A stretch of DNA of 45,023 bases from a virus. Location: IMG/VR virus record IMGVR_UViG_3300033064_001374, positions 1 to 45,023 of that record; one strand, written 5' to 3'. The notes beneath the pieces were generated by a model. That model was not told the DNA's origin, did no database searches, and saw only the letters and a list, made by a program, of their open reading frames with translations. Made by a program: the position numbers and the translations under genes. Shown in pieces: positions 1 through 45,023 of the stretch; the first letter of the stretch is position 1, and every line of letters begins with the position of its first letter.

Positions 1-477
1 AAGACCTGAGCGGTCATAGCCGTAGATAACTGAAGATGCGGCCATGAGTGTGTCACGTGCCTGGCCATCTAGGTATAGAGCCATGTTACGACCAAGAAGA
101 CGTGAGGCTGAAGCCATTACGTCATCAAATGATGCGTTAAGTAGTAGCTCTGAAACAGCAATTGCGTAGCCATGCTCTGCAACTGTGATTGAGAACTGCT
201 GTGCTGTTAGTGCGTTAGTCTGCATACGCACGCCTTCAACGAGTGAACCCGCGAAGCCGAGGTTGTTGTAACGCATAAAGTTGATCTGTAGACCTGGTGC
301 AACTCCTAGTTCTGTCTTCTTAACAGCGAACTGTTCGAAGCGAAGAATAGGCATTGACTGGAAAAGAATTTCCTTTGACCAGATGGTCTGAATTGCTTGT
401 GTAAGCTGGCTGTTGGAGCCAGAGTACGCTGTTGGGGCCGCGGCTAAATTACCGGTACCCGTTACGGCTGATGCCAT
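1..477 (-). CDS. Major capsid protein, N-terminal part (gene runs off the left edge)
   Basis: The reverse strand reads openly from an ATG at 477 to the window edge, giving about 159 residues beginning MASAVTGTGNLAAAPTAYSG. Downstream come segments such as SKEILFQSMPILRFEQFA and GLQINFMRYNN, which resemble the N-terminal arm and start of the HK97-fold in major capsid proteins of the N4-gp56-like type (from memory). AAGGAG lies about ten bases before the ATG. Its position directly after the scaffold, portal and terminase genes is the standard head-gene order and is the strongest support. The C-terminal half is missing only because the window ends. Confidence 0.85.
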   Translation of the reverse strand, partial: MASAVTGTGNLAAAPTAYSGSNSQLTQAIQTIWSKEILFQSMPILRFEQFAVKKTELGVAPGLQINFMRYNNLGFAGSLVEGVRMQTNALTAQQFSITVAEHGYAIAVSELLLNASFDDVMASASRLLGRNMALYLDGQARDTLMAASSVIYGYDRSGL

Positions 478-525
478 GTCGGTTTTACTCCTTAGTTAGT
501 TTGTTTAATTTAATTAGGTAACTTC

Positions 526-1299
526 TTACCCGAAGATTCCCTTGCCTCGGTCAGATGCGGCTTTACCCAGCAACTTTCCTCGGTATTTTGCGTATTCGGT
601 AACCGACATTGCGGCAATCTGCTCCGCAGTAAACGAGTTTTGCTCCATATTAGTGTCCATCGGTCCGGATGGAGGCGCTGTTACGCGACTCCCAGTCATT
701 TCTTTACGGGCATTCTGCATTGCAGACTGCGCCGATTCCAAGATTCGTGAGCTACGCTCACGTAGTCCTGTAATACTTTGTTCGATCTCATCAGGAGTAC
801 TTCCTGAAATTAGATCTACGAGCTCTGGCATGATGTTATCACGCTCATCTTCTAAGCGGCGTGTGCGATACTCAGTGAGTTCCGCATATTGACGCTCACG
901 CTCAAGAAGAGTGAAAGCACGTTCGCGTTCTCCGCGTTCTACTTCCAACTTTTGAGCCCACTCTAATTCTTTTGCCTCAAGTAGCTGACGAACATCCATA
1001 TCCGCTTCAACCTTTTTCTTGGCTTCTGCTTCTACCTCTGCTGCACGAACTGCTGCTTCGGCAAGACGCTCTTCACGCTCTTTCTTGAGCACATTGAGTT
1101 CTTCTTTTAATGAATCTATCTGCGGATAGAGCTTTGATTTTTCTTGCTCACGTACACGCTGTAGATCAGTTTCGCTATAAGCCTTGTCTGTCAAGGCTTG
1201 CTCTCTTACTGGTGTTGCTGGTAAATCTTTAACTGGAACATCGGCTAGAAAGGCGGCCTGTGCTTCAGGTGAATCCACGATATTTGTTGTTTCTGACAT
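526..1299 (-). CDS. Capsid scaffold protein
   Basis: The 257-residue product is very rich in Glu, Lys, Arg and Ala, with a predicted long coiled coil from about residue 45 to 150 and again near 165-200. It has no membrane segment and no cysteine. Such proteins between portal and major capsid genes act as internal scaffolds that direct procapsid assembly and are then expelled or degraded. The C-terminus (TAEQIAAMSVTEYAKYRGKL) resembles the helical capsid-binding tail of scaffolds. AAGGAA precedes the ATG. No protease domain is visible in this protein. Function rests on composition and gene order rather than sequence identity. Confidence 0.8.
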   Translation of the reverse strand: MSETTNIVDSPEAQAAFLADVPVKDLPATPVREQALTDKAYSETDLQRVREQEKSKLYPQIDSLKEELNVLKKEREERLAEAAVRAAEVEAEAKKKVEADMDVRQLLEAKELEWAQKLEVERGERERAFTLLERERQYAELTEYRTRRLEDERDNIMPELVDLISGSTPDEIEQSITGLRERSSRILESAQSAMQNARKEMTGSRVTAPPSGPMDTNMEQNSFTAEQIAAMSVTEYAKYRGKLLGKAASDRGKGIFG

Positions 1300-1413
1300 G
1301 CTTTTATTCCTTAGGTTTAAGAGGTCGTTGTCCGATTTAGTGCCACGATGACCTGCGGATTATTAGGTGGTAATAGGCTTCCAAACTATTACTAGTTTGT
1401 CTGCCTAAACTTG

Positions 1414-3120
1414 TTATTCTGGCTTATCCGAATCTGGAGTCCTCTTTTGAGGAATCTTAGTTCCGTATGCCTCTGTAACAAGATCAACTTGAGTCTGCTG
1501 CAGTTCTTGCAGGACTCCTTCTTCTAGTGGGGAAATAACCCCAGGTTGTCCGGTAGGTCCAGGTCCAACTCCCTGTCCAGGATCTTGTCCTGGAGGTGTG
1601 GTTCCGTCTGGAAGTATTCCGGTTAAAGATGCAATAGAAGATGCAATTTGATTTCTAACTAGTTGGAGAGCTCCGTCGGCTTTAGCGTCAGCAATTAGCT
1701 CTGCACGGATCTCCTCAAGCTTTTCATCTGGGAACTCTTCGCCAAGTTGGCGCAAAGCTCCTTCACGACTCTCAAGACCCATATCCATCTTGCCCTTAAT
1801 TTCATTTAGAACAATGAGCTTATCTAATGGGAGTGGGGGTGGAAAATGTACTGTTGATTCAAACGTAGTTGGATCATTAAGATCTAATACTGGAAGTTGG
1901 AACTTCTTTATCGGGCCGTTCTTAGCTGGATCCCAAATAAATAGCTCTGGTTCTTTAAATGCAAGTGTGCGAAGAATAAGACTATTGATCTGTTGCATTC
2001 CCTCGCCGTATTGAATCATCTTCTGTTGATAACGATTCATCAATGGCTGGTACTGAATAGAAAGCGCAACACCTGAAGTATTAGAGATTGGCTGTACTTG
2101 TCCAAGAGCTGTTTCTGGAACACCAACCATTTCGTGCATAGCAGTCTTAATTACCTTTAGGTACTCCATGGCTCCTTGAAGGCCTTGTCCGCCACCTTCT
2201 AGGTTAAAGACTTGAGCGTCTTTTGGTAGCCCGCCCCAGACCTTCTTAGGTCCCTTTTCAAGGGAAGAGGCCTTAGCACCTGTAATAACTGTAACTGGTG
2301 CCGCATGGTAGTTAATGATGTCTGCAACATCTGTTGCTACTTCGTTATAGTTACGGTTTAGAACAATAATATCGTGGCAGTCTGACAAGCCCCAAGGGGA
2401 TCCAGAAACCAATACGTTTGCAATGTGAATGATTGGAACTATGCCAATAGGGTTTGGACGAGAGTCGATTAACTCATCATTAATATATTCTTCAATTCTG
2501 TCATCAGTCAGGATCTCTGTGTAGGTGTAGACCTGACGAGTACCTTCCATAGAAGTACCCCAGAAACGGTACTTAAGCTTAAAACGAATTAAACGTGAAC
2601 GATCATGTGGGTGGAACTCTGGGAAACAAAAAGAAGAGTTTAAAGGAAGTACACGTACACGCCCTGCGTGCATAGCGCCAATAGAGTCTTGATAAGCTTC
2701 TTCGTAAGCTACTTTGACGAAACAATCGCCAGATACTCCGCCTTGCTGTCCCATCTCCCACATAACAGAATGTTTATCATTATCTACTTCCCAGACTCTC
2801 TTTAACATATCTGGTACTACTGATTCTGTTTCTGCTGGGCTGCGGAAAGATGCTCCGCGACCAAATGTAAAGTTACATATGTAATCTGTAAACGCTCTAT
2901 AATAATTGTAAACCATTTGTGCTTCGCCTATTTCACGGCGATAAGACCAATGATGGCCAAGATACATTGCCCAGTTAAGCGAGTAACGATTTAATCTTGG
3001 ACCATGTACTTCAAATTCTTCATCAGCAAGTTCTACTAAACCAAGAGGAGAAATAGAGATTGTTAAGTCGGAAGACGCAGCTCTATAACTGGGAGGTGAA
3101 AAATCAATGCCACCGGCCAT
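1414..3120 (-). CDS. Portal protein
   Basis: The 568-residue product forms the dodecameric ring at the DNA-entry vertex in tailed phages. Residues about 40-130 hold an aromatic-rich block (NWAMYLGHHWSYRREIGEAQ) of the kind at the portal N-terminal wing. The segment near residues 250-345 has the helical, Gly-rich character of the clip/stem, including a QPISNTSGVALSIQY stretch frequent in portal proteins. The C-terminal about 60 residues are Pro/Gly rich and probably flexible. It lies between the terminase and scaffold genes, in the same direction, with a GGGGAG ribosome site. Length is in the normal range of 450-600. Confidence 0.88.
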   Translation of the reverse strand: MAGGIDFSPPSYRAASSDLTISISPLGLVELADEEFEVHGPRLNRYSLNWAMYLGHHWSYRREIGEAQMVYNYYRAFTDYICNFTFGRGASFRSPAETESVVPDMLKRVWEVDNDKHSVMWEMGQQGGVSGDCFVKVAYEEAYQDSIGAMHAGRVRVLPLNSSFCFPEFHPHDRSRLIRFKLKYRFWGTSMEGTRQVYTYTEILTDDRIEEYINDELIDSRPNPIGIVPIIHIANVLVSGSPWGLSDCHDIIVLNRNYNEVATDVADIINYHAAPVTVITGAKASSLEKGPKKVWGGLPKDAQVFNLEGGGQGLQGAMEYLKVIKTAMHEMVGVPETALGQVQPISNTSGVALSIQYQPLMNRYQQKMIQYGEGMQQINSLILRTLAFKEPELFIWDPAKNGPIKKFQLPVLDLNDPTTFESTVHFPPPLPLDKLIVLNEIKGKMDMGLESREGALRQLGEEFPDEKLEEIRAELIADAKADGALQLVRNQIASSIASLTGILPDGTTPPGQDPGQGVGPGPTGQPGVISPLEEGVLQELQQTQVDLVTEAYGTKIPQKRTPDSDKPE

Positions 3121-3195
3121 TACTCACAACTCCCCATCTTAATTTTTTAAACCCCTTTGTTTTCTTCTCTAACTCTTACTTAGAATATATCTAAG

Positions 3196-3236
3196 TAAAA
3201 ACTTCCAACCCCGGAGAAGGGGTGCGGGGTTGGAAG
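3196..3236 (-). terminator. Rho-independent terminator after the small gene upstream of portal
   Basis: A perfect 12-bp stem (CTTCCAACCCCG with its complement, 3202-3213 and 3225-3236) encloses an 11-base loop. Read on the minus strand the stem is followed by a T tract (the A run at 3197-3201). It separates the packaging genes from portal-scaffold-capsid and so may set lower or separate expression of the two parts. Confidence 0.8.
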
Positions 3237-3255
3237 CTTCTACAGTCTACTATAT

Positions 3256-3663
3256 TTAATCTGCTACTTGAGCAGGGTTCATACGTTGCTGGCGTCCACC
3301 TGAGCGGATTACCTCTTCAATAACAACCTGTGAATGATCACCGAAGTTACCTTGGGAAAACTCTGCGTTATAGGCTGGAGCCTCTGGCCATGCGGCTGAA
3401 CCGACATGTGCACGTTGTTTCATTGTTTCTTCTGGATACTTTTCAAACACGTTAACATTGTGGTTTGGACGACCCGCTGGGGTGTCATATCCTTGATCTA
3501 GTCCCAATTGAAAATCTTGTGGGACATCTGTGTCAGTTGCAATACCTTCTTCAAAGCGAAGTGGTCCGCGTTGTCCTGGTACTGATCCTGCCATCTTGCG
3601 TTCGTATGTTGCGCCAACCTTCTCAGGGAACTGAGGTGTTGGAGCAATGTTATCTACTGCCAT
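3256..3663 (-). CDS. Hypothetical protein between terminase and portal
   Basis: A 135-residue, Pro/Gln/Asn-rich product with no cysteine, membrane segment or recognisable domain. Its extended, low-hydrophobicity sequence resembles the small, probably disordered proteins found elsewhere in this window (for example near 34 kb). It begins MAVDNIAPTP after an AGGAGT site and is followed by a strong terminator. A minor virion role is possible from position, but nothing in the sequence proves it. Confidence 0.65.
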   Translation of the reverse strand: MAVDNIAPTPQFPEKVGATYERKMAGSVPGQRGPLRFEEGIATDTDVPQDFQLGLDQGYDTPAGRPNHNVNVFEKYPEETMKQRAHVGSAAWPEAPAYNAEFSQGNFGDHSQVVIEEVIRSGGRQQRMNPAQVAD

Positions 3664-3691
3664 GTTTACTCCTTATGCATAGGGATTGAGG

Positions 3692-3721
3692 GTCCTCAGG
3701 TATAAGTCTCTACCTTAGGAC
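3692..3721 (-). promoter_or_regulatory. Hairpin in the leader between terminase and the next gene
   Basis: GTCCT-CA-GGTA pairs with TACC-TT-AGGAC around an eight-base loop. On the minus strand it lies about 30 bases upstream of the ATG at 3663 and lacks a downstream T tract; on the plus strand it does have one. It could be an RNA-processing or attenuation structure. Weak call. Confidence 0.3.
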
Positions 3722-3739
3722 TGCTTTTTAAATGCTAAA

Positions 3740-5335
3740 TTAAGAAAAAAATGGGGAGGCACTTACTTCTACTGTAGGCATCACCATATCCTGGGTCATG
3801 GCACAAGCTATGGCTAGAGAGTCCACAAAGTCGTCGTGGGCGTGGGCTTCATCAGGAGCAGCCACTAAAAAGTTTGGCCCCTTGTACTGGACTTCTGCAT
3901 CAGTCATTTGTTGATAAAATTTCTTCCAAAGACGTAAACGACGAGTTTTTGCGTGAGCAGGCCAAGAAACCATCTGACGTTGGATTAGTGCTTGTAGGTG
4001 CTTCCATCTCTTAGATTGTTCCGAAGGACTTGATGTAATAGGGACTACTTCAGCTCTAGGCATGAGAACTTTCAAACGCCCAGCTACAGCATCTCCAACA
4101 CCGTTAGAGTCCACGCCGATTGCTAAAACGTCGTAGTTACCCAAGAAGTTAACAATCTGGAAATATTGCTCTTCCCAGTCATCTCCTTGAATTTCTAGCC
4201 AATTAAGAACACGATGGTCATAATAACCAAATTCATCAGGCCGATCCCAATCAACCCAAACAACAGTAACAACTGTAGAGTCCATCTTTCTTGCGGGGTC
4301 AATTCCAACCACAACTGGGGAACGGTGCCAACTCTTAACAAGTTCTTGAGACGTGTCTCCAAGCTCGTCCATAATCGTTGAGGTAAGAAACATACCCCTC
4401 TCCAAAAGCCACTTACAGTTGTACGACATCTGAAACTCATCTGAATCCTCTCCAACACGTAGCATCTCCTTTTTAATAAACTTTTCGTAGTTATCGTTAA
4501 ACTTTGCAACATCCCGCCAATCCCATTGGAAATGGTTTTGTTTGGCTGAACGTCCTGTTTGCCTACGCTTGTTTAATTGAATAGCCCTGTAAAAGTTATT
4601 CTTTGAAGTTGTAGGGGTACCGGTTTTAACAATAGTAGCGTTGTAGTAAGCACCCATTGGAGAAATTGACTTAGATACAACAAAGTCGTCTGCTTCTTGA
4701 CACTCATCAATAATAATTAAGTGGAAAGACTTAGACTCAATCTTTGCACGAGGGTTAGCTGTCATCATCATAAGCGTAGAGCCTGAGTTCTTTAACTTGA
4801 TGTTACGCACAACTCCAGGAGTTTTTGTAGCCATATCGTCGATCTCAGGATCTCCAAGAACTTCTAAGGCTCTTTCACTTGTAAGACGAGAAACAGTTCT
4901 ACCGTACAAGGTTTCTACCTGTGATTGGATGGGAGCAAACATACCTACCCAGATACCGTCTCCAAACTTACCTAGAAGTTCAGGGTACATCTTTGCAAGG
5001 CGTGGAAGGATAACCATCAGTGTTGCAACGGTATTAGCAATAGTCTCTGACTTACCTGACTGACGAGAGGCAAGTGCGGTTACTTCTTCACCGTCGTTAA
5101 TAATAACGGATTCAATAATTCGTCTAGCAAGAGGTTCCTGATAAGCGTGTAGCTTATGGCCCACTAGCATTTCCATAAAGGTCATGATCTTATTTATTAA
5201 GGCTTTTACAAACTCTTTAGATAGCTCGTCTAACTCATCCGGATCTTCTTCAGGCAGGTCGTCTTCTTCTAAACTTAATTCTTCATGGGGGTCTATTTCT
5301 TCAAATTGATCTTCGTCGTACTCAAAATCATCCAT
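3740..5335 (-). CDS. terL: Terminase large subunit
   Basis: The 531-residue packaging motor has both expected domains. ATPase: Walker A SRQSGKS at residues 90-96, Walker B LIIIDE at 206-211, and a coupling motif around GTPTTSK (239-245). Nuclease (RNase H fold): first Asp in VVVGIDPARK near 346, second in IGVDSNGVGDA near 409, and a C-terminal HDDFVDSLA near 500-508. It translocates DNA into the procapsid through the portal and cuts concatemers. The first 40 residues are strongly acidic. Its start overlaps the upstream gene by eight bases, indicating coupled translation. No obvious small terminase subunit is seen; one of the small upstream genes could fill that role. Confidence 0.95.
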   Translation of the reverse strand: MDDFEYDEDQFEEIDPHEELSLEEDDLPEEDPDELDELSKEFVKALINKIMTFMEMLVGHKLHAYQEPLARRIIESVIINDGEEVTALASRQSGKSETIANTVATLMVILPRLAKMYPELLGKFGDGIWVGMFAPIQSQVETLYGRTVSRLTSERALEVLGDPEIDDMATKTPGVVRNIKLKNSGSTLMMMTANPRAKIESKSFHLIIIDECQEADDFVVSKSISPMGAYYNATIVKTGTPTTSKNNFYRAIQLNKRRQTGRSAKQNHFQWDWRDVAKFNDNYEKFIKKEMLRVGEDSDEFQMSYNCKWLLERGMFLTSTIMDELGDTSQELVKSWHRSPVVVGIDPARKMDSTVVTVVWVDWDRPDEFGYYDHRVLNWLEIQGDDWEEQYFQIVNFLGNYDVLAIGVDSNGVGDAVAGRLKVLMPRAEVVPITSSPSEQSKRWKHLQALIQRQMVSWPAHAKTRRLRLWKKFYQQMTDAEVQYKGPNFLVAAPDEAHAHDDFVDSLAIACAMTQDMVMPTVEVSASPFFS

Positions 5336-5573
5336 TAGAGTGTCGCTTTACCAAAGACTCCAGAATAACGTGCAAAGCTTCTGCACCTATGCGGGCCTCT
5401 TCTAAAGAGGCAAGGTCTCTAGTTTTTTGCCAAGTAGAAAGATTACGACCAATTGTGTATAAGGCGTTTTCTGTCCAGGGCATTAAGTCTGATGTAGGTA
5501 GCGTCTCAACTCTTTTTTCTATACGAGACTTTTCCCTCTGTACCTTTTCTTTACGAAAATTAATGCTGATCAT
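5328..5573 (-). CDS. Small helical protein upstream of terminase (candidate small terminase role)
   Basis: I prefer the ATG at 5573, giving 81 residues (MISINFRKEK...), because TTGGAG sits seven bases upstream; a TTG at 5594 would add seven residues. The sequence is charged and predicted helical, with residues 10-25 very rich in Lys/Arg/Glu. It overlaps the terminase start by eight bases and the upstream gene by 14. Position next to the large terminase makes a DNA-recognition (small terminase) role conceivable, but no helix-turn-helix is evident. Confidence 0.6.
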   Translation of the reverse strand: MISINFRKEKVQREKSRIEKRVETLPTSDLMPWTENALYTIGRNLSTWQKTRDLASLEEARIGAEALHVILESLVKRHSNG

Positions 5574-5853
5574 CTTGTGCTCCAAATCTAACAAAGTCCC
5601 AGTTTATTTCTTCGTCTGGGAGATATCTACCCCGAATAGCATTGGTTAGTGCCTGGCTCTCATCATACGATGAATTCCACCGACCCACAACTAAAGCCAG
5701 TCTAGTGAACGGTAGTCGTATTGAAACTCCAACTCCACCCCTAAACGGTAAGGCTATTTCTTGAGTCTCAGCTCTTTCCCACAAAATTGGTGGCTTTACC
5801 GGATATACCAGTGTATGCCAATAAAGAGATCCAACAGTTCTTGGATTTGCCAA
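5560..5853 (-). CDS. Hypothetical protein, TTG start
   Basis: This 97-residue product starts at TTG 5853, eight bases after GAGGT; no ATG lies nearby. The sequence has alternating hydrophobic segments (GVGVSIRLPFTRLALVVGRW) suggesting a beta-rich fold and several Trp residues. It begins two bases after the stop of the preceding gene and overlaps the next by 14 bases, so it belongs to the terminase operon. No family recognised. Confidence 0.6.
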   Translation of the reverse strand: MANPRTVGSLYWHTLVYPVKPPILWERAETQEIALPFRGGVGVSIRLPFTRLALVVGRWNSSYDESQALTNAIRGRYLPDEEINWDFVRFGAQDDQH

Positions 5854-5855
5854 TC

Positions 5856-6116
5856 TTATACCTCACAGTCGTGTCCCATAACTTCTACTTCTCGTAGAGG
5901 TTCTAAACAAATTTTACACCGGTACCATCTTTGTACAGTAAAACTATTTTGAGCTGTTCCGCCAACAGGAACCTCTACACCACCATCAGGCTGTGGTTGA
6001 TAGTCTGAGATTACCTCAGGAGAATCAAACAGCTCGGGTGGGAATGGTCCCTTAGGCGAATGCGCAGTCTCAGGTACGGGATGCCCTTGTCTCGTAACTA
6101 TGCGCTCAATGCGCAT
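5856..6116 (-). CDS. Small protein with C-terminal Cys motif
   Basis: The 86-residue product has a Pro-rich N-terminal half and ends with WYRCKICLEPLREVEVMG followed by HDC. That CxxC plus H/C pattern in about 20 residues suggests a single zinc site. The ATG overlaps the stop of the preceding 50-codon gene by one base (TAATG), a sign of translational coupling. Function unknown. Confidence 0.6.
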   Translation of the reverse strand: MRIERIVTRQGHPVPETAHSPKGPFPPELFDSPEVISDYQPQPDGGVEVPVGGTAQNSFTVQRWYRCKICLEPLREVEVMGHDCEV

Positions 6117-6268
6117 TATTCTGCAGGCGCTTCAGTTGTCTTCTTTGTAGTTTTCTTTGCTTCTTCTACTACAGGCTCTACAACAGGTGTTTCTACTACA
6201 GGTGTCTCTACTACTACTGCTGGAGCTACAGATTCTTCTGTATTCCATGGTTTTGACCAAGTTGTCAT
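6116..6268 (-). CDS. Short Val/Glu/Thr-rich repeat protein, first gene of the packaging operon
   Basis: A 50-codon frame starts at ATG 6268 after AGAGG and ends in a TAATG overlap with the next gene. The product (MTTWSKPWNTEE at the start) carries repeated VVETP and VVEP units, then a Lys/Thr-rich tail (KKTTKKTTEAPAE). It looks disordered. As the first gene on the minus strand after the divergent region it should follow a promoter in 6270-6340, but I see no clear sigma-70 boxes. Function unknown. Confidence 0.6.
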   Translation of the reverse strand: MTTWSKPWNTEESVAPAVVVETPVVETPVVEPVVEEAKKTTKKTTEAPAE

Positions 6269-6299
6269 GTAATTTTCCTCTCGTTAGACAAAAAGATAT

Positions 6300-6480
6300 T
6301 CTACATGGGTTTCTTGGTTGCTGACCCCCTGTAGTTACTGCTACGGTATATCCATGGTTCAGGCATCTGGGCCATCACTAACTACGTAACAAAAGGGTTG
6401 CAGTACGAATCCGGCAGACATAGGCCGGGTTGCTTTATGCGGGTGACAGTCGCATAGGGTAAGAACTGGCCTTCTAGCCT
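6300..6480 (+). promoter_or_regulatory. Structured leader of the exported lysozyme-like gene
   Basis: About 180 bases before the GTG start hold no gene but several short hairpins: CTACA/TGTAG enclosing GGG/CCC (6301-6335), CCGGC with GCCGG (6411-6428) and ATGCG with CGCAT (6437-6455). The string GAATCCGGCAG at 6408-6418 resembles part of the conserved core of c-di-AMP (ydaO) riboswitches, which in Actinobacteria precede cell-wall hydrolase genes, but other conserved parts are not convincingly present. The promoter must lie in or before this leader. I treat it as an unassigned structured RNA. Confidence 0.4.
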
Positions 6481-6490
6481 AGGAGATAGT

Positions 6491-7033
6491 GTGAATAAAG
6501 ATGCAACTTCTCAAATTGCAATTATGGTGGCCTATTTAATGTTGATCTGTGGTATCCCCGCAGCTATGGCTACCGAACACATAAGTAAAGAAACCCCAAC
6601 ACAAACTATAGTAGAGGTCGTAGATCCACTCGACAGATACCGTGGGGCAACAGATCTGACTAATAGCGAGTTGAAAGACCTGCTATCCCTAGTTGGATTC
6701 AAAGGCAACAACCTAAAAGTAGCTTGGTCAGTAGTTATGAAAGAGTCCAGGGGTAACCCAGACTCACATAACAAGACTTCAGCCACAGGGGACAACTCTT
6801 ATGGACTATTTCAGATCAATATGTTTGGCGATCTGGCAGAAAGCCGTAGAGAGAAGTTCGGTATCAAAACCGACGTGGAACTATTAGACCCGGTAATAAA
6901 CGCTCAAGCAGCGTTCTACATGACTGGTAGGGGAACAAATTGGAGTTCTTGGGGTTACGGCCCTGAAGCTTACGATGGGGACCCTGAAGAACCAGGTATT
7001 ACTAAATGGTTTGATGATTTCACTAAAAATTAA
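6491..7033 (+). CDS. Exported lysozyme / lytic-transglycosylase-like protein
   Basis: The 180-residue product starts at GTG 6491 behind AGGAG. Residues 1-28 form a signal peptide (hydrophobic IAIMVAYLMLICGIP, cleavage likely after AMA). The mature part holds a lysozyme-like fold: VVMKESRGNPDS with probable catalytic Glu85, then YGLFQIN at 104-110 and GTNWSSWG near 152, the usual SLT/goose-lysozyme landmarks. It would cleave peptidoglycan glycan strands outside the membrane. It stands alone on the plus strand between two minus-strand blocks, far from the CHAP endolysin, with its own leader and terminator, so it is regulated independently. It could act in lysis, in release, or in host wall modification. 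Confidence 0.75.
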   Translation: MNKDATSQIAIMVAYLMLICGIPAAMATEHISKETPTQTIVEVVDPLDRYRGATDLTNSELKDLLSLVGFKGNNLKVAWSVVMKESRGNPDSHNKTSATGDNSYGLFQINMFGDLAESRREKFGIKTDVELLDPVINAQAAFYMTGRGTNWSSWGYGPEAYDGDPEEPGITKWFDDFTKN

Positions 7034-7041
7034 ATAATAGT

Positions 7042-7066
7042 AAAGGCCCGGGAGACCGGGCCTTTT
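7042..7066. terminator. Bidirectional rho-independent terminator
   Basis: AAAGGCCCGG pairs with CCGGGCCTTT around a GAGA loop (stem 7042-7051 and 7056-7065). T-rich sequence follows on the plus side and A-rich sequence precedes it, so it can stop transcription of the plus-strand hydrolase gene and of the converging minus-strand HNH gene. Confidence 0.85.
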
Positions 7067-7070
7067 CTAT

Positions 7071-7361
7071 TTACTTTTCGTTTTCTTTCTTACCAGCTCT
7101 TCGTTTATTCTCTTTTGCGGTGTTCTTACCATGCTTCAATGCCCTTAGGTTTCCCTTAGAGTCATTGCTGTGGTTGTTGTCCTTGTGGTCAACATCCGTT
7201 CCTCTAGGTAGTTTTCCGTTTTTAGATTCGTAATCGGCACGAGCCTTGTTTTTCGATGTTGTAACCCACTTACCGTTTACTTTTTTCTTGTAAACGTAGA
7301 TAGGGCGACCTCCATTCGCTTTGGAACCTTTGTAGGGACCAAACTTCTTTTCTTCAGCCAT
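7071..7361 (-). CDS. HNH endonuclease
   Basis: The ATG at 7361 is chosen because GGGAGA lies six bases upstream; an upstream in-frame ATG at 7382 has no such site. The 96-residue basic protein carries an HNH core in its second half, VDHKDNNHSNDSKGNLRAL, with the DH pair, the central Asn residues and the NLR signature, then a Lys-rich tail. Such small free-standing HNH proteins are homing-type nucleases or assist DNA packaging. Here it is the last gene of a structural block and not next to the terminase, so either is possible. Its start overlaps the previous gene by eight bases. Confidence 0.82.
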   Translation of the reverse strand: MAEEKKFGPYKGSKANGGRPIYVYKKKVNGKWVTTSKNKARADYESKNGKLPRGTDVDHKDNNHSNDSKGNLRALKHGKNTAKENKRRAGKKENEK

Positions 7362-7644
7362 TACTATCTCCCTTGCACGCACATGATGCGTTTAACTTAC
7401 CACAAGGACCGCAGGTAAAACGTTCGTGTGATTCTAAAGAACCTTGAGATTCCAAGGTATTTTCGTAGCTATGTACTTCTTTATAACTCTTGAGCTTAAC
7501 TCCATAAGTAGAGGAAGCGTTGACAACTTGAGGGTCATTCCAAGGACGTGCAGCTTTAGAGGTGCGATCTGTTACAGACATGCGTACAACGCCTCCCTGA
7601 CCGTCTCTGGAGCCGAAATGTAGGTCTTTCTTTGAACGTCCCAT
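7354..7644 (-). CDS. Small protein with C-terminal Cys cluster
   Basis: The 96-residue product is polar and mostly unstructured-looking, ending in CGPCGKLNASCAC, four cysteines spaced as in a zinc knuckle. It abuts the 60-codon gene upstream (shared base at 7644) and overlaps the HNH gene by eight bases. No family recognised. Confidence 0.6.
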   Translation of the reverse strand: MGRSKKDLHFGSRDGQGGVVRMSVTDRTSKAARPWNDPQVVNASSTYGVKLKSYKEVHSYENTLESQGSLESHERFTCGPCGKLNASCACKGDSNG

Positions 7645-7826
7645 TAGTTTGATGACTCCCCGCTAGCGCCTCGTCCAGGCTTCTTATAGAGGTCAAACTT
7701 AGGTGCGTCAGGTTGGGCGTACGGCAAGCCAGTTAAGTACTCGGCTGCCTCTCGTGCGTTGTGGCGCAGAGACTTATAACCATTAAACTTCTCAGGTTCA
7801 GGTGGGAAACTGGTTACTCTAGGCAT
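7644..7826 (-). CDS. Hypothetical 60-residue protein
   Basis: A short polar product (MPRVTSFPPEPEKFNGYKSL at the start) with Pro, Gly and Lys-rich ends and a short central helix. It starts two bases after the stop of the long 671-codon gene and runs into the next gene by one base, so it is an internal member of the operon. Function unknown. Confidence 0.55.
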   Translation of the reverse strand: MPRVTSFPPEPEKFNGYKSLRHNAREAAEYLTGLPYAQPDAPKFDLYKKPGRGASGESSN

Positions 7827-7828
7827 GA

Positions 7829-9844
7829 TTAGCTTTCAGTAGCTAGTTTTTTAGTGTTCTTCTTATCTGCTCTAGAACCTTCTGGTTGTTCAAACTGTGC
7901 GTCGTTTGCACCAGAGTATTCGCCTTCAACTGCAATAGCATCTTCTTTTCTTCCAAAGCGCTTCTTAGCATCTCCTTGAAGTCTCTTAGAGGCTTCAGAA
8001 ATTGGAACAATTGATCCAGCGGTTTCAAATGCATTCTTACGACCCTCTTTAACAGAGAAGTCTGGGAACATACTTGGTTGCACCATAGGCTTTGTTTTCT
8101 TAGTTTTCTTTCCAGAAGGAACTAAACCACCAGCAGCTTTAGCGGTGCGAAGGTCATCAAGGCCAGAAGTAGTCTCTGTAGGGGTAAACGTAGTGTCTAC
8201 TCCAATTTTTTGTCCAGGACCAGCTTGGTTTGAAGTAACGTCAACTTTAAACTGTTGTCCACGGTTTGGATTACTTTGAGGTTTCCAATCCCGGTCAGTA
8301 GGGATAGTACTTGTAGTACGTACGGCAGGTGTAGTTTCTACTTTTAGATAAAAATCTTCTAGCTTAAACTTGCTCTTGCCAACTTGAGTTCCCTCTAGTT
8401 CGTAAGCTCTCTTTTCAAGAGGACCACTTCCCTTAGTAATTTTTTCTGGGCTTACTTCTTCGCTTACTGTTCTAGGAACACCAGTTCCAGGAAGCTTATC
8501 CTGAACCATTCTAGGACCTTTAGCGTTAAAGTCTGGAAGATCTGTTGGTGGTTTTGATCCCAATAGAACTGTCCCACTCTTTGCACTTGGTGGCTTAGGC
8601 TTATCAAAAGCTCTAGGATTAGGAGTAGGTGCTACAGGTGTGTAGGTATATTCATACTTTTCATTTCCAAATCCTTCAGCAGCAACTTTTCTTTTTCCAG
8701 AACGCTTCATGCCACGAGGAACAGCACCACTAGCCACATCAGCAATGTCGTTAGCAACACTTGCACCTTTTTTACGAGAAGTGCTAGAAGAGCCATGCTC
8801 GTTTAACATTTGTACTCTTAAGTGATCGATTAGGTCTACGCCTTTTGTAGGGCCTGCGCTGTAACGTAGTACTTCCCGTCCGCCTTTTCCTCCACGAGTT
8901 TTTGTTTTATCCCAACCTCTGTAACCAGAATCAAGTACTTCTCTACCGTCAGCTCCACGAGTTATTTTATTTACTACTCCTTCAGATCTAGTAAACGAAG
9001 AAGGCATATCGGGATGATTTTCAGCTACTGGAATTATTGCTTTAGTTGTTGGATGCTCCCAGTATTCATTTCCACTTAGCGTGTGAGTCATATCTTTTTT
9101 AGAAGTCTCATGTTGTACAACTTTTCCATGCAACCCTGCAACATAAGCTGGTAGGCGCATACCTGCAGCACTTGAGGCATTCTTATAAACTTCTTCATCT
9201 CCAATGCCCATAACACGCATTACTCTTGAGTAACGTGCGTGATGTCCGCCGTATACTTGAACGTGGGTAGTTTTTGGAGTATCATCTGGTGAAACGTCGT
9301 TTACTACTTTTCCAGTAGTTTTAGCTGTTTGCAGATCACGTGCGTGTAGTTTTAACGCTAAATCTAAATCTCCGTTTTCTGATCCAGGAAGACCCATACC
9401 AGACTTCATGCGATCAATTACGTTTGAAGCAACTTCTGGTCGGTCTGTAGCGTTTGACGCTGCAGGCACAGAAGCACCTTCTGGTCGAGAAGGTAAAGTT
9501 CCAAAATTAAGTACGCCAGTTTTTTCTTTACGTCCAGTACCTACTCGACGCTTAGAGCGTCCAGTTTCTTTTCCTAAGCTAAGTGGTTCAACAGTTGGCT
9601 TAGCACGTAATATGTCTGGAACATCTGGATTCTTAGGTACAGAGCCGGCAGAAGGTAAACCCTCCATACGTGCAGTATTTCCTGCTTGGATAGAAGCGTT
9701 AGATGCGTCTTTTGATTGAGCAACAATTGTTTCATCTGCTCGTTGTGCATTTTTTTCTAAACCTTTTTTTACAACATCATTTTTTGTGCGGTCAAATTCG
9801 TTTCCGCTAGAATCTTTTCCAGTTTTTGAATTATCTTTAGCCAT
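7829..9844 (-). CDS. Long low-complexity protein of the structural block
   Basis: The 671-residue product is rich in Lys, Ser, Thr, Pro and Gly, has no cysteine and no membrane segment, and shows no recognisable enzyme motif. A central part (about residues 195-330, including VQVYGGHHARYSRVMRVMGI) looks folded; the rest is probably disordered with scattered short helices. Its start overlaps the stop of the upstream 217-codon gene (TAATG), and both share a disordered, Ala/Lys-rich style. Position in a late block favours a minor virion or internal ejected protein, but this is inference only. Confidence 0.6.
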   Translation of the reverse strand: MAKDNSKTGKDSSGNEFDRTKNDVVKKGLEKNAQRADETIVAQSKDASNASIQAGNTARMEGLPSAGSVPKNPDVPDILRAKPTVEPLSLGKETGRSKRRVGTGRKEKTGVLNFGTLPSRPEGASVPAASNATDRPEVASNVIDRMKSGMGLPGSENGDLDLALKLHARDLQTAKTTGKVVNDVSPDDTPKTTHVQVYGGHHARYSRVMRVMGIGDEEVYKNASSAAGMRLPAYVAGLHGKVVQHETSKKDMTHTLSGNEYWEHPTTKAIIPVAENHPDMPSSFTRSEGVVNKITRGADGREVLDSGYRGWDKTKTRGGKGGREVLRYSAGPTKGVDLIDHLRVQMLNEHGSSSTSRKKGASVANDIADVASGAVPRGMKRSGKRKVAAEGFGNEKYEYTYTPVAPTPNPRAFDKPKPPSAKSGTVLLGSKPPTDLPDFNAKGPRMVQDKLPGTGVPRTVSEEVSPEKITKGSGPLEKRAYELEGTQVGKSKFKLEDFYLKVETTPAVRTTSTIPTDRDWKPQSNPNRGQQFKVDVTSNQAGPGQKIGVDTTFTPTETTSGLDDLRTAKAAGGLVPSGKKTKKTKPMVQPSMFPDFSVKEGRKNAFETAGSIVPISEASKRLQGDAKKRFGRKEDAIAVEGEYSGANDAQFEQPEGSRADKKNTKKLATES

Positions 9845-10497
9845 TATGCGCCTGCCTTTGGTTTGCGAGGCTTACGAACTGTAGCCGGAGTTGCTGCAGA
9901 ATCTGGGTTACTTACACTTTCTGAAGCAGTCTTCTTACCTAAGTTACGAGCATATGTTGGGCTCATGTCTGCCGCTTGCTCTTGATCAATCTGTCCAGAA
10001 GCAAGTGCAGATGTAGTATCTTTAAGAGTTGCGTTACGAGTTTTTGCTTTACGTGCAGGATTGCTTGCACGATCTGTTGGAGGTGTTCCGCCAGATGGGG
10101 GTGTTGGTGGAGTATCTACTTTAGCTGGTGTAGATGCTGCTTGATTTTTATATATTTGACCAGTTGCTTGCATTGATGGTCTTCCAGAATTATCAAAACC
10201 TCTTAAACCGGCCTCAGTCATTTTTGGCCCTGCTTCTATTCCGCGATCTATTTCTCTACCGCTACGATCATAAGCTAACTCAGCACCAGCATCTTTAGTT
10301 GCCATGTCCCAAGTTGAGCGTTCTTTTTTATGAAACGTATCAACGTCTGCTTTGCCTGCGTGTAAATCTAATTGAAGTTGGGCCATAGAACGCTCACGCC
10401 CTCTATCAGCAACTCCCCCAAATAATTTTGAAATCCAGTTGCCTGTACCACCACTTGATGGCTGTACAAAACCTTGATTATTCTGTGGTGCTGGCAT
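9844..10497 (-). CDS. Low-complexity protein, partner of the 671-residue protein
   Basis: A 217-residue product beginning MPAPQNNQGFVQPSSGGTGN with a helical middle (about residues 35-75, rich in Arg, Gln and Asp) and a Lys/Ala/Pro tail ending RKPRKPKAGA. No cysteine or membrane segment. AAGGATCC lies upstream of the ATG. It is translationally coupled to the following gene. It may be a virion-associated DNA-binding or internal protein on composition; no homology recognised. Confidence 0.55.
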   Translation of the reverse strand: MPAPQNNQGFVQPSSGGTGNWISKLFGGVADRGRERSMAQLQLDLHAGKADVDTFHKKERSTWDMATKDAGAELAYDRSGREIDRGIEAGPKMTEAGLRGFDNSGRPSMQATGQIYKNQAASTPAKVDTPPTPPSGGTPPTDRASNPARKAKTRNATLKDTTSALASGQIDQEQAADMSPTYARNLGKKTASESVSNPDSAATPATVRKPRKPKAGA

Positions 10498-10518
10498 AAG
10501 AAGGATCCGTTCCTTTGT

Positions 10519-10713
10519 TTAGATTAATATCATTTTAACTACTGCACCTGATTTTGTAAGCGCATCTGCCTGTTCGTTATAGTGATGAGCGCAGAATGTT
10601 AGGACGCCTGTACCAAAAAAGGCGCCAAACTGTGCTCTAGCAGAGCACTTGTCACATGCCTCCCGAACCCCCACCGTCAGAAGATCCATCTCCTGCTCCA
10701 GCATCTCCGCCAT
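10519..10713 (-). CDS. Small Cys/His protein resembling DUF7455
   Basis: The 64-residue product contains CDKCSARAQFGAFF and then LTFCAHHYNE, that is CxxCxAxA followed by an FCxHH pair. That arrangement matches, from memory, the DUF7455 family of actinobacterial and actinophage proteins, a single zinc-binding unit of unknown role. GGAG lies eight bases before the ATG at 10713. The start lies 62 bases inside the previous gene in another frame, a long but plausible phage overlap. Confidence 0.6.
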   Translation of the reverse strand: MAEMLEQEMDLLTVGVREACDKCSARAQFGAFFGTGVLTFCAHHYNEQADALTKSGAVVKMILI

Positions 10714-10906
10714 TTCCAGACTCCTGTCCTGAACTGTTATCGTTTCCTGGACCTACACCACCGTAATACTCACCGTAGTAACCATAACCACCGTAGTAAA
10801 GCTGTGACCAGGGGATGCCACCAACAACATAGCCACCACCCAAGCGACCTACCGTACGGTGGCGCTTGTGTTTCTTAACGTTGAACTGGTGCTTTTCGTT
10901 GTGCAT
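10652..10906 (-). CDS. Gly/Tyr-rich small protein
   Basis: The ATG at 10906 is preferred because GGAGG lies seven bases upstream; an in-frame ATG at 10945 has none. The 84-residue product has a basic His-rich start (HNEKHQFNVKKHKRHRTV), a Gly/Tyr-rich middle (YYGGYGYYGEYYGGVGPG) and a Gly/Ser/Asp tail. Such tyrosine-glycine sequences tend to self-associate. It follows the terminator after the Ig-repeat protein. A role in virion surface or condensation is guesswork. Confidence 0.6.
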   Translation of the reverse strand: MHNEKHQFNVKKHKRHRTVGRLGGGYVVGGIPWSQLYYGGYGYYGEYYGGVGPGNDNSSGQESGNGGDAGAGDGSSDGGGSGGM

Positions 10907-10945
10907 GGTTAATCCTCCCACTCTTGCTTGTCCAATATATGCCAA

Positions 10946-10967
10946 AGGCCGGGATTTCTCCCGGCCT
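10946..10967 (-). terminator. Terminator hairpin after the Ig-repeat/PASTA-like gene
   Basis: AGGCCGGGA pairs with TCCCGGCCT around a TTTC loop. On the minus strand it follows the stop at 10994 by about 27 bases, with only a short T run after it, so termination may be partial. The YCAACACAAACA repeat lies between stop codon and hairpin. Confidence 0.65.
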
Positions 10968-10981
10968 CTGCGCTATTAAGT

Positions 10982-10993
10982 TGTTTGTGTTGA
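10982..10993 (-). repeat. Copy of the oriented repeat YCAACACAAACA
   Basis: TCAACACAAACA on the minus strand begins immediately after the TAA of the Ig-repeat gene and lies before the terminator hairpin. It matches copies at 17846, 18640, 20126 and 25062 (plus) and 26330 (minus). Confidence 0.6.
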
Positions 10994-12049
10994 TTATGAA
11001 AGTACTGCGAACGGTGTAATTGAGATTGTAGCTGTTGAAGCAACTGAAGCTGTACCAGCTGCAACTGTCTGAGACTTGACAGTTCCTTCGACACCTGAAA
11101 GACCGGCAACAGAAAGTGAACCTGTTGATAGTGCTCCTGATGTTGCGGTTGTGTAAGAAACAGTATTTGCAGCAACTGCTGTAACTGTGAATGTACCGTT
11201 GAGCGCTGTATCTGGTGATACAAGTGATGCAACAGTAATTTTAGTTCCCACTGGGTACTTAGCACCAGCACCTGTTGAGGTGATTGTTGCTACTGCAGCT
11301 GTACGTGCAACTGCTGTGATTGTTGAAGCTGCGTTTGTAGCTCCTGCTGCAGTTGTGATGTTAGCTGCTTCGTAACCAGCATCCTTAAGTGTGTCAAGGG
11401 CTACTGCTGTAGTGTTACCAACTACTGAAGGTACAATGATGAATCCAATTCCTGCACCATCAGCTGCTGTACGAGCTGTTGTCTTTTCTACTTTTCCGTA
11501 CCACTGCCCTGTAACAAGTCCAGCGTTAGCTGCGTTTGTTACTGTGAACTTAAGTGCGTCTGCTGTAGCAACAGATGCTGCTGAAAGATTGTAAGCTGAA
11601 GCTGTAAGGCCAGTAATGTTTACTGAATCTCCAGCTGCAAGTTTATTTTGTGATGTGTATGTAACAGTTGTTCCATTACCTGTAGCTGCTGTAACCATAA
11701 AGTTACCTGCTGCTTCTACGAATGAAGGGAAGCCAGCCCACTCAGCTTCAATATCTGAGTTATCTCCCAGTGCTGCGTTTAGACGAGCTGATGCAATCTT
11801 GCTCTTAGTTGTCCACTGTCCGTTTTGTGTAGCGCCGTATGTTTCGGTAGCTGTTGGAGTTCCATCAGCACGCTCATCATTTGGTTGCTTAGGGAAGTTA
11901 CCCCATACAAAGTCGGTCTGTAGGTTTCCTGCTGAGTCGGTAAGATTACCGTTGTTGTTTGTTGTTGCTGCAGTATCTCCAATTGTAATGGATTCTGCTC
12001 CGGTAGCGTTGGCGGAACCAACGGCTGCGGGTAGGTTGTAGCTTGACAT
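10994..12049 (-). CDS. Virion surface protein with Ig-like repeats and a PASTA-like segment
   Basis: The 351-residue, Ala/Thr/Ser/Val-rich, cysteine-free product looks like an exposed structural protein (decoration, fibre or major tail type). Two similar beta-rich units are visible at about residues 116-182 and 245-315, each with a VTA...VTYT/VSYTT strand and a GTxVTVA-like turn, the kind of repeat common in phage surface proteins. Between them lies IIVPSVVGNTTAVALDTLKD followed by AGYEAANIT (about 204-232), which fits the PASTA consensus VPxVvGxtxxxAxxxLxxaG. PASTA domains bind peptidoglycan, so this could aid cell-wall contact. High expression is likely from its codon regularity. The exact structural role is uncertain. 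Confidence 0.65.
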   Translation of the reverse strand: MSSYNLPAAVGSANATGAESITIGDTAATTNNNGNLTDSAGNLQTDFVWGNFPKQPNDERADGTPTATETYGATQNGQWTTKSKIASARLNAALGDNSDIEAEWAGFPSFVEAAGNFMVTAATGNGTTVTYTSQNKLAAGDSVNITGLTASAYNLSAASVATADALKFTVTNAANAGLVTGQWYGKVEKTTARTAADGAGIGFIIVPSVVGNTTAVALDTLKDAGYEAANITTAAGATNAASTITAVARTAAVATITSTGAGAKYPVGTKITVASLVSPDTALNGTFTVTAVAANTVSYTTATSGALSTGSLSVAGLSGVEGTVKSQTVAAGTASVASTATISITPFAVLS

Positions 12050-12109
12050 TTATAGTTTCCTCACTGATCAATGTGATTGTTCGTTCGAACCCACAAAGGA
12101 TGACAGAAA

Positions 12110-12676
12110 TTAAGCCTCTTGTATGTGTGTATGAATCTCGCCACCCGAGTAGATGTCATGCTTGCAGGCGATTTCAATTGCCCGTCTCACAACCTTTTCG
12201 GCGGCCGCGGGTGTACTGATTTTTGAGTAGTTCAAAGCTTCAAGTGCGCCTAGTGCAACATCTCCACCACTACCAGCGTAGTAAACATTGCGGGCTTCTC
12301 TATCCCAAGAGTAGTCATTAAAGATCGGGTAGATGGTTCCTCTAATAGAAACAAGCAAGTTAGAGTCTTGCCATGCTGCATCGCCATCTTCTTTACCTTC
12401 AAAGCCTGCATCCTGGAAAGCTTTACGCATTGAGGGAATAAACTTCTTAGTAACAAATGTATCTAAATCAATAGTTGCACCTGGCTTTGGAGGTTTCCAA
12501 CCAAATTGAGTAATGTTTCCACCTCTAGAAGCGCCGGAGACAGCTATCAGTACACCGTTATTATTAACAATCTTAGATGTAGCAAGTTCCATATAGCGAC
12601 CATCTTCATCAGAGGCGCGGGAATCACAACCTATAACGGACCAACCATCACCTTGAATTGCAACAAGCGTAGTCAT
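12110..12676 (-). CDS. Proteasome beta-subunit-like Ntn hydrolase
   Basis: The 188-residue product begins Met-Thr-Thr, so Met removal exposes a nucleophilic Thr1 with no propeptide. Numbering from that Thr, D17-S18-R19-A20 match the 20S beta-subunit motif exactly; a Lys (TSKIV) falls at 34, one from the usual K33; SGASRGG fits the oxyanion-loop region; AGSGGDVALGALEAL fits the GSG around S129; and HDIYSGGEIH supplies the D166xxS169GG signature. HslV proteins lack this last motif, so the relationship is to true proteasome beta subunits or the related Anbu-type proteins. It is a probable protease lying among virion genes, just upstream of the Ig-repeat protein. It may process virion proteins or degrade host proteins. 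No ATPase partner is adjacent. Confidence 0.85.
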   Translation of the reverse strand: MTTLVAIQGDGWSVIGCDSRASDEDGRYMELATSKIVNNNGVLIAVSGASRGGNITQFGWKPPKPGATIDLDTFVTKKFIPSMRKAFQDAGFEGKEDGDAAWQDSNLLVSIRGTIYPIFNDYSWDREARNVYYAGSGGDVALGALEALNYSKISTPAAAEKVVRRAIEIACKHDIYSGGEIHTHIQEA

Positions 12677-12711
12677 GGATCCCTCTCAGTTGATAGTGCA
12701 ATCCTACAGTA

Positions 12712-13200
12712 CTACAGACCAGATCCTAGCTGGAACTCCTCTGGCCTTTTCCGGGGCAGATTTGAGTAGTCAGTCTTACTCCAAGGTGCTCCTTCTAAGT
12801 AAAGTGTAATAAAATCGTGGGTGGAGTCTGAGTTCTTCAAGATATCCCATAGGACGGCGTCTACTCCATCGTACTGGATCATAGATCCGTCTCTCATGCC
12901 AATGACTAGTACTTCCATCTCTTTATCAAGAGAGTAGCAAGCGTAATATGCTCTAGGTCGCGGACGGCCTAAGACGTCTGTCTTGCCAGATGTAGGAGCT
13001 GTTATATGTTCATACCCAGGGCCACACGGACTAGAAGAGCTCATAGAAGAGATTCGAGCTTCCCGTCCTTCTATTGTGGTATTAGGAGCTAGCTTGTCCT
13101 TCGTCGCCTCTTGTACGTTTAATGTTACATCGCCAGCTTGAGACTCTGATGCCCGTCTTCTATTGTAATAGTTATCTAGATCTCGACCTCTACCGGCCAT
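12712..13200 (-). CDS. KTSC-like protein
   Basis: The 162-residue product has a disordered N-terminal half and a folded C-terminal part from about residue 85: YYACYSLDKEMEVLVIGM, then DGSMIQYDGVD and WDILKNSDSTHDF. The order strand, GSxxxYxxV, helix, then Ser-rich turn and Phe matches KTSC domains (small beta-rich domains often fused to phage and lysyl-tRNA-synthetase-type proteins). Its start overlaps the upstream 39-codon gene by 11 bases. Role unknown; it precedes the proteasome-like gene in the same operon. Confidence 0.5.
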   Translation of the reverse strand: MAGRGRDLDNYYNRRRASESQAGDVTLNVQEATKDKLAPNTTIEGREARISSMSSSSPCGPGYEHITAPTSGKTDVLGRPRPRAYYACYSLDKEMEVLVIGMRDGSMIQYDGVDAVLWDILKNSDSTHDFITLYLEGAPWSKTDYSNLPRKRPEEFQLGSGL

Positions 13201-13309
13201 ATGCTTCCTCCAAATGCTTTTCCTCGCACATGCGAGCTAAATCAGGAACTACATAGACTTTTCTACATAATTGACACGTCCAGCGCTCTAAACGCTCCCG
13301 ATCATCCAT
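13190..13309 (-). CDS. Tiny zinc-finger-like protein
   Basis: A 39-codon frame from ATG 13309 to TAG 13190 encodes a product with CQLCRKVYVVPDLARMCEEK followed by His: C-x2-C-x13-C-x3-H, a compact zinc-finger pattern. It overlaps the start of the next gene by 11 bases. The ribosome site is weak, so the start is less certain; the conserved-looking Cys/His spacing is what supports it. Confidence 0.5.
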   Translation of the reverse strand: MDDRERLERWTCQLCRKVYVVPDLARMCEEKHLEEAYGR

Positions 13310-13364
13310 ATGAAGTGATTGTATCTACTGGCTACTGCCTAGTACTGGCATATGAGTTGGGTTA

Positions 13365-14069
13365 TTAGGAGTAATCCTTCTTAGTCCAATGCTCTGTTTT
13401 GTATAGCCCACTCTCTGAGTGCATTGCACTAAACCTTAAACTTTCTTGATTGCCTCTAAGATCATTATTTACCTCAAGTTCCCACTCATGACGTTTAATA
13501 GGTATCACCTGTAAGAATGGAGTCCCCTTAGGAATTACCCCTTCAAACCCTGTACTGATACAAAATAGAGCGTTTCCAGGAACTGCAAAGGAATCTGAGT
13601 CTACCAATCCTGAAAATGTTATAAATGGTAGATCAGGTCTGTTAAGTGGATGAGTGATTAGAGAGCTGTACCCTTCTGGAGTCTTGATACCCCATGGCAC
13701 ATTCCAAGAAAAAACCCAATCTGAATACCCATTTAATCTTTGTAGCCCCATTGAAGTTGTTATTAGTCGATCTTCAAGAGGACGCATTTCTGAATCCCAC
13801 CTTAAAGCTGGTTTAATGTCGTTATCAACCTCTACTTGCATTACTTCAATGTCACACCACGTACTTAACACATACCCCGCTGTCATTGCATCTAGATAAG
13901 GTACACATGGTTTTACTGTCATGTTGTCACGTGATGTATCAACCTCGCTTTTATATCTAGGAATTTTCTTGTACCACTCTGGAATTGCTTTTGATGCAGG
14001 TGTTGGAGGTGGTATCACTCGATTAATTTGCTCTGTAGGTGCATAAGCTTCCACAATTAACTTTTTCAT
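13365..14069 (-). CDS. Hypothetical phage protein, first gene of the minus-strand structural block
   Basis: The 234-residue product starts MKKLIVEAYAPTEQINRVIP and includes PEWYKKIPRYKSE, LPFITFSGLVDSDSF and GTPFLQVIPIKRHEWE. I recall similar strings in uncharacterised proteins of cyanophages and marine phages (possibly DUF6065-like), predicted beta-rich, function unknown. It is the promoter-proximal gene next to the divergent control region, so it is probably expressed first in its block. No catalytic motif seen. Confidence 0.65.
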   Translation of the reverse strand: MKKLIVEAYAPTEQINRVIPPPTPASKAIPEWYKKIPRYKSEVDTSRDNMTVKPCVPYLDAMTAGYVLSTWCDIEVMQVEVDNDIKPALRWDSEMRPLEDRLITTSMGLQRLNGYSDWVFSWNVPWGIKTPEGYSSLITHPLNRPDLPFITFSGLVDSDSFAVPGNALFCISTGFEGVIPKGTPFLQVIPIKRHEWELEVNNDLRGNQESLRFSAMHSESGLYKTEHWTKKDYS

Positions 14070-14143
14070 TACCCCACCCTATCGTATTTAGGCTACTGCC
14101 TCTCCCGTTATGGTCCCAACAGTTTATTTCACCTGGCCGAATA

Positions 14144-14217
14144 CGGACAAAACGGACATTTAAGGGTAGGGGGGGCAAATCGGACAAATCGGACAAATTA
14201 GAACAAAACGGACAAAT
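14144..14217. repeat. Iterated nine-base CGGACAAAT repeats in the divergent control region
   Basis: Copies of CGGACAAAT or near variants start at 14144, 14153, 14181, 14190, 14200 (variant AGAACAAAA) and 14209. Most are spaced nine or ten bases apart, that is head to tail, split into a pair and a group of four by a G-rich stretch (GGGTAGGGGGGG). They lie between genes at 14069 (minus) and 14353 (plus). Such iterons are typical of operators for cooperative DNA-binding proteins or of replication-initiator sites. Confidence 0.7.
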
Positions 14218-14272
14218 AAACTTAATGTGAAGGGCTTCAGAAGCAAAGGTTAGCAAGTAGGTAATCTTGTGT

Positions 14273-14310
14273 GCGGTGCCTAGTGGGTTCAACTCCTGCT
14301 AGGCACACGC
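14273..14310 (+). other. tRNA acceptor/T-arm-like hairpin in the leader of the first plus-strand gene
   Basis: GTGCCTA (14276-14282) pairs with TAGGCAC (14300-14306), continuing directly into GTGGG/CCTGC and a seven-base loop TTCAACT that fits the T-loop consensus TTCRANY. An unpaired A follows as in a discriminator base, then CGC pairs back to GCG at 14273. The D and anticodon arms are absent, so this is a minihelix, not a tRNA gene. It stands 43 bases before the ATG at 14353. Confidence 0.6.
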
Positions 14311-14352
14311 TGTATTGTGTCCTCTGTGGCACAGCAGTAGAAAGACATACCA

Positions 14353-14880
14353 ATGTCCGCACGCGAAAATCTGTCTGCGTTGCTCGCAACCCGTGGTAAG
14401 GGTGGCTCTATTGAGTCCATCTCCCAAGCAGGGCTGTGGTTCAACAACGACAAGACACTCACCCCGTCTGACTTCATCACGGTTGATAAGTTAGATGCGT
14501 CTAAGGCAATCACACTACTCGGCGGGTTCGCCGTATCTACCTATGGTCTTACACCACAGGTGGCTTACTCAATGCGTAATGCGTTCGCTAAGAAGTATGC
14601 TCAGGTAGTAGGTCTCTATGACCTATCACAAGCAGACTTCATCTCCGCCATTGGCGAGATAGATAAGGAGATTGCTGCTGATGTATTACAAAAGTCAGAC
14701 CACGCACTCTCTATGGGCACAGAACAAGAGCGTCTCATCAAGAACGCTCAGGCTGCCATTGACAAAGTCATTGACGCCAATGTGTCCCCAAAGGTTAAGC
14801 ACGATTTGCTTACTCTTGCTCGCACCATTGAGCAGAAGTTGGCTTATGCGCCTATCCAAAAAGTCGCACAAGTAGCCTAA
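14353..14880 (+). CDS. Hypothetical helical protein, first early gene
   Basis: The 175-residue product is mostly helical, without cysteine or membrane segments. It has a Ser/Gly-rich N-terminus, a hydrophobic centre (AITLLGGFAVSTYGLTPQVA) and a helical C-terminal region (about 100-175) that could oligomerise. Codon use is more C-ending than in neighbouring genes (GCC, ATC, CTC common), suggesting strong expression or different origin. It follows the iteron and minihelix leader and is followed by two stable hairpins. The start has only a weak GAAAG site. No family recognised. Confidence 0.7.
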   Translation: MSARENLSALLATRGKGGSIESISQAGLWFNNDKTLTPSDFITVDKLDASKAITLLGGFAVSTYGLTPQVAYSMRNAFAKKYAQVVGLYDLSQADFISAIGEIDKEIAADVLQKSDHALSMGTEQERLIKNAQAAIDKVIDANVSPKVKHDLLTLARTIEQKLAYAPIQKVAQVA

Positions 14881-14887
14881 TAATAGC

Positions 14888-14914
14888 GAGAGGGGGGACT
14901 AGCTCCTCCCTCTC
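14888..14914 (+). terminator. Hairpin directly after the first early gene
   Basis: GAGAGGGGGGA pairs with TCCTCCCTCTC (11 bp, one wobble) around CTAGC, eight bases past the stop codon. No T tract follows, so it may protect the mRNA 3' end or terminate inefficiently. Confidence 0.55.
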
Positions 14915-15040
14915 CCTATCTATGTCCACAGTATCCCTGTGGGCGTAGATGGGGTATGCCGAACAATCGGCTCACTCTGGTATGTAATGTGCCAGCCCCC
15001 GCACTAATAGATTACCTACAAGTGTCTTCTGTCTATCGAG

Positions 15041-15078
15041 AAGCCCTAGCCGTCCCCTTCTAAGTTCGGCTAGGGCTT
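15041..15078 (+). terminator. Terminator-like hairpin in the early non-coding stretch
   Basis: AAGCCCTAGCCG pairs perfectly with CGGCTAGGGCTT (12 bp) around a 14-base loop and is followed by TCTCATCTC. It probably ends the transcript of the first early gene, implying a new promoter between 15090 and 15370 for the genes that follow. Confidence 0.65.
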
Positions 15079-15385
15079 TCTCATCTCACAATGTGATACA
15101 ACTCTCATCATAGAGAATTGGCTACTGCTAATTCGCTAACTATGAGCATTGGGAGTACCACCAGGTCTACGACTATGGCTGGGTGCTGTTATCAGGTAGG
15201 TTGTGGCTTAGTCCAGCCAGCAGAGGTTATGTCTTGTTAGTTGAGATACCTTACTGCGAAGAGGACTACCTATCAGGTAGTTAGTGGAAGATACATAGGT
15301 GTTTACGACTTAAACGCAGTGACTATCGCAGTCCTGAGCCTATGTATCTCTCACTCTCTATCTGGAGAGTATGTAAGGAGTAACT

Positions 15386-15589
15386 ATGGATTGTATCTAT
15401 TGCGGACAGCCTGTAATCCCAGAGCGTTGGGAAGCAGGCTATAACTATTGTATGTCTGCTAACTGTGCTTATGAACTACAAGAGCGTAGAGATGCTTACA
15501 GGCTTATTCTTATGCCTAAGCAAGGCTTTACCTATGTTAAGTCTGATAGTCCTGACCTTCTATCTGGTAAGTCATCAGGTAGACAATAA
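15386..15589 (+). CDS. Small Cys-rich (zinc-binding) protein
   Basis: The 67-residue product begins MDCIYCGQPVIPERW and has a second Cys pair in YCMSANCAYELQ, giving a four-cysteine zinc ribbon in the first 30 residues, followed by a polar tail. AAGGAG lies seven bases before the ATG. It is preceded by a chain of hairpins and followed by another small zinc-ribbon gene. Small zinc proteins of this type in phages often bind host proteins or nucleic acid; the target is unknown. Confidence 0.72.
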   Translation: MDCIYCGQPVIPERWEAGYNYCMSANCAYELQERRDAYRLILMPKQGFTYVKSDSPDLLSGKSSGRQ

Positions 15590-15618
15590 TCCCCCCCGAT
15601 TTTACAGAAAGGATCGCT

Positions 15619-15768
15619 ATGTTCACACTATCTGTAAAGATAGGCATTACCCGCAAGCCCCGTAAGCAGAAAGAGATAACCAGTGTTGCTTGTCATCACT
15701 GTGGCAAGACATACACAATGCACATAAAGAACATCAGAACAAGCAATTACTGCACTAGTTGTAAGTAA
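15619..15768 (+). CDS. Very small zinc-ribbon protein
   Basis: A 49-codon frame from ATG 15619 to TAA 15768, preceded by AAAGGA. The product has a Lys/Arg-rich N-terminus, then CHHCGKTYTM and a C-terminal YCTSCK, the CxxC...CxxC layout of a rubredoxin-like zinc ribbon. The stop is three residues after the last Cys pair's Lys, so the domain is the whole C-terminal half. Likely a nucleic-acid or RNA-polymerase-binding peptide by analogy; function unproven. Confidence 0.68.
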   Translation: MFTLSVKIGITRKPRKQKEITSVACHHCGKTYTMHIKNIRTSNYCTSCK

Positions 15769-16098
15769 TACACCAATCCTTCCCCGCGAAGTTTGAGATG
15801 GATAGAGGGCACACTGAATAGGCTGTTGATTGCATCGAGAACGAGGAATCTATGTGAGTGTAACTATTATCATAGAGGGGGCGTGAAGAAGCGAAGCAGT
15901 ACGGACTTAGGTGCCTGAGGTACCCTGTGGGAGATAGTTACCTACCTAAGTAATTACAGGACATGAACAATGATAATCATGGTAATTGAGTCTGTTATGC
16001 AAGAGGGGCTGTGGTTGTGAGTCTCACGCAATTCCTTCAGTAATTCAGTGTGTCCCCTAACTATCTCAATCGAGGTAGTTGATAGGAGAGGAGGACAG
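15769..16098 (+). other. Non-coding stretch of 330 bases with inverted repeats
   Basis: No gene is supported. ACTTAGGT (15907-15914) and ACCTAAGT (about 15945-15952) form an eight-base inverted repeat around a region with a further GGTGCC/GGTACC pairing option. The stretch is purine rich (GAGGGGGCGTGAAGAAGCGAAGC). It ends with GGAGAGGAGG, the ribosome site of the next gene. It may be a long leader or a separate RNA. Confidence 0.4.
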
Positions 16099-16767
16099 GT
16101 GTTCTTTGATCAAGAAGAACTACCTACTCTAGAACAGTCACACAACAGGTGGTATAGGCTCCATAAAATGAGTGCTGACAATCGATGGCTTGATTATCGG
16201 TATCACATTTTAAGTTATCCCGACAAAGTTACTTTTAGAGATAAATCTTGGGCTTTATACGGCATGTATTGTGGCAAGCGAGGCGACCCTGATTCTCTTT
16301 ATTGTATACGAGAAGTCAGCAAGCAAGAAGCTTTGTTCGATGAGGAGTTCAACCCACGGCGTAACAACTCTTGGCGTTGGCCAGAGTATGTCGTGAATGA
16401 AGCAGGCGTTTACTATGAGGTAGCAAGCATACATGTCGCAAGGTTTATACCTTTAGACAATTCTGACGACCCTAGTTTTGCCTGTTGGATTAACAAGTTC
16501 GATACAACAATCAAACAACGAAAGGTACCAATGTCCAGAACATCAGGTTGGTCTGACGACCCACTGTCATACGAAGTAAACCAACACTCTATGAGTGTAG
16601 ATGTAAGCAAGGCAGGGCGTTCAATCAGACTTGAATTGTCTGAGTGCTCTGAACTAGCCTCATTCTTGGCAACCGCTAAGGATAAGATAAAAGAAGCAAA
16701 GATTGCTTCACTGAAAGAACAGCAAGATGCTTTACAAAAGGCTCTACGAGAAGTGGAGGCATTGTAA
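16099..16767 (+). CDS. Hypothetical protein with C-terminal coiled coil
   Basis: I choose GTG 16099 because a strong GGAGAGGAGG site sits five bases upstream; a GTG at 16048 extends the frame by 17 residues but has no ribosome site. The 222-residue product has many Trp/Tyr residues (RWYRLHKMSADNRWLDYRYH), suggesting a compact beta-rich domain, and a C-terminal helix of about 45 residues (AKDKIKEAKIASLKEQQDAL) forming a coiled coil. No family recognised. It is followed closely by a small membrane peptide gene. Confidence 0.65.
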   Translation: MFFDQEELPTLEQSHNRWYRLHKMSADNRWLDYRYHILSYPDKVTFRDKSWALYGMYCGKRGDPDSLYCIREVSKQEALFDEEFNPRRNNSWRWPEYVVNEAGVYYEVASIHVARFIPLDNSDDPSFACWINKFDTTIKQRKVPMSRTSGWSDDPLSYEVNQHSMSVDVSKAGRSIRLELSECSELASFLATAKDKIKEAKIASLKEQQDALQKALREVEAL

Positions 16768-16854
16768 ATGTATATTGAATTCGAACCACAGACCATTGTA
16801 ATCATCTGTATTTCATTGGTGTTCATCGTAGCCATCAAAGCGTGGCGTAAGTAA
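16768..16854 (+). CDS. 28-residue single-span membrane peptide
   Basis: The frame from ATG 16768, one base after the previous stop codon, encodes a peptide with one hydrophobic span (TIVIICISLVFIVAI) and a basic end KAWRK. GGAGG lies about ten bases upstream. The charge pattern places the C-terminus inside. Tiny membrane peptides like this recur in the window (39888, 44579). Function unknown. Confidence 0.5.
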   Translation: MYIEFEPQTIVIICISLVFIVAIKAWRK

Positions 16855-16876
16855 TTCCTCGAGAAGGGGATACACA

Positions 16877-17014
16877 GTGGCGACCAAGGTAATCCCACTA
16901 CGGATAACAGCCATGCCCTCTGCGCTCTCGGCGCAACGGTATGGTGTAGACGCTTTCTATTTAAATGTTACTACGCCTATGGGTGTGGAAAGTGCTGTGG
17001 TTGGTCAGACATGA
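16877..17014 (+). CDS. Possible 45-residue protein, GTG start
   Basis: GTG 16877 follows AAGGGGA by six bases and the frame stays open to TGA 17014. The product (MATKVIPLRITAMPSALSAQ at the start) has alternating hydrophobic residues and no Cys. A further 21-codon frame with a GAGG site (17028-17093) follows; I could not decide whether it is real. Otherwise the 260 bases before the WhiB gene hold nothing I recognise. Confidence 0.4.
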   Translation: MATKVIPLRITAMPSALSAQRYGVDAFYLNVTTPMGVESAVVGQT

Positions 17015-17116
17015 CCTGAGGTAAAACATGGCCCGAGCAACGGGGTATATCTGCGCCTCACCTGAGTATGTGAAAGCTAAACTGCTCACCTAATCCACAA
17101 AGAATGGAGGCAATAA

Positions 17117-17365
17117 ATGTTTTACATGAATGGAGAACAATTGTGTGCCCAGACAGACCAAGACATATTCTTTCCCGTTAGTAGAGGTGACCCAAATAAG
17201 AAACTAGCCTTTGCTATGTGCAATCGTTGCCCATTGCTTTCAGCGTGTAATGCATACGCTGAGAAAACACCAGGGCTGTATGGCATCTGGGGTGGCAAAG
17301 AATACTATGGCACAGGCTTTGTATCTGCTATGTCACATCAAGCAGGAAGGAAACTAAGTGCATGA
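17117..17365 (+). CDS. whiB-like: WhiB-family iron-sulfur transcriptional regulator
   Basis: The 82-residue product has the WhiB layout: Cys10, then FFP, then Cys35-x2-Cys38-x5-Cys44 that ligate a [4Fe-4S] cluster, followed by the G[I/V]WGG turn (GLYGIWGGKEYYG) that contacts the principal sigma factor. A short variable C-terminus follows; the usual basic AT-hook tail is weak (QAGRKLSA). WhiB proteins are confined to Actinobacteria and their phages and act by binding sigma region 4. Here it probably redirects host transcription or imposes exclusion. GGAGG precedes the ATG, and the stop overlaps the next start (ATGA). Confidence 0.93.
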   Translation: MFYMNGEQLCAQTDQDIFFPVSRGDPNKKLAFAMCNRCPLLSACNAYAEKTPGLYGIWGGKEYYGTGFVSAMSHQAGRKLSA

Positions 17366-17736
17366 CTATAACCATAGTTGAATGTGCTCGTTGTAAAGAC
17401 CCACAAGTATTCAAGCCTATGCAAATGGACTCTGATATACCTGTTGCTTTAGACATATCATTAGATGGTGGTTACGCAATGTTCGTAGACAACATCTATG
17501 CTGAGGGTGGTAAAAACCCCCTGCAATTTACATTGTGCCACAAGTGTGCCCACGAGTTCACAAAGTTCATGGGTATACCTGAGACCACAGTGTTTAACTG
17601 GCACTCAAATACAGAGGAGGAATACTGCAGTGGCTACACCAAAGAATGGTTTAACGAGCAGTACGATAAACAAATCGCTTACGTCAAAGAAAACTGGCAC
17701 AAGCAATTCCCCAACAACCCCTTCCCCAACGCTTGA
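17362..17736 (+). CDS. Hypothetical protein with two CxxC pairs
   Basis: The 124-residue product starts four bases inside the WhiB gene's end. Cys pairs at residues 8/11 (CARCKDPQ) and about 59/62 (CHKCAHEF) can form one zinc site bridging the domain. The C-terminal part has Trp/His/Glu-rich helices. Coupling to whiB suggests a joint regulatory role but no family is recognised. Confidence 0.65.
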   Translation: MTITIVECARCKDPQVFKPMQMDSDIPVALDISLDGGYAMFVDNIYAEGGKNPLQFTLCHKCAHEFTKFMGIPETTVFNWHSNTEEEYCSGYTKEWFNEQYDKQIAYVKENWHKQFPNNPFPNA

Positions 17737-17845
17737 AGAAATAAAGAAAGACCTGTTTATTGCCATTGAAGTTCTCAATGGTTATACAGAGAACGAAGCA
17801 TTGCTAAACTGGCATTGCGTACAAGGTACGTGCAAATGCTCGTAA
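17630..17845 (+). CDS. Small protein overlapping the previous gene by 107 bases
   Basis: GTG 17630 stands nine bases after AGAGGAGG, an excellent ribosome site inside the preceding gene. The 71-residue product has a Ser/Thr/Lys-rich N-terminal third (shaped by the overlapping frame) and a conserved-looking C-terminal part, LEEIKKDLFIAIEVLNGYTE then WHCVQGTCKC. Its second half lies beyond the other gene's stop, which argues that it is real. The repeat CCAACACAAACA begins right after its stop codon. Confidence 0.55.
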   Translation: MATPKNGLTSSTINKSLTSKKTGTSNSPTTPSPTLEEIKKDLFIAIEVLNGYTENEALLNWHCVQGTCKCS

Positions 17846-17857
17846 CCAACACAAACA
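17846..17857 (+). repeat. Copy of the oriented repeat YCAACACAAACA
   Basis: CCAACACAAACA begins immediately after the TAA at 17845, and 24 bases before the next start codon. Full copies lie at 18640, 20126, 21165, 23832 and 25062 on the plus strand and 10982 and 26330 on the minus strand, with an 11 of 12 match at 6596. Confidence 0.65.
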
Positions 17858-17881
17858 ATCAACCCCCGAAAGGAGCCTTCA

Positions 17882-18157
17882 ATGGCAGGGAGCAAAAGAG
17901 GCGGGTCACAAGCACCCGTTAAAGCAAGTGGAGACAATCGTCCCAATGGCAAAGCACGCAAGAAAAACCCAGGACCAGATGGTGTAGAGCGTAAATTCGT
18001 ATCTCGCCCTGGTCGTATCAACGGTCGCAGCGCAGCAGGTCACGCTTTGCGTGAAGCGTGGAAAGCAGCAGGTGGTCGTACAGACCATCCAAATATTCCA
18101 CACTGGAAAACAGGCAAAGTAAGAAAGGAAGCAGTTAATGTTTCCAATGACGCCTAG
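17882..18157 (+). CDS. Small basic protein
   Basis: The 91-residue product is rich in Lys, Arg, Gly and Pro with a short folded-looking centre (SAAGHALREAWKAAGGRTDH). AAAGGAG precedes the ATG. High positive charge suggests nucleic-acid binding. The last 20 bases overlap the next gene. No family recognised. Confidence 0.6.
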   Translation: MAGSKRGGSQAPVKASGDNRPNGKARKKNPGPDGVERKFVSRPGRINGRSAAGHALREAWKAAGGRTDHPNIPHWKTGKVRKEAVNVSNDA

Positions 18158-18335
18158 CCAATCGTGGCTATTCCTATTCCTATTGTTTTATTCAATAGGC
18201 ATAACAACTTATGCATATGTATGGCGTAATAAATACTACGACCTACAGTCTTATCGTATCTATGAGCGTAAACAACAAGCATATAAGCGCACACAGATGG
18301 ACGAGTTATATTCAGAGTCATTTCTAAAAGACTAA
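18138..18335 (+). CDS. Small single-span membrane protein
   Basis: The 65-residue product has one hydrophobic span near its N-terminus (SWLFLFLLFYSIGITTYAYV) followed by a basic, Tyr/Gln-rich cytoplasmic tail. AAAGGA sits eight bases before ATG 18138; ATG 18147 is an alternative. It overlaps the previous gene by 20 bases. It may tether a phage function to the membrane. Confidence 0.6.
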   Translation: MFPMTPSQSWLFLFLLFYSIGITTYAYVWRNKYYDLQSYRIYERKQQAYKRTQMDELYSESFLKD

Positions 18336-18680
18336 TCTTGCACGGGAGCGGGATGAACTGCGTTCAGAAAACTCCCCTCGTGAGTCCGCACCATCATGCG
18401 GAATACAAATGAGATGGAGCTTGTATAGATGTCAAAGTCTATGCAAGCACGTTGGGCAGAGACATAATGATTAGCCAAGAGTGGTCTAGCGGGTATCTCA
18501 TGGAGAAATTACTCCCGCCTATGTGCAACTAATCAAAACACAAGAGACTAAATGCAATGCTGTTAGAAAGCCAGCCTCGGGGTAACTCCCACGTTGTGCC
18601 TAGGCGAGAGCAGGATACCGTTGAAAGTGGAATCTCTGTCCAACACAAACAACCCCCCAACACACAGAAGGGATAACAAC
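18336..18680 (+). ncRNA. Hairpin-rich non-coding stretch of 345 bases
   Basis: No gene is supported upstream of the ATG at 18681 (the frame is open from 18594 but lacks a ribosome site there). Hairpins include CCGCA/TGCGG near 18400-18416, an 11-bp stem GCTTGTATAGA/TCTATGCAAGC at 18419-18448, and GCGGG/CCCGC near 18490-18516. The repeat CCAACACAAACA lies at 18640, ahead of a C-rich run and the ribosome site. Like 14881-15385 it looks like a structured RNA of unknown family. Confidence 0.4.
18640..18651 (+). repeat. Copy of the oriented repeat YCAACACAAACA
   Basis: CCAACACAAACA followed by a C-rich run (ACCCCCC), 30 bases before the ATG at 18681. Same orientation as transcription, as in the other copies. 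Confidence 0.6.
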
Positions 18681-18962
18681 ATGTGGCTATCAAAGCGCAA
18701 GTTGATAAAGCGTATTGAGCGCATGATGATCGAACAAGAAATCGAACTTCATGGTCTTGATTCGCAGCACAGCAGGGCATACCATACCGGCATGATAGAT
18801 GGCTTAGGTATGGCACTCTTTGCTGTTTCACCACCAGCAGCAAGGCGTAATCCAATCAGTATCGTATGGTTTGATGAAGATTACGACAAACCACGCCAAG
18901 CAGAACAAGACAGAGAAACTATGTTTGATGCAACTATGTTTGAAAGCGTAGAAGCAAGATGA
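18681..18962 (+). CDS. Hypothetical protein
   Basis: ATG 18681 is preferred since AAGGGA lies seven bases upstream. The 93-residue product starts MWLSKRKLIKRIERMMIEQE, a basic amphipathic helix, then a His-rich linker, a hydrophobic DGLGMALFAV stretch and an acidic tail. The stop overlaps the next start by four bases. No family recognised. Confidence 0.6.
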   Translation: MWLSKRKLIKRIERMMIEQEIELHGLDSQHSRAYHTGMIDGLGMALFAVSPPAARRNPISIVWFDEDYDKPRQAEQDRETMFDATMFESVEAR

Positions 18963-19675
18963 CTAGAGGTGCGTGGCACGTAAAAGACTACGACACAGCC
19001 AAAGCATATTTATCGGGAGGTCACAAAAAATGGGACCGACCAATGTATGTGCGAGGACTGCGTGTTCAAAGTAGAGGCAATCTTATTGCTCTTGTAGATA
19101 AATGGTATCACTTTGAACCTATCTTGTTTCATCCTGATGGCACATTAACAATACAAGCACCTCAATCAGTACCAACTAATTGGGGAGGCAATTGGAATCC
19201 TTTATACTCACAAAGTGTTCGTCGTAACATTAGAGAGTTTAGTGGTTTGATAAATGTGTTCTCAAGAGCAAACACAATCTACATAACTACACAAGATGCT
19301 TTGAGGACACCCTCAAAGATTCAAAAGTGTAGGAGATGTCACGGATTAGGTCTAGTAGACAAATGGTGTTCACCACCATACTGTAACAATGACTTTCCGT
19401 GTAATGACCACCCCGAATGGCAACCCAACGCTAGTTCCAGTTCTTACAGATGGCACTACGGTAAGTGTCCACACGGTAACTCAGATAGTCACAGCGTTCC
19501 AAAATCACAAGAGTGCTATTACTGCACAGGTGTAGGGCTTCGTGAGTATGGAAACAAACTCATCTCTATTGCTTGGGATGGTTCCCCAATCAGGCTTAAA
19601 GATGGCAACTTAGTAAAACAACCTCCAACCGAACTAGAGAAAAGGATCGCAGCGTATGTCCAACTTGACAGTTGA
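18959..19675 (+). CDS. Protein with DnaJ-type CxxCxGxG zinc motifs
   Basis: The 238-residue product has an N-terminal part that looks like a small beta-rich domain (about 1-115, many Trp and aromatic residues) and then Cys motifs: CRRCHGLG near residue 123, WCSPPYC, CNDH, CPHG and CYYCTGVG near 195. The two CxxCxGxG units are typical of DnaJ-like zinc-binding hairpins, though the J domain is absent. They may bind unfolded protein or simply stabilise the fold. Expressed in line with the neighbouring small genes. Confidence 0.6.
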   Translation: MTRGAWHVKDYDTAKAYLSGGHKKWDRPMYVRGLRVQSRGNLIALVDKWYHFEPILFHPDGTLTIQAPQSVPTNWGGNWNPLYSQSVRRNIREFSGLINVFSRANTIYITTQDALRTPSKIQKCRRCHGLGLVDKWCSPPYCNNDFPCNDHPEWQPNASSSSYRWHYGKCPHGNSDSHSVPKSQECYYCTGVGLREYGNKLISIAWDGSPIRLKDGNLVKQPPTELEKRIAAYVQLDS

Positions 19676-20120
19676 TTACACTGGTGAAGCAGTACCAATG
19701 CAAGGTTTGGTGACCACGCCTAAAGAGGCTGCTCATCGAATTATGCTTGGTTATGTGCCAGCAAATCTAAAAGACCTAAGTACTAACACTCACTTCAGAG
19801 ATACAGTGCTTGGTTACATATTGAGAGACACAACAGAGCATGACGTAGTGTTAGAAGTATTATGCTGTGCCTTACGTCATGCAGCAGAAGAAACAGATAT
19901 CCGTATGTATAGTGAGTATGTAGCAGCAGTTGCTTACTCATGGGAACATCCAACTCTTGCGCTAAAAGCAATCTCTCGCAACAAGCCTACAAACGCAACC
20001 ACCTTCATCTGGTCAGTAGCTCAGGCGATGTACAAGAAAATGCCTGGGCCTTTCTACCAAACTCTAATTGTTTCTCAATTAGAACAGAGCGAACAGCAAT
20101 GGGCTAACACCACGCCATAA
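19656..20120 (+). CDS. Protein resembling the C-terminal half of DUF4192
   Basis: The 154-residue helical protein contains FRDTVLGYILRD, then a helix-rich stretch with CCALRHAAEE, YVAAVAYSWEH, ALKAISRNKPTNAT and a last helix. The order (V/F)RD-x-(V/L)LG, hydrophobic helices, AAxAY/W, AxxAL...P resembles actinobacterial DUF4192 proteins. A second protein of this type is encoded at 24570-25085. It overlaps the previous gene by 20 bases. Function of DUF4192 is unknown. Confidence 0.5.
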   Translation: MSNLTVDYTGEAVPMQGLVTTPKEAAHRIMLGYVPANLKDLSTNTHFRDTVLGYILRDTTEHDVVLEVLCCALRHAAEETDIRMYSEYVAAVAYSWEHPTLALKAISRNKPTNATTFIWSVAQAMYKKMPGPFYQTLIVSQLEQSEQQWANTTP

Positions 20121-20125
20121 CCGTT

Positions 20126-20137
20126 CCAACACAAACA
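20126..20137 (+). repeat. Copy of the oriented repeat YCAACACAAACA
   Basis: CCAACACAAACA starts five bases after the stop codon of the DUF4192-like gene, in the direction of transcription. Confidence 0.6.
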
Positions 20138-20339
20138 TTCACACGACAAGAAGCACTCGGCAAAATACTAAACTCGAACCAAGCCGGAACGCAATAACAA
20201 TGGGCCGTCAGAAGGGTGTTGAACGCGACATTCAGTCCAAGTAACTCCTTCAACGAGCGAATAAATTCATTTGAGCAGGCCCGTAGTAGCTAAGATTTCA
20301 GTCCCTTTTGTCCTTCGTGCGTAACTCTTGTGAATACCT

Positions 20340-20366
20340 CGGGGCGGGCCTTATAGGCCTGCCTCG
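20340..20366 (+). terminator. Terminator-like hairpin ahead of the MoxR region
   Basis: CGGGGCGGGCC pairs with GGCCTGCCTCG (11 bp, two wobbles) around a TTATA loop. No T tract follows, and a second CCTCGGGG copy flanks it. It may end upstream transcripts or act as an RNA-stability element for the following operon. Confidence 0.5.
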
Positions 20367-20396
20367 GGGAACTTAACCTACTAGAAGGGAACCACA

Positions 20397-20642
20397 ATGT
20401 CTATGTTTTTTCCAGACCACGACCACAATGACGACACGCCAGATTTTGAAAACCTGTCGCCTGTTGAAAAGCAAGAGTTCTATGACTATATTACGAAGCA
20501 AATGAATTTGATTATACAAAAAGCAGAAACACAGGGAGTGCTGTTTGATTTAATTACAAAATGGCCCCACGATAAGCAGGTAGCGTACGAGATGGCTACC
20601 GTAATTGAGAACCGCGTCCTAGAAGACGACGACGAACGCTAA
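20397..20642 (+). CDS. Small acidic protein upstream of the MoxR gene
   Basis: The 81-residue product has acidic ends (DHDHNDDTPDF at the start, EDDDER at the end) around a helical core (EKQEFYDYITKQMNLIIQKA). AGAAGGGA precedes the ATG. It lies 75 bases before the MoxR-like gene and could be an accessory of that operon. Family unknown. Confidence 0.6.
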   Translation: MSMFFPDHDHNDDTPDFENLSPVEKQEFYDYITKQMNLIIQKAETQGVLFDLITKWPHDKQVAYEMATVIENRVLEDDDER

Positions 20643-20717
20643 GTTTCCTTAACAAATTGTTAGGGAATGTCATAGCAATATGACAAACGATTCCATTACC
20701 AAAGAAGGGGTAAAGAT

Positions 20718-22160
20718 ATGGATATCGCTGTATTCACAGAGTCGTACGAACCAACCATGGGGGCTAAGCGCCGTCAGGTTCTTATCACTCCACATGATGG
20801 AAATGTACGAATCTACTCACGTGATACTGACGGGACTAAGGGTCCTCACAATAAGTGGGAGGAAACTGACCTCGACACTATCACTGGACAGATAGGTACT
20901 GATGAAAAGCTAACACGTGAACCTGTTGCTGTATATGTTACATCAGCAGACGAACGTGCTATGACGGACAAAGGTTATTCCCCGGTCCTCGGCACTAAGG
21001 CGTGTCAAGCACATACTAAAGCAGGACTCAACACGGATACTACGCCATTTGTAGATCGCTTATGCGAAATCTACGAAGCCGTAAGTAACCATGATGATTC
21101 TCTTGAGAACCATGTGATTGACAATCGTCGTATGCCAGGCTTACCTGTTCCGCTAGCGTCAGCACCAACACAAACAACGCCAGCACCTACCGCAACACCA
21201 TTTGTAGAGCCTGTTGTTCAAGCAACAAGTACATCAAACGGCGCAGTAATAACCGCAGCGCTTGCTTCAGTGCCCCGCATTGAACTAGCAAAACGTTATG
21301 TGCATCGTGAAATCTGGTCCCGCCAGGACTTTGAAATCTTTGATTACTCTCGTGCTAAAAGCATCAACGTTCTTATCTACGGCCCTACAGGCCCAGGTAA
21401 AACTACATCTGTTGAAGCGTGGGCTGCTGAACGCAATTTACGTATGGCAACAGTATCTGGTAACGCTTCAATGGAGCCAAGCCAAATGACTGGTAAATAT
21501 GTATCTGATGGCAATGGTTCATTCGCATGGATCGATGGCCCAGTTACTGACGTTGTGCGTAATGGTGGTGTCTTATTACTTGACGAGGTTAACTTCATCA
21601 GTCCTAAGATCTACACTGTTCTATATTCATTGCTAGATGGTCGTCGTTCTATCACACTGTTGGATCACCACGGTGAAACTGTTGAGGCTCATCCAGACCT
21701 CACTATCTTCGCTACTATGAATCCAGATTACATTGGTACAACGCCGCTCAACTTTGCATTCCGCAATCGTTTTGATATCCAGATTCCATGGGATTACGAC
21801 GATAAGGTCGAGTCTAAACTAGTCTCGTCCAAGGCTTTGCTTGTAGTTGCTAAACAACTACGCGTTGAGGCTAACAAAGGTCAATACGAGACACCAATCT
21901 CAACCAATATGCTTCAAGAGTTCGTCAACTTTGTTGACCCTCTAGGCTATGAGTTCGCAGTGGAAAACTTCATTGCTCACTTTAGTTCTGACGAAGCAGC
22001 AAGCGTTCGATTGGTATTTCAAACACATGAACACAATATCAAGACAGACTTTGGTATTGAAATCCCAGTAACTCTTGAGAAAGAGTCTGAAGGAAAATCT
22101 CCTGAAGAACAACTCAAGGAGTGGGCAGGTCAATACGGAGCAATTAACGGATTGGTATAA
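20718..22160 (+). CDS. MoxR-type AAA+ ATPase (CbbQ/CobS-like)
   Basis: The 480-residue product has an N-terminal domain (about 1-140), a Pro/Thr-rich linker (145-175) and an AAA+ domain. Key sites: Walker A GPTGPGKT at 222-229, Walker B LLLDE at 286-290, sensor 1 ATMNP at 332-336 and an arginine-finger region AFRNRF at 347-352. A stretch between Walker A and B (about 245-275) fits the MoxR insertion. MoxR ATPases form hexamers and work with a VWA-domain protein to remodel or activate a target. Here the VWA partner starts three bases after the stop. AAGGGG precedes the ATG. Cyanophages carry a CobS-like relative, but this protein has its own N-terminal domain of unknown type. Confidence 0.9.
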   Translation: MDIAVFTESYEPTMGAKRRQVLITPHDGNVRIYSRDTDGTKGPHNKWEETDLDTITGQIGTDEKLTREPVAVYVTSADERAMTDKGYSPVLGTKACQAHTKAGLNTDTTPFVDRLCEIYEAVSNHDDSLENHVIDNRRMPGLPVPLASAPTQTTPAPTATPFVEPVVQATSTSNGAVITAALASVPRIELAKRYVHREIWSRQDFEIFDYSRAKSINVLIYGPTGPGKTTSVEAWAAERNLRMATVSGNASMEPSQMTGKYVSDGNGSFAWIDGPVTDVVRNGGVLLLDEVNFISPKIYTVLYSLLDGRRSITLLDHHGETVEAHPDLTIFATMNPDYIGTTPLNFAFRNRFDIQIPWDYDDKVESKLVSSKALLVVAKQLRVEANKGQYETPISTNMLQEFVNFVDPLGYEFAVENFIAHFSSDEAASVRLVFQTHEHNIKTDFGIEIPVTLEKESEGKSPEEQLKEWAGQYGAINGLV

Positions 22161-22162
22161 CT

Positions 22163-24076
22163 ATGTACATTGAAGAACTAGAACAACACTGGGGTGATGC
22201 CCGGAGTGAAGATACACAAGAACGTTCTGTTCGACTCAATGCTCTTTGTAGAGTGTACGAACAGGCTGACCGTGTTCTTACTGGTGATCCAGTTACAGTC
22301 AATGTAGTTCCAGATGGCCCCGCACCAGCGTGGTCTGATGGCGCATCTATTTACATCAACCTCAATCAAATTGAGGACATGGACTTAGAAACATTGACAC
22401 AGGTTAACGGCCTCAATTACCATGAGCTAGCCCATCACCTGTACACGCCTCGCAAAGGCACAGAACTAATCAAGTGGGTCATCAGTAATAACTACTTCCA
22501 AGCCTTTAACATCTTGGAAGACCAACGCATCGAGACTCTCTTAATTGGTAGATACCCATCGATTGCACCATATCTAACAGCAACAGTTGCTCGTTGGCTA
22601 GGTTCATCAGAGGATGTCAATGGTAACTATGTCTGCATACGTGGCCGTCGTTACTTACCTGTTGAGATTAGACAAGCATTCCGTGACGAGTTTGCCTTCC
22701 CTGAACTAATCCCAGCAATAATTAGAATCGTAGATGAGTATCGATTGCTAGCGTTTCCACAAGGATACGCACGAGCACAAGAACTAATCGAACAGTTCTA
22801 CAATGAAGTATGCCTACCAATGGGCTTACTACCCGAGATGGATGGTGGCCCCAACAAGTGTGGTGGTCGTGATCCAGTATCAAAAGGCAGACCTGAACCT
22901 GGTAAGGCTCAGGAGAAAGACTCTCAACGAGCAGCAGGTATGGGAACTAAAGAATCTACTTACGTTCCTAAACCTAAACCTAGTGAGAGTCCATCTTCAG
23001 GTAACAACGAACAACCTGATGCGCCAACCAACACAAAACCAAACGGCGATGGTAATCAATCTAGTCCATCTCCTACATCTGTTCCAAAGACTGTTCAAGA
23101 AGCATTGGACATCAGAGAACAGAACATCACTACATCCTCAATAACCCCCGGAACAGGACATGCTCCTAGCCTAGGTGGCATACCAGATAGCATCAACGAT
23201 TTGCTTAACAAAGCAGTTGATGATGTGCTTGCACGTAAAGATGTACAAGCAGACGTCAAAACCAAACAACGTGTAATTGTTGGTGGAGATGGTAAACATG
23301 AGGATATAACCAAGAAAGGTAAATTCAACACCACAAGCGTTCCCCAAGAAGCAATAATCTCCTATCGCAAGTTTGCTAAGGAGTTACAGCGTCTACGTGA
23401 CGATTCAGAACCTACGTGGCAAAGAGAGACCCCTACCGGTCGACTCAATGTACAACGTGTAATCAGAGGTTGCGAAATTGATCAATCCTTTGATAGATGG
23501 GACGAAGGTGATGATGGCTGTGATATCGAAGCAGTTATCCTCGTCGATCGTTCAGGTTCTATGTCTAGTCAGCAGAATGATAAGAAAGCATCTATTGCTT
23601 GCTGGACTATCAAACGCGCCCTAGAACATATAGAAGCACCAGTTACAGTCTATGCATTTGATGACTCAGCTGAGGTTGCCTATACCCGCAAGGAACCTGC
23701 TCATAAGACTGAGTACAAGTTCATCTATGGTAATGGTACAGAACCGTATCCAACATTACTTGCTGCCGAGCAGTTACTTATGGCTTCGCGTAAGAAGAAT
23801 AAGATGCTGTTCATTGTTACCGACGGTGTGTTCAACACAAACAAAAACGATGAACTAATTGAACGCATCACACATCGTGGCATCCTAACGTCTATGATCC
23901 TTATCATGGACGATAACGATTGGAAATACTATGTCGAAGACCATAACCAGCTATCTAAAGAGCAGTTACGTCACAAAGCAGAAGTATTTGCACGCATTAC
24001 AAATGCTGCCGACTTACTCCCATTTGCTAAGCAAGTGGTAGTCAGTGCCATCAAAAAACGCTCGAGAATGAGATAG
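22163..24076 (+). CDS. VWA-domain protein with HExxH motif, partner of the MoxR ATPase
   Basis: The 637-residue product combines three parts. N-terminal: YHELAHHLYTPR at 86-97 contains HExxH (87-91), and 25 residues on NILEDQRIE (116-124) offers a possible third metal ligand, the pattern of VWA proteins of the CobT/CoxE type and of metalloproteases. Middle (about 230-335): Pro/Ser/Asn-rich linker. C-terminal: a von Willebrand A domain with MIDAS motif DRSGS at 462-466, a Thr in the FDDSAEVAYT region and TDG near 557. It should bind the MoxR ring through the VWA domain and deliver or act on a substrate. Whether the HExxH part is an active protease is unknown. Confidence 0.87.
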   Translation: MYIEELEQHWGDARSEDTQERSVRLNALCRVYEQADRVLTGDPVTVNVVPDGPAPAWSDGASIYINLNQIEDMDLETLTQVNGLNYHELAHHLYTPRKGTELIKWVISNNYFQAFNILEDQRIETLLIGRYPSIAPYLTATVARWLGSSEDVNGNYVCIRGRRYLPVEIRQAFRDEFAFPELIPAIIRIVDEYRLLAFPQGYARAQELIEQFYNEVCLPMGLLPEMDGGPNKCGGRDPVSKGRPEPGKAQEKDSQRAAGMGTKESTYVPKPKPSESPSSGNNEQPDAPTNTKPNGDGNQSSPSPTSVPKTVQEALDIREQNITTSSITPGTGHAPSLGGIPDSINDLLNKAVDDVLARKDVQADVKTKQRVIVGGDGKHEDITKKGKFNTTSVPQEAIISYRKFAKELQRLRDDSEPTWQRETPTGRLNVQRVIRGCEIDQSFDRWDEGDDGCDIEAVILVDRSGSMSSQQNDKKASIACWTIKRALEHIEAPVTVYAFDDSAEVAYTRKEPAHKTEYKFIYGNGTEPYPTLLAAEQLLMASRKKNKMLFIVTDGVFNTNKNDELIERITHRGILTSMILIMDDNDWKYYVEDHNQLSKEQLRHKAEVFARITNAADLLPFAKQVVVSAIKKRSRMR

Positions 24077-24085
24077 GAGGTAAAA

Positions 24086-24286
24086 ATGTACGTTGTATTT
24101 GACAATATAACTGAAACAATAATTGGACCGTTTAATGATTATGAAGATGCACAAATGTTCGTTTTACATGCATCAGACATAACTATTAATGATTATGTTT
24201 CAGATTTAACTATTGAACCTGTCTCTGAACCTCAGGAATGGGCTTTAGATAATGGCTTAGAATCAGAACTAGGAGTTCTAACATGA
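24086..24286 (+). CDS. Small acidic protein
   Basis: The 66-residue product (MYVVFDNITETIIGPFNDYE at the start) is acidic, with alternating strands and one helix. AGGAGG lies six bases before the ATG, ten bases after the VWA gene. The stop overlaps the next start (ATGA). No family recognised; possibly part of the MoxR/VWA operon. Confidence 0.65.
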   Translation: MYVVFDNITETIIGPFNDYEDAQMFVLHASDITINDYVSDLTIEPVSEPQEWALDNGLESELGVLT

Positions 24287-24432
24287 ACAATCAAGAAATG
24301 GCTGAACAAGATAAAGAAACATATGCGCAATACGAAGCTGCTACCCGCTTACTGTTAATCAAACATAATGCGGAAGACCTATTACCAATGCTAGGACTAG
24401 AGGAGGAAACAAATGAGCATGACCCTAGCTGA
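24283..24432 (+). CDS. 49-residue helical acidic protein
   Basis: The frame from ATG 24283 overlaps the previous stop by four bases and ends at TGA 24432, itself 20 bases inside the next gene. The product (MNNQEMAEQDKETYAQYEAA at the start) is a Glu/Gln-rich helix followed by an acidic tail. The AGGAGG serving the next gene is inside this one. Function unknown. Confidence 0.6.
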   Translation: MNNQEMAEQDKETYAQYEAATRLLLIKHNAEDLLPMLGLEEETNEHDPS

Positions 24433-24580
24433 TATGGATAAATTACAAGAGTTAATGTATAAATATCCTACGTTTGAAGAAACAAAATTAGTAATCGAAT
24501 CAGAGTTCCCTGGAGTTACAGTTCTTAGAACTGAAACAGGTATCTCTCTAAGAACAGAGGAAACTCTCTATGACGACTGA
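24413..24580 (+). CDS. 55-residue small protein
   Basis: ATG 24413 follows GAGGAGG by six bases; the frame ends at 24580, overlapping the next start. The product (MSMTLADMDKLQELMYKYPT at the start) has one helix then a beta-hairpin-like part (FPGVTVLRTETGISLRTEE). Tight overlaps on both sides show it is part of a translation-coupled chain. Function unknown. Confidence 0.6.
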   Translation: MSMTLADMDKLQELMYKYPTFEETKLVIESEFPGVTVLRTETGISLRTEETLYDD

Positions 24581-25085
24581 AACTATCACCATAACCCGTA
24601 AGGAAGCATGCGAGTTAATTCGTATGTATATTGGTAAACCAGATGGGCCTAAAGGAGAGGACTTAAACAAGATTGTCTTTGCTGTAAACAATGACTATCA
24701 AGTACGAGACTTCATGTTAGGTTTGCCTGAATACTATGATGTACAGGAGATTGTTAACTTCTTGTCTCATATGTCTAACGAAGCGCCTTGCGGTGAAGAT
24801 GCACCATTTATCACTGTTAATGCGGCACTTGCTTATGAACACGATCAATTACAAGACTTCTTTAGTCAAGTTGGATATGTAGCAACACATAGGCCTGATT
24901 ACTCGCTTAACAGTATGCTTATGCGATGTGCAAAAGCACACTTCCCCGGTGAGATGCTAGGTAAAATGCGCGGAGAGTTAGCCGCCATAGTAATGAAGTC
25001 GTGTTACACAGACACGCCAGATAAGATCATTACAAAATTAGACTCTCCAGACAAACTCGACTCAACACAAACAACCGATGTCTAA
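24570..25085 (+). CDS. Second protein resembling the C-terminal half of DUF4192
   Basis: The 171-residue product contains DYQVRDFMLGLPEYYDVQEI, then NAALAYEHDQLQDFFSQVG, RPDYSLNSMLMRCAKAHFPG and a final helix. This is the same order of landmarks as in the protein at 19656-20120 (RD-x-x-LG, AAxAY, P-x(2-5)-S/T, final helix), so the two look like diverged paralogs. Conserved VRD and the A-rich helices recall DUF4192. The oriented repeat (25062) is embedded near its 3' end. Confidence 0.5.
   Translation: MTTETITITRKEACELIRMYIGKPDGPKGEDLNKIVFAVNNDYQVRDFMLGLPEYYDVQEIVNFLSHMSNEAPCGEDAPFITVNAALAYEHDQLQDFFSQVGYVATHRPDYSLNSMLMRCAKAHFPGEMLGKMRGELAAIVMKSCYTDTPDKIITKLDSPDKLDSTQTTDV
25062..25073 (+). repeat. 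Copy of the oriented repeat YCAACACAAACA
   Basis: TCAACACAAACA lies within the last codons of the DUF4192-like gene and four bases before the ATG at 25078 of the next gene. Confidence 0.55.
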
Positions 25086-25260
25086 GTACTTAGTTAGATG
25101 CAAAGCATCTGTGTACTTTGATATTGAAATGGAAACACAAGAAAAATGGGACGCTGAAGCTGAAGGTCTTGATGCTTTTGGCAGCCTATTAGACAACGCA
25201 CCCTTGCCATCTCCCCTTGAATGGGATAGCGTAGAAGTGTGGGAAGTAGAACCCATCTAA
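25078..25260 (+). CDS. 60-residue small protein
   Basis: Starts eight bases before the previous stop. The product (MSKYLVRCKASVYFDIEMET at the start) shows a beta strand pair and a helix, with an acidic Trp-containing C-terminus (WDSVEVWEVEPI). Similar small ferredoxin-like folds are common in phages, but I assign none. Confidence 0.6.
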   Translation: MSKYLVRCKASVYFDIEMETQEKWDAEAEGLDAFGSLLDNAPLPSPLEWDSVEVWEVEPI

Positions 25261-25277
25261 CGAGTAGAAGGGAAAAC

Positions 25278-25523
25278 ATGAAGCCGTATCACATACGTCT
25301 TACATTTGACGTCAACATTGCTCCATGGCGTATTGACGATCCAAATGACGTTAGCAATCACGAATGGTCTTTGTCAGTCTTTGACAGGAACTTAGGCGAG
25401 TGGATTCCACTCAGTAGTTGTACTCGCCCTGGGGAGTCTCACAGAATTGCTAAGATCGAAGTGTTAAATGATGAAACCCCCAGTAGCACTCCGGGGGTCT
25501 CAACTGAAGGCGTGAACTCCTAG
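25278..25523 (+). CDS. Hypothetical 81-residue protein
   Basis: ATG 25278 is chosen for its AGAAGGGA site; the longer frame from 25239 overlaps the previous gene. The product begins MKPYHIRLTFDVNIAPWRID, beta-rich with several Trp. Its last codons contain an inverted repeat (CCCCC with GGGGG around 25475-25497) that could form a hairpin in the mRNA. Function unknown. Confidence 0.6.
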   Translation: MKPYHIRLTFDVNIAPWRIDDPNDVSNHEWSLSVFDRNLGEWIPLSSCTRPGESHRIAKIEVLNDETPSSTPGVSTEGVNS

Positions 25524-25573
25524 TTTTAGGACTTTACGTGTACAGTCTACAGTACAAAAGAAAGGAGAACGAC

Positions 25574-25822
25574 ATGCATAACATGGAGTTTGCTAATGGA
25601 ACTGTCAATAATAAGCATGTTCGTAAGTTAATAGCCGCCCTAGAAGGAGCAGGGTTGGAAGTAACTATAACAAAAGGCAAGCAACACATCCGTGTAGAGA
25701 ATCCTGACACCCATAAGGTAGTATTCTTTGGTGGTAACTCTCTCGGGGACTGGCGAGCCTCAAAAAATATACTAAGAGACCTAAAAATTGTAGGTTTCGA
25801 TAAAGACATCAAACTAGGTTAG
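25574..25822 (+). CDS. HicA-like dsRBD-fold protein
   Basis: ATG 25574 follows AAAGGAG. The 82-residue product has KHVRKLIAALEGAGLEVTIT, then KGKQHIRVENPDTHKVVFF and a final helix SKNILRDLKIVGF. Helix-strand-strand-strand-helix with a His in the second strand is the layout of HicA/YcfA RNA-interferase proteins. The usual GSHH is KQHI here, and no HicB-type antitoxin follows, so it may be a phage RNA-binding relative rather than a toxin. Confidence 0.45.
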   Translation: MHNMEFANGTVNNKHVRKLIAALEGAGLEVTITKGKQHIRVENPDTHKVVFFGGNSLGDWRASKNILRDLKIVGFDKDIKLG

Positions 25823-25831
25823 GAGTAGCAC

Positions 25832-26125
25832 GTGGCTAAAAAAGTAAATCAAACACTAAAAGCACACCTAGCTAAGAACACTCTTGTAGAAAAGGGTGGC
25901 GCTTGGTTGCTAACAATCACTATCAATAATGAAGGCGATTCTGACTTTATTCTAAATGCTTCAACAGCATGGTCTAATCCATCTGCTGCAAAGCGTTACT
26001 TGAAGACAGTTGTATTAGCCAACACACCCCGCAAATCAATTAAAATGGCTATATCTGTTAAGGATGTAACAACTGATAAGCCTCTTAAGATTGACGGGGA
26101 ACTAAGTTACAAAGTAGATGCATAA
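25832..26125 (+). CDS. Hypothetical 97-residue protein, GTG start
   Basis: GTG 25832 stands after TAGGAG. The product (MAKKVNQTLKAHLAKNTLVE at the start) has a Lys-rich helix and then a beta-rich region. The stop overlaps the next ATG by one base (TAATG). No family recognised. Confidence 0.6.
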   Translation: MAKKVNQTLKAHLAKNTLVEKGGAWLLTITINNEGDSDFILNASTAWSNPSAAKRYLKTVVLANTPRKSIKMAISVKDVTTDKPLKIDGELSYKVDA

Positions 26126-26286
26126 TGGATATGGAAACAGTACTTCCGTTTAAATCAATTAACGACATCGTTAAAGAAATCAAAGAAGGAACAGAAGAAT
26201 CTCTTTATGAGTTTACTTCTGCAACCTTTACCTCAGGAGAAGAAGCTGAACCACAATGTGGTTGCGGCGGTTGCTCCTGTAAATAA
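26125..26286 (+). CDS. 53-residue protein with Cys-rich tail
   Basis: Starts at ATG 26125 inside the previous stop. The product is acidic and helical for 40 residues and then ends CGCGGCSCK, four cysteines in nine residues, which could bind metal. It closes the plus-strand block before a two-way terminator. Function unknown. Confidence 0.62.
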   Translation: MDMETVLPFKSINDIVKEIKEGTEESLYEFTSATFTSGEEAEPQCGCGGCSCK

Positions 26287-26300
26287 GACATAAAGCAAAT

Positions 26301-26326
26301 GGCCCCTCGTCTCACGACGGGGGGCC
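26301..26326. terminator. Bidirectional terminator between converging blocks
   Basis: GGCCCCTCGTC pairs with GACGGGGGGCC (11 bp, one wobble) around TCAC. It separates the plus-strand early block from the minus-strand nucleotide-metabolism block. T runs are short on both sides. Confidence 0.7.
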
Positions 26327-26329
26327 AAA

Positions 26330-26341
26330 TGTTTGTGTTGG
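26330..26341 (-). repeat. Copy of the oriented repeat YCAACACAAACA
   Basis: CCAACACAAACA on the minus strand starts six bases after the stop codon of the 43-codon acidic gene and precedes the terminator hairpin, the same arrangement as at 10982. Confidence 0.6.
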
Positions 26342-26346
26342 CGCTT

Positions 26347-26478
26347 TTAGGAGTCGATTTCGTCGTCTAGAATTAGTTCTTCTAGGTCGTCGATATCTTC
26401 CTCTTCAAGGTCATCCACGATGTCTTCAAATTCATCTTCGAAGTCTTCGTCAAAAAGGTCTGGATTTAGATCTTCCAT
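26347..26478 (-). CDS. 43-residue highly acidic protein
   Basis: The frame from ATG 26478 (GGGAGA upstream) to TAA 26347 encodes a chain that is more than half Asp/Glu (for example DDLEEEDIDDLEELILDDE). Such DNA-mimic-like acidic peptides may bind basic host or phage proteins. It is the last gene of its operon, after the ribonucleotide reductase. Function unknown. Confidence 0.62.
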   Translation of the reverse strand: MEDLNPDLFDEDFEDEFEDIVDDLEEEDIDDLEELILDDEIDS

Positions 26479-26520
26479 TGCAGCTCTCCCAGTACTAGTA
26501 GGTATGAAAATCGTACACTA

Positions 26521-28551
26521 TTATTTATTATCTTTGATCAGTTTAACTTCACAATAATCAGTGGTGCAATATGCCTCTCCCACCGCATCAGCCGCCATAC
26601 CTGCGTATACACCGGCAAAGTCAATTGGGAACAACTTCATGCGAGCCTCTTCGTACTCACTCTCAGTGATCTGAGTGTAAGGCATCTGTGGATATACAGC
26701 GTTACCCATAGGCAAGAACGAAACAGTCTTAAGCTGACCGTCATGCATGTGAAGAATTGAAGCAATGGAGTCCGCTTCCTTCTCAGGGTCAAAGGTCACA
26801 GTTACAGATACAGAGTTGTCTGACCAGTAACGCTGTGTTACAACGGCAAGTGCTACCTTTTCGTGTACAGAAACTTCTTTCTCAGCACGCTTGGCATCGG
26901 TTTGGATAGGGAAGAACACAACAGAGGTTGTATCCGGTGATTCAGATGCTGGCTCTACCCGGTAGTTTGCCATTCTGAACAATGGGAGCATTGGGTCAGA
27001 GTTACCAAAGCGAATAGCTCTATTAAAGAACTTACCTCCGGATGCCCAGTGAACTCCTGGAGACTCTCCGGCAAGAATAGATACGGTGCCGGATGGCTTT
27101 ACAGTAGTCATCTTGATTGATTGACGAATACCTAGCCACTCAGAGTATGACTCGTCATAAGCCTTGACAGTTCCATAGCCTTCGTTCAGCCAGTCACGTA
27201 AGACAGTCCAACCGTTATTATCAGCAAAATTAGCAATACCAGAAACCGATGTTCCAATACGACGGTTACGTTGCATGATTGCATTGGTCTCCTCCCAGTG
27301 AGTAGGAAGAAGTGTCACAGTTTTGGCATACAGGTAAGCAAACTTCAAAGTCCTCTTAAAATCATCAAGTGAATCGTGCCTATTTAGGTAGGTTTCTACC
27401 AATGTACACATCTCAAAGGACTCAAGACTTTGCTCAGCGCATGGGTTGTACCCAGCAACACGCCAATCTTTATTGTTAGGTGGATCAATAAGCCGGCCGT
27501 ACTTGCGTGAAACGTCCATCCAAACAACGCCTGGTTCTCCATTCAAAACAATGCCATCAATGATCTTAGAGAAATCAGAGCCTACCTTTGCTTCTACAGA
27601 GTTGTTAGACATCCAGGCCCAACCGGGGTTCTTCGGATCATAAGAGTTACGCTCAGGGTATACCTCTGCATTTTTTAGATTGAGGAAGTCTTGGTCGTCA
27701 ATTCTGCCAATTAATAGTTCTGCTGAACGACGTACGTTGCCACTCACAACACAAACCCCGATTAGGTTGCCTATATCGGCAATATCCTTACGAGTTAACT
27801 TCTCACTTGCACGTCCGTCAAAGATATGGCGAATGTAATCGTGTAGTCGTTCTAGTGGTTCGTGTCCTGCTGCGGTTCCACCAAAGGTTTTGATTGGAGT
27901 GCCTGCTGGCCTAACCTCTTTGTAATCAAATACTGGAGCCTTGCTATCTGGCTTGAGGTAAGCATTGATGAGGGCTGTGACTGACTCGACCCATCCTTCT
28001 CGGGTATCTGGTACGACATATATATCTCCTTGAATTGGTTCGTAGATTGTGAAGTCCTTGTCGGCTCCCTTATCGTCGAACCCAACTCCGACTCCTAACA
28101 TTGATGCTTCCATTAAGAAAGAAAATGGTTTTGCTGGATTGAGTTTTGTCATTTCTGTAGTAGAAACAAAAGCACAATTCTGTAACGCAGCAGAGTTTCT
28201 CTGCTCATTGATAAGGGGTGTTCCCATCATCCATAGTCCACGGCCCGGTGGAGTCCACTTCAAATTAAACAACCGATCGTAAGCTTCTTTAGCAGAAGCC
28301 GCAGCCTTAGAGTCTGACCAAGGAAGTCGTTGAGATTTAGCGTGGTCTTTTTGAAGTGAGTACATGCCATTGATAACACGTTCGCATACTTCAACCCAAG
28401 TCTCTTTAGTGCCATCCTCTTTAAGACGAGAGTATGTTCTTAAGAAAGTAATTTCACCTACGCTATTACCTGCAGCATCTGTGTAACCCCAAGGAACAGT
28501 TTTATCTTTATATGAGTTGACGAAGTCTTCGGTTAATTTAAAAGAAAACAA
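26521..28551 (-). CDS. nrdJ: Adenosylcobalamin-dependent ribonucleoside-triphosphate reductase (class II)
   Basis: The 676-residue enzyme reduces ribonucleotides to deoxyribonucleotides using vitamin B12. It resembles the monomeric Lactobacillus leichmannii type: active-site cysteines in LQNCAFVS (Cys126), NPCAEQSL (Cys371 with Glu373) and FEMCTLVE (Cys382), an SGNVRRSAELLIG substrate region at 270-282, and the redox pair CTTDYC (662/667) at the C-terminus. The start is TTG 28551 behind AAGGG. It needs host cobalamin and a host thioredoxin. Supplying dNTPs for replication fits the deoxynucleotide kinase gene in the right-hand block. Confidence 0.93.
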   Translation of the reverse strand: MFSFKLTEDFVNSYKDKTVPWGYTDAAGNSVGEITFLRTYSRLKEDGTKETWVEVCERVINGMYSLQKDHAKSQRLPWSDSKAAASAKEAYDRLFNLKWTPPGRGLWMMGTPLINEQRNSAALQNCAFVSTTEMTKLNPAKPFSFLMEASMLGVGVGFDDKGADKDFTIYEPIQGDIYVVPDTREGWVESVTALINAYLKPDSKAPVFDYKEVRPAGTPIKTFGGTAAGHEPLERLHDYIRHIFDGRASEKLTRKDIADIGNLIGVCVVSGNVRRSAELLIGRIDDQDFLNLKNAEVYPERNSYDPKNPGWAWMSNNSVEAKVGSDFSKIIDGIVLNGEPGVVWMDVSRKYGRLIDPPNNKDWRVAGYNPCAEQSLESFEMCTLVETYLNRHDSLDDFKRTLKFAYLYAKTVTLLPTHWEETNAIMQRNRRIGTSVSGIANFADNNGWTVLRDWLNEGYGTVKAYDESYSEWLGIRQSIKMTTVKPSGTVSILAGESPGVHWASGGKFFNRAIRFGNSDPMLPLFRMANYRVEPASESPDTTSVVFFPIQTDAKRAEKEVSVHEKVALAVVTQRYWSDNSVSVTVTFDPEKEADSIASILHMHDGQLKTVSFLPMGNAVYPQMPYTQITESEYEEARMKLFPIDFAGVYAGMAADAVGEAYCTTDYCEVKLIKDNK

Positions 28552-28589
28552 AGTATTACCCTTCTCTAAAATATTGTGTAGTTACATAA

Positions 28590-30098
28590 TTAGTCTATGT
28601 GATCAGAGATTATTCTAGTGGTATTTTCCTCAGAAATCCCACCGTTCGGTATCTCCTTCAAGGCGTTAGCTTTATCACCAAAGAGTGCTGACAGTACACC
28701 ACCAGAGGTTTGACGTTCTACGGTCATTCTTACAAATTCCTTGTTTTCCTCAAGTTCTTTCAAACTCTTAACGATCTTAAATAGTCTATCAATCTCTTGC
28801 CCAGTGTTAGGATCCGGGTACCCGCCATTTAGTTCTTCAGCAAATCTAGCAAATGCAACACGTGCACCTTGCATCTCAATGATGGCATTTAACAAACCCT
28901 TAAGTTGGTCTTTAGTCTTAATTTCAACAGGCAAATTAAAAGCACAAGAATTCTGTGGTTTAAATGCGGGGCAATTAGCAGCAACAAAACATGTATCGCA
29001 TTGTCTTAAAGATACAGAGGTAGTTTCAAGCACTGGAACGTCTCTTATCAGGTCTCGTCCATCGCTATCTTTATCAATAACTGTCTTAGTATTTACTGAA
29101 AAAACAGGCAAAGTACGTATTTCTGATGCATCTCTAACTATAACCTTAGTAGGTTCAAGGGCAGAATCTTTCCGCACCTCGAGTGCACTGTTATCAGGTT
29201 CTATGCCTAGTGTTTCCGCAGAACCTGGGTCATCTATGTGCGTGCTGTTATCAGATAACTTCTCGCCATCTACTACTGTTAGGTGTGGCGGTTTCTTTTT
29301 ATCCATTGATTTCTCCAGCTCCAGGTACGACCATATTGCGAGGCGAGTTACCTCATTACTATCATCATTAATAATCTTATCGAAGTCTAAGCCAGCCTTG
29401 TTTATAACATTTTTATAACGGGGGCGTGCTTGGTCTTTCTGTTTCTTTTGGTATCGCACCAGTCTAGTGGTATCCCAAACTATTGTCTCACCACGCATCA
29501 TTGGAGATAACCACGACAAAGTGCTTGCAGTCTCAAAAGGTATCTGTCGTAAGTTGTCTGGTTTGGCGCAAGCGATACCGTGGAACTTGGTGCCCAGTTG
29601 GCCCTGTAGGGCCCGTGTGCGCCCTGCTAGGGTCGTATCGCTATCTATGGTGGTTCCTAGTATGGCAACGTTCTCCCAGTTATCACAGAGAGCAAACAAA
29701 GCCCTATGCCCCATTTCAGGATTCCATACTGGCCAGTATTTACTTTCTAGTTCCCACCCAATAGTCTTACGCTGTTTTTCGATCCAGGTAGATCCGAGCA
29801 CTGGGGAATCAAACTCAACTACTCCCTCAATACGGTCATAGTTAGTTGCAATGAAGTCTTCATAGTCCGCGGCAAACTCTTCAGCTTCCCGGGTGGATAA
29901 GGTGGCGGTGGCGGCGGTTCCTGCAGTAAGGTAGATTTTTACGTCATCTGGGTACTTCTCTGATAATAGATAGGTTTTGCTTTTAGGTAGCCCACGTTTA
30001 CGCAAGCCCCAAAAGCTAACACTGACATGCTTGACTCCAGCATCAATTAACAATAATCTATGAGACGGTATCTCTCCGCCCATGAAAACTATGCTCAT
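28590..30098 (-). CDS. TIM-barrel protein resembling tRNA-guanine transglycosylases (DpdA-like), with C-terminal four-Cys unit
   Basis: The 502-residue product begins with a barrel-like region: HVSVSFWGLRKRG, KIYLTAGTA, VVEFDSPVLGS (Asp97), PVWNPEMG, VAILGTTIDSD, KFHGIACAKPDNLRQIPF and TLSWLSP. The order of strands and the HG, SW motifs recalls TGT-type enzymes including phage DpdA, which insert 7-deazaguanine bases. The C-terminal third has CDTC-x5-CPAF-x5-C (Cys367, 370, 376, 385), possibly a zinc or Fe-S site, then a helical domain. No preQ0 synthesis genes lie in the window. The stop and start of neighbours overlap by four bases. Treat the enzyme call as tentative. Confidence 0.45.
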   Translation of the reverse strand: MSIVFMGGEIPSHRLLLIDAGVKHVSVSFWGLRKRGLPKSKTYLLSEKYPDDVKIYLTAGTAATATLSTREAEEFAADYEDFIATNYDRIEGVVEFDSPVLGSTWIEKQRKTIGWELESKYWPVWNPEMGHRALFALCDNWENVAILGTTIDSDTTLAGRTRALQGQLGTKFHGIACAKPDNLRQIPFETASTLSWLSPMMRGETIVWDTTRLVRYQKKQKDQARPRYKNVINKAGLDFDKIINDDSNEVTRLAIWSYLELEKSMDKKKPPHLTVVDGEKLSDNSTHIDDPGSAETLGIEPDNSALEVRKDSALEPTKVIVRDASEIRTLPVFSVNTKTVIDKDSDGRDLIRDVPVLETTSVSLRQCDTCFVAANCPAFKPQNSCAFNLPVEIKTKDQLKGLLNAIIEMQGARVAFARFAEELNGGYPDPNTGQEIDRLFKIVKSLKELEENKEFVRMTVERQTSGGVLSALFGDKANALKEIPNGGISEENTTRIISDHID

Positions 30099-30559
30099 TC
30101 AAATCTCTTAACATTACTCCCAAGTTCAGCCGCCATAAGTGCAGCTCGTTGGTTTTCAACCTCATCGGCCAGGTCTTGCCAAGGCCGCACTTCTCTGGAG
30201 GTACGTACAAATTTAGGTGAAGCAAAGAGCATAGTTGGTATGCCTTTAGACAAAGCGTAAGCACACCGATCTGCATCCGGATCTACAAATAGGTCGACTC
30301 GTCCTTGAGCTTGAGCTATAGCTAGCTGCCGGTTGCGTAAGTCTTGCCCCTCAAAGAAGTATCTATCATCATAGATATCTCCGTACCCAACTATCAGGTT
30401 AGAGCGCAGCCAATGATCTGTTTGCTTAGGGCTTTGATCCGAGGCAATTATGACCCGGTAATGTTGTGCGAGAATACGAAAAAGCTTGACGCCCTCCGCT
30501 ATTGGATCGCCTACTTCTGTTCTTAGTACTCCGTCTAATGCTACGAATGCTGTGGCCAT
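30095..30559 (-). CDS. HAD-fold protein lacking the catalytic aspartate
   Basis: The 154-residue product shows a HAD-like order: FVALDGVLRT at 5-14, IIASDQSPKQTDHWL around 38-52 and FVDPDADRCAYALSKGIP near 90-107. In active HAD phosphatases the first motif is DxDGxL; here the nucleophile position is Ala7, so phosphatase activity is unlikely. It overlaps the TIM-barrel gene by four bases, so the two are coupled. It may serve as a binding or regulatory partner. Confidence 0.55.
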   Translation of the reverse strand: MATAFVALDGVLRTEVGDPIAEGVKLFRILAQHYRVIIASDQSPKQTDHWLRSNLIVGYGDIYDDRYFFEGQDLRNRQLAIAQAQGRVDLFVDPDADRCAYALSKGIPTMLFASPKFVRTSREVRPWQDLADEVENQRAALMAAELGSNVKRFE

Positions 30560-30567
30560 TTAGTACT

Positions 30568-30828
30568 CTAACAATCCCACTTTCTAAGTGCTAGTGCTTT
30601 CCGAGTTGGTTTACCGTTCTTGTCTTTCATAGGTCCTGGCATACCGCCCATACGTGCGCAAAATGATTTACGACGTGCAGCAGATTTAGGGGAACTCTTT
30701 GCTTCTTTAGCAGATACTGGTGGCTTTAGGTTATGTCCTTCGGCTTTAGCAGAAGCACGACCCTTTGCGTTTAACCCACCTTCTGGGTTTTTACCTTCTT
30801 TGCGTTGCCATGCTGGTGACTTAGCCAT
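30568..30828 (-). CDS. Small basic protein resembling DUF6321
   Basis: The 86-residue product starts with SPAWQRKEGKNPEGGLNAKG and ends with RRKSFCARMGGMPGPM, DKNGKPTRKALALRKWDC. These segments match, from memory, a phage family labelled DUF6321, with unknown role. Lys/Arg rich, so DNA or RNA contact is plausible. It starts eight bases inside the end of the upstream gene. Confidence 0.6.
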   Translation of the reverse strand: MAKSPAWQRKEGKNPEGGLNAKGRASAKAEGHNLKPPVSAKEAKSSPKSAARRKSFCARMGGMPGPMKDKNGKPTRKALALRKWDC

Positions 30829-31696
30829 GGAGTCTCCTTAGTAGTGTATTGGTGTCTGGTAACTCTATACCGTAAGTCTGAAGTTGTTGTTGCTTCTCTG
30901 CTTCGGTTTTAGAATCTTTTATTGCACGTAAATCTTGAATAATCCCAGAACGCTTACCTGCTTGCCATCTGTAGTTATTAAAGTCAGAGTACCCGGCACC
31001 TATGCGGCTGAAGGCAACCTTTCGTCCTGCATGTATGTCATCAAAGAATGTAGATACTTGATCCTCGGCTAATTTAAGCCTACGTTCTGCGTTCAATCTA
31101 TGAGCAGGGTTAGTTGCTCCACGAACTTCTTGAAGAGCTGAAGCGTGACGAGATAGCATTTCTTTAGCTGTTGATTCATCTCGTTTTGCTTTTTGTTCCC
31201 AAGCACGGACGTAAGGAGCGGTCATGTTTCTTTCAGGCTGTACTTCCCACGTATCTGCAACTAAATCATATGCTGCGTATGGGTTGATATCTTTAATATC
31301 TGACTGTTCGTTAACATAGTATGTTAATTCATAGCCTTCCCAATTACGGGTTTTAGGCATAAGATCTGCGTTGAAGCCGTCGTTTATTGAAGACGCAATC
31401 TCTTGATTAGAAAAGCTTACGTAGTTTGGATTGGACTGTCTAAAAAGAACATAGTTAATTCCCACTAAACAATCTAAATCTCCAGGAGCTCTAGCTGCTT
31501 CCCACTGATATGAAACTCCGGATCCTGCGATCCAAGCTCTGGTCCAAGTGTGCGGCGATACATAATTTTTTGCAAAATGCTCAAAGAGCATTGATAGAAT
31601 GCCCGTGCGTACCCAAGGCTTTAAGCCCTCATCATCAAACAGCTTTGGATCAAGCTGCTCTGAAGGCCTACTGAAGTAGGAGGTTGCAAAGGTCAT
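30821..31696 (-). CDS. Nucleotidyltransferase-like protein
   Basis: The 291-residue product contains AGSGVSYQWEAARAPGDLDC at 57-76: a Gly-Ser turn followed by DLD (73-75), the signature of the pol-beta-type nucleotidyltransferase fold. A later Asp/Glu (about residue 125-135) could be the third metal ligand. The C-terminal half is helical. Substrate unknown; such proteins in phages may adenylate RNA or proteins. Start ATG 31696. Confidence 0.55.
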   Translation of the reverse strand: MTFATSYFSRPSEQLDPKLFDDEGLKPWVRTGILSMLFEHFAKNYVSPHTWTRAWIAGSGVSYQWEAARAPGDLDCLVGINYVLFRQSNPNYVSFSNQEIASSINDGFNADLMPKTRNWEGYELTYYVNEQSDIKDINPYAAYDLVADTWEVQPERNMTAPYVRAWEQKAKRDESTAKEMLSRHASALQEVRGATNPAHRLNAERRLKLAEDQVSTFFDDIHAGRKVAFSRIGAGYSDFNNYRWQAGKRSGIIQDLRAIKDSKTEAEKQQQLQTYGIELPDTNTLLRRLHG

Positions 31697-31724
31697 AGTC
31701 CTATTCTTTCATAACAAGACAAAA

Positions 31725-31746
31725 GGCAGGCCCCTAAAGGCCTGCC
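31725..31746 (-). terminator. Rho-independent terminator
   Basis: GGCAGGCC pairs with GGCCTGCC around a six-base loop; on the minus strand TTTT follows the stem (A run 31721-31724). It ends the operon of genes upstream of the nucleotidyltransferase gene. Confidence 0.75.
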
Positions 31747-31765
31747 CGTTGTGTAAATTGTTGAG

Positions 31766-32101
31766 TTACTTATTTTTCTTTTGTGCTTCCAGGGCTTCTA
31801 GACGAGCAACCGTGTATTCGGCAGCAGCTTGAGCCTGAAGGTCTGCAATGATTTCTGAAGCATATCGACGAACCTCTAGCAAAGTAATTTCTCGCTCAAC
31901 TGGCATAGAGAATAGAGTTCGGTCACGCTCTACAAATACGTGCCCATCAACATCAATCAAGACTGCAAAACCTGTTTGAATCTTAGGCGGTGTATCTGTT
32001 ATTTCTGGTTCTGGATTAAGAGTTTCAGTCAGCTCTACTGCTGAATCCTCAATCGCTTCGTTTACTGCACGGTCGTTTGACCCGGTTGACATTGAAGCCA
32101 T
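31766..32101 (-). CDS. Hypothetical 111-residue protein
   Basis: The product has an acidic disordered N-terminal part (about 1-45), a central beta segment (TGFAVLIDVDGHVFVERDRT) and a C-terminal Ala/Glu helix. GGAG lies before the ATG at 32101. The centre resembles small phage proteins that display a GHVxVxRD strand turn, but no name is known to me. A terminator follows. Confidence 0.6.
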   Translation of the reverse strand: MASMSTGSNDRAVNEAIEDSAVELTETLNPEPEITDTPPKIQTGFAVLIDVDGHVFVERDRTLFSMPVEREITLLEVRRYASEIIADLQAQAAAEYTVARLEALEAQKKNK

Positions 32102-32113
32102 TAGTTGTTCTCC

Positions 32114-32695
32114 TTATTCATACAATCCAGCGGCCTTGCGCTGCTGGGTTACGTAGTGGGTTTTTACTGGACAAAAATCGCACAAGAAAACTCTAGTGCC
32201 TGCTGACTTAGCAGCAGACATCAAACCAGCTTCTTTACGAAGTTCAGCGGTGTTCTTTGGAACAAGACGCTTGTTCTTTGCTTGCCAATCAGTACATCCT
32301 TCTTTTGGTCGAAGGTGCTCACTATAGCACTTCATGGCATCATCATAGAACGTCGCTTTTGTAATGTAATAATCGGGGTCAATATCTGCAAGACCTCCGC
32401 CTACCTTGTTGCGTAGGTTCTCAATAACTTGTTTACGTACTTCAGGACGAGAGTAAAGCTTTACTCCAATTTTAGCTAAGAACCCAGTGTGGGGTATGCC
32501 GGCAGACTGGTGATTTTCTACAAGAATGTCTAGGGTTACGTCATCATCTGGGTTGCCCTCAAAGTCTGGCAACTCTTCAATGGTCTTACAGTTGTAACAG
32601 TACAACAAGCGAAGCTTAGGACCATCGTCCTTGATCTGCGTGTACGTTCCTTCGTCTGCAGGCTTACCGCCCTGACCTAAAATAGGTATAGTCAT
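32114..32695 (-). CDS. Hypothetical protein with two Cys pairs
   Basis: I choose ATG 32695 because GGAGG lies just upstream; the open frame extends further to a GTG without a site. The 193-residue product has LYCYNCKTIEELPDFEG near residue 30, a helix-rich middle, and FLCDFCPVKTHYVTQ near the C-terminus, so two CxxC pairs can jointly bind zinc. Middle cysteines (KCYSEHLRPKEGC) might contribute. Family unknown to me. Confidence 0.65.
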   Translation of the reverse strand: MTIPILGQGGKPADEGTYTQIKDDGPKLRLLYCYNCKTIEELPDFEGNPDDDVTLDILVENHQSAGIPHTGFLAKIGVKLYSRPEVRKQVIENLRNKVGGGLADIDPDYYITKATFYDDAMKCYSEHLRPKEGCTDWQAKNKRLVPKNTAELRKEAGLMSAAKSAGTRVFLCDFCPVKTHYVTQQRKAAGLYE

Positions 32696-32732
32696 ATTAT
32701 CCTCCGAATTAGTAACCACATACTACTACATA

Positions 32733-33941
32733 TTATTCCGGTCTAGGTACGTCGTTCCAGTCTACTTTAAAAGCTTTATTCCTACTCTCAGCCATCTTAG
32801 TTTTTTTAGCTTCAATTTCCCTAAGGCGGTCTGCTTCGGTGTTTAGTGCAATAGTTTTAACTGAACGATTGGTTGAGCGTTTTTGACTCTTTCTAGAAAT
32901 ACGAATTGTCTCTGCATCATCTGGGGCTCCAGGAGCTTCAGTTGGGTACGGGGTCAAAGGCAATTGAGTCATAGTAACCTTCACTGCTTTTCTTTGTACT
33001 CTTCCTGGTAAAAACCCTTTAGTAGATGGTGCAACATCTGACTCATCTTTTGGAGCCTCTTCTACAACAGGCTTTGGTTTACGCCCACCTTTAGGATTAG
33101 GAACTCCGGCTTTATTTAAACCAAATCTACGAGTAGAAGTGGGAACTCCTTCTTTACCGTCTTCGTTTATTACTCCAGCCATATAATAATTTTCAGTATT
33201 TCCTGGACGTTTTGGATCAATATCAGGCTCTGATTTACGACGTAAAGAAGCTACTCTTGCGTAAGACTCTCCAAGAGTTACGTCCTCCCCATTAAAATCT
33301 ATAGTTGGTGCAGCAGAAGCTGGAGGGTTGTGGCCTCCGTGAGCTCGTACACGTTCTAATGCACTTTCTACAACACTATGGGCATACTCTGGAGTTCTAC
33401 GCGCCTTAAGTTCTTCTATGTGCGTAGTTCCTTTTCCCCCACCTTTTCCTAATTCTTGAGAAGATCTATTTACTAAAAGATCGTCGCCTTCCATGCCTCT
33501 TTTATAAAGGCCTCGTTCAAGTTCGGTGCGAATTAATCTGGTTTGTTGAGATCTATGAAAATTATGTGGCTCTACATCACTTGGAGTAATACGACGACTA
33601 GCTACGTCATAGCCGCCTTTTTCTAAAGCATTAGTCATAAGCCTTGAATGATGCACTGCGCAAACTGCTTCTACTTGATCGGAACGTTCTCCAGGCATAC
33701 GAATAAGATGCGTAGCTGGTCCAGAATGTCCGTCAGCACTATTAGTTGCTTCACAATCAATGTGTTGCTTAACTCCGTGCATATTTAAGCCTTCACGATA
33801 AGACAGGGGAACTTTTGTTGCTAGATCTGTCATATCTGCAAAAGAACCTGCAGGGGTATGTTCTACAACTTTACGTGATTCTTTTTGCGGAACTTGCATA
33901 CTTGCGGGAAGGGACGCCCGTTCTTCTGGACTTAACGTCAT
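32733..33941 (-). CDS. Hypothetical protein with disordered C-terminal half
   Basis: The 402-residue product has a folded-looking N-terminal part (about 40-200) containing HIDCEATNSADGH and VEAVCAVHHSRLM, with Cys/His residues spaced as in an HNH-like or zinc site, then a Lys/Pro/Arg-rich tail. The CxxHH element recalls the small Cys/His protein at 10519. No catalytic assignment is safe. It is followed by small genes of similar style. Confidence 0.6.
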   Translation of the reverse strand: MTLSPEERASLPASMQVPQKESRKVVEHTPAGSFADMTDLATKVPLSYREGLNMHGVKQHIDCEATNSADGHSGPATHLIRMPGERSDQVEAVCAVHHSRLMTNALEKGGYDVASRRITPSDVEPHNFHRSQQTRLIRTELERGLYKRGMEGDDLLVNRSSQELGKGGGKGTTHIEELKARRTPEYAHSVVESALERVRAHGGHNPPASAAPTIDFNGEDVTLGESYARVASLRRKSEPDIDPKRPGNTENYYMAGVINEDGKEGVPTSTRRFGLNKAGVPNPKGGRKPKPVVEEAPKDESDVAPSTKGFLPGRVQRKAVKVTMTQLPLTPYPTEAPGAPDDAETIRISRKSQKRSTNRSVKTIALNTEADRLREIEAKKTKMAESRNKAFKVDWNDVPRPE

Positions 33942-33943
33942 AG

Positions 33944-34162
33944 TTAGTACCCTTCTGGTTTACGTGAAGCTTTCTTACGAGCAAATGCTGCTAGTGATAC
34001 TACATTTCCGCCTAAATGCTCTGAAGATCCATGCTCAAAATGAGCATTACGAGATTGGTTTTCCATATTAGATTCGCTTTGATTAAAAAGTCCAGGGATA
34101 ACTGTAATAAGCCCACGATGTGCAGGGTGCTTATCTGAGGGCGTGCCCATGTCATCATTCAT
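33944..34162 (-). CDS. Small disordered protein
   Basis: A 72-residue polar product (MNDDMGTPSDKHPAHRGLIT at the start) with a short hydrophobic stretch (GNVVSLAAFARKKASRK) near its basic C-terminus. It ends two bases before the next start. One of a run of small disordered proteins at 30.6-36.3 kb. Function unknown. Confidence 0.55.
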   Translation of the reverse strand: MNDDMGTPSDKHPAHRGLITVIPGLFNQSESNMENQSRNAHFEHGSSEHLGGNVVSLAAFARKKASRKPEGY

Positions 34163-34175
34163 AGTTACTTACCTT

Positions 34176-34460
34176 TTAGTTAGTAGCGCCCATTTGATTG
34201 TTGAAAGTATCTGCAACAGGCATAGGTGCACGACGAGAAGCAGCAGTCTTATTTGACAAAGGGTTAACCTTTGTAGTTGCTTCTTGTTCAATGAAGTCGT
34301 AGTTCCAGTATGGGTTTAGACCACTGCGGTTTGCACGCATGATGTCGTCGCCAGTAGAAGGATCGGCTACAGTTGTGTTAGGACGAACCTTGCGGTACTT
34401 CCCATCTGTTGCTCCCTCATTCATAGAAGTATTAAGTGAGCGTGATTCGTTAGTTGCCAT
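34176..34460 (-). CDS. Small Asn/Thr-rich protein
   Basis: The 94-residue product is rich in Asn, Thr, Arg and Ala, with one aromatic cluster (NPYWNYDFIEQE). No Cys. Its start overlaps the previous stop (TAATG). Possibly a virion-associated small protein; not recognised. Confidence 0.55.
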   Translation of the reverse strand: MATNESRSLNTSMNEGATDGKYRKVRPNTTVADPSTGDDIMRANRSGLNPYWNYDFIEQEATTKVNPLSNKTAASRRAPMPVADTFNNQMGATN

Positions 34461-34615
34461 TATTTATCCTCTTCTTGGTTATAGACGTTATCTATTTTTC
34501 TTACAGTTTTAGACTCTGCTTTCTTTCCTCCGGATGCTTTTGCTAGAAAAGCAATACCCTTTGGTGAAGTAAATCCTTTACGAACTTTTTCTCTACGTGG
34601 TACTCCAGCAGTCAT
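34460..34615 (-). CDS. 51-residue basic protein with VPRRE start
   Basis: The frame from ATG 34615 to TAA 34460 encodes MTAGVPRREKVRKGFTSPKG and a Lys-rich, then acidic tail. TAATG overlap with the following gene and close packing with the preceding one support it. The N-terminal VPRRE is shared with the protein at 34618-34797. Confidence 0.55.
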   Translation of the reverse strand: MTAGVPRREKVRKGFTSPKGIAFLAKASGGKKAESKTVRKIDNVYNQEEDK

Positions 34616-34617
34616 AG

Positions 34618-34797
34618 TTAGTTCTTCCCCGTGGTAACTTCATACTTACCGCCTTCTTCAATAATTCCTTTAGCGTGAGCAGCAGAAGATGCACCCATAG
34701 GTGTTACAGAACCAGACCAACTTCCGTCTTTAGCCTTAACACTGTGGGTAAATGTTCCACGACCTTTAGCGTTTTCTCTACGAGGTACGTTACTCAT
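34618..34797 (-). CDS. 59-residue protein with VPRRE start
   Basis: The frame from ATG 34797 to TAA 34618 encodes MSNVPRRENAKGRGTFTHSV followed by a beta-hairpin-like part (DGSWSGSVTPMG) and a KGGKYEV-type end. Two bases separate it from the next gene. Overlaps the upstream gene's stop by four bases. Function unknown. Confidence 0.55.
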   Translation of the reverse strand: MSNVPRRENAKGRGTFTHSVKAKDGSWSGSVTPMGASSAAHAKGIIEEGGKYEVTTGKN

Positions 34798-34919
34798 TTC
34801 TTGCCCGCTTTCTTTTTCTTCTTGGATTCTTTCTCCTTGTCAAGGTCAGCCTTGGTCTTTACCTTTAAGGGTACGACCTTGTACTTAGCGTCCTTGCCGT
34901 CTGGAGTCTTGATAGCCAT
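34794..34919 (-). CDS. 41-residue Lys-rich protein
   Basis: From ATG 34919 to TGA 34794. The product (MAIKTPDGKDAKYKVVPLKV at the start) has a short strand pair and then a Lys run (ESKKKKKAGKK). Overlaps the next gene by four bases (ATGA). Highly positive charge suggests nucleic-acid contact. Confidence 0.5.
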   Translation of the reverse strand: MAIKTPDGKDAKYKVVPLKVKTKADLDKEKESKKKKKAGKK

Positions 34920-34943
34920 ATTCGTAGTATCTACCCTTTTTTA

Positions 34944-35240
34944 CTAGTTGTCAGGTCTTTGTTGTTTACGAACCCTAGGTCTAATAACTTTCTTAGTTCT
35001 AGATACATACTTAGCCGTGTTTCTACGGCGGGCTGTAGCTTGCTCTGATCCTGGGTTAAGAGTGCTGGACTGCCCCGCTTGCCATTTTCCTGCGGACTTG
35101 CGGTCCCAACTCTCAACTGAGCTAAAGTCTCTACGCTTTATAGCAGCTACGGTGTGTACTTTACTTACCCGTGCTTTTTTTGCACCGGAAGGGGTAGCAC
35201 GCTTAGGAGGCTTTCCTCCGGAGTTTGCTTTAGTTGCCAC
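34944..35240 (-). CDS. Small basic protein, GTG start
   Basis: The 98-residue product is Lys/Arg/Ser rich (PPKRATPSGAKKARVSKVHT; TKKVIRPRVRKQQRPDN) with a short Trp-containing centre. Starts at GTG 35240, overlapping the stop of the upstream zinc-ribbon gene by 11 bases. Likely disordered and nucleic-acid binding. Confidence 0.55.
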   Translation of the reverse strand: MATKANSGGKPPKRATPSGAKKARVSKVHTVAAIKRRDFSSVESWDRKSAGKWQAGQSSTLNPGSEQATARRRNTAKYVSRTKKVIRPRVRKQQRPDN

Positions 35241-35403
35241 TCATAGCTCCCTTCATATGTTTTCCATACAAAGCATTTCTACAAGTAGGGCACATCTTGC
35301 CATCTGTGTACATTGCCTCAACTGGGGTCATAAATAGGCCGCACTTAGGACACTCGACGCTACCGTCATAGATAGTTTCTGTGCTGTAAATTTCTTTTAC
35401 CAT
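35230..35403 (-). CDS. 57-residue zinc-ribbon protein
   Basis: From ATG 35403 to TAA 35230. The product has VECPKCGLFMTPVEAMY then GKMCPTCRNALYGK, a clear four-cysteine ribbon, and a basic Met-rich tail. It overlaps the genes on both sides (seven and 11 bases), as expected in this compact operon. Function unknown. Confidence 0.65.
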   Translation of the reverse strand: MVKEIYSTETIYDGSVECPKCGLFMTPVEAMYTDGKMCPTCRNALYGKHMKGAMSGN

Positions 35404-35747
35404 ACTGACTCCGATACGTTTCGGCTAGTGCCTTGGTATGAAGTTGGAGACTGTGAATAATCTGTTCTTGTCGGCTCAAACTGAGCGTCAACATCCATTA
35501 CATCCATAATGCCAATAGCACGAGTACGGTATCCGTATCGTGGGCGAAACAGTTGTATCTGAGGAAGTGGTGGTCGAACAATGTCTTGAATCATTTCTTT
35601 AGGCAAAGTTACTGAACGTATGGCCCTTGTTAATAAAGCTTCTTGTGTGTCAGCAAATGGTCCCATGTAATCGTAACGGATCTGTGGATCCTCAGAAAGA
35701 ATGGGACGACCTTTACTATGATCATAGACTGAATCTTGTGATGCCAT
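35397..35747 (-). CDS. Hypothetical 116-residue protein
   Basis: A polar product with one folded-looking part (QIQLFRPRYGYRTRAIGIMD) and a Ser/Thr-rich C-terminus. No Cys or membrane segment. Shares base 35747 region with the upstream gene (stop/start overlap). Not recognised. Confidence 0.55.
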   Translation of the reverse strand: MASQDSVYDHSKGRPILSEDPQIRYDYMGPFADTQEALLTRAIRSVTLPKEMIQDIVRPPLPQIQLFRPRYGYRTRAIGIMDVMDVDAQFEPTRTDYSQSPTSYQGTSRNVSESVW

Positions 35748-36289
35748 TACTGGAACCTCGGCTTCAAATGTTGAAAATGTTTAGCTGTTCTAGGATGGAA
35801 CTCTGCAGGTACGTTCGCAGATACATTTGCTTTGCCGTCATTAACTAAGTGTGGTGCCGGAGCAAGGTTTTGATTTGGTGCGTGCCTACGAACATGCATA
35901 AGAAGACTACCGTCTTCATCAGATACTGTTGGTTTAACTTTTAATCTACGGTCTGGCTTAAAATCTTTTGGCCAACCATACTCGCCTGGATCAATTCTTT
36001 CGCCCTTGTGCACACCACGTTGATACCCGCGTTGATTCTGTCTTGCTTTAAGAGAATCAAGAACATTGTCAGCGGTTGCATAAGGCTTACCCTTATCATC
36101 ACGACGTGAACGTATTGTTCCTAAGTAACCATCTGGATACTCGGCTTGTGGCGCACGACCAACACCCATACGCATGAAGTCCATAGAACTTCTAGGTACG
36201 ACAGGCGTACCTCCACCACCAGTGGTGGTGTAGGCGCCAATGTAACCACTAGCTCCGAGGTATTGCCAATTTTGATGTGAGGAAGGCAT
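35747..36289 (-). CDS. Hypothetical 180-residue protein
   Basis: The product is rich in Gly, Arg, Pro and Tyr, with a GYIGAYTTTGGGGTPVVP segment near the N-terminus and basic linkers; it appears largely unstructured. Position beside two membrane-protein genes and low complexity leave its role open. Confidence 0.55.
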   Translation of the reverse strand: MPSSHQNWQYLGASGYIGAYTTTGGGGTPVVPRSSMDFMRMGVGRAPQAEYPDGYLGTIRSRRDDKGKPYATADNVLDSLKARQNQRGYQRGVHKGERIDPGEYGWPKDFKPDRRLKVKPTVSDEDGSLLMHVRRHAPNQNLAPAPHLVNDGKANVSANVPAEFHPRTAKHFQHLKPRFQ

Positions 36290-36298
36290 ACCTAAAGT

Positions 36299-36586
36299 TT
36301 ACTTCTTTTTAAGGCTTGCGACTTTCTTAGCTGCTTTCTTATTTGAACTATCTAAGATGGCAGTTAGCTGCTTTGTAATCTCCGGAAGAGCAATTCTGGT
36401 GATTAAACCAAATGCTGGGTCCTTTGGGTTAAGCGCACGAAGCGCTACGGGGATTACGGCTACTAGGCCAGCTGCAAGAAGACCCTTTGGATCTGTGTTG
36501 CCTGTTACCCATAGAGCTGCTGCGGCTGAGATAAATGCACGGCCATATGAGGCAAGTGCTGCTGATACTTTTGGATCTAACTTCAT
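36299..36586 (-). CDS. Holin-like membrane protein
   Basis: The 95-residue product has hydrophobic stretches at about 10-27 and 34-50 (LLAAGLVAVIPVALRAL) then NPKDPAFGLITRIALPE and a Lys-rich tail. This layout, including NPKDPAFG, resembles actinophage holin-type proteins I remember. AAGGAG precedes the ATG. It is next to another membrane protein and across from the endolysin block. Holin function is inferred. Confidence 0.6.
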   Translation of the reverse strand: MKLDPKVSAALASYGRAFISAAAALWVTGNTDPKGLLAAGLVAVIPVALRALNPKDPAFGLITRIALPEITKQLTAILDSSNKKAAKKVASLKKK

Positions 36587-36588
36587 AG

Positions 36589-36795
36589 TTACTCCTTGTT
36601 GTTTCGTTCTGCGATCATAACATATAGATCGTCTATTCTTGATTCTAACCTATTAACGGCGTCTTTTATACTGCTGCCAGAATTTGGCTTAAGTTCGGAG
36701 AGGTAATGTTTAACCATCCACCTAATCATTATTGCAAATGCGCCAATTAAAGAAGTTATTGAGAGCGCAAACGCTGCCCAGTCTTGAGGTGTCAT
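36589..36795 (-). CDS. Small membrane protein with coiled-coil tail
   Basis: The 68-residue product has one span (FALSITSLIGAFAIMIRWMV) and a C-terminal helix predicted to coil (KDAVNRLESRIDDLYVMIAE). GGGAG precedes the ATG. It ends two bases before the next gene. Such single-span plus coil proteins are often holin partners or spanin-like; unproven. Confidence 0.6.
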   Translation of the reverse strand: MTPQDWAAFALSITSLIGAFAIMIRWMVKHYLSELKPNSGSSIKDAVNRLESRIDDLYVMIAERNNKE

Positions 36796-36889
36796 TAAGT
36801 CTCCCAGAGATCAAGTTGTAGGCCCAACTATGATACATAAATTACACCTCGTCATGTTAAAGTATGAACATAGTTAAGAAGGAGACAAA
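36796..36889. promoter_or_regulatory. Divergent control region between membrane-protein and secreted-protein genes
   Basis: The 94 bases between oppositely read genes must hold promoters for both. Possible -10-like strings are TATGAT (36829) and TAAAGT (36858), but no matching pair of boxes at standard spacing is clear. It ends with AAGGAG at 36879-36884, the ribosome site for the plus-strand gene. Confidence 0.4.
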
Positions 36890-38809
36890 ATAAAGCTACT
36901 GCGCCCATTCGCAGCACTATTCGTCGCAACATCCGCCGCTTTTTTTCCTCTACTACTCGCAACACCCGCTTTTGCAACCCCACCAGAGTTAATGGTTCGC
37001 GGGGTTATGATTATTTGCGCCAACCCTGCTGGTGAAACACACACCGCAACCACAGGTTGGGATGCTGATAACTCTTATTTTAATGGCAAAGGTGACATCG
37101 CAGTATTATTTTGCACAGGTGGATTTATTGGCGAGTGGACCACTTACATAAGTGATAACTACTCAGGACCTGGAAGATTTTACAATAGTGGTGTTGCTCC
37201 TACGCCAACTCCTACGCCAACACCAACACCGAGTCCAACTCCTACACCAGAGCCTACTCCGAGTCCAACCCCGACTCCAACTCCAACTCCAACACCTTCT
37301 CCATCTCCTTCAGAAACAGCAACGCCCCAACCGAGCCCAACGCCAACACCAACAGCGACACCAGAACCTTCTTCATCTCCTAGTCCTTCCCCATCGCCTT
37401 CGAGTGCGCCAAGTCCAGAGCCATCTCCAACTCCGACTGTCTCACCTTCACCGTCTCCCACTCCGACTTCTGAACCCACACCCACTCCGAGTCCAACTCC
37501 GACTGCCGAGCCAACGCCTGAGCCAACTCCTTCTCCAACCGCCACACCCGAAGCAACACCGACCAGTAGCCCAGAACCGAGCCCATCAGTAACCCCAACA
37601 CCAACACCACAACCAACTCCAACTCCAACTTTACCACCTGCAGTAGAACCTACACCAACACCAACACCTATAGCTCCACCAGTGGTCCCTGAGCCCACCC
37701 CGGTTCCAGAACCTCAACCTGCTGTTCAACCTGAACCAACCCCTGTTCCCCAGCCAACACCGGTGCCGCAACCTGAGCCAACACCCGTACCTCAGCCAGA
37801 GCCGCAACCACAGCCTGAGCCTGTGCCAACGCCAGTCCCACAACCTGAACCTGTGCCTTTGCCTGAACCATTACCCGTTCCTGAACCTGCTCCAGTAGAA
37901 CCACCTGTGCCCGAGCCTGCTCCAGAGCCCGCTCCAGAACCTGCGGAGCCACCCGTTGCAATCCCTGACCCTGAGGGAGCGATTGGCGAGCCACCTATTG
38001 ACCCACCCAAAGAAGAGCCATTACCACCCACAGAAGAGCCACAACCACCGGTAGAACCCGAAGCGCCACCCGTAGAACCTGAGGCGCCCCCTGAGGAAGC
38101 TGAGCCACCCGTGGAACCAAAACCAACACCAGAGTTACCAGCGCCAAAGCCACAAAATCCGTTACCAGAATCACAATTACCTCCACCACCACCCGAAGTA
38201 GCAAGTGCTACCAAGGATGGAAATATATCAGATAAAGAGGCTGATGCGGTAGTCGATGCTTTAGGTAAGGACGGCACTATTACAAACGCTGAGGTTGCAT
38301 CTCTTGTTGCTGCCCTTGCACCTAAAGGTCAAGAGCTTACTGAGGATCAAAAAGACCTTGTTGCTGATGTAATCGTTGAGCAGTTTAAAGGTGAAGATGC
38401 AGTACCAGCTTCGGCTTTAGAGGCTGCCGGCATTGAGTTTAAAGACTTGCCCGCAGAACAACCTGTAGAGGTTAGGCAGGATGAAAATGGAAATGAAGTT
38501 ATCATTACAGCAGACGTTGCTGCAGCCCTCGTGTTACTAGAGAACCCTGCGGAATTAATTGGCGCAATATTTGATGACCCTGGTCAAGCCCTCCAAGCAA
38601 TTGGAAGTATCGGTGCAGATATGTCCACAGAAGAACGTGAAGAAGCAACAGAAATGGTAGTTGCTACTGTCATTGCAGCAGGTGCTGCTATGAATGCAGT
38701 AGCAGCCGCAGGAGGAACTACAACAAGTGGTTCAACCGGTGGCGGTAGTAAAGGCGGAGGCGGAGGCGCTTCCGGAGAATCTAAAGGCGTTAGGAGACGT
38801 AAGCCGTGA
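36890..38809 (+). CDS. Secreted Pro/Thr-repeat protein, apparently starting at ATA
   Basis: AAGGAG (36879-36884) lies five bases before ATA 36890, in frame with the long open frame. From there the product reads (M)[18 protein letters not shown] then [10 protein letters not shown], a textbook signal peptide with cleavage after AFA. The first ATG (36992) would remove it, so ATA is the likely start, unless the base is an error for ATG. The mature protein has a small N-terminal domain with two Cys (near residues 43 and 71), about 330 residues of PTPTP, PSPSP and PEP repeats, an acidic helical domain (EF-hand-like [10 protein letters not shown] spacing, about residues 440-570) and a Gly/Ser/Arg tail. 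Pro/Thr linkers are typical of secreted actinobacterial surface proteins. It could be exported to the host envelope. About 640 residues. Confidence 0.7.
37196..38190 (+). repeat. Low-complexity Pro/Thr/Ser and Pro/Glu coding repeats
   Basis: Near-continuous short coding repeats, mainly CCAACxCC-type codons for (P-T/S)n, shift to PEP and VPEPxP units after about 37680. Length is likely to vary between strains by slippage. They produce many false open frames on both strands. Confidence 0.85.
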
Positions 38810-38976
38810 GAGTAATAAAAGACATGATTGATCAACTATGGACATTGTTAGGCATGTTTATTGCCTGGGTTGTTCTTGATGGATCCGCAAAGACAGTAGT
38901 TGGTTACGCAATCATTGGAACACTAGTTGCTTGGGCTGTTACCTACCCCCTTCGTAACCCAAAAGACGAGGAATAA
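38806..38976 (+). CDS. Holin-like small membrane protein
   Basis: GTG 38806 overlaps the previous stop (GTGA) with GGAG nine bases before. The 56-residue product has two hydrophobic spans ([13 protein letters not shown] and [19 protein letters not shown]) joined by GSAKT, and a charged C-terminus NPKDEE. Size, two spans and position ahead of the endolysin suit a class II holin. Function is inferred from these points. Confidence 0.65.
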
Positions 38977-38977
38977 T

Positions 38978-39340
38978 ATGAAATCAATTGGAAACATTAT
39001 CCTGAGAATCGTTGCAACATTTGCTGCTAGCGGTTTATCAGTTATAGGTGCCGGAGCAGTAGCTGGTATATCAATAACAAAAGCAGTTTTAGTAGCTGGT
39101 CTTACATCAGTTGCCGCAGTCGTAGAGAAACTAGCACGTGGCTTTATGAATGATGGCAAGCTAGATCTTGAAGAAATCAATGCCGCATTTGCAGCAGTTG
39201 ATGTTAATTCAAAGACAGCCGCTGACTTAAAGGTAGAAGCAAAGCAATCTGGACAAGACATCGTAATATCCGCTGGTAATAAGCCAGACGGTGAGGTTCC
39301 AGAAGAACAACCAATTGATGAAGATTGGGACAAGCGATAA
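38978..39340 (+). CDS. Membrane-associated protein upstream of endolysin
   Basis: ATG 38978 is one base after the previous stop. The 120-residue product has one long hydrophobic region (about residues 8-42, IVATFAASGLSVIGAGAVAG) and then a soluble acidic helical part (ARGFMNDGKLDLEEINAAFA). The DGKLDxEEIN string resembles an EF-hand-like loop. Similar sequences occur before actinophage endolysins. Stop overlaps the endolysin ATG (TAATG). Confidence 0.6.
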   Translation: MKSIGNIILRIVATFAASGLSVIGAGAVAGISITKAVLVAGLTSVAAVVEKLARGFMNDGKLDLEEINAAFAAVDVNSKTAADLKVEAKQSGQDIVISAGNKPDGEVPEEQPIDEDWDKR

Positions 39341-39888
39341 TGGCAGATAAAGGAACAGTAGCTAAACTCATTGAAGTAGCTACAGCAGAACTAGGAACTA
39401 TTGAAGGCCCTAAAGATAATGAAACAAAGTATGGCAAGTATGCAAAGGCTAACTTCCAACCTTGGTGTGGGTCATTCGTAAACTGGTGCGCTAACGAAGC
39501 CGGTGTAAAGGTACCTAATACCGTTTATACACCTGGTGGAGCAGCAGCATTTAAGAAAGCTAACTCTTGGATTGATGGCGACATCGCAGATCCGGAACCA
39601 GGAGATATTGCCTATTTTGATTTCCCATCGGATGGCGTCGATAGAATTTCTCACGTTGGAATTGTTGTCAAGGACAACGGTGATGGAACTGTATGGACTA
39701 TTGAAGGAAATACAAGCCCAGATGAAAAAGGCTCACAACGTAACGGTGGTCAAGTTTCTAAGAAGCTTCGTGCTTATAAGAAAAACCCTAAGAAGGTTAT
39801 GATCTCTATCGTAGGATTTGGCCGCCCTAAGTTTGGCGGAGCCCCTGCAGCACCTGTAGCTACTAAGTGTTCTTGCTGCGGTAAGTAA
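39340..39888 (+). CDS. CHAP-domain endolysin
   Basis: Start ATG 39340 shares a base with the previous stop. The 182-residue product has a CHAP cysteine hydrolase: PWCGSFVNWCANEAG (Cys43), PGDIAYFDFP (87-96), SHVGIVV (His105) and TIEGNTS (Glu122, Asn124). It cuts peptide or amide bonds of peptidoglycan. The C-terminal part is short and basic with a CSCC tail rather than a recognised wall-binding domain. No signal peptide, so a holin is needed for release. Confidence 0.88.
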   Translation: MADKGTVAKLIEVATAELGTIEGPKDNETKYGKYAKANFQPWCGSFVNWCANEAGVKVPNTVYTPGGAAAFKKANSWIDGDIADPEPGDIAYFDFPSDGVDRISHVGIVVKDNGDGTVWTIEGNTSPDEKGSQRNGGQVSKKLRAYKKNPKKVMISIVGFGRPKFGGAPAAPVATKCSCCGK

Positions 39889-39980
39889 TGTACTACCTCA
39901 CACACATCACATTCCAAGGGATATTTTTAGTAACTTTAATTACAGTTACAACCCTTGGAATGTGGTGGTCTGAGCGTTAG
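39888..39980 (+). CDS. 30-residue membrane peptide
   Basis: ATG 39888 overlaps the endolysin stop (TAATG). The peptide has one hydrophobic span (GIFLVTLITVTTLGMWW) with a basic end SER. Together with the two upstream membrane proteins it completes a lysis-like cassette. It converges with the next gene, overlapping its end by four bases. Confidence 0.5.
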   Translation: MYYLTHITFQGIFLVTLITVTTLGMWWSER

Positions 39981-40726
39981 TTTACAAGATTATTTTTAAT
40001 TTCTTGTAAAACAAGATTACCCATATTTGCTGATTCAAACAAGTCATAACGTTTTTCCATAGATTTTTCATTTACGTAATAAGCAGTGCATTGAGCTGAG
40101 TAATCAAAAAGTTTAGGGGTAAAAACAAACCTTTTAAGATTTATTTTTTTATCCGTATTAAACGTTGCGTAAAATAATGGTTCATCAGACTCAAAAGAAA
40201 GTTTTCCTTTTGGTTCCCAAGTCTGCACCTCAAAAATAACAGGTCTGAACCATTTACCAATATCATATTGACCAGGAACAGCGGTAGCGTACCTAGTGTA
40301 TTTAGGAGGATGAAACATTGGTGGAGTAACAGACATAATTAAAGGCTCGTCAGAAAAGAAAATCCACCTAAGTTGAAACTCAATAGTTGGTTTTTTGTTT
40401 AAAGCCGGAGGACGTCTAACTACACCATTTAAGTACCGCTCTCCTTTAGGGGTTAACTTAAGGTTTTGTGGATCTGAAAGGTCATAATCATAACTAGAAG
40501 ACCTATTATTTTTAAAAACAACAGTCCTAGTAAACGTAGATACCGCTGCAGGACACGATAAAAAAGTAGTTGGTCCTCTAGTAGGGTTTTTTTCATCCAT
40601 TAGCTCAGAATGTAAAGATTTAGGGCTTTGATACAACAACTCACCTCCGGCAGCCATCCAAGGTTCTTCTGTATTCATAGAAATAGCAGGGGCCCAATAA
40701 ACATTTACCTCATTAGAGTCGGTCAT
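39977..40726 (-). CDS. Hypothetical phage protein
   Basis: I prefer ATG 40726 (GGTGG upstream; ATG 40744 is alternative), giving 249 residues. Features: MTDSNEVNVYWAPAISMNT at the start, QLRWIFFSDEPLIMSVTPP and WFRPVIFEVQTWEPKGKLSF, with many aromatic residues. Related strings occur in cyanophage proteins of unknown function. A faint similarity in style to the protein at 13365 could mean a shared beta-sandwich, but I do not claim homology. It overlaps the phosphoesterase gene by 14 bases. Confidence 0.6.
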   Translation of the reverse strand: MTDSNEVNVYWAPAISMNTEEPWMAAGGELLYQSPKSLHSELMDEKNPTRGPTTFLSCPAAVSTFTRTVVFKNNRSSSYDYDLSDPQNLKLTPKGERYLNGVVRRPPALNKKPTIEFQLRWIFFSDEPLIMSVTPPMFHPPKYTRYATAVPGQYDIGKWFRPVIFEVQTWEPKGKLSFESDEPLFYATFNTDKKINLKRFVFTPKLFDYSAQCTAYYVNEKSMEKRYDLFESANMGNLVLQEIKNNLVN

Positions 40727-41894
40727 TAATACCACCAAGTACAACTAGTTCTCGTCGAGGATCAAAATCCTCACCAACAACTAAAGAAATAATTCCTGGT
40801 GCGCTTTCAAGCCCAGACTTATCACGGAACCAAGCAGATCCGTTATCCATTGCTGGGTTTTGAATAAATAACCGTGGTCCAACATTCTGTGAACGATAAT
40901 GGTGATAGTGACCAACGTTAAGAATGTCAGCGTGAGCTACAGAACAACGTCCCATAACTTGACCTTGCCACCACTTAACCATGTCACGTGACTGATGGCC
41001 GTGAGCCATGCCGTACATAACTCCACTTAAATCTATTGTAAGAGTGCTGTCATCTGCTGCTGGGTAGCGGAACTCAACGCGATCACGTAAAAACTCGCTC
41101 TCCTTACAGATGTCTTCAACCTGAGCAACTACATCAATCTGCCAAGAGTCTTCAGGGCGACCTACTAAGAAGCGCTGTACTTCATCGTGGTTACCTGGCA
41201 CTACCGGAACAATTATCTTGTCAGTTAAAGGTGCAAGGGCTTTAATTTGAGCAAGAAGCATTCTGCGTCCAACTCGTACTTGCTCTGAAACACCAATGTC
41301 ATGTCGTCCCATTACCTTACCTTTTTGACTTGTCATTCCCTCAATACAATCGCCAAGTTGTGGCAAAGCAATCTGTTTGATTCCATACTTACCGGCTAAG
41401 TACTCGTGGTGTGCAACAGCTTCGTCAATAGAACTAAGTACTCTGTCAATAATAGCTGGCGTGTCATCTTTACCGTATTGAGTATCACCAATGCTGTATA
41501 CAGCAGTTAGATCACCTGATGACTTAAGAACTTTGGTAGGTTCCCAGTTAACAATTAAAGATAGTAGTTGCTCTAAGTCGTAGTCTGGTGCGGTTGATTT
41601 GCCTGAAGGAACAACGTTAACTCTAAATGACTCTAGCCAATCTCCATTAAATGTTTGCCAACGTGAACGTCGATGAGATACAACAATCCACTCAGCTGGG
41701 TCTAACTTTGCTTCAATAAGAATTTCTTCTGCGCCAGGAGTATTACCATCTGGGCGTGGAGTAGAAACAATGAAGCCACCATCTGTTCCAATTTCAGAAC
41801 GTGGTCGCCATGCTTCTGGAATATTTTTACTTGTTTTATCAGAACCTTGATTACTGGTTTGAATTATTGAATCATAATCATCTGCTAAAGACAT
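40713..41894 (-). CDS. Calcineurin-like metallophosphoesterase
   Basis: ATG 41894 follows AAGGAG. In the 393-residue product the five motifs are visible: IGDTQYG (Asp137), QLGDCIEG (Asp182), VPGNHDE (233-238), AHGH around residue 290 and VGHYHH around 322. They bind two metals and cut phosphoesters. In phages such enzymes act in DNA repair/recombination like SbcD/Mre11 or trim nucleotides; no SbcC partner is in view. The N-terminal 130 residues are a separate domain of unknown type. Confidence 0.85.
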   Translation of the reverse strand: MSLADDYDSIIQTSNQGSDKTSKNIPEAWRPRSEIGTDGGFIVSTPRPDGNTPGAEEILIEAKLDPAEWIVVSHRRSRWQTFNGDWLESFRVNVVPSGKSTAPDYDLEQLLSLIVNWEPTKVLKSSGDLTAVYSIGDTQYGKDDTPAIIDRVLSSIDEAVAHHEYLAGKYGIKQIALPQLGDCIEGMTSQKGKVMGRHDIGVSEQVRVGRRMLLAQIKALAPLTDKIIVPVVPGNHDEVQRFLVGRPEDSWQIDVVAQVEDICKESEFLRDRVEFRYPAADDSTLTIDLSGVMYGMAHGHQSRDMVKWWQGQVMGRCSVAHADILNVGHYHHYRSQNVGPRLFIQNPAMDNGSAWFRDKSGLESAPGIISLVVGEDFDPRRELVVLGGINDRL

Positions 41895-42118
41895 ACACAA
41901 TCTCCTTGTCGGTGGTCACGAACAGCGGTCTTGCCAAACGTGCCCCCGGCACGGCGGAGTAACATAAATAAATCTTTTGTACTTAGATCATCATCTTCAA
42001 TAGCTGTGTCTAAAGCTTTTTTGTCTTCTTCAGAAAGGGTAGCTGCCCATTGTCCTACGATGCACGCTTTCAAAGTATTCATAGTCTTTACTTCGGTGTA
42101 CAGATCTTGCAATGACAT
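41885..42118 (-). CDS. Hypothetical protein with HRxGxCxC tail
   Basis: ATG 42118 is chosen for its GGAGG site. The 77-residue product has NTLKACIVGQWAATLSEED, a helix, DDDLSTKDLFMLLRRAGG and ends in VRDHRQGDCVC. The pattern (helix, TKxLF..LRRxG, HRxxxC) occurs in many phages I remember as unassigned. It precedes and overlaps the phosphoesterase gene by ten bases. Confidence 0.62.
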   Translation of the reverse strand: MSLQDLYTEVKTMNTLKACIVGQWAATLSEEDKKALDTAIEDDDLSTKDLFMLLRRAGGTFGKTAVRDHRQGDCVCL

Positions 42119-42149
42119 TGGTGCCTCCAAGTTTTAGTCCAATTGCAGT

Positions 42150-42182
42150 ACTAGGCCTTAGAGATGAACTCTAAGACCTAGT
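42150..42182 (-). terminator. Hairpin after the 122-codon gene
   Basis: ACTAGG and CTTAGAG pair with CTCTAAG and CCTAGT (13 bp with one internal mismatch) around ATGAA. It stands about 18 bases past the stop at 42200 on the minus strand, without a T tract. Confidence 0.5.
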
Positions 42183-42199
42183 TACTAGCATACATCAAA

Positions 42200-42568
42200 T
42201 TAGTAAGAAGTGCTATTGCCCGAATCAAAGTTTGTACGATCACGCTTTGCAGCGGTAGAAATGATTCGTCCGTTAGCCTGTGTTGCACCGGCTGATGGAT
42301 CTGTCATCTTTGTATATCGAGGGCCGCCTTTAATTGAATAGGCTGCTCCTGCACGATCTTGTCCTGTAGCAGGGACGTTGCTACGTGGTGCACCCTTTGA
42401 TCCGTATGGATCTCCAGCTGCTGTGTTTTTCTTTGGTACAAGTGTGCCTGCCTTTGGTGATGCAGATGGAGATGAAAACTTAAGTCCATCTCTGTTCATA
42501 GGCGTGCGACCTTGCTTTGCCATACCTGCAAGCGCCTCGTCAGGGCTTGGGTTCGAGCTTTTTGCCAT
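42200..42568 (-). CDS. Low-complexity 122-residue protein
   Basis: The product is rich in Ser, Gly, Pro, Thr and Lys with no hydrophobic core and no Cys, beginning MAKSSNPSPDEALAGMAKQG. It resembles the disordered proteins at 7.8-10.5 and 32.7-35.7 kb. A weak hairpin lies downstream. Function unknown. Confidence 0.55.
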   Translation of the reverse strand: MAKSSNPSPDEALAGMAKQGRTPMNRDGLKFSSPSASPKAGTLVPKKNTAAGDPYGSKGAPRSNVPATGQDRAGAAYSIKGGPRYTKMTDPSAGATQANGRIISTAAKRDRTNFDSGNSTSY

Positions 42569-42611
42569 GGTGTTCCTAACTGTTAAGAGATCTCTTGTAA
42601 TAAAGAATATA

Positions 42612-42896
42612 TCAATTTACATTGATAGTAAAGACTATTGCTGAAATTTGTCCGTCACGAGAATCTACTGTAGTAAATCCTGGTCGGCAGCTGAGGTCTA
42701 GACCTCTAGGTGCGACATAGCCACGGGCAATAGCAATTGCTTTTACTGCCTGGTTTACTGCGGAAGCTCCAACAGCCCTCAATTTTACTTGTGGACGCTC
42801 ATATAGAGCGTGGGCTATAGCTGAGCCTACCGATTGAGCATTAGAACCGGCGCTTACACGCAGGAACTGTTCTTCGGTTGAATCTTTATCTATCAC
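42612..42896 (-). CDS. SpoVS-like (Alba-type) protein
   Basis: GTG 42896 follows AAGGA. The 94-residue product matches the SpoVS pattern closely: FLRVSAGSNAQSVGSAIAHA, then AVGASAVNQAVKAIAIARGY (41-60), VAPRGLDLSCRPGFTTV and a final VFTINVN strand. SpoVS proteins have an Alba-like dimeric fold and bind nucleic acid; in Bacillus SpoVS affects sporulation. A phage copy may act as a chromatin-like or RNA-binding protein on host or phage DNA. It stands next to nuclease and kinase genes. Confidence 0.82.
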   Translation of the reverse strand: MIDKDSTEEQFLRVSAGSNAQSVGSAIAHALYERPQVKLRAVGASAVNQAVKAIAIARGYVAPRGLDLSCRPGFTTVDSRDGQISAIVFTINVN

Positions 42897-42954
42897 GTTT
42901 TGTAGTCCTTAGGTTTCGATTTAGAGTTGCCCTCTAAGGTAAAAGGTACGTGAT

Positions 42955-43305
42955 TTAAGGGGTTAAGTCAGGGTATCCAGCTTCTTTTAACAGCCTGATT
43001 AGATCATCTAAACGTAGAACTGCTGGCCAATCCCCAATGCTTGCTGGACCTTGACCATTAAGACGAAGTACTGCAATAGGCAAAATTTCCCCATCACCGC
43101 GTTCTTTTAGCTGTTTTATAGCAGCGCTAGGGTTGAAATCTTTTCTAGCCTTTACTTCCCAATCAATGCCTATAGTTCCGGTAACGTCAGTACCAGTCCT
43201 ACCCGCACCAGTAGATTTTGCGTAAGGCCAGCCCTCTACTACTAACTTATCAGCCAGTATGTCCTGTGACTTATACCCACGATGTTTTCTACTCTGGGAA
43301 GGCAT
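42955..43305 (-). CDS. PD-(D/E)xK nuclease, Holliday-junction-resolvase-like
   Basis: The 116-residue product has RKHRGYKSQ, then GAGRTGTD (Asp40) and IDWEVKAR (Glu50, Lys52), the D...ExK core of restriction-like nucleases, followed by an amphipathic helix and a strand (PIAVLRLNGQG). Size and order suit phage Holliday-junction resolvases or VRR-like endonucleases. It would process recombination or branched intermediates before packaging. The ATG overlaps the kinase stop by 17 bases. Confidence 0.65.
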   Translation of the reverse strand: MPSQSRKHRGYKSQDILADKLVVEGWPYAKSTGAGRTGTDVTGTIGIDWEVKARKDFNPSAAIKQLKERGDGEILPIAVLRLNGQGPASIGDWPAVLRLDDLIRLLKEAGYPDLTP

Positions 43306-43906
43306 TGCGCATCCTAGTAGTAACTAATACCTCTAGATCTTCTAGGGTACCGTTGTTTACAAAAATCTGACTTACTTTGTATCCGTCTAATTCAGATTCG
43401 GAAACGTGGTCGTTTACTGGACCAAACCCAACACGCTTTACACGCCAAAGTTGACCACCTAAAAGTTTAATCATTACAGCTTCATTTTCAAACCTAACGT
43501 CGGTAACTACAATACGTTCGCCGCTACCTATATTCTTCAACGCAGTAGCGATCCAAATGTCCTCGTCAATTAGTTTTCTAGCGGTGTTACCTAAGTCTTG
43601 CAATAGCCTACGAACTTGAGGCTCTTGCTTTGCGTTATCCCAACCAACTAAGTTTACAAGGTCCTGTAAGTAGCCTGTAGGGCTGCACGCAACCATAGGA
43701 TTAATTCCGTACAAGAAATCTCTAATTTTGTCTGCAAACGCAATGCGACGGTAGCCGTACTTCTCTACCAAGATAGAAGCAACAGTGTCTTTGCCAGACT
43801 GTGCGTAACCAGTTAAGCCAATGATTTCATACCCAGGGTGGCCAGTAGGACCTTTAGGTAAACCTAACTCTTCGTCAGTAAATAAAGATAATTGTTCGTA
43901 GCTCAT
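43289..43906 (-). CDS. Deoxynucleoside monophosphate kinase
   Basis: ATG 43906 overlaps the preceding stop (ATGA); a TTG four codons further up is less likely. The 205-residue product has P-loop GLTGYAQSGKDT near residue 30-41, YRRIAFADKIRDFLYGINP after it, LGNTARKLIDEDIWI in the middle and VTDVRFENEA further on. This is the layout of T4 gp1-like dNMP kinases, which phosphorylate dNMPs to supply dNTPs. It complements the class II reductase. Confidence 0.88.
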   Translation of the reverse strand: MSYEQLSLFTDEELGLPKGPTGHPGYEIIGLTGYAQSGKDTVASILVEKYGYRRIAFADKIRDFLYGINPMVACSPTGYLQDLVNLVGWDNAKQEPQVRRLLQDLGNTARKLIDEDIWIATALKNIGSGERIVVTDVRFENEAVMIKLLGGQLWRVKRVGFGPVNDHVSESELDGYKVSQIFVNNGTLEDLEVLVTTRMRNAFPE

Positions 43907-44400
43907 GGTGTCATCCAAGTGCTTCTACCAACAGCCTTGTTGATGTTTACTCGTCTTGTAATCTCCCGATTAATAAGAGAAATGTCTTTAGACAAACGAT
44001 CAGAGATAATGTGGATTAAACCGTGATAGTTAGAAAGCTCTTGAAGAGCGGTCAACTTCTCTTGATAGTCTGGGTCAACTTCTACTTCCGCATCAATCAT
44101 AGAAACGGCTATTCCGGAGCCTTTCAAAGATAACTTCTTCTTAGCTTTAATTAAAGCTAGATTCTTATCTGCTTCTGCTTTGTCTACCTCAGCACACCAA
44201 AGCTGCAAACTTATAAACTCTAGGTAAGCAACATACTTAGCGTACAGGTCCATAACCTCTTCTTCCATCATCCCGGTAATATCTGCGGGAAGGGATGGAG
44301 CGCTATAGGTGTATGCCTCATTTACTACTAACCCTTGCTCCTTAAGAGCACTTATAGTTTTACTGCTAGCTACAGCAGCCCTTAACTCAATTGGACTCAT
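43903..44400 (-). CDS. Helical protein of unknown role
   Basis: ATG 44400 is chosen for its AAGGAG site. The 165-residue product is helical with a conserved-looking centre (EEEVMDLYAKYVAYLEFISL; WCAEVDKAEADKNLALIKAK) and a basic C-terminal helix NREITRRVNI. It looks like small phage recombination/ssDNA-binding accessory proteins by helical pattern, but no proof. Stop overlaps the kinase start. Confidence 0.55.
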   Translation of the reverse strand: MSPIELRAAVASSKTISALKEQGLVVNEAYTYSAPSLPADITGMMEEEVMDLYAKYVAYLEFISLQLWCAEVDKAEADKNLALIKAKKKLSLKGSGIAVSMIDAEVEVDPDYQEKLTALQELSNYHGLIHIISDRLSKDISLINREITRRVNINKAVGRSTWMTP

Positions 44401-44579
44401 ACTACGTTCTCCTTTTCCCAGTTGTTCCATTCTTCGTTTATTTCTCCGACGTCTATTGTTTCATCAAATCCATTTTCACGTAAATATTCAATAAAATCAT
44501 CGTCAGCCACGTATACCGGCAAACCGTTTATTAACAAACCGTTATCAAGCCATTCGTAAGTTATTGTTTTCATTTTCAT
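44397..44579 (-). CDS. 60-residue acidic protein
   Basis: ATG 44579 overlaps the stop of the tiny membrane peptide gene (TAATG); ATG 44573 is a near alternative. The product starts MKMKTITYEWLDNGLLINGL and has an acidic C-terminal half. Overlaps the next gene's start by four bases. Function unknown. Confidence 0.55.
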   Translation of the reverse strand: MKMKTITYEWLDNGLLINGLPVYVADDDFIEYLRENGFDETIDVGEINEEWNNWEKENVV

Positions 44580-44668
44580 TACCAGTAAATCCATATCATG
44601 GCTAAAGTCCAGCCACCTATAACCACTGTCCAAGCAATAATTCCATTAATAACTTTACTATTTGTCAT
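44579..44668 (-). CDS. 29-residue membrane peptide
   Basis: ATG 44668 is overlapped by the previous stop (TAATG) and has AAGGAG six bases upstream. The peptide is a single span (NGIIAWTVVIGGWTLAMIW). The two TAATG overlaps on either side argue that it is translated. Function unknown. Confidence 0.5.
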   Translation of the reverse strand: MTNSKVINGIIAWTVVIGGWTLAMIWIYW

Positions 44669-44877
44669 TATAACTCCTTCTCAATAGCCTGAATAGTTGG
44701 ACAAGGATAGGAGTTACCTTCGCAAACTTCACATTTGTAGCCATCTGTATCATTGCCTAAGTTCTTCCAAAGCATAGGCTTATGTAATTCTACTACTGCA
44801 ATTAGGGCTACAGCAAGGCTGGCATACTCACCCCTTGATGCCAAACTTATTTCTGCCAACAACTCATCGTGTGTCAT
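44668..44877 (-). CDS. Small protein with C-terminal Cys motif (tandem copy 1)
   Basis: ATG 44877 follows CAGGAG. The 69-residue product has an Ala/Leu-rich helix (ASLAVALIAVVELHKPMLW) and ends YKCEVCEGNSYPCPTIQAIE, then KEL. The C-terminal CxxC...C then TIQAIEKEL also appears in the partial gene at the right edge, so the two are tandem paralogs. Function unknown; similar short actinophage proteins exist. Confidence 0.62.
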   Translation of the reverse strand: MTHDELLAEISLASRGEYASLAVALIAVVELHKPMLWKNLGNDTDGYKCEVCEGNSYPCPTIQAIEKEL

Positions 44878-44890
44878 TTGTGCTCCTGTT

Positions 44891-44929
44891 CTGCAAGTTG
44901 GGGTATAAAACCTCTGCAAGTTGGGGTAT
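44891..44929 (-). repeat. 16-base direct repeat between the tandem Cys-motif genes
   Basis: CTGCAAGTTGGGGTAT occurs at 44891-44906 and again at 44914-44929, 23 bases apart. It fills the gap between the two paralogous genes and precedes the ribosome site of the left one. It may be left by the duplication or serve as a control site. Confidence 0.7.
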
Positions 44930-45023
44930 TCATCCCAACTCCTTCTCTATGGCTTGGATTGTTTCGCAAAGGTATTGGTTGCATACACCGCAATGGTTGA
45001 ACTCGTCAGGCTTATGCAACTCC
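44930..45023 (-). CDS. Partial small protein with C-terminal Cys motif (tandem copy 2)
   Basis: The minus strand is open from the window edge to TGA at 44930-44932. The visible C-terminal end reads ELHKPDEFNHCGVCNQYLCE then TIQAIEKELG, clearly like the end of the protein encoded at 44668-44877 (ELHKP, CxxC, C, TIQAIEKEL). The start lies outside the window. Confidence 0.6.
   Translation of the reverse strand, partial: ELHKPDEFNHCGVCNQYLCETIQAIEKELG

Follow-up and report, generated by a model that had tools for sequence, protein, structure and literature searches.

A phage MoxR-type AAA+ ATPase paired with a metallopeptidase-like VWA protein: a candidate remodeling machine of the replication phase

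Two adjacent genes of a viral genome (IMG/VR record IMGVR_UViG_3300033064_001374; the window is the whole stretch analyzed, 45,023 nucleotides) encode a MoxR-type AAA+ ATPase and a VWA protein whose N-terminal domain is predicted to resemble small zinc metallopeptidases. The explanation that we consider best, giving it about an even chance of being right, is that the pair forms a remodeling machine of the replication and dNTP phase, in which the AAA+ ATPase acts with a metalloprotease-type VWA partner. The conservation of the motifs and of the adjacency of the two genes is well beyond chance, and the protease site in the lineage of the window looks intact and strongly constrained at the sequence level. 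The architecture is already known: in group 2.2 jumbo phages a MoxR protein and a vWA protein with an N-terminal metallopeptidase have been described, with a proposed function in virion assembly (PMC7824862). The window has the same phage-borne arrangement, an N-terminal metallopeptidase-like domain fused to vWA beside MoxR, but belongs to ~100-kb phages with probable actinobacterial hosts, and the two systems are likened by architecture alone. What is added here is the breadth of the distribution, the contrast with CobT, the lineages that have lost the site and the replication neighborhood.

Results

The AAA+ gene and the VWA partner gene are intact and adjacent

The two genes and their parts are located as follows.

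20718..22160, plus strand: MoxR-type AAA+ ATPase, 480 aa; Pro-rich linker and clade-specific N-terminal region at about residues 1-185, AAA+ core at about residues 190-450
22163..24076, plus strand: metallopeptidase-like/VWA partner protein, 637 aa
22163..22966, plus strand: N-terminal gluzincin-like domain, residues 1-268
22421..22435, plus strand: HELAH at residues 87-91, with H87 and H91 as putative zinc ligands and E88 as putative general base
22508..22534, plus strand: NILEDQRIE, residues 116-124; E119 or E124 is the proposed third metal ligand
22940..23197, plus strand: flexible Pro-rich linker, about residues 260-345, with low pLDDT and relaxed selection
23480..24073, plus strand: VWA domain with a full MIDAS (D462xS464xS466, T526, D554)

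A preliminary description of this DNA had reported two ORFs separated by 2 bases, with HELAH, NILEDQRIE and DRSGS in frame, and an ATPase with intact Walker A, Walker B, sensor 1 and Arg-finger motifs; all of this was confirmed. The AAA+ ORF is intact at 20718-22160, as given there, and so is the VWA partner ORF, whose ATG lies 2 bases past the AAA+ stop codon and whose DRSGS occupies residues 462-466. The AAA+ protein matched Pfam AAA_5 (E=1.1e-21) and a PHROG family named 'porphyrin biosynthesis' (1.5e-48). Walker A (GPTGPGKT, K228), Walker B (E290), sensor-1 N335 and the Arg-finger region (A347/R351) were invariant in 15 divergent phage homologs, as expected for a MoxR-type ATPase with these elements in an AAA_5/AAA_3 domain. 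A nucleotide-level phage search with the window returned no matches. In the partner protein the sole Pfam model matched was a VWA model, and weakly (VWA_2, E=1.5e-4), and a PHROG 'peptidase' family matched at the N-terminus, over residues 87-134 (2.6e-6).

Relatives were collected from viral contigs in a first scan (15 loci, 60-91% identity) and in a profile scan (80 loci, identity down to about 30%). Among 42 aligned VWA partners, H87, E88, H91, E119, D120, R122 and E124 were all invariant, as were the MIDAS residues D462, S464, S466, T526 and D554; since the IMG/VR relatives were gathered by patterns containing LEDQRIE or [VLA][NTD]GLNYHE, motif conservation there arises partly by selection, H91 lying outside the patterns of the 80-locus scan. 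For this reason, phages reached via the AAA+ protein served as a second sample, and here too both HExxH and the second motif were present. HExxH was found in all 11 of these phages whose VWA partner was found, namely Cantare, DalanDe, GMA6, DSL-LC01, GodonK, Forza (with the LDELRCE variant of the second motif), GMA2, P-HM1, S-PRM1, Rhizobium Y2_11 and Mae-Yong. The AAA+ gene was directly upstream of the VWA gene in 47/47 relatives, usually by ~10 bases, which is the adjacency typical of two-component MoxR/VWA systems and bears out the suggestion that the pair would be kept in related phages. When the protein was compared with its near relatives, dN/dS was about 0.07-0.13 in the N-domain, indicating strongly purifying selection, 0.05-0.08 in the VWA domain and about 0.1-0.4 in the linker.

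The N-terminal domain is predicted to resemble minigluzincins

AlphaFold2 modeled the whole VWA partner with a pLDDT of 82.6 and the N-domain (1-268) with a pLDDT of 91.3 and a pTM of 0.89. In the N-domain model HExxH is part of helix 75-94, and the long helix after it, 112-130, carries LEDxRIE. Segments 279-305 and 324-340 of the model were of low confidence and coincide with the Pro-rich linker, which fits the flexible linkers proposed earlier. In a Foldseek search of the PDB with the N-domain, the top four matches were minigluzincins (selecase, abylysin) and zinc metallopeptidases made up the majority of the 40 matches listed; none of the matches reached E<0.001, no single one being significant, and because the minigluzincin matches had E-values of 0.5-6 they indicate resemblance only. 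A sequence-profile search of the PDB with the same domain did not find a metallopeptidase. Against predicted viral structures, the N-domain matched VWA proteins of phage and haloarchaeal-virus origin, several of them named CobT, 12 at E<=0.001. Like the minigluzincins abylysin, jannalysin and selecase, the window protein combines HExxH with a downstream Glu, the motif arrangement of gluzincins and minigluzincins, but its N-domain is fused to a linker and a VWA domain. The possible metalloprotease domain of the preliminary description is thus consistent with the modeled placement of the two motifs on adjacent helices and with the ranking of the structural matches. DUF2201_N (PF13203), which we take to be another HExxH/VWA family, was also considered; it did not match the window protein and gave nothing above the cut-off in 60 Pseudomonadota genomes.

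HExxH pairs are widespread, and some lineages keep the pair without the motif

HExxH pairs were seen in actinophages, cyanophages, SSU5-like phage-plasmids, Vibrio phage ICP2, a haloarchaeal virus and plasmids. The partners of SSU5, ICP2, CRP-810, HVTV-1 and Woes carry HExxH, and a pair with the motif is also present on two Streptomyces plasmids and one haloarchaeal plasmid. In the scan of the genome collection, cellular relatives were limited to two contigs, both from MAGs and each with an HExxH pair. The same AAA+/HExxH-VWA pair is encoded at 2073-3680 and 1090-2082 on a short contig from a Propionibacterium MAG (L113).

HExxH is missing from the partner in Acinetobacter pABTJ2 (QEVAK), BUCTxx99 (REVST) and nickie, which retain the pair, indicating that proteolysis is not universally required. 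These losses, together with the lack of HExxH in all true CobT proteins examined, would agree with a remodeler that does not cleave, in which the zincin-like domain does no more than bind or give structure and HExxH holds a metal. We nevertheless consider this improbable for the window, where the HExxH site is invariant in the clade among VWA proteins diverged down to 30% identity. These three CobT-like partners that have lost HExxH, from one phage-plasmid and two phages, were located at 6001-7923 (L115), 3992-5977 (L153) and 3974-6058 (L151).

Staphylococcus, Listeria and Mycobacterium phages have a homologous AAA+ gene with, close behind it, a gene for a DUF7192 protein instead of an HExxH-VWA protein (DUF7192-type loci: L025, 6811-7656; L026, 6755-7600; L028, 3938-4765). 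Because of this neighbor, these AAA+ homologs were treated as a different branch and left out as pair members.

The window pair differs from cobaltochelatase CobS/CobT

Pairs of this kind are usually annotated as CobS/CobT (cobaltochelatase), and CobS/CobT-like pairs had been among the models named for the window. According to this explanation, the pair replaces the ATPase subunits of cobaltochelatase, uses a host CobN-type subunit and boosts cobalamin for a phage class II ribonucleotide reductase (RNR). Such a B12 helper function through host CobN has been proposed for viral CobST of archaeal viruses (PMC8651126), and a B12 role has been proposed for cyanophage cobS (PMC2984593). The PHROG name of the AAA+ protein and the class II RNR genes described below are in line with it, as is the occurrence of CobN in 44 of the 53 Pseudomonadota genomes (200 scanned with PF06213) that have a CobT match. 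The nine genomes with a CobT match and no CobN match, which may be incomplete, were G036, G044, G103, G106, G143, G151, G171, G179 and G206.

Several results argue against this function. The CobT models PF06213 and PF11775 did not match the window VWA protein up to an E-value of 0.1. HExxH was absent from the corresponding place, which reads like DSMALR, in all 25 true cellular CobT proteins examined (0/25), whereas it is invariant in the relatives of the window; this makes the B12-enzyme label doubtful for such pairs. An EQxRxE-type motif was still present in most of the 25 CobT proteins, so the Glu residues of the second motif may serve another role, a point against the metalloprotease-type partner that we favor. 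When the phage N-domain was aligned with true CobT by hhalign, LEDQRIE fell on VEQARVE, the overall alignment not being significant (E=0.03). In the AAA+ tree, 12 true CobS proteins formed one fully supported clade far from the clade of the window, and proteins with HExxH partners fell on both sides of it, in a tree built by a quick method, unrooted and with some long branches. Thus the window pair shares with CobS/CobT the two-gene AAA+ and VWA layout and an alignable second motif, but its AAA+ protein stands outside the CobS clade and its partner has the HExxH that true CobT lacks, and the CobS/CobT-like model was not supported. CobN was found in none of 23 pair-bearing virus records, and SSU5-type pairs occur in E. 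coli, whose control genome showed neither CobT nor CobN. Moreover, GMA6, DalanDe and Cantare, the nearest isolates that carry the pair, have no RNR detectable with PF02867 or PF21995. Taken with the points in its favor, we regard the cobaltochelatase function as unlikely.

One SSU5-type phage-plasmid protein matches PF06213 strongly (3e-27) yet keeps HExxH, and thereby forms a bridge between the window-type partners and CobT. A further PF06213 match, in genome G043, contains HECGH...LEDPRVE; its low score (33.5 bits) and its primase-like neighbor suggest a copy carried by a mobile element. From these sequence comparisons, the simplest reading would be that an intact HExxH is the ancestral state, with losses on more than one occasion, one of them in CobT.

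Two other systems resemble the window pair. NorQ/NorD is also an AAA+/VWA machine, and NorD in NorQ-NorD complexes was the best PDB match of the full VWA partner model (E=2.4e-7), but the single NorD-like protein checked lacks HExxH. No nitric oxide reductase genes were present among the identified neighbors of the window pair. In cyanophages, genes annotated 'cobS' and 'peptidase' lie within a few kb of each other, and the 'peptidase' combines HEVGH...TEDxRIE with a VWA MIDAS; by contrast with the window, the gene order is reversed, genes intervene in S-PRM1 and the AAA+ protein is in a different branch. The 'peptidase' label of cyanophage cobT has been called a mistake (PMC8651126); the motifs suggest that it may be the better label of the two.

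A class II RNR is linked to the pair in the group of the window

The preliminary description saw no obvious substrate gene adjacent to the pair. A candidate client is encoded on the opposite strand, 2.4 kb downstream.

26521..28551, minus strand: class II (B12-dependent) ribonucleotide reductase, convergent neighbor of the pair

Class II RNR was encoded by DSL-LC01 and by each window-like IMG/VR genome that was tested (23/23). An RNR gene lay within 8 kb of the pair on the opposite strand in 40/47 relatives, a contig end cutting 4 of the remaining 7, and the linkage held in the clade even where the VWA protein had diverged to about 30% identity. Shared ancestry alone may explain this linkage within the group of the window. 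Because of the short distance, a B12 or RNR role stays a live rival.

MoxR/VWA pairs commonly target metal-cofactor enzymes, and CbbQ/CbbO, which reactivates Rubisco, offers an analogy: the pair could be an activase or cofactor chaperone of the phage class II RNR, loading cobalamin or replacing damaged cobalamin. The persistence of the linkage at low identity speaks for such a role. However, GodonK, Forza, GMA2 and Mae-Yong, like the three isolates named above, have the pair and no RNR by the same two models; the RNRs of cyanophages and of a Rhizobium phage lack the class II insertion domain; RNR and pair are convergent and hence not one operon; and the conserved protease motif would be left unexplained. 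An RNR activase therefore seems to us an improbable function for the pair.

The minus-strand stretch 26521-30098 comprises the RNR gene and then a gene for a PHROG 'queuine tRNA-ribosyltransferase' family protein, possibly a 7-deazaguanine DNA-modification enzyme; both are strongly conserved in relatives.

Most lineages examined place the pair near genes of replication and nucleotide metabolism

In Gordonia and Brevibacterium phages the pair sits between primase/DnaB and DnaE, and in SSU5, nickie, BUCTxx99, Rhizobium Y2_11 and pABTJ2 DnaE follows close behind it. Primase and helicase genes are downstream of the pair in ICP2, clamp and clamp-loader genes come after it in cyanophages, and DNA ligase is also among the replication genes near pairs across the lineages examined. 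The neighborhoods of GodonK, Forza and GMA2 include MazG, methyltransferase, dUTPase or thymidylate synthase. In DSL-LC01, HVTV-1, Woes and CRP-810 the connection with replication genes is weak or missing. Phage replication genes cluster anyway, so these neighborhoods are weak evidence; they favor a role in replication or nucleotide metabolism over one in virion assembly.

The latter function, in which the pair is a chaperone and protease for structural proteins, is the one put forward for the jumbo-phage architecture. It is at odds with the position of the pair near replication and nucleotide genes instead of head and tail genes in most lineages examined, and in the window with the location of the portal and terminase genes, on the opposite strand at a distance of 15-18 kb. 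Plasmids carry such pairs too, though those stretches may be phage-derived. We thus think virion assembly unlikely. A similar assembly role has reportedly been seen for an archaeal virus tail, in a system without the protease domain.

The small genes at 20397 and 24086-24580, which had been put forward as possible adaptors, found no support: they are conserved only inside the phage clade of the window, and the gene at 20397 is absent near the pair in several clade members.

Discussion

Of the preliminary interpretation as a whole, the MoxR/VWA pair, the possible protease domain, the linkers and the recurrence of the pair were upheld, while the adaptors and the CobS/CobT model were not supported. 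In the replication-phase remodeling machine that we favor, the two gene products would form one physical complex, in which an ATP-driven MoxR-type AAA+ ring partners a VWA adaptor. The adaptor would pick out the client via its MIDAS metal site and carry at its other end a minigluzincin-like domain that may bind zinc. The ATPase would probably unfold the client complex or pry it apart, and the attached protease-like domain could then cleave or grip part of the client. Since most lineages examined have related pairs close to genes of replication and nucleotide metabolism, the client would most likely be a protein, of host or phage origin, that belongs to the DNA replication or dNTP phase and not to the virion.

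More tentatively, and with clearly less confidence than for the machine itself, the pairs of mobile elements could represent an ancient replication-phase remodeling protease of which CobT is a dead-site derivative, the viral cobS/cobT genes, including those of cyanophages, then being misnamed. For well over ten years cyanophage cobS has been regarded as a gene for vitamin B12. Should the partner prove to be a functional metalloprotease, viral cobS and CobST annotations and the ecological inferences derived from them need revision; in that case, mutation of HExxH would directly probe the role of these very common phage genes, and the motor subunits of cobaltochelatase would seem to share ancestry with a mobile-element protease machine. 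In the literature searched, phage-plasmid, SSU5 and cobT were not found treated together, and the one paper naming CobT, metallopeptidase and vWA was silent on such a pair.

The host of the window virus is probably actinobacterial, given that the nearest isolates are Gordonia and Brevibacterium phages and that the window contains a WhiB-like transcription factor gene (17117-17365, plus strand; PF02467, E=2.3e-12). Another gene of the window, at 12110-12676 on the minus strand, encodes an HslV/proteasome-family (Ntn hydrolase) peptidase of 188 aa, perhaps a prohead protease, with 77-97% identity among those relatives that extend that far.
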